Source: Halichondria panicea
Taxonomy: Eukaryota > Porifera > Demospongiae > Suberitida > Halichondriidae
Assembly: GCF_963675165.1 (NCBI RefSeq)
Contig: NC_087390.1
Location: 3,238,001 to 3,302,000 of the forward strand
Length of the DNA: 64,000 nt
Direction: 5' to 3'
Of the stretch, positions 1-64,000 are shown piece by piece. How positions within the stretch are numbered: the stretch's first letter is position 1; the number at the start of each line of letters is the position of its first letter. The translations under genes were made by a program, and so were the position numbers. The notes below the pieces were generated by a model that was given only the letters and a program-made list of their open reading frames with translations, was not told the DNA's origin and ran no database searches.

Positions 1-488
1 ATCTGATCCAGGCCTAGCTGTAGTGAGGTAACCAAACATGCTACCACAGCTACAATAGAGAGACTCCCACCTATGCAATACAAGACACTCACAACATACA
101 CGTATTGTGCAATGCCAGGAACTAGGGTGAAGGCACTAGAAAGCAAACTTGTGAGGAACAACAGTACAAAACTGTATTTCATCACTCTGTAGTTCCCCAG
201 CTTTGCGTCGGCTAGCCATCCCGAGAAAACAGCTCCGAACAAACCAAACACAATTGGGATAGGAAGTAGCCATTGTGAAATTACAAAATTGACATCAGGT
301 CGTTTACGGTATACATGGGACACTGAAATACAAGATATAGTCAACAGTACGACCCAAACCAGAACAAGAAAGGCTCCCTTGGAATAGAACCACCTCACTC
401 TGTACTTGCACTTGCAGCCATTCCTTGATACCAGAGGGCTGCCTCCATTCGTAGAGTTAGTTATTCTCATAACAGAGTCTGCATGCAT
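1..488 (-). CDS. MFS transporter, POT/SLC15-like, N-terminal part (runs off window)
   Basis: Reading the minus strand from an ATG at 488 (or the in-frame ATG at 470) gives one open frame to the window edge, about 160 codons. An in-frame TAG lies at about 531-533, so the start is bounded. The protein has a basic, Cys/Lys-rich N-terminus, then a hydrophobic segment (AFLVLVWVVLLTISC), then GLFGAVFSGWLADAKLG followed by further membrane helices. A G-x-x-x-D-x-x-x-G loop between helices 2 and 3 is typical of the major facilitator superfamily, and the LADAKLG form resembles the proton-coupled oligopeptide transporter branch. The substrate cannot be told from this part. The predicted role is plasma or vesicle membrane solute uptake. 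The gene continues to the left, so its length and exon structure are unknown. The MFS call is fairly firm and the subfamily is inference. Confidence 0.7.
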   Translation of the reverse strand, partial: MHADSVMRITNSTNGGSPLVSRNGCKCKYRVRWFYSKGAFLVLVWVVLLTISCISVSHVYRKRPDVNFVISQWLLPIPIVFGLFGAVFSGWLADAKLGNYRVMKYSFVLLFLTSLLSSAFTLVPGIAQYVYVVSVLYCIGGSLSIVAVVACLVTSLQLGLDQ

Positions 489-1206
489 GTAATTATACAG
501 ACGTGTGCATGCATAGATGGCTGCCAAAAACTATACTGTATTTGGTACTACGGCTGAGAGCAATATCTATTGGCAACAATTTCAGACAACTTACGCACAG
601 ATACAGACACACTTGTACAATCTTTATCTAAATACACTAAATGCTGCCTGCCTGAGTGGCTCATGCTTACTTAATCAGTAATAGTGGTTATTCACTACTT
701 CCCTAAATGGTTACGAGTCATGTTGCTAAACAATGAGAGTGGGTTTCAGTTTTGTACATTCCATCGATGTTTATTACAAGCTCAAACAATGACTAACTGT
801 TCACATATAGAAAAGAATGGTGAATATGTGCATGTGCAACAAAAAAGTTATTAAAACATCTTGCATAAAAGCTCCCCTGATGAATGTATTGCAAAAACAA
901 ACCTCCTTATACGTTGTATATACCACATCCAGACGGTAACATACCGTCTAGTACACACATGATTACACACAGAAAATTACCATAAAAAATTTATATCACA
1001 TATAGTGGGTGTATTTCAATTGAAGTATACTTGGCGATTATGACGATCATGCTGCATGGCATTATTGATCACACGTTACCGATTATTAATTTTGGGTGAG
1101 ATTATTGAATTTGGCCATCCCTACCTGATTTGACAATTACCGATATAATTATGTACATCTCACTAAGTATGAGTATACAGCCTCTAAATTTAGACACTTA
1201 TTATGC
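489..1206. other. Intergenic, no gene seen
   Basis: AT-rich spacer upstream of the minus-strand transporter. I see no open frame with protein-like composition and no RNA gene. It should contain the transporter promoter, but no box is obvious. Confidence 0.5.
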
Positions 1207-1236
1207 CTCGGTACGCATGCGAGCGAGGTATACGGT

Positions 1237-1312
<76 letters not shown>

Positions 1313-1575
1313 CCGCTACAGCTGCTCAAGGATGAATCAAGTACAAGTAAGAGTTTCTATAGGCTTCTAGTCATGTTTACTTGGATTTTAATTCGTGGAT
1401 TTGCACTTCGTTCTCAAGTTATGCCTAGTTTTACTTACTTGGAATGTCATTGCAGCCTTTTCAGAAGAGTCCGTAGCAAAACTTGTTCACCGAGTGTTAC
1501 TACTCTAAACTTTTGGCATCGATCGTTTTTAGCAACAATCATGGTTGATCATCATTACCCACTATTTGGTTGATT
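1207..1575 (+). repeat. Dispersed repeat with (TG)n microsatellite
   Basis: Starts with a GCATGCGAGCGAGGTATACGG-type segment, runs into a roughly 70-bp TG tract (1238-1309), then an AT-rich tail. The same arrangement recurs at 9394-9650, 45783-45830, 51599-51680 and 55545-55800 (full-length, very similar tail), and in reverse at about 61140-61320. The 147-residue open frame across the tract is poly-Cys/Val noise from the dinucleotide run. Confidence 0.75.
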
Positions 1576-1642
1576 GCATACAGCAAAATTAAAGATGTTC
1601 ATCATGATAATTATAATCAATGTGTGTATAAAAGCTAGCTAT

Positions 1643-2064
1643 TACCGTAATTGATGTAATTACAGCACCAGAAAAAATTAATTCCACTTCTGAGTGGCGC
1701 ATCTTTAGAGCACAAAAATTGCGATCAGCCCAAGCTGGCGCCTAAATTATGGTGGCGCTTATGTTCAACAGCTAGTATAGAATTTGTAGAGAAAATGGGC
1801 GTGGTCTAGCTCAGTTTCACTTGCTAGCTGTGCACCGTTGAGAGCTGAATGACTTGTGAACAACGTTCATTGACTGTAGCTATGGGTTAGACAACTGTTT
1901 AGAAGTGAGGGAAGTCAAAGATGCAGGATGATTGTCTTGATGTCTCAAACAAGCCTTTTTATAAGCGCTAGAAAAAAATAATTCCAACAACGATTGGCGC
2001 TTTTTTAGGACCTAAAAAATTATGCTGATGCTGACGTGGCGCTATAATTACATCAATTACGATA
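1643..2064. mobile_element. 422-bp terminal-inverted-repeat element (MITE family 1)
   Basis: The left end TACCGTAATTGATGTAATTA and the reverse complement of the right end (…ATAATTACATCAATTACGATA) match over about 27 bp with few differences. There is no coding capacity. A related copy lies at 19050-19576 and a fragment at about 36497-36555, each with the GATGTAATTACAG end and GGTGGCGC-type internal motifs. Non-autonomous DNA element; the superfamily cannot be assigned by eye. Confidence 0.75.
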
Positions 2065-2282
2065 GTAGTTTTATGTTATGTAGCTTTGGCACCTCCACCG
2101 AGGCATCAGCACCCACGGTGCTTTCATATTATATAAGGACTTGTTTATCAAGGGTGTCCAACTTCAGAGGGCTGGTTTCTATGTGCTTCTATTGAGTTGG
2201 GATGTTGGTTGATATAAGAGGTGCCTCTATTATTTACCTCACTGTAACGTAACAAACCACACCCATGGTATAATTAGTCAAC

Positions 2283-2642
2283 ATACCGTATATCTTTTAA
2301 TTTATCGGGACACTCTTCTGGGCAATTTTTGTTTTTCTAATACAACGGACACTCCAGTGCTTTAATATTACTAAATATCCGGACAATACCTTGAAAAGTT
2401 GAGTTACATTCATAGACGGCAAGTAAAACTTGAGTGCTGCAGTTAGATAGCTTTGAGTAGCTAGTTTTAGATAGCTAGTGCAACTATTCAGTCGCACACT
2501 AGCTGTTCTATGCAGCTGCTTGCTTGTTTTAATTCCGGACACTTCGCATGCTCTATAAAAATCTGTTCCAATTATACCCGGACAATTTCCAAAATAATTA
2601 TTTTTTGATGTCCGATAAATTAGAACATACATGTATACGGTA
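2283..2642. mobile_element. ~360-bp inverted-repeat element (MITE family 2)
   Basis: The ends TACCGTATA…TTTAATTTATCGGGACA and …GATGTCCGATAAATTAGAACATACATGTATACGGTA are mutually inverted. The internal sequence is non-coding, and the 111-residue minus-strand frame across it has no recognisable domain. Confidence 0.65.
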
Positions 2643-2725
2643 GAAAGTTATGTTGAACTCTGACTCTGTCATAGAGAAATCTGTTCAACCGGATAATCGA
2701 AGGCCATACAATTGAGGTACTAGCG

Positions 2726-2915
2726 TACCGCATAGCGGGTAATTTTCGTGAGGTAAAAATTTCGTTTACTAAAAATGCGAACATTTTCGTGAGTAAACAT
2801 TTCGTTTGACTTCATTGCCTGCACTGCATTGCATGCGTTCTGGTAAACCACGCCTAGGTTTTTGTGGGGAACATATTCATGGGAGGTCAGCTTTCGCACG
2901 AAAATAAATGATCAT
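2726..2915. repeat. TACCG(T/C)ATAGCGGGTAATTTTCG repeat (MITE family 3)
   Basis: Begins TACCGCATAGCGGGTAATTT, followed by TTTCG-rich sequence. Related sequences occur at 32377-32530, 34822-35010 (ending CCGCTATACGGTA, the inverse of the start), 48003-48076 and 48380-48417. This is a short, palindrome-ended, AT-rich family spread through introns and spacers of the window. Confidence 0.7.
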
Positions 2916-3277
2916 TATCCCACAAAATCATGTGCTATGCATGTTTGTGTTGATCAATATTATTGAATTGATTGAACACTGTACAAGTATTGTTCAAGTA
3001 TTGTTCAAGTATTTGTAGTAATTACATTTGCCAGTAATATTTTAGATTGAAACTCTGACATGTATACGATGTATATGTACCTGGCTAATGGTGTCCAGGA
3101 AAGAAGAGGGTCTGTCTTTAAGTAGTACTACCACGAGCAGCTGTATGTATGCACGTACACAGAACAGATCTATAGTAGACATTGGAGTCTATCACCAATA
3201 GGCTGATACTGAACAGATTAGAAAATTAGCAGAAGAATAATATCGCTAAAAAACTATCCAAGCCAAAGCACACCCAC

Positions 3278-3372
3278 CGTTTGTATATCTTGATGATCTT
3301 GTTCATAAGTTTCAACAGCCTCATCCAGAGGGAAGCCTTCAAAGTGACCGCACTGCCGAGGGCTAGGGACCA
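3278..3372 (-). CDS. Isolated exon-like segment, unrecognised gene
   Basis: On the minus strand an acceptor (…TATAG) at 3373-3374 is followed by 31 open codons ending at a GTGGGT donor (3277-3272). The translation is acidic and protein-like (…GHFEGFPLDEAVETYEQDHQ). I found no convincing neighbouring exons, so it may be one exon of a gene with long introns or a remnant. No domain recognised. Confidence 0.3.
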
Positions 3373-3659
3373 CTATACCTATAATATAGCATATTTCAGG
3401 GCCATAGATAGCTTAGACATACAGGGGTGGCAAAATAACACAGGTACGTGTTAGCACGCCCAAGTTTGTTGAATATTAGGTATAATAATTATGCATTGTA
3501 ACTATCCAAGAAAACATGTACAACAATAAAGCACCTTTCAAAAAACCCTAGATGTCTGTCATGTGTGTTAAATAACAAATTTTACTGATACATGTACGTA
3601 TATCCTGTAAAATAAAATGCTTTATGAACAATAATTATTATGTATGCTTAATTATACGT

Positions 3660-4140
3660 TGCAACTATATAATAGTACTTACACACACACCCGACGGCTT
3701 CACTATAATGCACCCTCACACATCCACCCCCTTACACTATAGTCCTCGAGTGAGAATTGTCAGGTCTAATGCAGTCTGGTTCTCGTGTTGCAACACCCTC
3801 ACACCCCACACACCTCCTCACCCTCCAGCCCTCGAGTGAGAATTGTCAGGTCTAATGCAGTCTGGTTCTCGTGTTGCAACACCCTCACACCCCACACACC
3901 CCCTCACCCTCCAGCCCTCGAGTGAGAATTGTCAGGTCTAATGCAGTCTGGCTCTCATGTTGCAACACCCTCACACCCTACACACCCCCTCACCCTCCAG
4001 CCCTCGAGTGTGAATTGTCAGGTCTAATGCAGTCTGGCTCTCGTGTTGCAATACCCTCACATCCCACACCCCACACATTCCTCACCCTCCAGCCCTTGAG
4101 TGAGAATGGTCAGGTCTAATGCAGTCTGGCTCTCATGTTG
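3660..4140 (+). repeat. 86-bp minisatellite, about 5 copies
   Basis: The word TCGAGTGAGAATTGTCAGG (last copies slightly altered) begins near 3746, 3832, 3918, 4004 and 4096. The period is exactly 86 bp for the first four copies and 92 bp for the last. Each unit is a GTCAGGTCTAATGCAGTCTGG half plus a C/A-rich CACACCCC half. Open frames across it (71, 82 and 60 residues) are by-products, since 86 is not a multiple of three. Confidence 0.9.
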
Positions 4141-4694
4141 CAAAGGAGACAGCTGCCCCAAATTGTAAAACACTTGTAGGGACACACCCACCTGGGTCGG
4201 GTTCAGAAGGGAGGGAGAGAAAATAAATACACAGACCATTAGAAAATGATGGATTTAGGTACAAAAAGATATATAGCCTATCAACAATTATACCATGTCA
4301 ATAGTAATTGAAGGGCTACTGCACCAGAATCAGAATCATATGTTGAAATCTAATTGGCATCAAAAGTATTACAGCTTATGAAAACGCTTAGATACATGTA
4401 TACGCAAATTTGTAGTGCTTTTGTACTAACTCGAGTCCCTGTAGCAACATCTTCTTGCCCCAAGACATCACTTTCTTACATGCTCGTTCCAGCCACACCC
4501 CCACTCCAGCTACGTCCATACAACGTAACGCATATAAAGTTAAGTTTATCAAGTGTGAAAGAAAGCGACAACAGATGAGAAAACAAGAGCATTTTTTAAG
4601 CAAGTTTTTGTTCATGGCTAAGTTTGAATATACCGTGATAATAGACAAAAAAAGTGTATTGATTTTTGTTTTTATTGATATTTCCCCAGAGGGG

Positions 4695-4876
4695 AGGGCC
4701 ACCGTTGGCAGTAGTGCAATACCATGGCAACCGGTGGGACAGGTGAAGCAAGCTTCAGACCATGTCCCAGTGGTCAAAAATTGAAGTAAAAGCGTGGGGC
4801 AATAGCCCCGTCGAAGCTTTTACACTTCGAAGAACAGTTATTTCTACTTGATCTTAGCCAAAAGGCCAGAAGCGAT
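4695..4876 (-). ncRNA. U2 snRNA-like gene, copy 1 (divergent or pseudogene)
   Basis: The minus strand reads ATCGCTTCTGGCCTTTTGG then CTAAGATCAAG, which matches the 5' end and stem-loop I of U2 snRNA apart from one missing C. Downstream come CTGTTCTTCG, a TCGAAG/CTTCGA hairpin in the stem-loop IIa position, a GGGGC-TATT-GCCCC hairpin (IIb-like), an Sm-type site AATTTTTGA, and GC-rich hairpins in the III and IV positions. The branch-site recognition segment, normally GTGTAGTATC, reads GTAGAAATAA here. A TATAAAAA box lies about 23-30 bases upstream (4899-4906). U2 base-pairs with the intron branch point in the spliceosome, and this copy has lost the usual pairing sequence. Family assignment is firm; function is doubtful. 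Confidence 0.75.
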
Positions 4877-7567
4877 ACTGCAATGTCTGGTAGAACCCTT
4901 TTTATACTCTTAGCTATGATACAGCTTTTGTGGTGGTTGTGAGGTGAGAAATTTAACGGCTTCGAAAGTACATTCCGTCACAAGAATGTTAGGAATGTTA
5001 GCAATCTGTCCAACATCAAGTTTTGCGCATAAAAATTGCTAAAGCTAAAGCTAACCTCAGTTCCAGGCCAAATTTTCAGGAGCCTGGTATCTATTGCATG
5101 CAGTGTGCATTTGCTCTTCACAATCTGGTTCCGTACAGCCTATGGCAAGTCTACAGTGGTTCTAAACTGCTGTTTGCAAAGACAACAGAGGTAGATGAGA
5201 GTCTCTTTTGGCTTCAGACTAGTGTGCAAGCCTTCTAGACCAATGTAATAGATGGCATAAGCCACAGCTTCATGGAACTCAGTCACGGAGATTAAGTACC
5301 ATGCTCTACCAAGATTACGCCCACTCCCGCTTTTGAGTGAAAGTTCCTATATGCTTCAGAATACGCTCACCAAGAAGTGATGCAATCTTGTGGAGCAGTT
5401 GTCAAAGAAATGGTTTAGCAGTTCAGTTCTTGTATATACGCTCTGAAGATAGCTAGATATAGCTACATCCAATTATTATTGCTCCTATTTGCAGGTCAGT
5501 ATAAGAGACAAGGACAATCTTCTCTGAATCTCTGTTGAAGACTCTGACAGTGACAAGGAATTAAAAACCTTTTGATGCAAACTTTTTACTTCTTTACTTT
5601 TCTTTGTACCTAGCTACTTTACCCATGCATTAATTATTGTTGTATTCATTGTATATTTCAAGCACTGGCAGGCCTCAAACTCGGACAGAAAATAATTATT
5701 TAGTTTCTTAATGAGTGGGTGTAATTCGAGAGGGTGAGGTTAATTTTGAATTTAAGCCCATCTCACCTGTAGCTGCTTTGTAGCTATTCAAAATCAAGTG
5801 GAAATAAGCTTCACTAGTCAGTGGGATTAAGCTATAATTACAAAAACGGCTGAAATTGGTGATAATATGGATTGATGGTTTTACCATTGCTTAGTATTCA
5901 ATTTCGGAGAAGGTTTGAGCTACCTTGGTGTGCCTCCCTACATCAGCCTCTTAACAAGATATAGAGCATTCGCATCAGCAGGTTGCATGCAGCCTGTGTG
6001 AAGAGGGAGAGGTATAGGTTACAGCTTCTGGAGTCTCCTGATTATGAGTGGTGCTAGACAGTGCTATTTAAGGGGGACCCAGTCTATAACTTAACGAGCC
6101 TCCAAAATTCCACTACTCAAGTAATCGTATACACAAAGCAACGAACGCAATCTCAAACCTGTAGCCTATAACTAGTTGAGCATGCAGTCCTGTTGAAATC
6201 AACGTTCCTCAACACACTTTAACTACAAGCCTCAATAACATGGGTGCGAGACTACTACACCAAAGACTACACTGACAACATCTAAGCGAGTCTAGACATA
6301 GATAATAGAGGAAGGGGATTGGAAACGGGATCACGTGAACTTATGCTTGCAACGTAAGGCCTCTGGACAGTCCGCATGTCAGACTCAACCAATAGACACC
6401 TTGAAGTGTGATTTTGAGGTCAAGAGAAGGTTTTGAAAAGAAGTAAATGAGGGTAAGTAAATGTATGAATAGCCTTATAATTCGTCTTTAGGTGTGGCTA
6501 GGTACAAAATGAATTATTATTACTAGTTAGCTAGAAGTCATGTTCATGCACTCTTTGTAGAACACAAAATTTGAAGATTTACAACAATTAGCTTTCTCTC
6601 TTTTTATTTGTGGGGTAAAAACTGACCATCTATTGTATATGAATGACCACAGTAGTAGATCTACATTATGGTATAATTATTGCTTCAACTGTATATTGGA
6701 AGTGCATGGGGAGATCATATACTTCTTGAGTCATTGGCCGAGTAAATTTTGTTGATTTACATTAGCCATTTTTGCGGGGTAGTTTCTCCATAACTAAGCT
6801 ATTCGAGACGTGGCAATAAATTATTAAAGATCAATGTCCATATTATTGCTTCCAATCCATTGCATTTTGCATTCATGCTCTGATTTTGTAACCGTAGTGT
6901 TGATGTGGCAAGAACTTGGACTGAGAAATCACTGGAAGACCATTGATAATTCATGCATAATTATGTTTAGACAATGCTTATACCTTTTACTGATTGTTTT
7001 TATAATTATATGTATAATCATTAAGTTTGTTAGTTTAGCATAAACTGCTTAGTGCATAAAATGTTTATTGTAAGCTCAAGCTGCATCCATGGTCGCGGCT
7101 ATAATTGAGGTTGTAGCAAGGACTGTCTCTTGTGTGAAATTAATAGTGCTATAAATTGCCTGCGTTTCCAACTCCCTCCTCTATTATGGTCATTGAGACG
7201 ACATCTGTATCTACTAGTCTCATGAATCAGCCGCCCTTCCTATGTGGGGAGGACTCTCCCATAGGAAGGGCGGCTAATTCATGAGACTATCATCTAGGTA
7301 CATGCATGGATATGATATGGCCGGCTGTTGAAATCGATGTTACGATATCCAAATAGTCAGTCATTCTCTCACACACACTCACTCTGCAGTACCTCTATAT
7401 TCCTGTGCCGCTGTGGTCTTATAGAGCCAAATAACTGGTATATATATATGCTTCACTTCAGACTTGAACCTACTGTCGATGTCAGCAGATGTCAGATTCT
7501 TCACGATCAACTCACTAGGATAGGATCGTCAGGGTCAAAAGGTGAAAATCATCACTGACTACAATGC
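4877..7567. other. Upstream half of duplicated NLR unit 1; no intact gene seen
   Basis: Sequence 4877-6230 is a diverged duplicate of 17701-18510 with indels; for example, both contain GAAGGTTTGAGC(T/C)ACCTTGG and CCTCCAAAATTCCACTACTCAA-like stretches. The remainder up to the CARD exon is AT-rich. A hairpin at 7215-7289 is listed separately. No coding region is supported. Confidence 0.55.
7215..7289. repeat. 75-bp near-perfect hairpin
   Basis: A left arm beginning TAGTCTCATGAATCAGCCGC and its reverse complement (ending …GAATTCATGAGACTA-type) pair over about 33 bp around a short GA-rich loop, with one or two mismatches. It is either a tiny foldback element or a structured RNA precursor; the sequence alone does not decide. 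Confidence 0.8.
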
Positions 7568-7974
7568 ATGGCTAGGCTACAGACTTTAAGACTTCAGCAG
7601 CCAAGGCTTTCCGTGAGCACAATGACAAACTGGTAGACTCCATCCAAGAATCAGACCTGCCTGTGTTGGGGTCACAGATTTACAGTCGACATATAATTTC
7701 CAGGGAAACAATGAGAATGGTTGGAAATGTGTCTACCATGCACGAGAGCTGTCAGGGTGTCCAAGTTGATGCTAGCTGTAATAACTCACTTGGACGTACA
7801 TCCGGACAAGTTTGAGAGTGCCTTGGACGTCTTCAGAGAAAAGCTGGTGTATGCTGAAGTTGCTAGCATGATTGCATTGTGTTTTGGTAAGTCGATCAGA
7901 ATAATCACATTTTTTAATTAGTGTATTAGTACACATCCCTTGGAGTGGTTTTACTACTGGCAACACAATACATA

Positions 7975-8105
7975 CTACTTATCAGTTGCCATGCAGACAT
8001 GCGCACACAAAGGTCAGGTTACAGTGTCCTAAAGGTTTACTGCTGTGTAATTATAAAGCAATGGAACCTTTTCCTGACCTTTGTGTGTGCATGTGTGGCA
8101 CTAAG
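7975..8105. repeat. Small inverted-repeat element in NLR A intron 1
   Basis: CATGCGCACACAAAGGTCAG at about 7987 is inverted as CTGACCTTTGTGTGTGCATG at about 8075-8095. The interior is unrelated AT-rich sequence of about 70 bp. Non-coding foldback. Confidence 0.6.
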
Positions 8106-8984
8106 GTCAGATGTGCTCAATTGACTATGCATGGTTCGTGACAAGTATCATATAATCATAGCTATATATATATGCCTATAAGAAGCCAGTGAATGCTATA
8201 ATGTCCTGATCACTACTCGTCCCTAAATTCAACTCAACACTGTCCAACTGGTATTTAATTATGTACATCTGATCGGCTCGGCCCCGCTCCCGCATAAATT
8301 TTGCTCATATTCATTCTTCTTGCAACAAGGCAGAGAGTATACAGGCTAGACTCATTGTCCTGAATTGGCCCCAGATTACCCCTGTCCCTTGTCCCGAAAA
8401 GAAACTGCTATTCACCTCAGATATCCCGGATTTTCAAGGTTGCTGGTGATTACTAAGCTCCAATATGCTAAGCCTGGAAATAGAATCTTGAAACAATGAG
8501 AAACAGCTTTACACATGCAGAGAACTTATAGCTATAGCTAGCTAGCTTGATCAGTTCAATAAGTGGGCTGGGATCACTTGCTTAAAAAACAACAACGAAA
8601 CACCACTGTTAATAGTGACAGCACATCATTATTATGAGCATGCGCAGTGAGTAAGCCACATTGAGAGCTGAGCAGTGATGCTACTGGGGTATCCCCACTA
8701 CAATTCATATGTAAGAAAACATGGAAGAGATGTGAATTGTTATCTTCGCACTGAAAGTCAGAGTCATAATTATGTGCTTGAATTATTGTGAATTCGCTTC
8801 CTCCGCTCAGGGGATAACGCCCTCGTGTTTTGTCCCTGAAATTTGGCTGGGGAAGTTGGCCCCTTCGTTTTTATTTGGCTAGGAGAATTGTGTAAAGAGA
8901 CTGAAAAGAATATGTATGCCCCTCATTTTTGTTTTAAAATCTTGAGTAGATTTGTATATTGTACTCTTTTTTCTTGGTGTGCAG

Positions 8985-9266
8985 AGACTGCAGCTCAGTT
9001 GAACCATGAGTGCTCAAATGAAGCTCTTTGCTTGTTGCTGGGCCTGAGTAGTGCTGACATAGACGAAATCGATAATGATCCAAGAAACGTCTACAGTTCC
9101 CAAGGCAAGTGTTACACTGCTCTGTTAAAATGGAAGAGCAAAAATATTGATTTAGACAATCCATCAAAATCGACAGCTACTTACGCTCGATTAGTAGAAA
9201 TTGCTAAAGAGGACAAAGACAGAGAGGCAATTCGAGAAATTCACAAGGCTTGTGTCAAGTATGTCA
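8985..9266 (+). CDS. DEATH-domain exon of NLR A (intact cassette)
   Basis: Flanked by a TGTGCAG acceptor and a GTAAGT donor, with phase 1 at both ends. The 94 codons are fully open and read as a Death domain: helices around NEALCLLLGLSSADIDEI, then the conserved LLKWKSKN tryptophan block, then YARLVEIAKEDKDREAIREI. Death domains recruit adaptors by homotypic contacts. The symmetric phase means the exon can be included or lost without shifting frame, and the paralogous gene C has no counterpart between 20381 and 21377. This exon is undamaged although its neighbours are broken. Confidence 0.8.
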
Positions 9267-9704
9267 GTAAGTTACATGTATGGCATAATTATATATTATC
9301 CTTTATATTGATCTAGCCACTTTGATCATTTAGCTACGGCAGCTTCCTTATAGTAACTAATTATGTGGTAAAGCATAATTATGCCTTGAGGTGTAGCCGC
9401 ACGAGGGATACGGTAAGGTAAAACTGACTGTGTGTGTGTGTGTGCATGTGTGTGTCTGTCTGTACTGTAACTGCTCAACGGTTGCAATGCGACGAAAACT
9501 AACAGCTTCTATAGGCTTCTAGCCATTGGATTTTGATTCGTGGATTTGCAAACTAAAGCCTAACAGTGAAGGCTGTTGCAGTCTCTTTCATAGCATCATC
9601 TGTTCGCACAAACTTTCTATTCAACTTATGAGTTAACCATGCTCTAAAGCGCTAGCTGTTTGTTAGCTACAAGACTCAGGAAAGAGCTGCAAAGCTGCAT
9701 ATCC

Positions 9705-10430
9705 AGAGGAGGTTCGACAGGGTCAAAAGCTCACTAATGAATTCATCACATGAGCTTATGTTGTGTGCAGTAAATTTGCAAGTGTGACTGCTTGTCGCGC
9801 CCTGATTCTTGTGATAAAATAGCCCTTCATGTTACTGCTGCTACCAATTGGTTTCACTTTTAGCTATATACTGCGCCCCTCCAGAAAAATCGTGCAGTCT
9901 CTAAAAGGAGTGACCTCACACAAAGGTCGGCGTCTTGTCATGTCAAACTGACCTCTGAACTGTGGAAAGTAGGAGCTACCGTACTGTAGAGCGAATGTAG
10001 AGCTCAGCTACGTATATGTCCAGCCTATTGTTTTTATTAAATCGCCTATTATTCCCGCATTATTCCTCCAAAGCACAACATAAGCACAACATAGACCCCA
10101 TGCATGTTATCGCACAAGTAACATCAAACCAGAGGAGGTTGGACAGAGTCAAACGGTCACTAATAAATTCATCACGTGAGCTTATGTTTTGTGCAGTAAA
10201 TTTGCAAGTGTGACTGCTTGTCGCGCCCTGGTTCTTGTGATAAAATAGTACCTTCATGTTACTGCTGCTGCAAATTAGTTCACTTTTAGCTACTGCGCCC
10301 CTCCAGAGAAATTGTGCAGTCCCTTAGGGGTGACCTCACACAAAGGTCGTTTTTCTGTCATGTCAAACTGGCCTCTGACCTTTATAAAGTAGGAGCTACC
10401 TTATTGTAGAGCGAATGTATCGCTCAGCTA
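9705..10430 (+). repeat. Tandem direct duplication of ~300 bp (offset 423 bp)
   Basis: 9705-10015 and 10128-10430 are near-copies (GAGGAGGTT…GACAG…GTCAAA at the start; TGTAGAGCGAATGTA near the end) within intron 2 of NLR A. A 65-residue open frame across the second copy is not protein-like. Confidence 0.75.
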
Positions 10431-13400
10431 TGTCATCATCTATAAGTATACTCTTGTTCCCAGAAAATAGGTTGAAGGTTCAAGTATTTCATAAAGCCGA
10501 CGTCATTATTAACTTTTTGGCTTTGTGACTAACCTCCTCTGACATCAATTTATAAATAATGGCCACATGACTCTCTATCTATAAAATTAACCACCATGGC
10601 ATGCACTTAACACTATAAAAGCTATCCTAATATCTCACTATAATAATATATACTAACAACATGCAGGCAATGAATCTCAACCCTCTTTGGTCCTGGTCAC
10701 ACCTGCTCCAAAAACAACCGTTGGAAAGTATGCAGAATATCTCAGAGATGTGTACCTTCGATCAAAGCTCCCTGTCAAAGGAAAATGGCCTCCTGCTCCC
10801 TGTAAGAAGATCATCAAGCTAGCTACTATTGAAATTGAAGAGGATCACTCCCATCAAGCTAAATAGATCAGAGTCGATTGATGAATATATGCAAAACAAA
10901 AGCATGAATCCTATTTCAATGAAAGAGCTTTTAAATGAAAAAGACGGCTCACTGACAAAAACCATGATCGTTCAAGGGGTCCCAGGAATAGGCAAGTCGA
11001 CTTTTGCATGGAAATTTTGTAGAAAGTGGACCAAAGGAAAGATCTAGCAGCAGTATGACCTGGTTATTTTGTTGCGTATGCGTAATACAAGAGTGAGAGA
11101 AGCAACCAAACTTAGCCATCTCTTCTTCTCAGAAGATCCTGACTTTTCAAATGAAGTAGCAAAGGCAATTGTCTAGCAATGGAAAAGGCATCTTACTTTT
11201 GATGGAAGGAATAGACGAGCTTCCTGCTTCTTGTTTAGCTGATGGCATGCCTCTTTCGAACTTACTTCAAGGTGAATCCTTTCCCAAAGTTACCATCATA
11301 GTAACCAGTAGACCCTGGGCTGTGCAGACACTTGAGGAAAAGTGTGGGGATCAGATTTCTCGACAGGTGGATATCTTGGGCTTCACAAAAGAAGACATAT
11401 TGAGATACGTTTCACATGCTTTCACTGAGGAGGAAAAGACTGAGTTCTTAGAGTACCTCTGCTCTCATCCTCAGCTGCAATCCATCATGCACATCCCCCT
11501 GAATGCCGCCTTTGTTGTTTTGATCTACAAGCAATTCCATCGTTCTCGGCAAGCTATTCCTAGCACCTTGACCCATCTCTACACAGCTCTTGTTGAGGGT
11601 CTCTTGCTCCGCTATATCAAGTTAATTCCTGAGTTTTGTGCTCTCAAGGCTATCTGTCTTTCAAGCTTACCAGAACCACTACAAACACATTTCCATCAGC
11701 TTTGCCTACTAGCTTTTATGAGCTTCACCAAGCTGACTGTTTAAGTGACATTCACCGATTTAGAGGCAGCTTTGTACGAGTGTTTTGATTTCCTGGGTCT
11801 CATGCAGTCCTCAACTGAACTCACCATAAACACTAGTACCACTGTATCCCACAGCTTCCTCCATTTCACCATCCAGGAGTTCCTAGCAGCTTACCATCTC
11901 TCAAAAGAGCCGTCCCAAGTGCAGGAGTTGTTTTTAGAAGTTCACAGCAAAGACCCTCAATTTTCAATGCTGATCACATTTCTGGTTGGATTGAACAGTA
12001 AAGTTCTGCATTGCTTTAAACTACCGAGGTCAGAAATTCAAGATTTGTCCACATTTCATTTGCACTTGTTGTATGAAACACAATCCCCCAAGGATGTATG
12101 CAAGTTCTTAGGAAATAAGATTGTGAAATATTATCCTGCCCTAACAAGTACATCTCTTGACTTACATGCATTATCGTATTGTCTTCGCTACAGTGATTGT
12201 CGTTGGTATCTAAAAATTAATTTGCAAAGCTTCTCATCACTCTTTTGCAATACCGATGAGTCATACAAGGGGCACATATGGGGACTGACAATTATAGATG
12301 CCTCTGTGCGTAACATTCAATTATTCTTTTCTCTTCCCAAGCGTCTCTTTTCAGATTTATATAGACTTGTGATTATGCCATGTGAATTACCTGTTGGCTC
12401 TGTAGTTGGAAACATCTTAAGTGACTGCCAGTTAGCAAACTTGAAGCAAATTTCTTTTGTGAGTAAGTATTTACATCTATCTTGTGATATAAGCTCAGTT
12501 ATTGAAAGTCTGTTTGCTTCTTACCCCAACCTTATTCACGTAGGAATCGTAACAACTGTTATCTCATCCTCTGATATGGTAGAATTATGCAAATACATAA
12601 GTTCTCGCTCTGGCTCACCTGAGCTTACATTGGCTCTTACAAAACAGAATTGAAAATGAGTCTGTTAATTTGCTGATTAGAACTGTTGCACTTTCAAAGA
12701 TTCTGACCCATCTAGATATTTCTTATAACTATATCTCCGTTAAAGTATTAGAAATGCTTTCTGTTGCTCTTTCTGCTAATTCTTGCTTGAAAACATTAGG
12801 AATGATCAACTGCTCAATTGATAGTGAAGGAGCTGAATTACTATCCAATGGGCTGGAGGAGAATCGAACCCTCCTTGGATTGGATCTTCGCAAAAATCAT
12901 ATCAATACGAATGGAGCTGCTGCCCTGGCTTCAATGCTTACTGTGAACACTTCATTAAAAATGCTTTATCTTTCGCACAACGAACAGATCGATCATGGTG
13001 GAGCTCTAAGACTGATCAGTGTAATACAACATAACAACAAGACTCTTGAAACACTTAGCCTTCCTGCAGAATGTGAGCCGATTGAGTATGAATCAATCTT
13101 GATGGTTGATATACGAAAAAGTGGTCGCATAGAATTCTTCGAGAAAACAAGTTCAGTATCAAACACAATGGCACATAATTTTATATCATTTGCCATAAAT
13201 GGCCTTTTGTATAGTTTTTATACAGAGTAATAATGACGTACATTGTTGTGGTGGACACATACCATGCAGCCAAAAACATTCATCACTTGTGTATAATTAT
13301 TATGATTTTTACTATGCAGTTTTATAATACCGTCAGAAATGTTATCTTATAAAACTGTCATTTTACTATGCAAGCAAGATTGAGTTTCAGTTTTGACAGT

Positions 13401-13537
13401 AAAATCGTATTGTTAATGTGTGATACTATAATATAAATGCGAGTGGCTATTAAACCGCATACTTTGGTATAGCACAATTAATTTGAGGCCTGTACAACCC
13501 ATTGAAATCGCGGCGTTTAATCCAAGGAAATAAGTTA

Positions 13538-15890
13538 TAGAGTCGATTGATTGAGTATATGCAGAACAATAGCATGAATCCCATTTCAATGGAAGACCTT
13601 TTAACTGAAAAAGACGGCTCACTTCCCAAAGCCGTAATCATTCAAGGGGTCCAAGGAATAGGCAAGTCGACTTTTGCTTGGAAGTTTTGTAGAAAATGGG
13701 CCAAAGGAAAAATCTATCAGCAGTATGACCTGGTTGTTTTGTTGCGCATGCGTGATACAAGAGTGAGAAAAGCAACCAAACTTGGCAATCTCTTCTTTTC
13801 AGAAGATGCCTGTTTTTTTAAGAAAGTAGCAATGCAAGCAGTTTCTAACGGTGGAAAGGGCATTCTTATCCTGATGGAAGGAATAGACGAACTTCCTGCT
13901 TCTTGTTTAGCTGATGGCATGCCTCTTTCTAACTTGCTTCAAGGTGAATCTCTTCCAGAAGTTACCATCATAGTAACCAGTAGACCCTGGGCTGTGCAGA
14001 CACTTGAGGAAGAGTGTGGGGATCAGATTTCTCGACAGGTGGAAATCTTGGGCTTCACAAGAGAAGACATCTTGAGGTACGTTTCGCATGCTTTTACTGG
14101 GGAGGAAAAGACAGAGTTCTTAGAGTACCTCCGCTCCCACCCTCAGCTGGAGTCCATCATGCACATCCCACTGAATGCCGCCTTTGTTGTTCAGATCTAC
14201 AAACAATTTCGTCGTTCTCAGCAAGCTATTCCTAGCACTTTGACCCAGCTCTACACAGCTCTTGTTGAGGGTCTCTTGCTCCGCTATACCAAGTCAATTC
14301 CTGAGTTTTGTGCTCTCAAATTTATCTGTCTTTCAAGCTTACCAGAACCAATACAAACATATTTCCATCAGCTTTGCTTACTAGCTTTCATGAGTTTTAC
14401 CAAGTTGACTTTTCAAGTCACTTTCACCGATTCAGAGGCAGCCTTGTACGAGTGTTTTGATTTCCTGGGTCTCATGCAGTCCTCAACTGAACTCTCAATA
14501 AACACTAGTACCACTGTATCCCACAGCTTTCTGCATTTCACCATCCAGGAGTTCCTAGCAGCTTACCATCTCTCTAAACAGCCGTCCCAAGTGCAAGAGC
14601 TGTTTTTGGAAGTTCACAGCAAAGATCCACAATTTTCAATGCTTATCACATTTCTGGTTGGATTGAACAGCAGCGTTCTGCATTATTTTACGCTACCATA
14701 TACAGATTCAGAGTGTCAAGATTTGTCCACATTTCACTTGCACTTGTTGTATGAAACACAATCACCTAAGGATGTATGCAAGTTCTTAGGAAGTAAGACC
14801 GTGAGGCATTGTCCTACCCTAACAAGTACATCACTTGACCTACATGCATTATCATATTGTCTTTGCTCCAGCGATTGCAATTGGTATCTAATAATCAGTC
14901 TGCGAAACTTATCAACACTATGTTCAATGTCGATGATTTTTGTGAGGGGCACATAATGGGCCTGGTAATTAGAGATGCCTCTGCACGTAACCTTCAATTA
15001 TTCTTTTCTCTTCCCAAGCGTCTCTTTTCAAACTTGTATGAATTAGAAGTTAGAGATTGTGAACCTGTTGGTTCTGTTGTAGACATCTTAAATGACGGCC
15101 AGTTAACGAACTTGAAACAATTTTGCTTTGTGAGCAAACGTGTACATGCATCATTAACATTGATGTTTGAAAGTCTAATCACTTCTCACCCAAAACTTGT
15201 TCACATTGGAATCGAAAGCACTGTAATCTCCTCTTCTGATATGGTAGGATTATGCAAATACATGACTTCTCGCTCTGGCTCACCTGAGCTTACAGTAGCT
15301 CTTATGCAAAACAGTATTAAATACGAGTCCTTTCGTTTACTGATTAGTACTGTTGCATTTTCAAAGGTTCTTACCCATTTGGATATTTCTTTAAACAATC
15401 TCTCAATAGAAATATTAGAAATGCTGTCAGTTGCTCTTTCTGCTAATTTATCTTTGAAAACATTAGGAGTGTATGATTGTTCAATCCATGGTGAAGGAGC
15501 TGAATTACTATCCAATGGACTGGAGTTGAATCAAAGCCTCCTCGGATTGGATCTTAGCCGTAATCACATAAATATGAATGGAGCGGCTGCCCTGGCTTCA
15601 ATGCTTACTGTGAACACTTCACTAAAAATTCTTCGCCTTTCACACAATAAACAAATTGGTCATGTGGGAGCTCTAAGACTGATCAGTGCACTGCAAGATG
15701 ACAACAAGACTCTTGAAACACTTAGCCTCCCTGCAGAATGTGAGCCAATTGAATATGGATCAATCTTAATGGATGATACGAAATAGTGGTCGTATAAAAT
15801 TTATCGATAATACAAGTTCAACATCGAACACAATAGCACACAATTTTACATCATTAGACATATGGCCTTATCTATAGTGAACACTCTATT
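13538..15890 (+). pseudogene. NLR gene B: NACHT-LRR copy lacking N-terminal domain
   Basis: Homology to gene C starts abruptly at the residues SIDEYMQNNSMNPIS, with no CARD or DEATH exon and none of the ~85 residues that precede this point in C exon 2. The preceding 13230-13537 is unrelated sequence. A usable ATG at 13559 opens about 465 codons containing GVQGIGKST (P-loop, Pro to Gln), LILMEGIDE, TSRPWA and HFTIQEFLAAYH. A one-base deletion near 14925 shifts the frame. The LRR part continues in the other frame (14857-15786) and ends at a TAG about 30 residues early, after a 2-base deletion near 15775. As it stands it could make only a truncated NACHT protein. Divergence from C is low, so the copy is young. 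It arose by tandem duplication next to A. Confidence 0.85.
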
Positions 15891-17240
15891 CCACTTTTAT
15901 CATCATGTTTAAAATCCTCGTGCATGTAATCGATTATATTTCCTATTTTGTATATAAATTATGGAGGGCCCATTTGGGTCAAAAATAATGTTCTCACAGG
16001 TCTTGAACACATGAGGAATCCTTCTATTTGCATGGCTAAAATAGCCAAGACATGCATGCTATATAAGTCGTGCAGCCAACAGATTTCTCATACACGCATC
16101 ATTTAATACACTGAACATGAACAAACATCAATAGTTCTGTATTGAATGATAAAAGGACATTCTCAGAATAAATTAAAGTTCAGAGGCTTTGTCCGCTATG
16201 CATGACCTTGAGAGTACACTCTAGAAACCTTGGCAGCAGGGTAGTTATTTCGTTTCATTCGTATAGCCTGACGTTGTCAGCTTCAGCTAATCTAAGTTAC
16301 AGCTAGAATTGAGCTAACATTGCTAACTTATCACCCCGGATTCTCTATAAAGTAAGAAAGTCATGCAATTCTCGATCAACACAATTATCTTATATCTCTA
16401 TAGTCAGACATTTTAGAATTACGTTCAAATGTGGCTCTCTATATATGTAGCCACCTTTATTCAAATTCTCAGTTACTTACGACCTCGATCTGGTAACACA
16501 AATAGCAAGGATGGAAAGCATGAGGATAAACCGAGCCGAGGGCATAGCAAATTAAGATACACACCGCTATGGGGAGGTGAGAACTACTGCAATGTCATTT
16601 TGCTCCACGGTAGTGATAGTGTGCATGCGCTTATTCGTGCTGTAAAATCTAGGGAATCCCCCTCTCTTTCTTTGGGTGAAGAAGCTTAGCTATGGCTTTA
16701 TATGCTCGTTGGTCACGAAGGCTTGCACACTAATAACTGTATGAAGCCAGAAGAGGCCTTCATCTACCTCTAAGACGTTGAATGGTCGGGATTCTGAGCT
16801 GGTTCTGTACCAGGCCTTTGTGCTTCTGTCCTATCAGTAGGTGCTTCCAACTGTTGCTTGCAAACCAATTACATTGCTATTAGCTACGAACGATTACTAA
16901 AATTACCTTCGTAGGAATGTAACTAAATTTTTAATTATTGGTCAACCCACCAAAGGACAAATTTTTTCCGCAAAGCGTTCAAAGAACTTGTATCTAAACG
17001 CATCGTTTGGAAAGTCATTCTGAGAGCTACGTACGAATGCATCATCACTTAGTTTTGAAATTGGACATTTTAAGAGTTAAAGTAACAAAATTAATGAATT
17101 CACACTAGTTAAACGCAACTGAGAAAGGATATAAGGACCACATATGACATTATATTAAAGCTCCATATACACAATGCTCATACAGACACTACAAAACAAA
17201 AGGATTTAACGTCTAATTTCTAAGAGAACAAACTATTGTC
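15891..17240. other. 3' flank of NLR B, duplicated at 24.0-27.0 kb
   Basis: The stretches GCCAACAGATTTCTC, GAACATGAAC(A/G)AACATCA, TTGGCAGCAGGG(T/C)AGTTATTTCG, AACCCACCAAAGGACAA and ACTACAAAACAAAAGGA occur in the same order here and after NLR C. This shows that the duplicated unit includes about 1.3 kb of non-coding 3' DNA. The 86-codon open frame at 16429-16689 has no recognisable domain and is probably chance. Confidence 0.65.
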
Positions 17241-17394
17241 AAAGAGCCCCCCCCCCCTTTTGTGCTTCACCAACTCCTGATTTGTCAATCTATTCTGCAC
17301 TGTAGCATGCGAGTTACTACAATGATGTCATTTAATGAAATGTGGGCAGGGCCATCTAATGCGCATGCTGACTGCTGAGGAAAAGATGACCTTT

Positions 17395-17495
17395 TTTTAG
17401 GTAAAATTCCAAATTACTCAGCGCCTGCTTTGGCCCTTCAACTGATTTGAGCCCTGCCCTTCCCAAAATCCTGGCTACGCCACTGAAAGGCATAC
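17395..17495 (-). repeat. Transposon-like remnant (GTGGCGTAGCCAGGATTTTGG type)
   Basis: On the minus strand the sequence reads AGTGGCGTAGCCAGGATTTT followed by GGGAAGGGCAGGGCTC, an end motif seen in many animal interspersed repeats. It lies just 3' of U2-like copy 2. Identification rests on that motif only. Confidence 0.4.
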
Positions 17496-17529
17496 TAACT
17501 TTGTTTTTATTGATATTTCCCCAGAGGGG

Positions 17530-17700
17530 AGGGCCACCTTGGCAGTAGTGCAATACCATGGCAACCCATGAGACAGGTGAAGCAAGCTTCAGACCATGTC
17601 CCAATAGTCAACAATTAAAGTAAAGGCGTGGGGCAATAGCCCCGTCGAAGCTTTTACACTTCGAAGAACAGTTAATCTTAGCCAAAAGGCCAGAAGCGAT
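17530..17700 (-). pseudogene. U2 snRNA-like copy 2, decayed
   Basis: Same duplicated segment as copy 1: the minus strand starts ATCGCTTCTGGCCTTTTGG. Relative to copy 1 it lacks about 12 nt (the whole branch-site recognition segment), its Sm-like site is altered to AATTGTTGA, and the stem-loop III/IV area has substitutions (CCCATGAG for CCCACCGG). The TATA-like upstream element is changed to TATAAGAA. It is very unlikely to work as U2. Flanks on both sides remain alignable to those of copy 1. Confidence 0.7.
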
Positions 17701-20067
17701 ACTGCAATGTCTGGTAGAACCCTTCTTATACTCTTAGCTATGATACAGCTTTTGTGGTGGTTGCATTGTGAGGTGAGAAATTTAACGGCTTCAAGGGCCG
17801 TCACAAGGAATGTTAACAATCTGTCTACATCACGTTTTGCGCAGGATAAAGCTAAAACTAAATCCAGCGGTAACATTCAACATATTTTCGGACATAGGCG
17901 TAATCTCAGTATACGGTATAGGGGTTCCGACAACCGTGCGCTAACATTAATTGTTGCTGAATCATAGAAGAAGTACGTGCTGCACTCCTCCTAGTCCTCG
18001 GTATTGAGGACTAGTTTTAGTATCATTACTCTCAGTAACAGTAAATGCTGATTCAGAAAAATTAATACCAGGTGCACAGTTGTCGGACCACCTCTGCGGT
18101 ACAGCTACAGTATTTTCGGTGAAGGTTTGAGCCACCTTGGAAATTTCTTGTGTGTTTCCCTGCATCTGTGAGTATAGCTTCTTGATGAGATAGAAGAGCG
18201 TTCGTATTCATGCACTCTTGGTATCAGCAAGTCACATGCAGCCTGTGAGCATGTGTGTGTGTGTGTGTGAAAGAGGGAAGGTATATAGGTTACGGCGCTT
18301 TTATCGAGTTAGGAGTCTCAGTGGTGTTACATCTCAGTGGTGTTACAGTATTATTTAAGGGTGACCCCTTCCAAAATTCCACTACTCAAATTAATGACTT
18401 GTGCTACACAAAGTAACCAACACAATCTCAAAAACCTGTAGCCTAAACTAGATGAGCAGTCGTTTTGAAATCCCAAAACTCTATAGCTAACTTTACAAAC
18501 CTCCTCAAACGACTATATACATGTAATACAACGAAGACACAACCTCATCTATATATAATTATGCACCTGTAGCCTTATAGCTTGAACAGTCCGGGGTCTT
18601 GGTGACAATCTCTGATAGGGATTGAGCTGATTCTGGCACTTTTCAGCAACTCTTTCGGAGTCTGTATCATCCAATACACGTGTGTGTGTGCGTGCAGGTG
18701 GGAGGGGAGGGGGAGTGTAGAAGCAATGACCCTTAGGTAAGCTCCAGGATAATCACTTGAACAGCTCACTGACTACATCTGCAAATGGCCATTTTGAAAT
18801 AAATGTTACATAACTATCCATTCTCCCCCCCCCCCCCCTACAGTCTACATACACTCTACAGTGCCTTTAACCCCGTGGCCTGGGACAAAAGTTTCTAGTC
18901 ACTACTTAAAAATACATGCAGCTTTTTGTCTAGTAATCCAATTCCCTCAGCCAATTTTCCTATCACCGACTGCATGCATTGTCTGGGGTGCAAATGACTT
19001 GGGGTCAAAGTTTATAAGTTTATAGATCAGGCCTTTCCCTGCAGAGATATACCATAGTTGATGTAATTACAGAGCCAGAAAAAAGTTTCACTTTGCAGTG
19101 GCATATTTTTAGAACTATAAAAATTGCTGAGCTGGTGCTTAAATTACGGTGGCGCTTATTTTGCGCTACAGCTAGTTCTAGCGTTGTTTCTTAGTACACA
19201 GGTGGATTTACGGTTTGGTTTGGTTTTACAATTTGGCAGTTATACAGTACAGCTGCATCCAATGCATGTGCATAATAATATTTATAGGCCAAAAAGAATG
19301 GAAAAGTAAAGCTGACGTCGTTGGTATTATAAGTGCCAGAAAAATAATTAATTAAGGTGACATAATTATTTTCGCAGGTATCTGCTATTTCTGCTAATGA
19401 GAGTAATGTTGTACTCGCTGATAATTGGAAAGTGCAATGAATAAGCTATAATTATGAACAACATTAATTTCATAACTTGAGCCAGAATTTAATACCAGCA
19501 AGATGAGTCACAGGAATTGCACTTAACTACTTGAGTTGGCGCTTAAAATAATATGGTGGCACTGTAATTAAGGTATAACGTATAGACAGTTTGAACAAGA
19601 GTTTAATACGTGAAATAATTGCCAATCCTGTGTGTTATTAAACCGATTTTACTGACTGTAATAAGTGTAATGAATTCAGGCAATAATTATCAAGACAAGA
19701 TCATGCAAGATGACAGGGAACAAAAATTAATGGACCAGAGATCATCTATAGCCAGTCGGTGTAGTTTGTGTACTGCACTCCTGCATGATTGCATGATTGT
19801 GGTCAGTGGGTGTGTAAGCTAGAGGGAATTCCGCCTCACATGCATTTGCAAGAGCTCTGTGGTCAAAAAGACAGGAACAGTTGTCTATACTGAGCATAAA
19901 ATTAGACTGGTAGATACAAAGCTAAACCTTGTTAGTAGTCTCTTACAATAGATCTACAGGCAGCACATTTCATTCAGCAGATCTATTGCAAATCATAGTC
20001 AGCTAGATGATTCATAGATAATAATTTGAGATCTAGACCACATCACTTTATATACATAGTATTAAAT
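17701..20067. other. Upstream half of duplicated NLR unit 2
   Basis: Aligns with 4877-7567 with many indels. It carries a short (GT)n run near 18250, a C-run near 18826-18838 and a family-1 inverted-repeat element at 19050-19576. No open frame looks coding. The NLR C promoter should lie in the last few hundred bases; I see no clear TATA box. Confidence 0.5.
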
Positions 20068-23000
20068 ATGGCTACTCAGGACTTCAAGACCTCAGCAGCC
20101 AAGGCTTTCCGTGAGCACTATGACAAACTGGTGAAATCCATCCAAGAAGCAGACCTGCCTGTGTTAGGAGCTCAATTCTTCAGTCGACAGATAATTTCTC
20201 GGGAAACAATGGAAATGGTTGGAAATGTGTCCACCTCGAGAGTTCTCAGGGTGTCTAAGTTGATGTTAGCTGTGATGGATCACCTAGACGTACATCCGGA
20301 TAAGTTTGAGAGTGCCTTGGACGTCTTCAGAGAGGAGCTGGTGTATGCTGAATTCGCCAGTGTCATTGCATCGTCTATTGGTAAGTGAATAGGCATTTTA
20401 ATACTGCCTAAGCAAAGTGTTTGTGCACTAGATTTAGATCTAGGGAGGCCATGCCCATTGGAAAGGGACTCGACTGTAATGCAATTAGAGTAATTCACAA
20501 ACTATAATATGCTTAATGCGTGGGTGATAAATTTTTTGCCTCGATACACGTCGCCATGCAAAGATGTGTTTCACTCGAGGCTGATGATATTTCATGCAGT
20601 CATAATAAGCGCGTGGACGGTTGTACGTAAGTCCTTGTGACGTCTACATTCTTGTGGTTGCGCGAGATTCTTCACACACTTTGATAAGTAGCTTACCAGT
20701 CCCTTTAATTCCAAGGGCAAAAAGGGCATAGCCTCTAGATCTTAACGAGATGTGCATTGATTTGTACAATTGCGAGAATTTATTCATGTACTGCTGATGT
20801 TCAGATAAGAATGTGTGGGGCGTACCTTTGTGTAAGCATGTGTGATAAATTATTAATGTGAATTCGATTAGTAACCAGCAATAGCTAGGCCTCTGATTTC
20901 ACGAGGCAAAACCGAGTGTTGTTTACCTTGTACAAATAACCATACTAGATTGCTGATCGTTATGATTCAGTTTTAAATAGCATTTTTAGCTGCGCTGTTA
21001 TTTTAAAACGATCCCATTTACTTGCTTGACGACGTGCAATTACTGGTCCGGATGTGATACGCTATTAATTGCACTGCTTCACTGATTCCAGTGCAATAAT
21101 AGTACGATTATTGGAGTCAAAGATGTGCTATGTGCATTGTAGTTGAAATACTTGTTGATCATAAGGTGGAAATACCCCAGGTAACCGCAAACCATGACAT
21201 TGTTATGATTCACTATATATGGCAAGAGTGTGTGTACCATCCTGGGGTATTTTTTGCCTTTTTTGTGTGCAATAAGTCATAAGCGTGTGAATTCAATTGT
21301 GTGCTCATAATACCCTAATAATTAAATTAATGTTCGTATGCAATTACAAGCTTCTTTACTATCTAAAAACTGTACAGGTAACAATCCTACTAACTCTCAA
21401 CACTCCCTAACTATGCTGACGGCCTCACCAAGAACAGCTATCAAAAAATATGCCGACTACCTGAAAAAGGTGTACCTTCGATCAAAGCTCCCTGTCAAAG
21501 GAAAATGGCCTCCTGCTCCCTGTAAAAAGATCATCAAGCTAGCTACTATTGAAATTGAAGAGCAAAATTCACATTCAGCATTGTGCAAGCTAAATAGATC
21601 CGAGTCGATTGATGAGTATATGCAGAACAATAGCATGAATCCCATTTCAATGGAAGACCTTTTAACTGAAAAAGACGGCTCACTTCCCAAAGCCGTAATC
21701 ATTCAAGGGGTCCCAGGAATAGGCAAGTCGACTTTTGCTTGGAAGTTTTGTAGAAAATGGGCCAAAGGAAAAATCTATCAGCAGTATGACCTGGTTGTTT
21801 TGTTGCGCATGCGTGATACAAGAGTGAGAAAAGCAACCAAACTTGGCAATCTCTTCTTTTCAGAAGATGCCGGTTTTTCTAAGAAAGTAGCAATGCAAGC
21901 AGTTTCTAACGGTGGAAAGGGCATTCTTATCCTGATGGAAGGAATAGACGAACTTCCTGCTTCTTGTTTAGCTGATGGCATGCCTCTTTCTAACTTGCTT
22001 CAAGGTGAATCTCTTCCAGAAGTTACCATCATAGTAACCAGTAGACCCTGGGCTGTGCAGATACTGGAAGAAAAATGCGGGGATCAGATTTCTCGACAGG
22101 TGGAAATCTTGGGCTTCACAAGAGAAGACATCTTGAGGTACGTTTCACATGCTTTCGCTGGGGAGGAAAAGACTGAGTTCTTAGAGTACCTCCGCTTTCA
22201 CCCTCAGCTGGAGTCTATCATGCACATTCCCCTGAATGCCGCCTTTGTAGTTCAGATTTACAAACAATTTCGTCGTTCTCAGCAAGCTATTCCTAGCACT
22301 TTGACCCAGCTCTACACAGCTCTTGTTGAAGGTCTCTTGATTCGCTATATCAAGTCAATTCCTGAGTTTTGTGCTCTCAAGATTATCTGTCTTTCAAGCT
22401 TACCGGAACCAGTACAAACACATTTCCATCAGCTTTGCCTACTAGCTTTTATGAGTTTTACCAAGTTGACTGTTCAAGTCACATTCACCGATTCAGAGGC
22501 AGCCTTGTACGAGTGTTTTGATTTCCTGGGTCTCATGCAGTCCTCAACTGAACTCTCAATAAACACTAGTACCACTGTATCCCACAGCTTTCTGCATTTC
22601 ACCATCCAGGAGTTCCTAGCAGCTTACCATCTCTCTAAACAGCCGTCCCAAGTGCAAGAGCTGTTTTTGGAAGTTCATAGCAAAGATCCACAATTTTCAA
22701 TGCTTATCACATTTCTGGTTGGATTGAACAGCAGTGTTCTACATTATTTTACGCCACCAGATTCAGAATATCAAGATTTGTCCACATTTCATTTGCACTT
22801 GTTGTATGAAACACAATCCCCTAAGGATGTATGCAAGTTCTTAGGAAATATGACCGTGAAACATTCTCCTGCCTTGACAAGTACATCACTTGACCTACAT
22901 GCATTATCATATTGCCTTTGCTCCAGCGATTGCAATTGGTATCTAATAATCAGTCTGCGCAACTTATCAACACTATTCTTCAATGTCGATGAGTCTTGTA

Positions 23001-23935
23001 AGGGGAACATAATGGGACTGGCAATTAGGGATGCCTCTGCACGTAACCTTCAATTATTCTTTTCTCTTCCCAAGCGTCTCTTTTCAGTCTTGTATGAATT
23101 AGACGTTAGAGATTGTGAACCTGTTGGTTCTGTTGTAGACATCTTAAATGACGGCCAGTTAACAAACTTGAAACAATTTTGCTTTGTGAGCAAACGTGTA
23201 CATGCATCATTAACATTGATGTTCGAAAGTCTAATCACTTCTCACCCAAAACTTGTTCACATTGGAATCGAAAGCACTGTAATCTCCTCTTTTGATATGG
23301 TAGGATTATGCAAATACATGACTTCTCGCTCTGGCTCACCTGAGCTTACAGTAGCTCTTATGCAAAACAGCATTGAATACGAGTCCTTTCGTTTACTGAT
23401 TAGTACTGTTGCATTTTCAAAGGTTCTTACCCATTTGGATATTTCTTTGAACAATCTCTCAATAGAAGTATTAGAAATGCTGTCAGTAGCTCTTTCTACT
23501 AATTCATCTTTGAAAACATTAGGAATGAAGTATTGCTCAATCCATGGTGAAGGAGCTGAATTACTATCCAATGGACTGGAGTTGAATCGAACCCTCCTTG
23601 GATTGGATCTTCGCTATAATCGCATCAATATGAACGGAGCTGCTGCCCTGGCTTCAATGCTTACTGTGAACACTTCATTAAAAATACTTTGCCTTTCACA
23701 CAACAAACAAATGGGTCATGTGGGAGCTCTAAGACTGATTAGTGCACTACAAGATGACAACAAGACTCTTGCAACACTTAGCCTCCCTGCAGAATGTGAG
23801 CCGATTGAGTATGGATCAATCTTGATGGTTGATATACGAAAGAGTGGTCGTATAGAATTCATCGATAATACAATTTCAACAACGAATACAATAGCATACA
23901 AGTTTACATCATTAGACATATGGCCTTATGCATAA
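20068..23935 (+). CDS. NLR gene C: intact CARD-NACHT-LRR receptor
   Basis: Two exons, 20068-20380 (donor GTAAGT) and 21378-23935 (acceptor GTACAG), join in phase 1 to give 956 residues. Residues 1-104 form a CARD-like helical death-fold domain (FREHYDKLVKSIQEADLPVL … FESALDVFREELVYAEFA). NACHT motifs: Walker A GVPGIGKST at 215-223, Walker B ILILMEGIDE at 287-296, TSRPWA at 325-330, and the winged-helix signature HFTIQEFLAAYH at 511-522. Ribonuclease-inhibitor-type leucine-rich repeats run from about 788 to 920 (LTHLDIS, LLGLDLR, LKILCLS). Such receptors sense microbial or danger signals in the cytosol and oligomerise using ATP. This is the only full-length reading frame of the three local copies. 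The upstream ATG at 20026 is out of the homologous region, so 20068 was chosen because it matches the start in copy A. Confidence 0.92.
21168..21256. repeat. Small foldback in NLR C intron 1
   Basis: AATACCCCAGGTA at about 21170 is inverted as ACCATCCTGGGGTATT at about 21237-21252, about 60 bp apart. Short non-coding inverted repeat. Confidence 0.5.
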
Positions 23936-24781
23936 TTTCTAGTGAGCACTCCCATTAATATTGATTTTGTATAGTTTATCTCCCACTTTTATCATCACTG
24001 GATTAATTTTCCTGTTTTGTATGGAGGACCTGAATTTGGAATCCTCCAATTTGCATAACTAAAAAATACTAAGCTAGTATTAATAATCAGTCATTTTCTG
24101 TACTTTACGTTTCCTGTGTTGTAATGTTTACATGCATGGGTTCTTACTAGTTAACACTTTTTTTAGTCAGTCTCGAATACCCGCCTTAAAGCCCTTTGTG
24201 TATGGGAGCCTCTGCTCACTGTCTTTGTTGTACTTAGTATTCACAGTCTCTGTTTTGTGCATACTATTCAGGGCATCACACAGGGGGGGGCGGGGGCGCT
24301 CGCTCCCCCTAGCTCCAGATTCGCCCCCCCCTGGGATTTAAGCCGTAACACACTTGTGACACACTAACCAAACAAAGATCTTGTCTTATCAATATTACAA
24401 TGTAAATCACAGGAAGAAGTTCTACTCTTTCTGTTTCATATGTCCACAATATCCTCTAATTCACTATATGTAAGTAAATTAAGGGGGCGATTTCTTTAAT
24501 AAAGTTAGGTGTGCCGTGTCGGCTGTGTCGCTCAGGCTGCCATATTTTGTCATATGAGAAAGCTTTGTAGTACCCACAGGAATAGACACAGCTATTTTAT
24601 CTATCTAAGCTGACTATTAAAGCAATTGTTTTAGCACCTATAGGCAACTTGAAACTTCATCAAATTAATCGTTGCCACTCGCATTTTTATACAAAACTAT
24701 GTTTTGCAATTAATTTTGTACTTCATAAAAACCCGATATCTCAGTTCCTAAGAATGCAATATCAGACAGTCTAAATAATAG

Positions 24782-24914
24782 TTAGACACTGTTTAGGAAG
24801 TTTCTACATGATTTAGAAGCCAAAAGGGCTGGTTGTAGTATCCCGAACGTAGTGAGGGTTCTACTAGCTCTGAGGACTTCTAAATCATGTGGAAACTTCC
24901 TAAACAGTGTCTAA
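24782..24914. mobile_element. 133-bp foldback element
   Basis: TTAGACACTGTTTAGGAAGT begins the left arm. The right arm (…ACTTCCTAAACAGTGTCTAA) is its inverse over about 38 bp including the ATGATTTAGAAG portion. Loop about 55 bp, non-coding. Confidence 0.8.
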
Positions 24915-24971
24915 GCATTTTAGATCATAGCAACCATGAGTATTTAGCCAATCAGATTTAATCTAATCTTT

Positions 24972-25055
24972 CCTATATGATTTTCTAAGTGAAGTACATG
25001 ATTTTTTAAGTAAGTACATGATTTTCTAAATAAGTACATGATTTTCTAAGTTGGA
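24972..25055 (+). repeat. Short tandem repeat, AGTACATGATTTTCTAA unit x4
   Basis: Four imperfect 17-21 bp units with the core TACATGATTTTCTAA, directly adjacent to the foldback element whose arm contains ATGATTTAGAA. Confidence 0.75.
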
Positions 25056-25599
25056 TAGAACACTTCCTTTAGCCAATCAAATTGCAGTATTTATGGCAAA
25101 CATGATCTAAAAACAAAAATTTCCTGGGGGAGCATCCCTAGATGGCCGTGTGCTCAGGCACACGGATATTCGGCTTGCCCCCCATTTTTCTGAAATGTGC
25201 ATGACTTTTTCCCCTGTCAATTTTTTCTGTAATGCCTGCTGTCAGATTATGCAATAACTGCCGCATGCACGCTGTTCGGTTTACGAACTCAATAGATATA
25301 TAGCCAACAGATTTCTCTATACTAGACTACATATTGCAACAATTCAATACTCTGAACATGAACGAACATCAGTCTGTAAATGTAAACTATATTTAATGAT
25401 AAAAGGACACTCAGAATAAATTAAAGGACAGAGGCTTTGGTCTAACGTGTCTGCTATGCATGCACTTAATGGCCTTAAGAGTACACTCTAGAATAAATAT
25501 AGAAACATTGGCAGCAGGGCAGTTATTTCGTTTCGTTCATAATTTTTTTATTTTTATAGCCTGAGTTATAAATTGAGCTAACATTGCTAACTCGTGGTT

Positions 25600-25780
25600 A
25601 TCTACAAGAGTATAAGAGAGAGTATCGAACGCATGCATACTATGCATCAGATGTATTCGGAAAGTAACGTGACTTCCTGTCTGAAACGCATAATCAAATG
25701 ACAATTTGGCAATAACATAATTGCTGCCTCGAGGTAAGTGGCGGCTCCAGATGCTCAGAGTGCATCTGATGCAAGGTAAT
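25600..25780. repeat. Relative of the 61.7-kb palindromic element
   Basis: AGAGAGAGTATCGAACGCATG followed by GTAACGTGACTTCCTGTCTG matches the arms of the large palindrome at 61655-61985 (GAGAGTATCGAACGTAGGCA, GTAACGTGACTTCCTGTATC). GATGCTCAGAGTGCATCTGATGCA suggests a further internal inversion. Confidence 0.55.
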
Positions 25781-26534
25781 GCTTTGTTCGACTCTCGTAT
25801 TGGGTGACAGTATCAAAATTTTAATGGAAACGATCCAAGTGGTACAATCCATGTGGCTCGGGACCCCTTAGGACATCACTGTCCGATATAGCCTCGAACG
25901 CTATATATATAGGTAGAAAAAGGCCTGGTGTTCATTGCATAAGTATTGCGCATCACAATTACCCAGAATCTGCATGGGTAATCGTACTACTAACAGTATA
26001 AAAACTAGTCCGTTTACTAGTGTTGAGAATTGCATAATTGAGCGGGTGACTCTCCTAGTATAGCAGCAGCCCAAGCAAACATTCTTAGGGTGACAGCTAT
26101 ATGCTTGTCCATGTACGAAGCATGTCTCCTCCCACTATTGTTAGGATATCATCTATACCTCGTTTGTCAGTGAGGGAGATACGCCCACTCTGAGCTGTGG
26201 GGGTATAGGGAAACCACATTAAAGCATTCTGTTAGCAAAATCAAAGAGCTCATATCTTTGACTGCGGTTTTCAGTTTGGTTATGTCCGGTAGGGGGCTAT
26301 GTCGGGCTCACAAATTTGTCATTGTACAGCCTCAGCAGTCAGCACGCATGTGTAACTATACTATATGGCACCATCAGCATAGTTGTGTTTTTAAACTAAC
26401 CCACCAAAGGACAAGCAAAGTGTCCATTACTTATCAAAGAACTTGTACCTATATAAATACATCGTTATATATACATACGAATGCATGCATCATCACATTG
26501 GTTGACAATCTAAACAGCAGACTTTGAGTAACAA

Positions 26535-26821
26535 CAAGGGCGTATGAAGAGAAGAGGGCATGCAACTACAATCTATCGTATTATAAATGGGCAGGGGCTT
26601 ATGTCTAAAAATAGTAAAGAATGTACTTTATAGCCTTGCCTCGATCCCAGGCCGCATTTCCTGAGACCACTTTTACTCTACTCCCTAGTGGGCGGTTTGC
26701 TAAATATAGTATATCCTGCTGACTCATCAATAATATGACGCATACGCAGTATACATTGTGAGTTGCATGCCGCAGTATATACATTGTGAGTTGCATGCCC
26801 TCTTCTCTTCATACGCCCTTG
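26535..26821. mobile_element. 287-bp MITE with 7-bp target duplication
   Basis: Terminal inverted repeats start CAAGGGCGTATGAAGAGAAG (about 32 bp, near-perfect). The element is bracketed by GTAACAA at 26528-26534 and again at 26822-26828. The paralogous 3' flank of NLR B around 17072-17090 lacks the element and so acts as the empty site. Interior non-coding. Superfamily uncertain; 7-8 bp duplications fit hAT-like transposition. Confidence 0.88.
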
Positions 26822-27792
26822 GTAACAATTAAAGTAACAATTCGCACTGCACTAGTGAAACGCAACTAATTATATAGTCCACATCAGGTCCATGTGACAT
26901 TGAAGCTCGTACACAATGCTCATGGACAGACACTACAAAACAAAAGGACTAATTTCTAAGAGCAAACTGTTGTCAAAGAGTCTGTTCTATTGTCTTTCAA
27001 CCTGTGTCACCTGTCCAGTGATGCAAAACTCCCTAGCTCATAACAAATGGCCAGGTGCTCAATGACTCCATCCTCAAATCCTCCAGTGGAAATGTGGTAA
27101 TGAGGGGAGTTGTCATTTGGATTATATCAACTGTTTAATATGGACATACATATGCAATAGGATGGTGTACGCACATAATAATTATTTGGGCACACTATTG
27201 TCTCATTAGGAGAGAAGGTGAGTGCATATAATGGTGGTCGACCCAAACTCTACGTTTTGAGCAAGCCGATTTGTTGTTCTCAGATATATCGTACAGATGT
27301 CTCAATCGCTCGCAACAAGAAGCACTATCTCATAAAGTATACTTGTAAAATACCTTGCGCTGAGAATGTGGTTGAGCGAAGACCACAAACAAGTGAGGCT
27401 GTCCACTGGAAGAGAGTAGGGACGCTGCAACCTCCTGGTCACCTCGCCAATATACCACCTGCAGAATCCACATGCAATCAACTTACTATATAGACGTAGT
27501 TGCCACAATAGTTATGCTAAATTGAATTAACTAGCAGCTATAGCTAGCTATTGAGCTAAACCATCTAGCCAGCTCAGTTTGTATACCTCTGCTTGTCCAG
27601 TCTCTGTTCCAATGTTAAAGACAGCTATATAGCCATGACACTGACAGCTAGCTATATCTGTCTTGTGTATCTATAATTTTGGCCAGGGAGGGGATTGTTA
27701 TTTGGCTATGATTGTTGCATCAGATTTAGCTACATGTAGGATTAGGCACAATTCTCCTGCTATCCATCAGTTGATTGAAACAAAACACATAT

Positions 27793-28965
27793 TTAACTGT
27801 AACAATGTTGAAAATAGAAAGGCAGTAATAAAACATCACCAGATCTAGAGCTAAGTATTCTAAATGCAGTATGTTCAACATAGTTTCCAAAGTTAATTTC
27901 CCGAATCGATTGAACTGGAATTGCCAGGAATAGGTTTTTCAAAGTGTCGATATGTTGATCGATGTGCTGAAAACTCTCTTTGGATACAACACCGCTCAAA
28001 TGAACGTTTGTATATCTGCAGTAGCTTCTCACTTCAGAAAACAGATAAAGTTTTTCTTTTTTAGTGAATAACTTCAGAAGAGGTTTGTATCTCTCAAGTG
28101 CAACTTGTTTCATTAGAGTCTTATACTCGGTATGGAACAGCTCAGTAGCGAGTTTTTTCCAGAAATAGTCCAACGTCTTCATGAGAGTTTCTCGACCCCA
28201 GGACTCCTCAAATGGAAGTGGCAAAGAGTAGATATTCTCCATTGTATTGTAAGCTTCACTCTGGCTCCAAACATTCACTGACAATGTTGTCTCCATTGTA
28301 ATTACACAATGGAACCAGTACGAAGGTATATAGAGTACTTCACCCGGATACAAAGTAATATCAATTCCATTAAGCTTTTGTATCGTATCTGCAGTCAAAA
28401 CATCACTAACTGACATGTACGTCTGTCTGTAGAATTGATGCAAACATGGATACAGTTTCAACTCCAAATAAGCCTCCGGTGGAAACAAAACAAATCTCTT
28501 CTTGCCGTATGATATGGAATGAAGGTTATGCGATGTATCGTAGTGTGTGTAAGCTGTTACATTCTCCATGCCAAACCAAAAGTTTACTTGTCCAAGTTCT
28601 TGCTTGCTAGTGGTCCAAAAAGTCAATAGCTCAATCTCCTTTCTTGAATACAGTGTTTCAATTCCAAGTAATTCCACTCCTCCACTTGAGTAGTAATAAT
28701 GTCCATTGAATTGCTGATTCAACAAGCTGAAAAACCGCTCTCTAGGATAAATTACTTCGATAAATGGTTTCGAAACAACAAACTTATTGACCTGGGACAA
28801 TGGTTGGTCATTGGCAAAGTACCGAAATACATTATTAGTTCCTTTTTTGCTTAAAACTTGCACAACATTTGATTCTTTCGCTAAAATCTCAGGTGTCCAA
28901 AATGCCGATGCCCATTTATCAAACGGTGTATTTCGGAGAACTACAGGAGTGCCTTGTCCCACCAG
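27793..28965 (-). CDS. JmjC/cupin_8 2-oxoglutarate Fe(II) oxygenase (main exon)
   Basis: One long exon of 390 codons starts right after an acceptor TTTATAG (28967-28966) in phase 0 and ends at a stop at 27795-27793. It opens with LVGQGTPVVLRNTPFDKW, the usual cupin_8 N-terminal strand. The metal triad is visible: H140 and D142 in AYTHYDTSHN, and H218 in VLYIPSYWFHCV (numbered from GTG at 28962). K155 in YGKKRFVLFPP is the likely 2-oxoglutarate contact. These enzymes hydroxylate protein or tRNA substrates; the best-known relatives are FIH, JMJD7, HSPBAP1 and TYW5, and I cannot choose between them. There is no ATG at the exon start, so at least one upstream exon exists. A candidate is 29593-29539. 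The C-terminal ~130 residues are helical and not family-diagnostic. Confidence 0.85.
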   Translation of the reverse strand: MVGQGTPVVLRNTPFDKWASAFWTPEILAKESNVVQVLSKKGTNNVFRYFANDQPLSQVNKFVVSKPFIEVIYPRERFFSLLNQQFNGHYYYSSGGVELLGIETLYSRKEIELLTFWTTSKQELGQVNFWFGMENVTAYTHYDTSHNLHSISYGKKRFVLFPPEAYLELKLYPCLHQFYRQTYMSVSDVLTADTIQKLNGIDITLYPGEVLYIPSYWFHCVITMETTLSVNVWSQSEAYNTMENIYSLPLPFEESWGRETLMKTLDYFWKKLATELFHTEYKTLMKQVALERYKPLLKLFTKKEKLYLFSEVRSYCRYTNVHLSGVVSKESFQHIDQHIDTLKNLFLAIPVQSIREINFGNYVEHTAFRILSSRSGDVLLLPFYFQHCYS

Positions 28966-29538
28966 CTATAAAGAAGGATGCAAAATATCATACTCATGCA
29001 GTCAGATAGATACAGTTCATAATGCGGAGTATGCATGAAAGAGGTTCCTGTAAGAAATTTAACTTAGATGTACCTATGCAATACCATCATGTACAGTGTA
29101 TTATGTACAATACCATCATGTACAGTGTATTATGTACAGTGTATTTTAGAACAGTCATCAAAATACATCATACAGTACCACTCATGGCAAAGTGAGGTCA
29201 GCAGTCAATTCACAAGCAATGAAGTTAAAATGTTGTTAGGATTGTCCGTGAGTCAATATGTAAAGCAGGAAGGCAGCAAGGAATCAATAAGTTTATCGAT
29301 CATCACAGTTGTATCATCACAGTTTGTTTTAATGCATAACAGAGCAACGGAGACAAGGATAATCCAAGTGGAGATAAATAAGGCGTGTACAATAACAAGA
29401 GTTCCGTTGATCTACAAGGCAAAGCTTGTACCATTTACAACCTAAGTTGGGATGAAAATGATGATGCGTTGCCATGAACACCTTTGTACACGTTTCATTT
29501 CATTCTATTGCTATTAAATCTAGGCCTACTTCACTCAC

Positions 29539-29593
29539 CCACTTCGTCATATAATCTCTATCGGATGTACTGCTCCATACAGCTTCTTTGTAT
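29539..29593 (-). CDS. Possible upstream exon of the JmjC gene
   Basis: On the minus strand an acceptor (TTATTCAG) precedes 55 bases encoding YKEAVWSSTSDRDYMTKW, ending at a strong GTGAGT donor (29538-29533). The end phase (0) fits the main JmjC exon, giving …MTKW-LVGQGTPVV. Only splice signals and phase support it. Confidence 0.35.
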
Positions 29594-29990
29594 CTGAATA
29601 AATTATTTTTGTATCATACGAATATCTATGATTGTGTAATAAAATTAATACATGTACATATAGCTAGGCTCTTATGAGAACAATAGCTAGATCTAGATAA
29701 ACTGATCGACATACGTACATGTAGCTGATTAGTAAAACCAGTAGGTTTTACATAGGATTGGCAGTGGGTTTGCCCGTGTTTAGCAATATTTCAATTATTT
29801 TGACTCATGTTCAAACTGTTCTATCTCTGCAGGGAAAGGCCACATCAAGAAACTGGCTGAACAGATAGTTTATTTAGCCTTTTCTCTCTTTGTATCTCTC
29901 ATTTCATAATCCATAAACATTTTAATGAATGAATATTTTCATTTTAAAAATTGCACTATTTCAACGTTTCACCGCTCTTTGTCTGACTGA

Positions 29991-30030
29991 CTAAGTAAGT
30001 AAGTGAGTAAGTAAGTAAGTAAGTAAGTTT
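29991..30030 (+). repeat. (AAGT)n microsatellite
   Basis: About nine TAAG/AAGT units with one GAGT variant. Confidence 0.85.
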
Positions 30031-30590
30031 CTTGCCCAGCATTTACTCCAAGTACAGCCATCTCCAGGACATTCTGCACAGGGTTTCCAAACGACTACAA
30101 CCTGGATTACAAAGCGCTTCTTCAGATTTGCGATTGCTTCCACGAGGCAGATGACCTCTCAGTCTCTATTTCTCTTACCTAGACAATTCCGCCATCTTTA
30201 ATGACTCAGCAATTGCGTTGTGGCCAATAATAATAGATAGGCGTGGCTAATAAACCGTGCGCCTAAAATCAGTGCAGCAGTGCTTTTCCAGAGCCTGAGG
30301 TGTTCCTTTTCTTCACACTGTTCAGCTCTAGCTCCCTTTCTCTGACAGGCATGCTATATGCACTGGCTAGATATCATGCTCTTAAAATGGCTGTCATTTA
30401 ATACTGATTCGCAAATTCAACATAGGGTCTAATTATCAAGCAATAAATTATTACTCATTATACTATAATTATTAGTCCAGAGATATTCGAGAAGATATCT
30501 GATTAGTCCTGTCTTCTCTTCTTGTACTGCCTCTTGACGTTCCACTTATGCATGTCATGATACGTAAACTGTACTGAAAAAGAAAGGGAA

Positions 30591-31145
30591 TCCGACTAGA
30601 AAAACATTTGCAATGTGAAAAATTGCTAGGATTGGCCAGGGGAACCACAAAAAAGCGTGGGAACAAGAAATCAGACGAGAGCATAACTCCAATCCGTTAC
30701 AACGTCATGAACATGTACAATACATAGTATATTAAATAATAGACTGTGTTCCAGATCCACCTATCAGCTTCCATCCACCACATCATTCCATGCAGTCACC
30801 AGTACGGTCTGTGCATGTTACTACGCATGGATGGACTGTGTGTACCTGTGCTCAACACTGCATATATTAGGAACATCAATTCATCACAAATCATCATAAT
30901 TATGTGCCCCACATTCTAAAATGGATGTATAATAAATATATATAGGGATTCGTCATCACTCCACCAGTAAAAATTGCGTGGCATATTGGCTGGGAAAACA
31001 TGGGAAAACTACCAGTATACATGTGATTGACGTTGTAACGGATTGGAGTTATGCTCTCGTCTGATTTCTTGTTCCCACGCTTTTTTGTGGTTCCCCTGGC
31101 CAATCCTAGCAATTTTTCACATTGCAAATGTTTTTCTAGTCGGAT
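30591..31145. mobile_element. 555-bp foldback element with ~120-bp arms
   Basis: TCCGACTAGAAAAACATTTG begins the left arm (30591 to about 30715). The same sequence in inverse ends the right arm (about 31020-31145). The arms include TTGGCCAGGGGAACCACAAA and the inverse TTGTGGTTCCCCTGGCCAAT. The spacer of about 300 bp has no coding potential. Small open frames in each arm (70 and 75 residues) are mirror images and not genes. Confidence 0.88.
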
Positions 31146-31409
31146 AGATGAAAGAAATCATGGATACCTTGCAGGTAATTGAGTCTTTCTCATTAGAAGC
31201 CAGCTTGAGCATCCTGCGAGCAACAGCACTAGCAGTGATGATCCTAAAATGCTTTTCCAACTGCATGAAATTTCATCACCAGCATTTACTTCACGTGCTT
31301 CTTCATGTGCTTGAGCTTGTAGACTTTTTACTTTCTTCTTCATTATTTTCTGCTGACCTCAGCAAGAATTAGGATAGGCGTGGGGTCCACCTAAAATTGA
31401 AGAACTTTG

Positions 31410-31466
31410 ATCTTTGACCTCTCTTTCTTTTCCAACGTGGTCTCACACAGTTCAGTACAAGACAGC

Positions 31467-31469
<3 letters not shown>
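31410..31469 (+). promoter_or_regulatory. RPL37A 5'UTR / core promoter region (5'TOP-like)
   Basis: A pyrimidine-rich tract CCTCTCTTTCTTTTCC at about 31418-31433 lies about 35-50 bases before the ATG. Ribosomal protein genes start transcription at such terminal oligopyrimidine tracts, which confer growth-dependent translation. No TATA box is seen. Confidence 0.55.
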
Positions 31470-35141
<3,672 letters not shown>

Positions 35142-35159
35142 CTTTTTAGCTAAAATGTT

Positions 35160-36806
35160 CTATGTACCATTCTGAGACTGGCTCATTGTTTTTTCCTTGT
35201 GAAAATGGTCATAATTATTATTATTATGGCAGGACAAAGCAAAGCTGCTAAAACAATTTTTAAGCGGCTGTTTCGAAACAAAGCCCCAGTTTGTACAGAA
35301 ACTTGCTGTCTCCATCAGAAAGACACAGATCACATAAATTGGGAATTGGAACAAAGCAAGTTCATTTTAAGCCACAAACGTTTTTGTCCGTGCACTAGAA
35401 GCATGTATCAAGTTGGTGTACCAGTGTCGTAGTGTCTGCGTTTCCTATAAATGATAGTGCTAATTAGAACAACAATAAATCTACAAACACGAACAGCGTA
35501 AATCTTTTTCACACAGTCATGTAAAAAGACAACCTATAACACATCGGTCATCGTAGATTATGCCCGGATTATGCTATTCTTTTATCATAATTAAACAGCC
35601 TATTACTAATATTCCTCCAAAGCACGACATAATTTATATATATAGACCCCAATCCTGCATGCACAATAATTATATATATAGAATACCCAGGAGATAATTA
35701 TAATTAACCATACACTATAGTACTTCCAAATGTTTATACTATAATTATGACTCATATAATATACTGACCTGTATTTCTGTAAAACCTGCCTATTATTGTC
35801 ATTGTTATAAAAATGTACCTATTATGCTCAAAATTATGCTAGCATAATCTACCAACTCCTAGTGGTTAATCATTTGCGAGAATAACACCTTATTACAAAG
35901 CCCTATTGCATTTCACCATGAATTGCATGTAAACGTGATTGGTGTCTGTGTTGCAGTTATAATACAGGATTAAGCGACGTACATGTAGAACCAAGTTTCA
36001 GTATAGTTACATCGTCTTTTCGATAATTGTACTTATAACAGCTACCGTATTACTAGAATGTTTTGCAAGCATCAAATTAACACAACGAACTTTGGGAGGG
36101 TTGATCAATTTGCAACAATAGAATCGCAAAACCTAAATTATTACTTAGTAAATACAAAATCCTTGCCAGAACGCAATACCTCTGTTCGCAACCTGCACCT
36201 CCGAATAACGGCCATGCAGGTCCCAAATGAACAGTTTGTGTACAAAACAACCTCTCAACAAATGCCACCTCTGTATAAAGGCCAAAACATTGTTCCCCAA
36301 AGGTGTCCGTTACAGAGGGGTTCCACTGTAGTTAGATTGCAAAGGGTCAATTTTTTGCTGATTCGCAAAGGTTTTTCACCAGCAAACAAACGAACTAGTA
36401 ATAAGGTAGCTGTAGGTAGTCTTCTAAGTCCAAACCTAACCTCTCTCTTTTTGCAGTTGGGCTACGCACAATTCAACAGAATCAACAGTACTGTACTTGA
36501 TGTAATTACAGCACCACTCTATACGAAAATCAAAATTTCGGCATAATTATAGCACCATTATGCATGTACATAGTCTCACAATTTTTTCTGCTGTGATATG
36601 GACATGGACTCGACGAGTCGTAGCAACTCAACTGCATTGTGAGACCTTTTTTATGATTTCTCACAGTCAGTTTAATAATTATGAACATAAAATTTGCGCA
36701 GAGTTAATTAATTCATCCATCATTTGCAGGTGAACATCATGTGTCTGTTTCCTGTATAATTAGAAAGTGAAAACACTAAGATAATTAATGCAGTAATGTC
36801 ATTGTA
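35160..36806. other. Spacer with repeat remnants; no gene supported
   Basis: Contains ATATATAGACCCCAAT-type AT-rich DNA, a stretch near 36230-36330 resembling interspersed-repeat ends (CCTCTGTATAAAGGCC, GGTGTCCGTTACAGAGGGGT) and a family-1 fragment at about 36497-36555. The 162-codon open frame at 36058-36546 runs through these repeats and is not protein-like. A short inverted GTCTCACAA/TTGTGAGAC pair lies at about 36572-36645. Confidence 0.5.
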
Positions 36807-36839
36807 ATGATGTCATTTGTGGTAAATCACTTTAGTATA

Positions 36840-39751
36840 ATGTCTAAGCCAGCTGAGTACAAAGCTTTCATGGATTGTTACGATGATTTTATACAGCTTG
36901 TAGAGCAGGCACCAAACGACGTCTGTAATCAATTGATTCCTCTTGAATTACTACCACCAGCAGTGATAAAATACGTTAGTAATAACGTTCATGATGATGA
37001 TGAAAAGGCGTCTCGAATATGTAACACTCTGTCGAGCCAAATCCAAATCAATTCAGAGGCTGTTCATTTATTTATTAATTCTCTAGAAAAAGCTGGTAGG
37101 TGGACACGTTATGCAGTCGAAAATTTCCAAAAAGCACTGGAGAACCGCAAACAAGAAGAGTGCATTGAGTCCAAACAGAAAATTACCAAGCCACAGCACA
37201 TACAAGAAAACTGTGAGTTGTGGGGATGATATGAAGGTTAATAATCGTGTACATATAGTCTGTATATGTACTATGAGTCTTTTCTCTACTTGCTTTAGTG
37301 TCCTCAACCATCGCAAGTCCATTACCACATCGAGCTGCCATCAACAATCACCACCTCCTTGACAACAGTGAAGATTTTTTTGCAAAAACTGGGTGCTGGA
37401 ACGGTAACAACCTTTGTGCATTTACTGTAGGAATTGGTCCAATGTAGGTTACTATTATATATGCACACGCATGATTAGCCTCGCACAGATCTAGAGTTGT
37501 ATTTAAGTATAATTTCAGGAGAAAGAAGGAGAATAGACTTGCTGGAGAATGAGATTTGTATGAAATAGCAAATACATAATTATACATTGTTGGTTAGAAT
37601 CAGTCTCTCAAAAGCTGTGCTATCTCTTTCCAAGAGTTAGTGTCGTTGTTGGCTTTGTTCATGTGATGCTCTTATATAGCTACAGCCTCTTCCAGTTAGT
37701 AATTATACCAATAGTAGATCAGTTTGGAGGTAACCGAATGTAGCCACACCCAATGCCGCATTACCGAAGCGTGACATTCCTGAGCGTGACATACATACAT
37801 CAAAGGTTTTATGAGATACAATGCAGTTAGTTGCCTCGCGCTAAGGCGCTCAGTAACAAAGATTAATTAAACGATCGTGACCAACCTCCTCCGATTACCA
37901 TGGATTGGTAATGTGTTGAGTTTAGGGAGTCAGACATTTCATGGCGTTGTTAATTGTGCGAGCTACTGCTTTTGTACTGAACAACCTATATAACTTATTA
38001 TTACAGGTCGACCAGTTGTGATTGTCCTAGCTGTTTTGCTAGGTGTTGCAGCAGCTTTCAGTGGAGGAGCTTGTGTGTACATGTATTCTGGAGAGGATAT
38101 CGCCACTGCTGTTAGCGTACCAAAAAATCAAGAACGAAATGAGAGTAAAATAGAGTTCTACGAAGTTTTTCCTCAGCAAAATGTACCTACTATTAATAGC
38201 CCCTTTTTTGGTCGAGCCAAAGAACTAAAAGAAGTAAAAGAACTTATTATCTCAAACGCGGTCCGTATTATTAATATCAATGGTCCACCTGCTTTTGAAA
38301 AATCCAGACTAGCAAATCAGTTGGGTCATGAATTACTGCATTATTCTGGTGTCATTCCAAACATTCGATATATAGATACAGTGACTTCTAGAAAGTCGTG
38401 GTATCTCTGTTCAACCAGCACTTCACAAAAACAAGAACGTAATAGATATTCTGGCACACATGATATATCTGACACTGAGTCTCCAGAAAGTAGTGGTCAA
38501 AGTGTATATGACGACAATTTATGTACGTTGATTACATGGCAGAAAAAAAGAACTGTATTGATATTTGATAACTGTGACCCAATCCTGCACAGTAATGATC
38601 GAAAGCTGTTTGTAGATATGCTTCAAACATTTCTATCAATGAATGTCCAGATATTTAATGTGGTAGTTGTATCTCAAGAACAGTTGTTTTTCTTAGATGA
38701 TGGTTTTTACTCAATTCATCTAGAAGCACTTTCACCAATGGATTCTCAGGCTATGCTAATGCATTACATACAAAACCTGACTACTGCACAAGCTAATGAC
38801 CTTTACGCTGTTGTTGGCGGTTGCCCTCTGGCACTAAAAGTTGTTGCAAAGCTTCTTTGTGAAAGAAATAGTCTGAAGTCGTTGTTAGCAAAGCTGAAGC
38901 AAAACGTAACATTTACATTATCTAAAAAGTCTACAAGAGAAGAGGATCAGTTGCACAAAGTAATAGACATTGCTTACAAAAAGTACATGGACCCTCTGAG
39001 TAGAAAATGTGCTCGTGTTCTGAGTCTCTTTCCAGGGTCTGTGAGTGAAGAGATGACCAACAGTGTCTTATCTGAAATTGTAGACCCGTCGTGTATTGAA
39101 GATGTCATACGTTTGTCGTTTTTGGAAGAGTTTTCAATCGAAGAATTACGAAGATTTTCTATCCACACTGTTATTCAAGGTTACCTGAAATCTGTGCATC
39201 TTATCCAGTCTGATATAAAAGCTTTCAATTCATCTTTTCTCAGTTTCTATTCTGATTATTTAACAAATGCCATGAAGCAGAGTTACATGTATGTTCATCG
39301 AAACATAAGCAATGAAGACAGTTACTTATTAAATGATTTGGAATCTCACAATATGAATGAATTTGTACCAATGCTCCTATCAACAGACATTGATGAAGAG
39401 CTTACATTGTATTCTGCAATAGCGCTAGGCTTTCTAATCTATGAGAAAAGGATTCCTGAGGCCTATACTCATGACGTCTTCCTAAAAGCACATAACTTAC
39501 ACAGCAGCTCTTCAATATTTGACAGTCTTTGTGCTCTCTCCTCCAAAGACGTATGCACGAGCATCCTATGGAAATCATTTTCGCTTCTTGTAATACAGAA
39601 TGAATGTAATAGCTATTTTTCCTTCATTTCAAATCTATTCTTTGCTCACCCGATATGTTCTCAACTCTATAATTGCTCCAAACTAAATCCCTTCGATTAT
39701 CAATACACTGTGTTACAAGAAATTGTGAACCAAACAGAAAAGTCCCTATGA
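36840..39751 (+). CDS. Membrane-anchored CARD-TM-NB-ARC STAND protein
   Basis: Exons 36840-37212 (donor GTGAGT), 37299-37403 (donor GTAACA) and 38007-39751 join without frame change (total 2223 nt, 740 residues). An in-frame ATG at 36807 is an alternative start. Residues 1 to about 110 form a CARD-like death-fold (YDDFIQLVEQAPNDVCNQLI …). A strong transmembrane helix follows at about 162-184 (VVIVLAVLLGVAAAFSGG). The NB-ARC-type ATPase begins at FFGRAKELKEV (226-236). Its P-loop position reads NGPPAFEKSRL (251-261), lacking the GxGK(S/T) form. Walker B is TVLIFDN (342-348), the GxP motif is GGCPLAL (430-436), and a winged-helix LSLFPGSV segment follows. The sensor-1 arginine appears missing (VVVVSQE). 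The C-terminal ~250 residues are helical and unassigned. STAND NTPases act as signalling switches; the altered P-loop suggests weak or absent ATP hydrolysis. The architecture is inferred by eye. Confidence 0.78.
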
Positions 39752-39894
39752 GGGGTGTGATACTTTCAAACACTTATTGTAAGATGTCAACTACATGCAT
39801 ACAAGTGGATTATGGAGTTTTTGTCTAAATGGACTCTCGTGATTAATGTTTTTGCTATATTACTTGTAGTGGCACTAGTGTATATGGAATATCT

Positions 39895-40641
39895 ATGATA
39901 TTGCGGGATTTTTTTACAGTTTTGCTGATTGCAGAAACATGTATATTTTTTTGCGTTGCATTAAATATACTGTTGTACTTTCCAGACCGTACAGATTCGT
40001 ACTATCAATTGTATGCTGAGTTTTGGTATGACATCTGCATCAGTATTTCAGATTATGTCGAGGAATGGCAATGTACTCATCTACCTACTTCCTTCATCAA
40101 CAACACAATGTCAGACATGTGCAACAACACAACTGCAATTGTCGAGGAACATGGTATGTCACTTGTAATTATTAGTATGGCAATTCCCCTATTCCTGAAA
40201 ATACTTGTTTTCTCAATAATCCTCTTCATTTATGGTATTATAAACTACCAAGATGTTAATTCTAAATTTCTCCAAGGCATAATAGTTGGTTTCCTAATTG
40301 GTTCTTTTGTTTTTGATATCGGTATTTTGATGCTTGGCTGTTCTGCTGTCTCCAGATTTATGACCTTTTCCCCTGCGATTTTTTACACCATATACATACT
40401 TATTGAATTGCTGCCCATTTCATTTTATGTATTTGGCTACATTATTTACCACCACAAGAATGCTTTTATATATCCACTATTAAACGTCAATCAGAACCGG
40501 ACCGAACGAATATCCCTGGGATTGTGTATGAAACCCGTATTCGTGAGCTCACTCTTTGCAGCACTTTGTTATGTTATGATGTATTACTGTGCACAATTTA
40601 TTAATTACTCTAGTAATGGTGGTCTTGTCCATTCTTTATAA
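39895..40641 (+). CDS. Multi-pass membrane protein, unrecognised
   Basis: A 248-codon frame begins 143 bp after the STAND gene's stop. It has about five hydrophobic helices (FFTVLLIAETCIFFCVALNI; SLVIISMAIPLFLKIL; GIIVGFLIGSFVFDIGI; FYTIYILIELLPISFYV; VFVSSLFAALCYVMMYY) and a Cys- and Asn-rich loop after helix 1 with NNT/NNTT glycosylation-type sites. No family recognised. A short frame at 39812-39895 (MEFLSKWTLVINVFAILL…) encodes another possible helix just upstream but is in a different frame. A TTTTTTTACAG acceptor at about 39910-39920 raises the possibility that this is a 3' exon of the STAND gene or of a short upstream exon. Either a separate gene or an alternative C-terminus. Confidence 0.55.
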   Translation: MILRDFFTVLLIAETCIFFCVALNILLYFPDRTDSYYQLYAEFWYDICISISDYVEEWQCTHLPTSFINNTMSDMCNNTTAIVEEHGMSLVIISMAIPLFLKILVFSIILFIYGIINYQDVNSKFLQGIIVGFLIGSFVFDIGILMLGCSAVSRFMTFSPAIFYTIYILIELLPISFYVFGYIIYHHKNAFIYPLLNVNQNRTERISLGLCMKPVFVSSLFAALCYVMMYYCAQFINYSSNGGLVHSL

Positions 40642-42655
40642 ACACAATCATAATTGCACATGCATTAATTATCACTCTTATAATACTGAGTGACTGTAGA
40701 TTTACTTACAGACTCGTATATACGCCTGCTTTAAATCTTCATGTGTATATAATAATTATACACCATGTGTGTAATGTCACTAAGTATAAACTTTTTGTAA
40801 AATGTAGCTACATGTAGCAGCTATGATTTTGTTATAATTTTTATACAAATTTGTTTTCTCGATCCTGGCTGTATTAATTTTTCTCAGTACGTACATTGTT
40901 AGGTGTCAAACTCACTCTGCAAACAATGTACATATGCATAACATTGTACCACGTAGTACCAGGGCACACTCCTAGTAGTACTGCATACTGCATGCTCAAA
41001 GTTTAGATTAGCTTTGATATACTCAACGTACTATTAGAAAAGTAAAATTAATGAGAAACACAAGTTGTAGTGGGACCAAATACTGCTATGTATCAATGCT
41101 AAACATCAATAACATAATACAAAATGTAGTCTTTGCCTGAATACTTAGTTGTTGTTGTTTTTGTTTTTTTGTGGGGGGGAGTGTCCCCTTTAAAATATAT
41201 ACAGAAAAAATAAAATAAAGGTAAAGCTATAGTATACAGTTTAATGACGATAATTGGAGCGAGCACCACGAATACACTATATGGGAGAACGTAGCAGTGA
41301 GAAAGTCAATCGGCAACAGAGCCATGCCATAGTAGATGAGTACGAGTGCTCCCATTTGTCAGCAAGGCACGGCTAGCCTTCTGTAAAAGGTTGTGTCTTC
41401 CGTGGTCAACGTCCAGTGGCAGACATAACAAGTGGTGTGAATGGAAAATGTTCAATTTCCCGTTATAGTGCTGGCTAAGGTCGATTGTCTGTTGAATTGT
41501 TGTTGTGAGGATTGAATACTCGTATGTTGAAATAAGTTCGCTCGTATTGACCTTGAGGCTGTCAATAGATAAGCTAATGAGCCACCTTGTGGACAGACAA
41601 TGAATCTGTGGCCTGCTCAACTCATGCCACAATAAGGCAAGATTAATTCACACAGACAATGAATCAAGGACTAATGCTGCTACTGCTGCTTTTCATTTTG
41701 TGAAACTTTACCTATATGAATTGCAGGCAACAGCTATGACTTGGGGCATAGAGGCAGCCACTGGCAATAGCTATAATTATGAAATTATTTTGTTGGCTTG
41801 CTGACATTATAACAGAAGCCAACTGTATTTACTACATTGTGGTTGCAGTGCTTTTGCAGTATAACCTGCAAAGCTTTTCAAGTACACTTGAAATATCAAT
41901 TTAAAAAGAAACTACCACTAATTGACCTCAGGTATGTGTACATATAGTAATGGTCAGAGCTGGATGCTCATAGTTCAAATTGTAAATGAATGATTGGTTG
42001 TGCAAGACCTACATCTATTTTTAGAGCATGTATTGACGTGTTTAGCCTTTTTTGAGTGAATCCTAGGCGTTTAAGTAGACAGCATAATGTGGCAGCACTT
42101 TAGATCTACCAGTAATCTGAACTTCTGAAGCAATTGGGTTTTCACAAATAATTTCAATTCATTGTGAGATCATCTAGACAGTGCTCCCTTGGGCTGGCTT
42201 TAAATAAGCAGCGACACATCTCCAGTGAATTGAAATCTATCAACAACCCTCGGGCCAAACATGTAGTAGCTTCAGCAACAAACAATCTAGCTATCTGCTG
42301 CTTCCTGATGGTACAGCAATTGACAAGCTTTTGCCATACCATTCTCCACCTCAAGAAGAAATAAAGTATACAAAGGGGCTGTAAATGGAAGCATCAGTCA
42401 ACCAATAAACACATCCTCTCTACTCAGAGTGGGTACATTTGGTAATACTTTAGAGCACTTGGGTAAAAGCAGCAGTCACACTGAGCCAAAACAGACGGTA
42501 AAGACCCACTAGACAATAAACATTAAGCGACACACGAGTCCTACGTAGCTCTGATAAAGGATTGATTGTACAACCTAACACAACTATTATCACTGTATAC
42601 TCACCAGACTCGTAGCTGGTCACACGTTCCTTTGCTACATGTACTTGCTCCTCTC
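40642..42655. other. Intergenic, no recognisable gene
   Basis: AT-rich at first, then less so. A 108-codon minus-strand frame at 41632-41306 is moderately protein-like but has no known motif, so I do not call it. No RNA gene seen. Confidence 0.4.
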
Positions 42656-43950
42656 CTATGTTACTGAGACGAGATTGGCCAGCTCACTCCATGTTGGTCG
42701 TCCAGACCAACCCTTCATCCATTGGTCAATCACTTCTGTCAAGCAGCCAGCACTGTCGTTGGGACACGAATCACAACACACTGAGACAAAAAAATACGGT
42801 AAATACCCCCTACACAATAAATTGGCTTCATCTCCAATGGGTATATAGGGTCACGCTTTCACAAGCTAATTGTTCTCTGCAAGGACAAGAGATGCAATAC
42901 ATAACACTAAAAGCAAATTATCAGTACTACTGTTAGCACACACGACGACATGTATATAAAGAGGCTAGCTCTGAACCAGGTTTCTTGGCCTGGCTAGCTA
43001 ACTCATACCTCCCCATGTAAGACACAGAAATGCGTGGGTAGAAGGACATGAGGGGATGGTGATATCCAATGGTTTAGAGTTAGAGGTACACACACAGTTG
43101 GAGGATCACAACCATTTGTAATGGACACACGTATATAACGAAACAGACACTTTAGGTACATGCGTGTACATGGATTATGACAGAGTCAGGGATAATTTAT
43201 TAACTGTGGAGATAAAATGCACGTACATGGCTAGTATTGCATTATAAATTTACATACATGCTGGTTTAACACATTACTTTGTAACCCTCACCTTTTACAG
43301 CAATCTGCTGACAGTCACTGGAGGTGCTTGGTGATCCCAAACCCTAGGCTCCCACTGCGGAGGAGATAACGTCTTTGTACAACCTAGCAATATGTACAAT
43401 CGTCCCAAAAGAACGAGTTGGTCTTTGCCATACCTGGAGTGGTGTATGTGCTGTGTGTGTATATGACACATGTGCTTATAGGCTGCATGTCACAAAGACA
43501 ATAATAATGTACATGTGTACATACAAAGATTAATGACTAATGCTGTTTATGATATTGGCAACGGTTCGAATTAAGAATTAATTGTACGTATACTAAGTAC
43601 TTTACATGCATCCATTCCTTAAAGGCTACAATAACTGTCACTGCTGGGCAATACTGTAGGCCAATACACCTCACCTTGATGATTATAGTGCAAGCAAGTA
43701 GCTAACTTTGGGACGTAACTATACATTGTCGTGTATAGTTACACATAGAGTGCTTTTGGGGTGAAACTTAAGAATTAAACGTGAGAAACAAATGACCCAC
43801 ATCGAAGAGGGTACCGTATAACACGTTGACTTACTCTGATCGAGTCTTGTCTCTTGATCTCTGTCGTTCTCAATGTGAGTGAATCGGCAGCCAAATTCCT
43901 GGTTGGTAATTAGATCCATGAAAGTGTTGCTATAGAGAAATTCACTAGAG
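42656..43950 (-). CDS. Death-domain protein, last two exons (partial)
   Basis: On the minus strand, exon 43950-43835 (acceptor TTTTTTGCAG, donor GTAAGT) and exon 42780-42656 (acceptor TTTGTCTCAG) join in phase 1 and stop at TAG 42658-42656. The join reads …IENDRDQETRLDQ-M-CCDSCPND…, followed by CLTEVIDQWMKGWSGRPTW and SELANLV. The W-(6-9)-PTW-x-x-L pattern is the C-terminal half of a Death domain. Death-domain proteins couple receptors to apoptotic or inflammatory signalling. Upstream exons were not established. Degenerate copies of the first exon occur at about 46070-46130 and 53890-53960, and of the second near 48925-48990. This pair is the only one with both exons open. Confidence 0.55.
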
Positions 43951-44279
43951 CTGCAAAAAAGAAAATATTGCTGTGAAAAAAAGCTAAATACTAACGTCGT
44001 AGGCGGTCACTGACTACCAGTTGAGTAGGGATCGCTGTGACCCTCCACGGAGCTATGAAATTGGGTGGAACCACCTACATGTAGCATGATGATGTGGACA
44101 CAATAAAGTGCAGACTTCCCCAGCGAGTATTGGTGTTCAAACCACCTTGGCAAACAAGCCGCTTCCTGCATATAAGTCACATTGTATAATTATCTGCCTG
44201 TGATGAAGCTTATTTCACTCATGTTTGTGCGTCTTTCTGTGATCTCTATTGTTATCTGAACTCTGTCCAATAACTCTTC

Positions 44280-44435
44280 CCCATTTTTGTTTTTTGCACT
44301 TGTTATCCTATTATTCTCGAATGTATGTCACAGTTCAAGAGCACATGCTCTTCCAACCCTACTCTCCTAAAAATGTTTTTTGCACTTGTTATACCATTAT
44401 TCTCGAATGTATGTCACAGTTCAAGAGCAGAGGAG
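44280..44435 (+). repeat. Local direct duplication (~96-bp offset)
   Basis: TTTTTTGCACTTGTTAT followed by ATTATTCTCGAATGTATGTC and ACAGTTCAAGAGCA occurs twice. Confidence 0.8.
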
Positions 44436-44597
44436 GTATACGACACGCGTGCCTCGATTAGTGGGTAAAGACTTTAGAATGGATAAGTAACAGTCATAAT
44501 GAGCCAAAACAGCCGGTAAAGACCCACTAGACAATAAACACTATGTGAGACAAAGGTCCTATCTCTGATAAAGAGTCGATCATACATTATTATAACA

Positions 44598-45350
44598 CTA
44601 TAATGGAACACAGGGGGGGCAGAGCGTATACAACACATAAAAAGTCTAACGAAACACGGGGGGGGGGGCACAGCGTATACATGTATAACATACAAAAAGT
44701 ACGTTATTATAATAGTCTAATGGAACACGGGGGGGGGGCACAGCGTATGCAACAGCTTGTTTAACCATATATACAGGAAGAGAGGGATTGGCAACGGATC
44801 ACGTGCGCCCATAAGCCACATATAAAATTACATGAAATCAATACAGAGCTTGACAAGCCATCCGTGTTTCCCTCCCCAACGCGGTAGAACAACCTTTATG
44901 GCAACCTTTCCAAGCCCCCAAAACACTTCTATTCGATGCCCCTTGCTTGTAGGCATCATTTAGAGATGACAAAAACATAATTTCAATTGTTGTGAAGTAG
45001 CTAGAGGTACATGCGACACTATGTACCTCCTGCTACTATAATATAGCTAGAGCTGCCTAACTAAGTAGTGTACTGTGTAGCATATGGCCTAAAGCACTGC
45101 ATTGAACTGAAAGTTAAGCAGCAAAATTCTTATACTGACAGTAAAACAATCGTTTGTCTCTTATTTTGTGTCTGGCCATTTTTCCCAACGTTGAAAGTAG
45201 GCGGCCTCAATTAAACCGCAGGGAAACACGGATGGCTATTCGAGGCGCTTTTGTTGCCAATCCCTCTCTTCCTGTATCTATGGTTTAACAAAAAGTACAT
45301 TAGTGTCTAATTGAGCACAGGGGGGAGGGCAAGCGTATACAACAGCTCGT
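44598..45350 (+). repeat. G-tract repeat array (…CACGGGGGGGGGGCACAGCGTAT…)
   Basis: Three units of TAATGGAACACG, a run of 7-11 G, then CACAGCGTATACAACA lie at 44598-44760. A fourth, diverged unit lies at 45305-45350 and a weaker one near 45850. The array is interrupted by the inverted-repeat element at 44759-45289. Confidence 0.7.
44759..45289. mobile_element. ~525-bp TTAA-flanked inverted-repeat element
   Basis: Left end TTAACCATATATACAGGAAG then AGAGGGATTGGCAAC; the right end is the inverse, closing …CCTGTATCTATGGTTTAA. A second internal pair, AGCCATCCGTGTTTCCCT / AGGGAAACACGGATGGCT, is nested at about 44857 and 45217. TTAA at both borders fits piggyBac-type insertion. No coding region. 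A GAGGAAGGGGATTGGAAACGG fragment near 6308 looks related. Confidence 0.75.
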
Positions 45351-45570
45351 AACATTGGCCTGTGACCCTATTATAAATGATGCGACTAAAAGTGAGTGGG
45401 AGATATACATGCTGTGCAGGTGCACCTGAAAACGGGTTTTCTATAGAGAGGCTTTATTTGCTTATTTGCTTATTTGCTTATTTGCCTGATTGAGAGGCAT
45501 CTTTGTGTAGGAACATTTGCATTGGATGACTCAATCTAAAGTACACGTACACGTACATGCAAGCTTCGTA

Positions 45571-45700
45571 CTCTGAAAACATCATAGTTGTCATCTCCAC
45601 CTGAGGCTAAGAGCTGACCGTCAGGTGACCATCTGAGTCTGCACACCTCCTGTGTGTGACCTTGGTAGCGTTCGATTGGAAGAGAGGCCTCTCGATGGTC
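45571..45700 (-). pseudogene. CDC20/FZR1-like WD40 repeat exon, isolated
   Basis: After an acceptor (GTTGCCTAG) the minus strand encodes [19 protein letters not shown] then [10 protein letters not shown]. This is the HSQEVCGLxWxPDGxxLASGGNDN repeat of CDC20 and FZR1, activators of the anaphase-promoting complex. The expected following VW is not present (NYDVFRVRS) and no flanking WD40 exons were found. It is therefore most likely a captured or decayed fragment, though a very intron-rich gene is possible. Confidence 0.5.
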
Positions 45701-46959
45701 CTAGGCAACAGATCAGAGGAATACCATGTGACTGCATGCAGACATAATTGCTGTGGCCGAGAATAATTATGCTCTCCGTGTGCATGCGCAAGCGAGGTAT
45801 ACGGTAGTCCGTTTGTGTGTGTTAATACTGAAAGTGAAAGTTATAGTCTAATGGAGCGGGGGGCATATACAACAGCTGCTATTTAGATCAGAATACACAT
45901 CACCACGACGACTCACATCTCTTGACTGTAACTGTTTAAATACTGCCAGTTCAGTTCCTCACATCAAAATAGCGTCATTCTCAATGAATCCAAACTGTAC
46001 ATCACCTGCAGAACGAATAGGCAAATGGATCAAGTGAAATGTATGTGAGAAACAAAAACCTATTGGTCAGATCCATGAGAAGGCGTTGCTATGGAGAAAC
46101 ATTTACTGGACAGGTGTGCTTGAGCTGCAGAAAAGGCTGTGACAAAAAGCCATACACTTACAGAACGGAGATTGATCATGTCGATCATCCATCATTGGTA
46201 TAGCCCAGAAGGTCTAGTCCCTAATGTTTATTGTGCCGGGACTCATCAGTGGACTGCACACGCACTCAGTAATAAAATCTACTTTGCTCGCACTATATTA
46301 GAGATTCCTAGCTAATAATACTTGCAAGTATGATCCAGTGTGACTTCTTTGATTTTGATTGGTCATGCAGAAAATCTGACCGATTAGGCACCATTAGGCA
46401 CCTCGATGCTCTTCAACAGAGATGTAGAAAAGATTGTTCTTGTCTCGGTCTCTTATAGTTGCAAATAGGAGTAATCTAGGTATATATCAAGCTATATTCA
46501 GAGCTAACCAGCTTACACAATAAACTGCAACTACTCACTGACAAATGTATCACTTCCTGGTGGGCGTATTCTCGAGGCAAAATAGCCTATGCAGGAACTT
46601 CCACTCAAAAGTGGGGGTGGGCGTAATTTCGGATGTGGGCGTAATCTCGGTAGAGCACGGTATACAACTGCCACTGGAGATGACATTGGGCCTCTGCTAC
46701 GTCACTACAATGTGTACTTGTGTAAACTGTGGTAACCGCTAATTAAGGGTGTAGAGCAGCATGCTCCACAGCCAACTGCCAAAATGCTATGCACGTGCAC
46801 TGACTCTGATGCGTTGCCTTATCGGTTTTCACAGTTTACACAATTACACATTGTAGTGACGCAGCAGAGGCCCAATGCCTAATCTCATCTCCAGAGGCAG
46901 TTGCATACTCTTGGTAATACACTCTTGCCTACACCTACAAGAGCAAATACATACATGTA

Positions 46960-47965
46960 CATTTAGCATCATACAAATCGGCCTGATACAAAAGAAAAGC
47001 ATGTACATGTACGTACGCAATGGTGTCCAATTGACGGGCTAGTGCATGTACATAGAATAATGTTACAGAGGCATTCGTAACTATCTTTGACTGCCCATAA
47101 CAAAATGTATTCCAAAAAAGGCTGGCATTCCTTTAAAATAAAGCACGTACGTTTGCCCAGCTGTCCGGTAAGAGCTGATGCTGGCGATGGGTCCCAGTGG
47201 CCATCAAACTGGAGAAAGATGCTAGGCTTGCTCCCGTGTCTCTGGCCCTGTGCACACTCCTCACTGTCTACAATAAACTCAGTCTGTGAACCAGAAGAAA
47301 ACACCGATAATTTCTCAGCATTTAGAGGGAGGTAGATACGTAACTACTGAAGCCTCTCAAAAAGAGAGGTGGCAGAGGTTGTTTAGACGTTACATGTCAG
47401 CATTGCACAAAGTTTGAGTGGTCTACATAACGAACACCTTCGGGGAACAAAGTTTTGGCTACAGAGGTGGCCTTTGATAATCACTATCATCTAGTCACTT
47501 TCATATAACTACTAACCCTTTACCACTACGCGTACGTGCATGTATACATGTACATGTATATACGCTCAATAGGCACTTTTTACCCATTACATGTCCTGTA
47601 TGCCCAATAGTAACTCAATCTCTTATTTACACCCCAATAGGTGCTAAGTCAGGTACGTACACATGTAGTAAAGCTGACCTGAACTTTCCGAAGGAGTCAA
47701 CCACTTTTTTCTGTGTAAGGACAGGAGAACATTAGAATTACCAAAACCAAAAAAACGTGCAGCACTGACGTAGCACGCACATAAACAATACACGAACAGC
47801 TAAGGAGAGAGCCAGTGTTTTCTTGGCTTGCTAGCTAAAGCTCTAATACAAGTGAGGTGGAACAGTAACATCATGCAGTTCACACTATCTGCAGTGGAGT
47901 TACCTGGCAGCAGTCTCCAGTAAGTCCAGCTTTACGTCTTCCTTCAGGGCGTAACTCTCAGTCTG
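46960..47965 (-). pseudogene. Exon block, copy 1 (unrecognised gene, damaged)
   Basis: Near-identical to 52970-53870. On the minus strand it holds three exon-like pieces, near 47960-47910, 47722-47692 (…KKVVDSFGKF) and 47343-47151 (…FSSGSQTEFIVDSEECAQ…). Relative to copy 2 the last piece lacks about 10 bases near its 5' end, which breaks the join. At 46960-46998 the sequence also matches 52590-52630 in reverse orientation, indicating a rearrangement. Function unknown. Confidence 0.5.
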
Positions 47966-48183
47966 TAGGGGTACATGTCTATATAGGTTTGATCATAGTG
48001 TTAGTTAGTCGTAATTTTCGGATGTTGCTTCTACACAAAAATTTCCACCATACAAAAATAACCTGCTATACGGTATTGGGACCTGGGTGCCAGACGTTTG
48101 TTTCGCTCAGGCATTATAGGATAGTGTGATCCACCCTAATGTATACATTACGGACAAACGCCTAGTATTGACCTTGACTCGCT

Positions 48184-48305
48184 GAAGAAAATACCCTCAG
48201 TCGTTTACTAAATCCCCTCAGTCATTTACTAAATACCCTCAGTTGTTGCTAAATACTCTCAGTCGTTTGGCCGTCAAACATTTGCTAAATACCCTCACTA
48301 AATAC
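48184..48305 (+). repeat. Degenerate ~23-bp tandem repeat
   Basis: Five to six units built on TACCCTCAGTCGTTTACTAAA, followed directly by family-3 fragments. Confidence 0.7.
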
Positions 48306-48379
48306 CACAATATTTGGACACAATTGGCACCCCATAGAAATACGTTATCTAATATTAATGTTTAGTTTGAGCAATCCGC

Positions 48380-48990
48380 AAAATGTTAGTGCCTCGAAAA
48401 GTAACCCGCTATACGGTGTGAAACACTTACCGCGAGGTCATTCACTTTCTATTTCTGTTTCGATATCGTTGCTCTGCTCCCAATCACTCAACCTGTTAGA
48501 CCAAGTGTGTGTCACAAGAAGTGTCAGTTGGCAACTATCATTGATAGCCAAATTAATGTTTACAGCTTACAGAAATGGCTGGTGATAGGGTCCCCAGTGG
48601 CCTTCAAACTGGATGTATGCTGGGCTTGCTCCCCACTTAGCTGTAGAACGGAAGGCGACAGGTCGATGCTACGGGGCCAGTTTTTATAGTCATCCTCATC
48701 ACCTGCAGACAATACACAGCACATGTAACTGCGTAGTTATGCCCTATCAACAAATCAGACAACCAGTAAACACATCGTCTACTAGAGTGAGTATTTGGTA
48801 GAGTGCAACTGAGCCAAAACAGACGGTACAGATTCACTAGACAATAAGAGACGTGACTGATTATACAATCTATAATTATTACAAGTTAACCCCTTTTGTA
48901 GCTGGTCACGAGTTCCTTCGCTACGATCCGATCTTACTGAGATGATCGGCCAGCTCCCTCGTTGGTCGTCCAGACGCTCTAAATGACAGT
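48380..48990 (-). pseudogene. Further decayed copies of the local exon set
   Basis: A GTAAGTG donor next to AATGACCTCGCG (48440-48425) parallels AATGACCTCGTG-GTAAGTG at 52305-52290. CAAGCCCAGCATACATCCAG and GGCCACTGGGGACC near 48590-48640 parallel the exon at 53093-53298. GTCTGGACGACCAACG near 48960 parallels the Death-domain exon at 42.7 kb. Frames are interrupted in each. Confidence 0.4.
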
Positions 48991-49194
48991 TCTTCCTGGA
49001 TACCAAACACATCGAGGAGGTTGCATGAAAAAAGTGTGCGAGCCACAAGGTAAACACGACATTAATAGACATGGACCTGATTTATGATCAGTTGCATGGT
49101 CTCTAGTCAGGGAATGGTCGGTGTGACCCCCCACAAAGCTATGAATTGGGCAGATCCACAAAGTGCCGACTAACTCGACTAACTCGACAATCTC

Positions 49195-49225
49195 ACACAC
49201 ACACACACACACCCACACACCCACA

Positions 49226-49286
<61 letters not shown>
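49195..49286 (+). repeat. (CA)n microsatellite
   Basis: About 45 CA units with a few CCCACA interruptions. A shorter (GT)n tract lies at 49709-49742. Cys/Val- and His/Thr-rich open frames over both are artefacts. Confidence 0.95.
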
Positions 49287-49288
<2 letters not shown>

Positions 49289-50079
49289 TGTGCACATCAT
49301 ACCCTTTCTTGGGGCAGTTACACCATCGTCTGACCCAAGTGTTACAGAGGTTACTGTAAACAGAATACAATGTACATCGTGAACAATGTCACAGTTTCAC
49401 ACTAACCTAGAGGGGGGTCACTAGCTGTAGCATTAGATGATTAATTCAGTCAATATAGATGCATTGAAAGGGAACGACAAATTAAAATTTTGAATCACAT
49501 ACAATGTATGATGTAATCTATTTTGGTGTTTACTCTAACTCACTTGTCCGCAAAAATTCTTGTTGTACACACTGTTAGAGTCGTTGTAACAACAGCCTGG
49601 CTTACTTACTAGTAGCCAACAGAGGCACAGCCCCAAATGGTAGGTGGGCGGGGTAATCCCCATGAATGATGAGAGTGTGAGACAGGAGCGGGTTGGACCT
49701 GTGTAAGGAGGGTGGTGTGTGTGTGTGTGTGTGTGTGTGTGTGATAGTTGTATGTCAAAACTAACAAATGCATTCAGTAGCTCTAAAAGCGCATGGATCC
49801 TCCTTGCCAGTCCTAACCCTAATACACACAAATGAAGCACAAGGATTAATTATATACATGTACTAGGGGTTATTAACTGTACAGTATATGTCAACAAATA
49901 CCCCCCAGACACCACCACCCTTGCCATCACTCTAATACCTTAAATTGTAGGAGCTAGGTGTATGAGTGTGACATAATGGCTATAATTATACAACCTAAAA
50001 ATAGTAAGGGTTTTCCTCTGTGCTCATTCAGCTAACCACACTTACCACTGAGCTCAGCTAAAAAACCCACAAAGCTGAC

Positions 50080-50149
50080 AATATAAAAGGCTACACAAAC
50101 AGAAAGCTATTCACAAGCTCTCACCAAGTTGAGCAACAGTGCAACCAGC
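50080..50149 (+). promoter_or_regulatory. FHA gene promoter with TATA box
   Basis: AATATAAAAGG (50082-50092) lies about 60 bp before the ATG. The block GAGCTCAGCT … TATAAA(A)GG … GAAGCTATTCACA … CACCAAGTTG is repeated upstream of the paralogous first exon at 56670-56778, so the spacing is conserved. Confidence 0.6.
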
Positions 50150-51831
50150 ATGGAAGATTCCTCTCACAACCCAACAAGCGAGCCGTCCAGCGTATTCCTG
50201 CAGGAACAAGAGCCAAATCAGGTTTGTAAACCCTGTATAATAGAGGTTAATTAATGACCTGTCGCAGAGTTCTAACCACAGCCCAGGAGGAATCTTGCCT
50301 GAAACAGGTAAATTATTAAAGTGTATTTGCAATCACAGTTCGATTACTAATGGAACGGTAGGTTGAATATTGTAATAGGCATTTACGGCATGTTTTACAA
50401 TACTATCGCTATAGACACGCCCAGATACCATCTCCTATTTTTCTGTATTTATATAGCCAAACATGAACAGTAGTATTTTATGTGCATATACCATCACAAG
50501 ATACAAAGATATTACTGACATATGCCCCTACATTGAGTTCAAATATGGTAAACGATGATTGTTATTAACCCGAGGCGCGTAGGCGGGCCACAAGTTATAG
50601 TCCGGTCTGTCTGTCTGTATATATTCTGAGTCTGCTCACTCTGATACCTTCTGATAATGTCAACCAGAAAGACTAACGGCAGAGCGTAATTAGACTTTGA
50701 GCACCCAATCAGCGAGCCTTTTGCGAGTGCTCTCCCAGGACAAGAGTATCTCCCAAAACGTAGAATATACACCCCCGGTATATTTCGACTATTTCCTCAA
50801 AGAGGGTGAGTCGATTGTACATACTCTGTGCATGTGTGTGCGTGTGTCCCCGATTTTCTATACACACATAATTATATGTACAACAGGGGATAACTTGGTA
50901 GGACGTGGGGAGGATTGTGATGTGACACTCTCCAATGGGTCCCTCTCCCGGAAACATGCACAGATACTTGTGGAAAAGGGTTCACACTTTATAAAGGATC
51001 TTGGAAGTCGGAATAAGACGTTCAGGCGAAAGGTGGTATTGCAAATCATACATACATGTACATGCATGTAAGACAGTTAGATTATTATAGCAGAGAACTC
51101 AGTAAGCTAATCTAATGTTTGACCGCTCGTTAAATGATTATTGAGCGACAAGACAAAAATGTAACTTACACTGAGGTGTAATTGTAGTGATGTGCATGTC
51201 ACTCCCTCCCACCTCCCAGGTGGCCCTCAAGCCTAACATCTATTATGAGCTGACGGACGGAGTGCAGGTGACGTTGGCCAATATCACTTGTTACTACCTC
51301 ATAGGAAACGGGCCGGAGGAGGCAGCCAATGATGAACGAGAAGGTAACTCTTCTATGCTCCAGTAGGTTTTTGGTGAACTATATGGTTTGTCCTAGTTTC
51401 AGAGGAGAGTGAAACCAGTACAGTGTTGTATGGCCCCAGTGAGGCTCAAGAGAGTGTGGAGGACTATGATTACAACTATGAGGAGGAGAGCCCTCAACCT
51501 CAACCACCAATTGGTGAGTGCTATACAACAAATATATGTACGTATAGGAGATTACTTGAGTGGTAGCTTTAATGTCTACGAACATTGACATAATTATGTC
51601 TCGACCGCACGAGGACTACGGCATAAAGCTGACTGTGTCCGTGTGTGTGTGTGTATTCCAGCTCTGTAACTGCTCAACGCAAAAACAAAAACTTGGCGTA
51701 CTTCAAACCAATTGTATTTCCTTCCAGCAACAACCCTTTCAGTTTGCCGCACCCCCACCTCCAACCGTAAGGCCTCGGCCTCAGCCACTGAGACGTCTCA
51801 AGTGCCTGCTGCTAAGAAGCGGCGTAAATAA
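50150..51831 (+). CDS. FHA-domain nuclear protein, six exons
   Basis: Exons 50150-50221, 50739-50805, 50887-51032, 51220-51343, 51403-51513 and 51728-51831 join with matching phases to 207 residues. The forkhead-associated domain covers about residues 42-130: NLVGRGEDCDVTL, SLSRKHAQI, IKDLGSRNKTF and YELTDGVQVTL. All phosphothreonine-binding residues (Arg, Ser, His, Asn) are present. FHA domains read phosphothreonine marks, often in DNA-damage or cell-cycle complexes; the pattern is closest to MDC1-type FHA domains but too short to name. An acidic stretch (VEDYDYNYEEE) follows, and the protein ends in a basic AAKKRRK nuclear-localisation-type tail. A skipped exon remnant at 50268-50307 (TCTAACCACAGCC…) is an 8-base-deleted copy of the exon at 57029-57103. 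Splice sites are all GT-AG. Confidence 0.85.
50565..50625 (+). repeat. Single copy of the 63.5-kb tandem-repeat unit
   Basis: TAACCCGAGGCGCGTAGGCG then TATAGTCCGGTCTGTCTGTC, located in intron 1 of the FHA gene. Matches the unit tandemly repeated at 63471-63775. Confidence 0.75.
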
Positions 51832-52479
51832 CCTTATACCTGAGCTCCCATATTGTACATTGTATATATGCATGTACATGCATGTACTTGCTCACATTGT
51901 TGTTTTCTTGCATTGTGTACAGGGTCACTGTTAAGTACACAACCACATAAAGTATTTTAAAGCATGTTACTGAGTGTCAGAGTCTATGCTCATATGCATG
52001 AGGAGTTCTAATGTTGGGAAAGCATCCGTAGTTCGTGTGTATACTGTTTTTGGGTGCCTCTCGAGAAAGGGCGTGGCAGCATTTGCAAAGATGTGGTGTA
52101 CTACTTATCCTCTCAACAATTTATTGCTAGAATTCAGGTTGCTATAGTGGGGGATATTTGTAAGGGAATTTCCTCCTAAAGACCCTACCTAATTAGGTAA
52201 CTAAAGTACGTATAATTATAGCCTGGATAATAGGTGGTAGGTTAAATACACATGGAACTTGTACACTAGCTGTTAGAGGAAATCTGAAACACTTACCACG
52301 AGGTCATTCGCTTTATGTTCCTATTCTTTGATATCATCCTTAGCTGCTTCATTCTCATATCACTGCTCCCCATGAACTCTACCTGTATGGTCAGATGGAG
52401 AATCAGAGTACTTTCTAACACACACTCAAAACACTACCAGGAACTAATTATACATTGTAACACTGCATGCAATACACTT

Positions 52480-52600
52480 CTTGCTTCTAAGCCCGCTATA
52501 CTCACCTGTTGAGCTGGTTGGGAGGGTGGCTGCTTCGAGTTTACTTTCAGCTTATTTGGAGGGACGTGCAAGAACCGACGGTCATGGTACATGCTTTTTC
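52480..52600 (-). CDS. Exon-like segment, unrecognised
   Basis: Minus-strand open stretch HDRRFLHVPPNKLKV then NSKQPPSQPAQQ, ending at a strong GTGAGT donor near 52505. No domain. It could belong to the same unknown gene as the 53.1-53.3 kb exon, but phase linkage was not shown. Confidence 0.3.
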
Positions 52601-53092
52601 TTTTGTATCAGGCCGATTGGTATGATGCTATACATACATGTATGTATTTGACTCATGTCTTGTAGGTGTAGGGTATAATGCAGATTTGTAACTTCCTTAC
52701 TCTGGGTTGCCACTCGTACTCGTACTTGGCAGTCGAGGTCAAAGTTCAAGAAAACGCACATGATACGCAATAATACGCAATAATACCCCCCCCCACAATA
52801 ATAATGATACACATGATCAGACAGAATAAGCTAAAAAGTAGCTCTACTGACTTAGTAGGAAATACATACTTGTATAAGTGTAGTGTATAAGCACTCTGTT
52901 TGTGTGCTTACGCCCAGTGCAAGAAAGGGAGCACCACTGAAAAAGTGGATACATGTACGTACCCAATAGTGTCCAATTGACGGACTAGATGTACATAGAA
53001 TAATGTTACAGAGGCATTTGCAACTATCTTTGACTGCCCATAACAAAATGTATTCAAAACAGGCTGGCATTCTTTTAAAATAAAGCACGTAC

Positions 53093-53606
53093 GTTTTCCC
53101 AGCTGTCCGGTAAGAGCTGATGCTGGCGATGGGTCCCAGTGGCCATCAAACTGGAGAGAGATGCCAGGCTTGCTCCCGTGTCTCTGGCCCTGTGCACACT
53201 CCTCACTGTCTACAATGAACTCAGTCTGTGAACCAGAAGAAAACACCGATAATTTCTCAGCATTTAGAGAGATTTTTAGGGAGGTAGATACGTAACTACT
53301 GAAGCCTCTCAAAAAAGAGAGGTGGCAGAGGTTGTTTAGACATTACATGTCAGCATTGCACAAAGTTTAAGTGGTCTACATAAAACGGACACCTTCGGGG
53401 AACAAAGTTTTGGCTTTGATAATCACTAGTACGTGCATGTATATATACGCTCAATAGGTACTTTTTTTACCCATTACATGTCCTGTATGCCCAATAGTAA
53501 CTCAATCTCTTATTTACACCCCAATAGGTGCTAAGTCAGGTACGTACACATGTAGTAAAGCTGACCTGAACTTTCCGAAGGAGTCAATCACTTTTTTCTG
53601 TGTAAG
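53093..53606 (-). CDS. Two linked exons of an unrecognised gene (copy 2, open)
   Basis: Exon 53606-53575 (acceptor CCTTACACAG; KKVIDSFGKF) and exon 53298-53093 (acceptor AGGCTTCAG, donor GTACGT) join in frame to read …KFSSYVSTSLKISLNAEKLS then VFSSGSQTEFIVDSEECAQ, and later GHWDPSPASALTG. The 5' exon's donor (GTCAGC) is weak. V to I as the only change in the short exon between copies 1 and 2 hints at coding constraint. No known domain. A preceding exon near 53860-53787 is plausible. Confidence 0.4.
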
Positions 53607-54099
53607 GACAGGAAAACATTATAATTACAAAAACAAAAAAACACGTGCAGCACTGACGTAGCACGCACATAAACACATAAACAGCTAAGGAGAGAGCCAG
53701 TGTTTTCTTGGCTTGCTAGCTAAAGCTCTAATACAAGTGAGGTGGAACAGTAACAGCATGCAGTTCACACTATCTGCAGTGGAGTTACCTGGCAGCAGTC
53801 TCCAGTATTGATATCCTGCCACGCCGTCATTCTCAATCTGGGCGGCCATACTCTTGCTACATGTACCTCCACCTGGTGTTACGCAACCTCATTGGTCAGA
53901 TCCATGAGAAGGCGTTGTATGGAGAAAATGTTGCTGGACAGGTGTGCTTGAGCTGCAGAAAAGTGCGACAAAAACCCATACACTTACAGTAACGGACGAT
54001 CGATCAAGTCGATCATCCATCATTGGTATAGCCCAGAAGGTCGAATACAAGACCTTTTCGTCCCTAATGTTTATTGTGCCGGGACTCATCAGTGGACTG

Positions 54100-54990
54100 C
54101 ACGCGCACGCGCACTCAGTAAGTGTACTTTGGTCACACTATTAGCGGTTTCTAGAACTAATAAATAATTACTTGAATCCAGTGTAATTTAATTTTGATTG
54201 GAAAGTGGTCATGGCAATAGGCAAATGGACTAAGTGTACATGTAGTTATGGTCCAACAGGCTGTGGCTGCATGCATGTGTCTAATTGGAATGTTGTGGTC
54301 TACCTAACATGAATATAGATTGCCTTATTATGCCATAAGCCATGTATAAAATTGTTTCATGTACAGGTACATGTTTTTGAATTATGGAAATACCAGCTAT
54401 TATTTAGTAGCATTTTTGAGAGCATGTTCAATTCCTAAACTAATAATATTGATGCAGTAGCTCTCAGAATTACCTTTTCAATGAAATCTACGAATACAGT
54501 GCCTGTGTAGATCTACTGTTGTGCTCTCTAGCAAGCTCAAGTGAACTCGAATATTGTAAGCTGTTAATGGAGACAGCAACTATAACTAACACAAGACTGC
54601 TCTCCATAGTAGCCTATGTACAGTAAAACCACTAGGTTTGGTGAATTTCAAGCTATTGAGCCGGGATCCTCGTGCTGATCCATAATTTTAGAAGAAATGC
54701 CATGCACATCGCAAAGGTTTTTCACCAGCAAAATATTCTAATACTTAACCTGCCATCGACTCATTAATGGGTGCCGTGCACTGCGGCTATCGGAAACATA
54801 AAGTTGCCAAAATCGAGGCATGCCCTAAAGCGCAAGTTTTCGCCCGTGTTTTGGCGCGCCCCCCTCGCCCAAACGTGTATGGATTTCTTTAACCGGGCCC
54901 TTGCCTTGTTTCGGCACTTACAAGTTTTGAGCACCCCGAAACGTTATTTGGCGGGTAGCCGAGGGTGTACGCTACAGTTGGGTACCAACC
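54100..54990. other. Spacer, no gene supported
   Basis: AT-rich, with a GCAAAGGTTTTTCACCAGCA segment at about 54711 that also occurs at about 36364, which marks it as an interspersed repeat. The open frame at 54771-55004 crosses a GC-rich patch and has no recognisable domain. Confidence 0.4.
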
Positions 54991-54992
54991 TC

Positions 54993-55067
54993 GTCATGTC
55001 CTGATATAGGTAGGTGTAGTCCTGCAGATCCGAGAGTACTTTGTGACTGCCGAAAACATCAAGGAGG
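54993..55067 (-). CDS. Exon-like segment, unrecognised
   Basis: Between acceptor GTGTGCAG and a GTTGGT donor the minus strand reads GSLLDVFGSHKVLSDLQDYT then YLYQDMTR. Protein-like, no known domain. A further open stretch upstream (GVDTSMDTTPSNAPTTIKLG, about 55280-55490, ending at GTACAC) may be a preceding exon. Confidence 0.3.
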
Positions 55068-55184
55068 GATCCCCTGCACACTCTGACCATTACTTGAAAA
55101 GGGGGAGGGGTTTCACGAGGGTATTGGGTGTGGCTGGGTGGGTTACCAATGGGGAAAGGGGCTGAAATTGAGGTAAGAGCTTGT

Positions 55185-55234
55185 AACCTACCCCCCACAG
55201 ACTGTTCGTTCCGAACAGTCTGTGGGGGTAGGTT
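55185..55234. repeat. 50-bp near-perfect hairpin
   Basis: AACCTACCCCCCACAGACTG and its inverse CAGTCTGTGGGGGTAGGTT flank a 2-4 base loop, with one bulged C. It is not part of a recognised element and has a GC-rich stem unlike its AT-rich surroundings. Confidence 0.85.
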
Positions 55235-55544
55235 ATATAGTAATAGCTGATCCACACTCACAAAAAATATAAAATGCTATAAATGTGTAGGAGGTGTGTA
55301 CCTCAAGTTGTGGAGTGCCCCCTAGTTTGATAGTGGTGGGGGCGTTAGAGGGTGTGGTGTCCATAGAGGTGTCGACCCCGCTCCCTTCTGACGAGACCCC
55401 ACACAAGCACTGTCCACGCAGTAATGGACAGGTGGAGACTTGATGAGACGCTCCTCAATCTGTACAATAGGGGAGGAGGACACATTGTCAGAGAAACCAA
55501 TCACACTTGTATCTGAGCACATCATTATGCCCCAGTGCACATGC

Positions 55545-55800
55545 GCAAGCGAGCTATACGGTAGTGTGTCTGTGTGTGTAGACTGCTACAGCCGCTAAAG
55601 GATCAATGAAGTGCAAATAAGAGTTTCTATAGGCTTCTAATCATGTTTTCTTGGATTTTAATTCGTGGATTTATAAAATAAAGCTTCATTCTCGAGTTAT
55701 GGCTAGTTTTGCTCACTTCGAGTGCCATTGCAGCCTTTTCAGAAGAGTTCGTAGCAAAACCTGTTCACTGAGTGTTGCTACTCTACTTAGTAGTTAGCTC
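55545..55800 (+). repeat. Dispersed repeat (same family as 1207-1575)
   Basis: CATGCGCAAGCGAGCTATAC then GAGTTTCTATAGGCTTCTAA and CATTGCAGCCTTTTCAGAAG; aligns over about 250 bp with the copy at 1.2 kb, minus most of the TG run. Confidence 0.8.
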
Positions 55801-56219
55801 TGCACTAGAACGCTAGCTATTGGTAGCTGCAAGAGTGAGAAAAGAGCTGCAAGGCTCGCTGACTTGCAGCCATTAATTTTAGACTTAAACTTTTGGCATT
55901 GATCTTTTTTAACAACACAATCACCATCGATCATTACCCACTAATAATCATGATCAATGTTTGCTTTATGTTATGTAGCTTTGGCACCTCCACCGAGGCA
56001 TCAGCACCTACGGTGCTTTCATTGGAAAGGTAATTCTGAGAGCTACTGCATCAATATTATTAGTTTAGGAATTGAACATGCTCTCAAAAATGCTACTAAA
56101 TAGGTGTGAGGCTCTACTTTAATTAAATAGGGATAAATACCTTCATTAGCCTTCATTATGACTAATCACAGAGCCTGTGTGTGGGGGGGGGGGGAAGTTG
56201 TGTACAGTATGCACACCTT

Positions 56220-56345
56220 GCACGTAGGGGTGGTCCCAATATCGTCTCCTGCATAATCAAGTGATCCCTGTGGCTAGCCGTCAGTCGTGTCTAAGCCGGG
56301 TGCCCTCAGCTGGGGGGGGGGGATATTTAGCAACACAGTTCAATA
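56220..56345 (+). repeat. Segment duplicated at 62326-62412
   Basis: CAATATCGTCTCCTGCATAA followed by GTGATCCCTGTGGCTAGCCG and TCAGTCGT occurs at both places, followed in each by a long G run. Confidence 0.75.
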
Positions 56346-56778
56346 TGTACAGTACATTAGGTATAAAGCCTGTTGTGTGTGTAGGGAGGGGGGGGGCTAT
56401 GTACAGTACATTCATGTACATACATGTAGGAAGTGATGAAGCAAAGTGGTATCACAACCTAAAAATAGCTAACCACACATTACAGGGTTATGCTAAGTCC
56501 TGGTAGAACAAGATAGATCTTGAATAGAAATTGAGCAATAATTTAGAACCACAATGTATGTGCTGGACATGATGAAGCATGATGTATGATAAAAATAGTA
56601 AGGGTGCTGGACATGATGAAGCATGATGTAATAGTAAGGGGCTGGTGGTCATACTAACCACAGAAACCACAGAGCTCAGCTATAAAGGTTACACAGAACA
56701 GGAAGCTATTCACATCTCACCAAGTTGTATCAGAGAGCAAGATTTCAGTGCAAAGCAAGATTTCACAGTGCAATCAGC

Positions 56779-57103
56779 ATGGATGAAGAGGTTTGTACCC
56801 TGTAAAATAGAGTGGCATGTGAACACATTATTTTGTCACAACAAGTATACGTAATGTACACTTTCCGATAATTATTATTAATTAGAAACTTGAAGAACAG
56901 GCCAGGCTGCCAGAGTACGACTCGGCCTCTACTCCAAAGATGCGAGAGATACAGGTGAGAATTTTTATATGCTAGCAAATACCAAATATACACCCATAAT
57001 AATTGCAATGACTCGCTCACCTTCACAGGAGGAGAGTGCCTTTGACCTGTCGCAGAGTCCTAACCACAGCCTCACTCCAGAGGAGGAATCTTACCTGAAA
57101 CAG
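56779..57103 (+). CDS. FHA-gene paralogous 5' exons upstream of transposase
   Basis: Exons 56779-56790 (MDEE, donor GTTTGT), 56886-56954 (KLEEQARLPEYDSASTPKMR, donor GTGAGA) and 57029-57103 (EESAFDLSQSPNHSLTPEEE, donor GTAAGC) are all phase 0. The promoter region, the GTTTGT donor of exon 1 and the DLSQS(P/S)NHS exon match the FHA gene at 50 kb, so this is a duplicated 5' end. No FHA exons follow. The next acceptor (TTTCTTTAG, 57234) leads in phase 0 into the transposase frame at 57235. Either a truncated paralog or the 5' part of a chimeric gene. Confidence 0.55.
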
Positions 57104-57234
57104 GTAAGCAATCACAGTACGAAACTCATGTGCATCTTTGTAGGATTGCAATTCTGCACAGAAGTTTAACACTATTTGTATATTGTGGTACCTACTCTTC
57201 CATATTATAATGACCACACGCGTGGTTTCTTTAG

Positions 57235-59313
57235 CAAAAATTCCACATTCACCGTACGAAACTACTTCAACGGAGCACTGCTATATTTTATACATCTGTG
57301 CCAAAAAGGCATCATCAAAGAACCGCTGGCACATCTAAGTCAGCTGAAGGGTACAGTGCAACACAATTGATGAATGTGGCACGCACAGAGGGTTTGAACA
57401 TTGAAGTCCACTGGCAAGATGGCGACTCTTCTTCTAGCAAACGTGTCTTAAAAGTGTTTCCCGGTGCCAAAATCATGTTGTGCGGAGGTCATGCTGCAAA
57501 GTCTCACCTCAAGCTACTGATGGTTCGAGGCAAGCAAAAGAAGTTCACTGCCGCACTACGAGACAGGGAGAAACATTTTTTTCCAGAAGTTGTTAATGTC
57601 GAGTGTCACTGCAAATCCAAAAATTGTAAGGCAGGATGCGGATGTCTGACAGACGTGTTCTGCCAGCGTTCGAGAAATAGCTTCTCCACCATACTGTCGA
57701 CCTGCGAGTCTGCCGTTGACTTCTCAAGATGACTCAGTCATCTAACACACCACGTACAGGATGAGCACCAATGGGAGGAAGAACAAACATGTGAAAAACA
57801 CTATCTAACCACCTGTAAAGAATGCGAGTTCGAATCTGACGGCGTGGTTGCTCGACAGTGTGACTTTCACCCCCTTACACTATGTAACTGCGGCAAGTGT
57901 GCCGATAAAAATCACCACGAGTGTGAAGGGAAACTGTATCGTACAAAAGAGGCATTACGTTGCCCCTTTCACCTACTAGCATACAAAATTGAGTGCCTGA
58001 CGAGAACAAAAATGGCCGACAAGCTAGTCCACCCCATCCTGAAGCGTGGCCACTCCAATTGGCTCGAGAGTTCACACAGTGTTCTGATACGATTTAGACA
58101 AAAGCACGTATTCTTAGAGAGGCTCCATTACATTGTCTCAACCAACCTCGGCCTATTGCAAGCCAACATGACACACGAGTATCAACAACAGGGGGCTGAC
58201 TATCACTGGAAAACCGAGCTCTACAAAAAAATGAATCTACCATTGTACAAAGGTGTACAAGAGGTGTTGTCCAAGCAAAATCAACAGAGGAAGAAAGTAC
58301 TTGACGGAGTCAAAACAGAAAAGACCAAAAAACGACGAGTGCAGCTGAAGAAGCTAAGAGTGATAGATCGACAGCAACGCATTGTCTGGACAGACCAACA
58401 TGGACGTGACACATACGGAAAAAAAGCAACCAAGACTGCGTCCAGCCCTAAGAACAAAAAGCCAAGAGCCAAGAAACAGAGCAAAGACCAAGACGCTCAC
58501 AGCCAAAAGCCAAGAGCCAAGAAACAGAGCAAAGACCAAGATGCTCACAGCCCTAAGAACAAAAAGCCAAGAGCCAAGAAACAGAGCAAAGACCAAGACG
58601 CTCACAGCCCTAAGAACAAAAAGCCAAGAGCCAAGAAACAGAGCAAAGACCAAGACGCTCACAAGGATGGACAGGACAGCAGTAACAACTCAGACTACGC
58701 AAGTGAGGAGTTTGATATGGACACGTTTGAAGATGACATCCTCAGTGGGTGCATTTGCGGTGCTAATGGAAAAGCTCACAAACGATACTGTCCCATGAAC
58801 CCCAAAAACTATCACAGGGAAAAGAATCCCACCCGCCCTTACAACAAAAGGCTCAACCTGTCGCGCACTTTCGGTGATGCATATGCCAGAATACACTACG
58901 ACGATGTCCCAGACGAGCATAACGTTGTCACTCCTGATGGTGATGCACATACCAAAATAAACGACTCAGACGTAGAGTGTTACGACGGTGTCCCAGATGA
59001 GCCTGATGGTGATGACTCAGACATAGAGTGTTACGACGGTGTCCCAGACGAGCATGATGTTGTCACTCCTGATGGTGATGCACATGTACCAATGACTGAC
59101 GTAGACAGTGACCATGAGATCCCAGACGAGCATGTCAGTGCTCACAAACACATCAGCGAACCACACATCAACGATCGAACCAATGCAGCACAACCCGAAC
59201 CACAAATCAACGTAGACAAGACGGACAGGCTAGAAGTTGGCATGTACGTTTATCTTCACAGCAGCCGTTTTGGAGAGCAGCACCTTCTCTGTCGGATTGC
59301 TAAAAAAAAGTAG
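57235..59313 (+). pseudogene. Mutator-like transposase domain ORF with one premature stop
   Basis: One reading frame runs 57235-59313, interrupted only by TGA at 57730-57732. Conserved transposase segments are NIEVHWQDGDSSSSK and IMLCGGHAAKSH, a Cys-rich zinc-binding stretch (CHCKSKNCKAGCGC, CDFHPLTLCNCGKC), then GHSNWLESSHSVLIRF and HYIVSTNLGLLQANM. These are hallmarks of the Mutator-like transposase family common in cnidarian and sponge genomes; it would excise and insert DNA in the nucleus. The stop lies where an Arg is expected (DFSR-stop-LSHL), consistent with CGA to TGA. Residues encoded by 58440-58665 form a Lys-rich repeat; an acidic DGVPDEHDVVTPDGDAH-type repeat follows. The frame ends at TAG 59311-59313 just after an A8 run. 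Confidence 0.8.
58440..58665 (+). repeat. In-frame 57-bp coding minisatellite
   Basis: Four copies of a 19-residue unit (PKNKKPRAKKQSKDQDAHS; one copy shortened) inside the transposase ORF. The period is 57 bp at 58552 and 58609. Highly basic, possibly a nuclear or DNA-binding tail. Confidence 0.9.
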
Positions 59314-60299
59314 GCAATCTTTTTCGGTTGTATTGTGGCGGTGGTATTCTTAACGCAAGCTATTCCCCAGAAGTGTTGACAATTTCTTTGAGTGACAGTA
59401 ACCACAGCCTTTCACTAGGGAATTGGCGCGCTTCTCCAAATATCTCTTTGGCTGCTGCCGCCCTTGAAGCTGCCTGCCTTGCTAAGTGCAAGTGTGTCAT
59501 TCCCAAACCTGTCGTTGTAGACATTTCCGAAGATGATGGCCCTACCACAGCTGCTACAAGTGAAAAAGTATGGATGGAGAACTGTTTATACAAATTAACC
59601 ATCGCAGAAAAGGAAGAGGTAGTATCTTCTTGTGGTTGGCTCAATGACAGGGTCATCACTGCTGCTCAGCTATTAATGCTACAGCACTCTCCTTTGATGA
59701 AGGGATTGCAACCACCTACGCTTGCACAGCGTCAGGCCTTCGATTGTCACAAGGATCAGATCTTTGTGCAAATTATCATTGTTGGTAACAGTCACTGGTG
59801 TGTTGTATCGAATGTGGGCTGTGACGAAGGTACAGTGAATGTGTATGACACGATGTTTGCTAGACCTTCGAATATCACCGTACGGGTTGTATGTAGCCTT
59901 GTCTCCTGTTCAACGCCCACACTATCCATCAATATGATGGATGTTCAGAGGCAGTCAAATGGGTCAGACTGTGGCGTGCTTGCGATTGCTATCGCTTTCG
60001 AACTCTGCTGCCATAGAGATCCATGTATCCAGAAATTTGGCAACACAGTTTCTATTCGATCTCATCTTGCCAGGTGCCTTGAAGACTGCAAGCTTACCAC
60101 ATTTAGCACAGGAATTCGTAGGTGCCGAAACAAGGTTAAATTTTCAAAGCAGGTTGAAATTGCTTGTTTATGTCGAGAACCCAAAGATAAAAAATCGATG
60201 GTGAAGTGCAAAAACTGTAAAGCCTGGTTCCACAAGCACTGTTGCAGGGAAACCACACAAGTTGTAGTTCCCTGGACCTGTACATTTTGTAGAAACTAA
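59304..60299 (+). CDS. Ulp1-type cysteine protease plus PHD finger (likely C-terminal part of transposase polyprotein)
   Basis: The frame is open from after TAA at 59301-59303 to the stop at 60297-60299, with no good ATG near its start; a -1 shift in the A8 run at 59302-59309 would join it to the transposase. Numbering from 59328, the Ulp1/SENP (C48) fold shows GWLNDRVI (103-110), His156 in NSHWCVVSN, Asp174 in VYDTM, Gln209 and Cys215 in QSNGSDCGVLAIA. C48 proteases cleave SUMO or related Ub-like tags. Residues 280-321 form a PHD finger (CLCREPKDKKSMVKCKNC, FHKHCC, WTCTFC) with a complete Cys4-His-Cys3 set, a chromatin-reading type module. Ulp1 domains are known in several large DNA transposons. 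All catalytic and zinc ligands are intact. Confidence 0.85.
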   Translation, partial: KKVGNLFRLYCGGGILNASYSPEVLTISLSDSNHSLSLGNWRASPNISLAAAALEAACLAKCKCVIPKPVVVDISEDDGPTTAATSEKVWMENCLYKLTIAEKEEVVSSCGWLNDRVITAAQLLMLQHSPLMKGLQPPTLAQRQAFDCHKDQIFVQIIIVGNSHWCVVSNVGCDEGTVNVYDTMFARPSNITVRVVCSLVSCSTPTLSINMMDVQRQSNGSDCGVLAIAIAFELCCHRDPCIQKFGNTVSIRSHLARCLEDCKLTTFSTGIRRCRNKVKFSKQVEIACLCREPKDKKSMVKCKNCKAWFHKHCCRETTQVVVPWTCTFCRN

Positions 60300-61489
60300 T
60301 TGCTGTTGTTTTTTCCATTATTCTACGTACACGTTGTAACTGTAATGTTATATATTAAGTGGTTGAAAGTGCTCCCAGAGATAGTGGTGGTGTACATTAA
60401 ACCGCGGCCAGCATCCGGATGACGTGTGCGTTATATAAGAATATCAACTACATGTACATGTACACACACACTGGCCAGTATATCGAGTGTGACCTAACAA
60501 TCTTGAAAGCTTTTTTTCCAACATAATACAACTAATGCTGCAAGCTGGCGCTTTGCTAATACCTCTCGCCATGATTTGCAAAAGTAGTCTCTTGCATAAA
60601 GTAGACATTGTACATGGGTAATAATAACAGGAGCCCCATAAAGAGAAGAAGCGGCTAACTTCAACGTATACTCGGGGATCGCGTTTCGTAATTGCCGGTG
60701 AAACCGCACTTCCTTGTACCGCATCCCTGCATTGCGTATAACACGTGTAGGCCAATAACACGTGTAGGCCACTTAGTGACTCTGGAAATGCGGTCATAAC
60801 TACTTACGAAACGTGATCCCCGTAGTCCTTCTCTTTATGGGCTTCTGATGATGATAATTATATTCGCATTTGTCAAGGAGGAACGAACAATATTGACATT
60901 TTTCGGTATACCCATTTTCAGCATGCAGTCTGTTAAAAAAAGTGAGAAGAAGTGATCTATCTATGACTGTCAGACTTGTATATGGTATCATTGCATTTGT
61001 GGCTTACCAGGAAGCAAGAAAGAAGACACGTGGTGATTAGCGCGCATTCGCATTACATCTACAGGAATAAGGGGCGTGTTTGCAGGAGATCCAAGTAATG
61101 GCTACTAAACAGCCAGAGCTAGCTGCTTTACAGCTCTTTTCTGACGTAACGCTTTAGTGCAAGGCTAACTTATAAGTTGAATAGAAAGTTTGTGCGAACA
61201 GATGATGCTACGAAAAATTCTAAAGAGACTGCAACAGCCTTCAATGTGAGTCAAACTAGCCATAACTCGAGCTAACTTTACGCTTTACCGTATCCCTCCT
61301 GCGGCTACGCCTCGAGGCATACTAAAGGCATAGTCTGTGAGAATAGTAAGACAAAATTAGCACAGAAAGTAGTAGTATCTATAACAAGCAGTCTGTTAGA
61401 GGAACGTGTATAAACACCATGTAAATCCCAGGGGACTGAGTGACCACAATGACATAGCAGGGAGCGCATTTATGACTTCAATGTGGGAC
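60300..61489. other. 3' flank of transposon; foldback and repeat DNA
   Basis: No gene. A foldback at 60632-60844 is listed separately. 61140-61320 is a reverse copy of the dispersed repeat at 1.2 kb and 9.4 kb. I could not find the transposon's right terminal repeat. Confidence 0.45.
60632..60844. mobile_element. 213-bp foldback element
   Basis: AGCCCCATAAAGAGAAG … CGGGGATCGCGTTTCGTAA on the left is inverted as TTACGAAACGTGATCCCCG … CTTCTCTTTATGGGCTT on the right. The centre contains a direct repeat of AACACGTGTAGGCCA. Confidence 0.75.
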
Positions 61490-62075
61490 ATAATGGGCTA
61501 GACGGGCGTCGCCGCCCTCACCGTTACACGGAAGGAGGACAGGAACCAAGCCTATGTACAGTTTTGTTCTGAGATTGCAGTATTTCAAGTGGATTGATCA
61601 CACACTTAATTTTACCACGTGTAAATTTTGCACACGAGCAACACCCACGGCTAGAATGAATAATATCAAGAGTTTATGATAGAGAGAGAGTATCGAACGT
61701 AGGCATACTGTGAGTAACGTGACTTCCTGTATCTGTCACAAGCTTGGAATTTGCACACTGACCAATCCAAGCGTGGGTGATGTAATCTATCAACCCATCC
61801 AAGTGTGGGTGATGTAATCTACTTTCTTGATAGATGACATCACCCACACTTGGATTGGTCAGTGTGCAAATTCCAAGCTTGTGACAGATACAGGAAGTCA
61901 CATTACTCTCCGCATACATCTGATGTACAGTATGCCTACGTTCGATACTCTCTCTCTATCATAAACTCTTGATAATATTCATGATGCTATTGCGTAACAG
62001 GCCAGAACAAAACTGTGGACAGGCTTGATTCCCGACCTCCCTTTCAGAGGGAGGCGACGCCCGACTACATAATAG
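61490..62075. mobile_element. ~585-bp nested palindromic element
   Basis: Inner arms (61655-61985) run outward from AGTGTGGGTGATG and include CAAGCTTGGAATTTGCACAC, GAGAGTATCGAACGTAGGCA and CAAGAGTTTATGATAGAGAG, inverted almost perfectly. Outer arms (61490-61575 and 61992-62075) pair less well: GACGGGCGTCGCC…CAAGCCT…ACAGTTTTGTTCTG against its inverse. A related single arm is at about 25600-25780. Confidence 0.85.
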
Positions 62076-62490
62076 GCTGAATTTGGGGCAGTGCTCAAAA
62101 GCATAATAGGGGGCAGAATTATTTCTACCTACTCAGATATACTCGAGGTTTTGCAGTTTGGAAATCTAGGCACCGCGGGAGAATAATAATACGGACAATA
62201 ATTATTTTTTGTAAAGGATTTGATTTCCTAAAGAGCAACATGTACATGTAGGTGGACATGTACCTACATGTACATGTACAATGTAGCTGTCAAGGAGGGC
62301 TTCACTAACCCCGGGTTTGTAAATCTGGCCAATATCGTCTCCTGCATAATCGAGTGATCCCTGTGGCTAGCCGTCAGTCGTCACCAGGAGCTGGGGGGGA
62401 GGAGGATATAGCTCTGATAGCAGTGATAAACATCAGTACAGTTTCACAACTGTACCCCCCCCCCCACACACACACACAGGCTCATAGCTA

Positions 62491-62632
62491 AGGCCACTCC
62501 AAATGAGACTGTAGTTTCCCGTCCAACTCGCGCTTCTTGCTTTAGCTACCTCATTGATAGTCATTATGATACATCCGCTTATAATTTACTAGAGTCTCTG
62601 ACGGGAAACTACAGTCTCATTTGGAGTGGCCT
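62491..62632. mobile_element. 142-bp MITE with 33-bp perfect terminal inverted repeats
   Basis: AGGCCACTCCAAATGAGACT followed by GTAGTTTCCCGTC is exactly inverted at the other end. Interior about 75 bp, non-coding. Confidence 0.85.
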
Positions 62633-63408
62633 AATGTACTGTACACAACTTCCCCCCCTACAAGTGGATAGGCCTGGAAGGGGACAGAAGCTTCAATAAC
62701 CAGCCTTGAGCCAGCCCAAAAGTACCAAATTATTTTCAGGCTCTAAATCTGAAACGCTCTGCTCAAGGCCCTCCTGCAATTAATTATAATACGTGAGTAA
62801 GCTTAATGGATAGATATACAGTTCTCTTCAAATTGCAAACTTTCTCAATAATTTTTTTCCACCTGTACAGTGGAAGACAAACAAAAGGACTTTATATATC
62901 AGCTGCAACAACTAGAACAGTTATACAGCACATGCATAATTATAATAAATTTATTTGTCTAGTTCACATATAATCATCTCACTTACCATAAGCCATATAG
63001 CTAGCTAGCTTACTGCTTGTGTCTTGGTACCACCATGGTGTCAGTAGTTTGAATTAATTTCTATTTAAAGCACTAGCGCTGCGGCTTTAAATCCACTGAC
63101 CGCGGCCACTATAAAGGAACAATCCGCCGCTAGCTGCACAATTTAGATGGCCACCTTTACCTGCATATTTGTAAAGATCGTCAGTAAGAAGAAGAGTTAG
63201 GAGTTCAGGAACAACGCATTTGTGCTCTCCTTGGTGAGTAGATTCAGATTTATGGCGCAATATTAGTGCCAAAATTAGAGTATATACGTATTTGTATCTA
63301 GGGGGTACTCTTTTTGTAAACTGGTATAGAAAATAAACATTCAGGGGTACACTTTTTATCACTTGGGGGTACTCTTATCAGTTTAGGTACACAAATAATT
63401 CTTTTGAG

Positions 63409-63437
63409 GGTACCTACTCTTCCATATTATAATGACC
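63409..63437 (+). repeat. 29-bp direct repeat of 57187-57215
   Basis: GGTACCTACTCTTCCATATT then ATAATGACC is identical at both places and in the same orientation. The first copy lies just 20 bp before the transposase acceptor. Confidence 0.85.
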
Positions 63438-63470
63438 TGAAGAGTATGTGTGGTACGTTGGTCTGTTTGT

Positions 63471-63775
63471 TACCCGAGGCGCGTGGGCGGCCACGGGTAT
63501 AGTAGTCTGTTGGTTTGTTTGTTAACCCGAGGCGCGTGGGCGGCCACGGGTTATAGTAGTCTGTCTGTTTGTCTGTTTGTTTCTTTGTTAACCCGAGGCG
63601 CGTGGGCGGCCACGGGTTATAGTAGTCTGTCTGTTTGTCTGTTTGTTACCCGAGGCCGTGCCGCGGCCAGCGGGTATAGTAGTCTGTTGGTTTGTTACCC
63701 GAGGCGCGCGTGGGCGGCCACGGGTATAGTAGTCTGTTGGTTTGTTTGTTTGTTTGTTTGTTTGTCTGTTTGTCA
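63471..63775 (+). repeat. Tandem array, ~50-67 bp unit x5
   Basis: Units begin ACCCGAGGCGCGTGGGCGGC then CACGGGTTATAGTAGTCTGT and a (TTTG/TCTG)n tail. Starts near 63472, 63524, 63591, 63648 and 63697; unit length varies through the TTTG tail. The open frames crossing it are not genes. Confidence 0.9.
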
Positions 63776-64000
63776 CTAGTATATCTACTCACCTGGATGC
63801 CATAGCGCTGCGTTTGCAGCATAGGTAGCCTTCACATAACAATATCTTGGTTTAAATAGTGGCAGATTTTGATGTTAAAGCTTCTTTGTCGAGCAAAAGC
63901 TAAGAAGCTTGAATAAGCTTGTGACTAGGTCTGCTTACCTGGATGTTCTAGCACTGCGTTTACAGCATGAGTAGCCTCCACACAACAAGTTAGTACTTTT

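Follow-up and report, generated by a model that had tools for sequence, protein, structure and literature searches.

A CARD-family exon, a predicted transmembrane helix and an NB-ARC-like STAND domain with an altered P-loop in a gene of the sponge Halichondria panicea

Gene structure and the CARD-family exon

The stretch of DNA analyzed here, referred to as the window, comprises 64,000 nucleotides of the H. panicea genome (C14:3238001-3302000 of a 131-Mb assembly with 39 contigs). On its forward strand, a three-exon model (36840-37212, 37299-37403, and 38007-39751) was open throughout with GT-AG borders and consistent phases, encoding a product of 740 aa. Exon 1 (36840-37212) contains a CARD-family domain and ends in phase 1 at a GTGAGT donor, and its ATG, donor, and phase were kept in the nearest paralogue, L037. 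Exon 3 (38007-39751) encodes a predicted transmembrane helix, an NB-ARC-like STAND region, a winged-helix region, and the stop. The candidate exon 2 (37299-37403; 105 nt, frame-neutral, with GT-AG borders) was not accepted, because it matched L037 only partially and with two stops within the match; a genome search with the 740-aa query at E ≤ 1 listed no further match for it. Skipping this exon keeps the frame and results in a product of 705 aa. Three exons in consistent phase had been proposed in an earlier note on this DNA; the outer two hold, whereas the middle one is doubtful.

Several other features were identified in the window. An NLR cluster at 8840-24000 contains a Death-like exon at 8840-9316, whose Pfam Death match (0.0073) falls short of the cut-off, a CARD-like exon (about 20068-20385), and NACHT-LRR frames at about 11160-15786 and 21326-23935, the latter with a NACHT match of 6.6e-23. 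When one NACHT was searched against the genome, 98 scored matches were obtained, with arrays on C14, C13, and C7. The minus strand encodes a Cupin_8/JmjC-type frame of 390 aa at 27793-28965 (Cupin_8, 4.7e-27). Adjacent frames at 57235-60299, which lie beside a basic repeat region and look like a mobile-element protein, match a Ulp1-type peptidase (C48, 2e-4) and, slightly under the cut-off, a PHD finger (5e-5).

Alignment of the window gene with L037 demonstrated that the acceptor is conserved as well as the start, donor, and phase, with an intron of 0.8 kb in the window and 1.9 kb in L037. The window gene is real. Neither copy has an ATG in exon 3 ahead of the helix, and an upstream coding exon is therefore needed. 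Splice sites at seven loci were ranked with a simple consensus count. At six of them (the window, L037, L039, L040, L041, and L042), a phase-1 donor came first or equal first; a phase-0 candidate equalled it at L039, and L043 had no good donor. The best acceptor candidate was in phase at the window, L037, L039, L042, and L043, whereas at L041 the in-phase acceptor ranked second behind one out of phase, and at L040 the better candidates were all out of phase. The phase-1 donor and an in-phase best acceptor thus occurred together at the window, L037, L039, and L042.

The earlier description of a CARD-like domain is supported by family homology, although the window exon itself matched no CARD model in the Pfam search. 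Thirteen members of its family (alignment A1) are 34-68% identical to it; at E ≤ 1, eight of them matched Pfam CARD (best 2e-5) and ten matched CARD_2 (best 8.4e-5). Judged by these family matches, exon 1 is probably a CARD. A CARD-family profile searched against PDB sequences returned eight hits up to E 10, with no CARD chain among them.

A CARD profile was built from 14 of 20 CARD exons taken, leaving out six minus-strand loci whose sequence had come from the wrong strand. The window and L037-L048, translated in six frames, were searched with it. A same-strand hit, weak in some cases, was found upstream of the STAND exon at six of the eight loci with homologous STAND genes (L037-L044). The domain E-values were 1e-7 for L039, 2e-4 for L040, 0.006 for L043, 0.09 for L042, and 0.66 for L041, while the L037 exon was part of the training set and its hit is a matter of construction. 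L041 and L042 are near-copies of each other, and their hits lie near noise because a CARD-like exon belonging to a NACHT gene in the window reached a similar score (0.09). The profile gave no upstream hit at L038 or L044. Upstream of the helix-STAND gene of L044 (C6), the region L044:2600-4100 contains pieces that resemble, by eye, Death and CARD domains in tandem; one piece matched no Pfam family, and the CARD profile gave no hit there.

The 740-aa query also found 20 CARD-exon matches of the window type in a single stretch, C12:5.87-6.12 Mb. Ankyrin-type frames follow CARD exons in L045, L046, and L048, with a Pfam ankyrin match for L045:4918-5766, the sole such frame run against Pfam. A frame with a strong helix at L046:6133-7140 gave no Pfam match at E ≤ 0.1. 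The neighborhood of same-family CARD exons and ankyrin exons raises the alternative of two genes in the window, one with only a CARD and, beside it, a helix-STAND gene for which the true first exon has been overlooked. The missing CARD hits at L038 and L044 and the splice signals of L040, L041, and L043, which are not clean, would agree with such an arrangement; however, the upstream coding exon needed in the window and L037 and the phase-matched donor and acceptor at four loci argue against it, and we consider it improbable. At the sequence level, the exon that encodes the helix, NB-ARC-like, and winged-helix regions and, in most relatives, a multipass tail is preceded by a CARD-family exon, with splice phase matching at the closest paralogue.

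Predicted helix and STAND region in the window gene and its homologues

The predicted transmembrane helix (38012-38080, residues 162-184 of the 740-aa product) was located by hydropathy. Its segment VVIVLAVLLGVAAAFSGGA (residues 163-181) has a mean Kyte-Doolittle value of 2.46 over 19 residues. The stretch around the GGCPLAL motif also exceeds 1.6 (1.69), so hydropathy alone is no proof of a helix. A helix of 2.1-2.9 located 41-86 residues ahead of the P-loop was found in the window and L037-L043, in agreement with the single strong helix noted earlier. It was also found in two more distant genes, L064 (C8; Death exon of 9.6e-5 upstream) and L006 (C17; NACHT 5e-20), which were chosen after the helix had been noticed in them. 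Two NACHT frames of the window reached 0.25 and 0.12 upstream of the P-loop, within the same-frame part.

With the 740-aa query, 61 genome matches were obtained at E ≤ 1, including the window's own, and at least eight homologous STAND genes were identified, with the helix preceding the P-loop in all seven measured (L037-L043). The STAND-exon matches were 80% identical for L037 (C14, 3.36 Mb), 42% and 36% for L038 and L039 (C14, 4.6 Mb), 35% with one TGA for L040 (C11), 27% for L041 and L042 (C5), and 28-29% for L043 and L044 (C6). The order of domains had been presented as one without a described family; since helix and STAND region recur in L037-L044, most with the upstream CARD-profile hit given above, it is not unique to the window. 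The architecture is common to a family, and the P-loop change and lost tail described below are private to the window copy. Other places with NB-ARC in this genome are L001/L002, L004, and L005. One scan of prokaryote genomes, in which the query was the single protein sequence of the window STAND exon and which thus reaches close relatives only, gave 14 pattern matches, none of which was confirmed.

According to Pfam analysis, the 740-aa product matched ATPase_2 (2.3e-7; 31.3 bits against a cut-off of 33.2) and NB-ARC (0.023; 14.4 and 15.1 bits, below the curated cut-off of 23.5). NB-ARC scores of the relatives were 18.6 bits for L037, 20.0 for L038, 12.2 for L041, and 29.0 for L043. The window gene had no NACHT or LRR match at E ≤ 1, and Pfam gave no WD40 hit in the window, L037, L038, L041, or L043. 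A profile of nine STAND exons (A4) matched 51 PDB sequences at E ≤ 1, the best being AfsR (4.6e-8), PH0952 (6e-7), NRC4 (5e-6), and NRC2 (2e-4), followed by AAA+ proteins and some unrelated chains; the winged-helix region of the family aligned to AfsR in this profile match. Walker B (VLIFDNCD, 38555-38578) and the GxP motif (GGCPLAL, 38816-38836) are present, and together with the ATPase_2 and AfsR matches they support the previously proposed ATPase as NB-ARC-like. The His of an MHD-like winged-helix motif (39164-39166) is invariant in all eight rows of alignment A3. At the sensor-1 position, where AP-ATPase/NB-ARC proteins carry the Arg of a TSR/TTR motif, Gln was found in the window and L037-L042 (7/7) and Arg in L043.

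The Walker A position (38282-38305) reads GPPAFEKS in the window alone, with GAA (Glu) at 38297-38299 where the homologues have Gly. The loop is GPPAFGKS in L037-L042 (6/6), GPPGFGKS in L043, and GSPGFGKS in L044; all eight homologues thus fit the pattern GxxxxGK[ST], and the window does not. The P-loop called degenerate in the earlier note is therefore altered in one residue, the Gly before Lys, with Lys and Ser retained, and its loss does not characterize the group. The idea that the whole family lacks a functional P-loop was rejected, given the canonical loop in the homologues. In P-loop proteins generally, Glu in place of the Gly before Lys is expected to abolish ATP binding, and the window P-loop probably no longer binds ATP.

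C-terminal tail and selection on the window copy

Counting segments above 1.6 after the STAND region, seven were found in L037, six in L038, five in L040, three each in L041 and L042, and two in L039, while L043 had none in the 987 aa examined. A tail of three to seven helices is thus predicted in five of the eight homologues, with L044 outside the measurement. The window product is shorter than its relatives and has its tail homologue in a separate open frame on the same strand (39847-40641), which encodes 264 aa with five hydrophobic segments above 1.6 and is 52% identical to the L037 C-terminal tail over 193 aa. This frame is out of frame with exon 3, whose own frame stops at 39749-39751, and is reached only via that stop and frame changes. 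The single donor scoring 6/9, at 39606, can be matched in phase to acceptors at 39920-39995; an intron rejoining the tail to exon 3 in this way is possible but not supported. Searched against the genome at E ≤ 0.1, the L037 tail matched itself and the window frame only, and it matched no Pfam family; the other relatives' tails therefore share hydropathy but no detectable sequence similarity.

The substitution rates between the window and L037 differed along the gene. Over 542 codons of exon 3, dN was 0.092-0.094 and dS was 0.20-0.22 (dN/dS 0.41-0.47), and of the amino-acid changes, 23 fell on the window branch and 29 on that of L037, while 52 were unresolved. The tails showed a dN of 0.49 and a dS of 0.82 over 246 codons (NG86), with 0.14 and 0.30 in the best-conserved 62 codons and 0.58 and 0.86 in the following 133. 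The CARD exon (36840-37212 against L037:2995-3358; 121 codons) gave a dN of 0.20-0.22 and a dS of 0.15-0.20, and its dN/dS of 1.0-1.46 means that no purifying selection is seen there. These ratios suggest that the CARD exon may be under relaxed or diversifying selection beside a constrained STAND exon.

The window copy could also be a decaying L037-type pseudogene whose early lesions are the altered P-loop, the stop at 39749-39751, and frame changes in the tail. The private P-loop substitution, the out-of-frame tail, and the CARD exon ratio of about 1 or above agree with decay. On the other hand, exon 3 remains constrained without an excess of changes on the window branch, both it and the CARD exon are open with net indels relative to L037 in multiples of three, and the 264-codon tail frame is still open, an outcome with a chance of about 3% under purely neutral substitution if 0.1 per site is assumed. 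Decay of the window copy is accordingly judged unlikely; this reading is compatible with either membrane side, and the estimates given in this report are not exclusive of one another.

Membrane orientation and comparison with known systems

Cysteine conservation was analyzed in five rows, the window and L037-L040, which are 27-41% identical apart from one pair at 79%. Invariant columns made up 73 of the 424 gap-free columns. Cysteines were invariant in 11/11 cases with L038 or L039 as reference and in 11/12 with the window, L037, or L040; with the window row left out, 11 of 12-16 were invariant. Taking L038 as reference, 11/11 cysteines against 62/413 other gap-free columns corresponds to a hypergeometric probability of 2e-9, relatedness being ignored. 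In a control of five NACHT domains from the same genome (30-50% identical), 1 of 5-10 cysteines and 45/344 columns were kept, a difference in cysteine conservation with Fisher values of 0.003 to 3e-5. Cysteine is generally well conserved, and the NACHT control addresses this in part only. Cysteines 294, 332, 494, 522, 693, and 716 are jointly absent from L041-L043, a loss that counts as two lineages because L041 and L042 are near-copies, and cysteines 668 and 676 are absent from L043 only. Two of the 11 sit in the Walker B and GxP motifs, where pairing is not required. The invariant cysteines and the tail are the more unusual features of the family, beyond those of the earlier note.

The net charge around the helix pointed to a cytosolic N side at eight of ten loci (the window, L037, L038, L039, L041, L042, L064, and L006) and was reversed at L043 and L044; the flanks were hand-chosen and of unequal length, and L040, with an unresolved N flank, was left out. 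N-X-S/T sites were not enriched over shuffles, with 5 seen against 4.9 expected in the window and one-sided p values of 0.13-0.98 across eight rows. The invariant cysteines and helix-flank charges, both read from sequence, suggest that the STAND part may lie outside the cytosol, and they make a moderate case for an oxidising compartment.

Alternatively, the protein may be anchored in the membrane with a cytosolic STAND part, the helix serving as a tether (a hairpin or N-out) and the cysteines as structural thiols or metal-binding residues. The animal NLR/AP-ATPases known so far are generally cytosolic, and this alternative agrees with the sequon counts and the reversed charges at L043 and L044. 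Two sponge studies likewise report NLRs as, or mainly as, cytosolic (PMC12909245; PMC6208332). Against this alternative stand the invariance and coupled loss of the cysteines, so different from the NACHT paralogues, and the N-in charge bias at most loci; an N-out helix would also place the CARD outside the cytosol. A cytosolic STAND part is thus considered rather unlikely.

The explanation we prefer, at close to even chances, is that the window gene belongs to a small membrane-anchored CARD-STAND family with a cytosolic CARD and an extracytosolic STAND part, in which the window copy would be a decoy or non-switching member. Several observations count against it: the sequons lacking enrichment, the reversed charges at L043 and L044, the CARD exon ratio of 1.0-1.46, the missing or near-noise upstream CARD hits at L038, L044, L041, and L042, and the imperfect splice signals at L040, L041, and L043. 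The CARD would face the cytosol and the STAND domain, presumably braced by disulfides, the ER lumen or the cell exterior. Nucleotide- or ligand-driven oligomerisation of the STAND domain could then gather the CARDs across the membrane and seed CARD/caspase signalling. Lacking the P-loop glycine and an in-frame tail, the window copy probably no longer switches with ATP. If translated, it would most likely serve paralogues such as L037, to which it is 79% identical, as a decoy or as a partner that does not switch. A further-reaching proposal is put forward tentatively and with some doubt: the family would consist of STAND ATPases acting outside the cytosol, each with an NB-ARC ectodomain that is braced by disulfides and lies at the cell surface or in the ER lumen, one helix connecting it to a cytosolic CARD, and a multipass tail. 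Such proteins might sense nucleotide in the lumen or the extracellular space as a danger signal, and the window gene would be a built-in partner that does not switch.

If the preferred explanation is true, the switch would be located across the membrane from its CARD, in an apparently oxidising compartment; the APAF1/NLR module would then also occur in transmembrane receptors of early animals, and which nucleotide or ligand is read there would become a question. The window copy, a natural P-loop variant next to canonical paralogues, would be useful for testing decoy or helper models.

The family resembles the AP-ATPase/NB-ARC STAND proteins (APAF1, CED-4, the plant NLR NRC4, and AfsR of bacteria) in its Walker B, GxP motif, and winged helix with a conserved His. 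APAF1 and CED-4 carry a CARD in front, as the window gene probably does, judged by family homology and splice phase. Unlike these proteins, the window family has a predicted helix between CARD and NB-ARC, the relatives of the window gene have a multipass tail and not WD40 or LRR, the sensor-1 Arg is replaced by Gln in the window and L037-L042, and the P-loop Gly is missing in the window copy. An APAF1-like gene at L001/L002 on C13 of this genome has NB-ARC over the cut-off and a CARD-like frame by eye. It differs from the window gene in its loop, GMAGFGKT, which a stretch of 1.84 immediately precedes in the frame examined.

A literature search covering titles and starts of abstracts found no paper on a CARD-transmembrane-NB-ARC protein among the matches listed, and the available portions of PMC12909245, PMC6208332, PMC8242945, and PMC8195603 describe neither a CARD-helix-NB-ARC order nor a cysteine-rich STAND domain. 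NLR architectures of Dysidea avara include transmembrane domains, the first report of which, in Amphimedon queenslandica, is credited to Yuen et al. 2014 (PMC12909245), and a D. avara NLR gene with a predicted transmembrane domain rose on challenge with microbial patterns (PMC6208332). Membrane-bound members have been reported for all receptor classes of H. panicea (PMC8242945), and large expansions of Death-fold/TRADD-N architectures for Amphimedon (PMC8195603). Like the window gene product, the membrane-bound sponge NLRs of PMC12909245 are immune-type proteins that combine a STAND ATPase with a predicted transmembrane segment. They are NACHT-LRR proteins, whereas the window gene is NB-ARC-like without an LRR hit and its relatives have a multipass tail. 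Since membrane-bound sponge NLRs have already been published, the window gene is a variant on a known theme.

Follow-up and report, generated by a model that had tools for sequence, protein, structure and literature searches.

A probably damaged sponge gene from a family predicted to set a membrane helix between a death-fold domain and a STAND ATPase

The locus at positions 36840 to 39751 of the window (the whole stretch of DNA analysed here, 64,000 nucleotides from Halichondria panicea) is, in our reading, probably a damaged member of a family in which a CARD or Death domain, a membrane helix, a STAND ATPase and C-terminal helices follow one another, and whose intact members would hold the death-fold domain in the cytosol and the ATPase on the outer or lumenal face of the membrane, the outer STAND modules clustering the inner death-folds. 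The window copy itself serves mainly as a warning, its changed P-loop being a private lesion rather than a family trait.

The window locus and its relatives

The features of the locus, all on the forward strand, are as follows:

36840 to 37212 (+): exon 1, coding for a CARD-like domain; open frame of 124 residues and one further base, with donor GTGAGT in phase 1
37299 to 37403 (+): exon 2 as first proposed (35 codons, phase 1 at both ends); doubtful and probably intronic
38007 to 39751 (+): exon 3, with predicted membrane helix, STAND ATPase and helical arm; early stop at 39749 to 39751
38015 to 38086 (+): predicted transmembrane helix VVIVLAVLLGVAAAFSGGACVYMY, from hydropathy; counterpart helix in the eight other own-genome members read
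38282 to 38305 (+): P-loop GPPAFEKS, reading GPPAFGKS in near relatives
38555 to 38578 (+): Walker B VLIFDNCD, conserved in relatives
38816 to 38836 (+): GGCPLAL, GLPL-like STAND motif, conserved in relatives
39752 to 40641 (+): remnant of the hydrophobic C-terminal region, from a by-eye three-frame reading against P0002 and P0003, tblastn of relatives and hydropathy

A preliminary description of this DNA had proposed three exons with consistent phases and a product of 740 residues. Its exons 1 and 3 stand, the latter (acceptor present) lying inside a 585-codon open frame (37994 to 39751), but the middle exon has no counterpart in the copies compared: it gave no match below E 0.89 in the loci compared besides its own, and the C14:3364k copy, which shares 81% identity in exon 3, aligns with window exons 1 and 3 and with nothing between them. 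The 740-residue model was rejected as the likeliest product because of this lack of conservation. As the end of exon 1 and the start of exon 3 are both in phase 1, direct joining gives 705 residues, which would be the likeliest product of the window gene. Two stretches of the intron (within 37458 to 37851) match DNA near the C17 NACHT-LRR gene described below, in inverse orientation (70 and 87%), and are probably a transposable element.

Exon 1 encodes, by its predicted fold, a CARD-like death-fold domain. Modelled alone with AlphaFold (pLDDT 77.2; 70.5, 45.7, 44.4 and 44.0 for the other four models) it takes a six-helix CARD fold whose top structural matches in Foldseek/VIA are CARDs, the best being entries of Apaf-1 or of its complex with caspase-9. 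Pfam gives no match to PF00619 (CARD) for exon 1 or its relatives. A profile of exon 1 picks up an exon of the C17 gene at E 8.5e-6, and that exon narrowly misses the Pfam cut-off for CARD (E 2.5e-4). The CARD-like first exon of the preliminary description is thus borne out by the fold, without a direct Pfam sequence match, while the AlphaFold check that it proposed for the full-length product gave a poor model (pLDDT 42.9), which was left out of fold searches. Database entries matching exon 1 number seven (65-100% identity), the 100% entry being the window's own. Between the window and C14:3364k, a pair that cannot date damage on one branch, dN/dS is 0.97 for exon 1, 0.43 for the ATPase and 0.65 for the C-terminal part, so that the CARD exon may evolve fast.

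The most hydrophobic 19 residues of the window product, VVIVLAVLLGVAAAFSGGA (mean hydropathy 2.46), lie at the start of exon 3, in agreement with the single transmembrane helix first placed between the CARD-like exon and the ATPase. For the ATPase that follows, the earlier assignment to NB-ARC holds as far as a STAND ATPase is concerned, but the best Pfam profile of exon 3 is ATPase_2 (E 1.8e-7, short of the cut-off by 1.5 bits), with a weak match to NB-ARC (E 0.014); P0002, a close relative, scores above the Pfam cut-off for ATPase_2. Walker B, the GLPL-like motif and a match to the family profile are all present, and the P-loop reads GPPAFEKS in place of the pattern GxxxxGK[ST], just as the preliminary description had it (a degenerate P-loop with Walker B and GGCPLAL kept). 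Neither NACHT nor LRR was matched by exon 3 or the C-terminal frame in Pfam at E values up to 10, and the window gene does not show the NACHT plus LRR combination of an NLR. Sequence searches of the PDB with two alignments returned one irrelevant weak match and none, respectively.

Twelve matches at 11 places in the same genome, window included, belong with this locus, that at C14:4672k being a short fragment with stops. A helix precedes the P-loop in all nine of the family members read (window included; C6:4331k and C14:4672k left out), and one also precedes the ATPase of the C17 NACHT-LRR gene. A CARD-like exon lies upstream, in the same orientation, at C14:3364k, C14:4641k and C14:4626k (E from 1e-65 to 2e-4); the C17 gene has one too (E 8.5e-6), and C11:4495k shows a weak match (E 0.1). 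For the C5, C6 and C8 loci the exon 1 profile gives nothing better than E 1. Splice pairs with donor and acceptor both in phase 1 pass a simple threshold in the window and at C14:3364k, C14:4626k, C11:4495k and C5:5196k (the upstream exon of C5:5196k and the second upstream exon on C11 having been chosen by eye, without profile or Pfam support), and none passes at C14:4641k or at the C17:1269k gene. The own-genome relatives extend 171-291 residues beyond the helical arm, and this extension is largely hydrophobic; judging by these copies, the window stop at 39749 to 39751 is not the end of the family. Two further observations were made at these loci. In the stretch L031 (C11, from 4488001 on) a family copy at 6070 to 6429 and 6667 to 7080 has a second CARD-looking exon before its helix exon (by eye, no Pfam support) and a single in-frame TGA at 7822 to 7824, shortly past the P-loop. 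At the C14:3364k locus, positions 2 to 1360 of L027 (reverse strand) hold a 453-residue open frame with the look of a DDE transposase by eye.

Protein databases hold at least 13 relatives of exon 3 by the exon 3 query and at least 79 by a profile of diverse members, both lower bounds, about 8,000 candidates sharing most words having been scored per exon 3 protein search. A Death domain is listed in 12 of the 79 relatives listed (above the Pfam cut-off on rescan in 10 of the 12), and in all 12 a hydrophobic helix lies between Death and P-loop within a single open frame, that of P0077 being borderline (1.63). Upstream of the P-loop, a helix was found in 36 of the 57 relatives listed; 19 of the other 21 sequences begin within 100 residues of the P-loop, and their helix may therefore have been cut off. 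At least one hydrophobic segment lies well downstream in 47 of the same 57. Because Death, helix and ATPase share one open frame in these relatives, the order of death-fold, helix and ATPase can be taken as a family trait, and the idea that the joint between CARD and helix is a splicing artefact was rejected for the family. A helix that would leave the two parts of the chain on opposite sides of a membrane, as first suggested for this locus, thus recurs singly between death-fold and P-loop in the window copy, in its own-genome copies and, where the same order was sought further afield, behind a Death domain in the same open frame (12 of the 12 Death-listed relatives). As read from these sequences, the family order is a death-fold domain, one predicted helix, a STAND ATPase with its helical arm and more predicted C-terminal membrane helices, and the family probably belongs to sponges. 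One relative of TPR type, P0073 (1240 aa, JGI data), keeps its P-loop intact, has its helix at 143 and begins with an N-terminal stretch that looks Death-like by eye.

Such helices are not general among the NACHT genes sampled in this genome. The window holds two NACHT exons above the Pfam cut-off (13541 to 14953 and 21326 to 23932, the second with LRR-like repeats by eye), neither with a hydrophobic helix in the same open frame, and the helix is absent from five of six stretches sampled before other NACHTs, the sixth (L045) having one borderline segment (1.64) far upstream; the notion that all NLRs of this genome carry a helix was accordingly dropped. The C17 gene (L039, C17 from 1263001 on), with a CARD-like exon at 2319 to 2678 and an exon at 6470 to 10000 carrying a helix, NACHT (E 1.1e-19) and LRRs, reads as a putative NLR whose CARD and NACHT are separated by a membrane helix, though no splice pair passes there. 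Over the 131 Mb genome there are at least 102 NACHT matches (102 scored of 265 candidates), many of them clustered on C13, C14 and C7, and 27 CARD matches. At C13:1702001-1712000 (L037) a single strand carries matches to CARD and to NB-ARC together with exons that by eye look like WD40, an APAF-1-like gene separate from the window family.

Predicted membrane topology

The side of the membrane on which each end lies is suggested first by charge. Among 24 non-redundant members with at least 12 residues before the helix (a few own-genome entries may include intron), lysine and arginine flanking the first helix are more numerous on its N side in 18, on its C side in 3 and tied in 3 (77 versus 24 residues). 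From this bias the death-fold is predicted to face the cytosol, with the ATPase extracellular or in the lumen of an organelle; the cysteines point the same way, less firmly. Of 12 cysteines on the ATPase side, 11 do not vary among four own-genome copies, compared with 96 of 498 positions in all; when two C5 copies are added, 5 of the 12 remain invariant, compared with 58 of 498. Across 48 sequences, 80% conservation is reached by 5 of 17 cysteine columns, by 5 of 17 glycine columns and by 62 of all 580 columns. The 12 Death-bearing relatives have 16 cysteines in 1758 residues before the helix and 153 in 6695 after it. Certain cysteine columns co-vary over the 48 sequences (352 with 390, phi 0.88; 630 with 691, phi 0.92; 652 with 685, phi 0.77), which would fit disulfides, shared ancestry explaining part of it; column 770 may be an alignment artefact. 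Sequons do not settle the topology: in a first set there is no excess (51 versus 46.5 expected), in a larger set there are 36 versus 23.0 expected after the helix, 158 versus 124.6 in the ATPase and 9 versus 8.7 before the helix, and the two NACHT exons without a helix also exceed expectation (3 versus 1.39 and 4 versus 1.96).

It is somewhat unlikely, though the best placed of the alternatives, that the ATPase is cytosolic, with the helix dipping into the membrane or forming a hairpin, or with the CARD side outermost, the family then comprising membrane-tethered, NLR-like cytosolic sensors. STAND switches are taught as cytosolic, and the cytosol is where the well studied STAND ATPases work; to our knowledge, an extracellular P-loop ATPase would be unexpected. 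Hydropathy alone is no proof of a spanning helix, sequons do not discriminate, cysteine conservation fades with distance, and conserved cysteines could instead bind metal in the cytosol. Against this stand the 18-to-3 imbalance of charge about the helix, the distribution of cysteines in near copies and in Death-bearing relatives and, for a CARD placed outside the cell, the lack of any partner that we know of.

If the ATPase is instead outer or lumenal, as we prefer, helices would hold both of its ends in intact members, a ligand on the outer side or the nucleotide state would cause the STAND module to oligomerise, and this would cluster the inner CARD or Death domains and so set off caspase or NF-kB-type signalling. 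The sequences themselves show the order of parts, its conservation, the intact P-loops of the relatives and the lesions of this copy; from them we infer topology, ligand control and downstream pathway alike, ligand and pathway being guessed from known death-fold biology. The fullest form of this proposal, which we put forward only tentatively, is a class of inside-out receptors in which an outer, disulfide-stapled STAND ATPase anchored by helices at both ends reads an outer signal and fires inner CARD or Death domains, the window holding one copy that is dying by loss of its P-loop. The outer signal could perhaps be extracellular ATP itself, bound by a working P-loop. A large family that set the switch on one face of a membrane and its death-fold effector on the other would, if real, offer a distinct way of coupling outside sensing to CARD or Death signalling in early animal evolution, and it makes testable predictions of sidedness, disulfides and ATP dependence.

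Lesions in the window copy

The glycine of the P-loop that is glutamate in the window copy is kept in P0002, P0003 and four more relatives. The intact pattern is present in 66 of the 74 relatives listed; with a broader pattern P0073 proves intact as well, and the remaining seven start after this stretch, so that GKS is kept in all 67 listed relatives that hold it and glutamate for glycine occurs in the window copy only. A pseudo-ATPase family was rejected on this count (67 of 67). The pseudo-ATPase sensor or scaffold that the preliminary description had suggested likewise fails, the relatives' P-loops being intact and the glutamate being private to the window, where it is accompanied by C-terminal frame changes. 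These changes, three in number, fall past the stop (from about 39748 to 39885), and the last stretch is open from 39847 to 40641 (more than 250 codons). The sequence after the stop still resembles the C-terminus of the relatives, but the window copy has no C-terminal hydrophobic bundle in frame, only this remnant. It therefore seems most likely, on sequence grounds, that the window locus is a decaying family member or duplicate, which has likely lost both ATP binding (by the P-loop glutamate) and its membrane C-terminus (by the stop and frame changes). If a protein is made, it would amount to no more than a CARD protein anchored in the membrane and blind to nucleotide, a decoy.

Private substitutions number 8 in the window copy (two of them at sites otherwise unchanged), 13 in P0002 and 21 in P0003. 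With so few of them and such long open frames, the copy either began to decay recently or may still be used. In the latter case the window copy could be a working truncated regulator, whose membrane CARD and nucleotide-blind STAND body dampen or scaffold the complexes of its intact siblings; the CARD and ATPase exons are fully open with splice sites present, the private substitutions are only 8 against those of P0002 and P0003, and the C-terminal remnant is open for more than 250 codons. We consider this unlikely, since three frame changes right after a stop resemble decay and no second changed P-loop occurs among the 67 listed relatives with the stretch. Still less probable is that frame changes and P-loop change are assembly errors or haplotype mixing at an ordinary intact locus: near-identical intact relatives do exist in other assemblies (P0002 is 96% identical to exon 3) and several alike copies each lie on a contig of 802,900 bases, which makes close duplicates likely, but such errors would have to produce three separate frame changes and a missense change at an otherwise unchanged site in a frame that is clean elsewhere.

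Comparison with known systems

Membrane STAND receptors are already a known kind. The order of CARD or Death, a single helix, an ATPase_2-like STAND module and a C-terminal membrane bundle was not found in the open-licence literature searched, in so far as its accessible text goes; the earlier statement that no family with this order had been described thus applies to the exact order and not to membrane-bound NLRs, which are in print. Sponge NLRs with predicted transmembrane domains are described from Dysidea avara, A. queenslandica being credited with the first report (PMC12909245). They resemble the window family in being STAND proteins with predicted transmembrane domains and in forming expanded families; as excerpted, they are NACHT(-LRR) proteins (PMC12909245), whereas the window family is ATPase_2/NB-ARC-like, shows no NACHT or LRR match and has a second, C-terminal hydrophobic bundle in its intact members. 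Actiniarian (sea anemone) NLRs are STAND receptors as well; they are predicted to sit in the membrane and have 3-5 transmembrane domains at the N-terminus, and the available text describes no single helix between death-fold and ATPase together with a C-terminal bundle (PMC5094078). In the sea cucumber, AjNLRC4 and AjNLR-new are membrane NLRs, and AjNLR-new is reported to have an extracellular NACHT, an outer ATPase topology like that predicted for the window family; going by the portions at hand, these proteins differ in having an Ig domain in place of CARD or Death and a NACHT ATPase (PMC13133943). Another paper mentions, beside NLRs in the part consulted, a gene that is up-regulated and predicted to have a transmembrane domain (PMC6208332); this gene may be an NLR or belong to another family.

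APAF-1 and CED-4 share with the window family a CARD followed by a STAND ATPase, and it is Apaf-1 entries that the exon 1 model matches best. They are soluble proteins, with a WD40 sensor in APAF-1, and differ from the window family in having no membrane helix. Toll-like receptors, with neither an ATPase nor a multi-helix C-terminus, provide an analogy of working rather than of parts: an outer sensor, one helix and an inner signalling domain.
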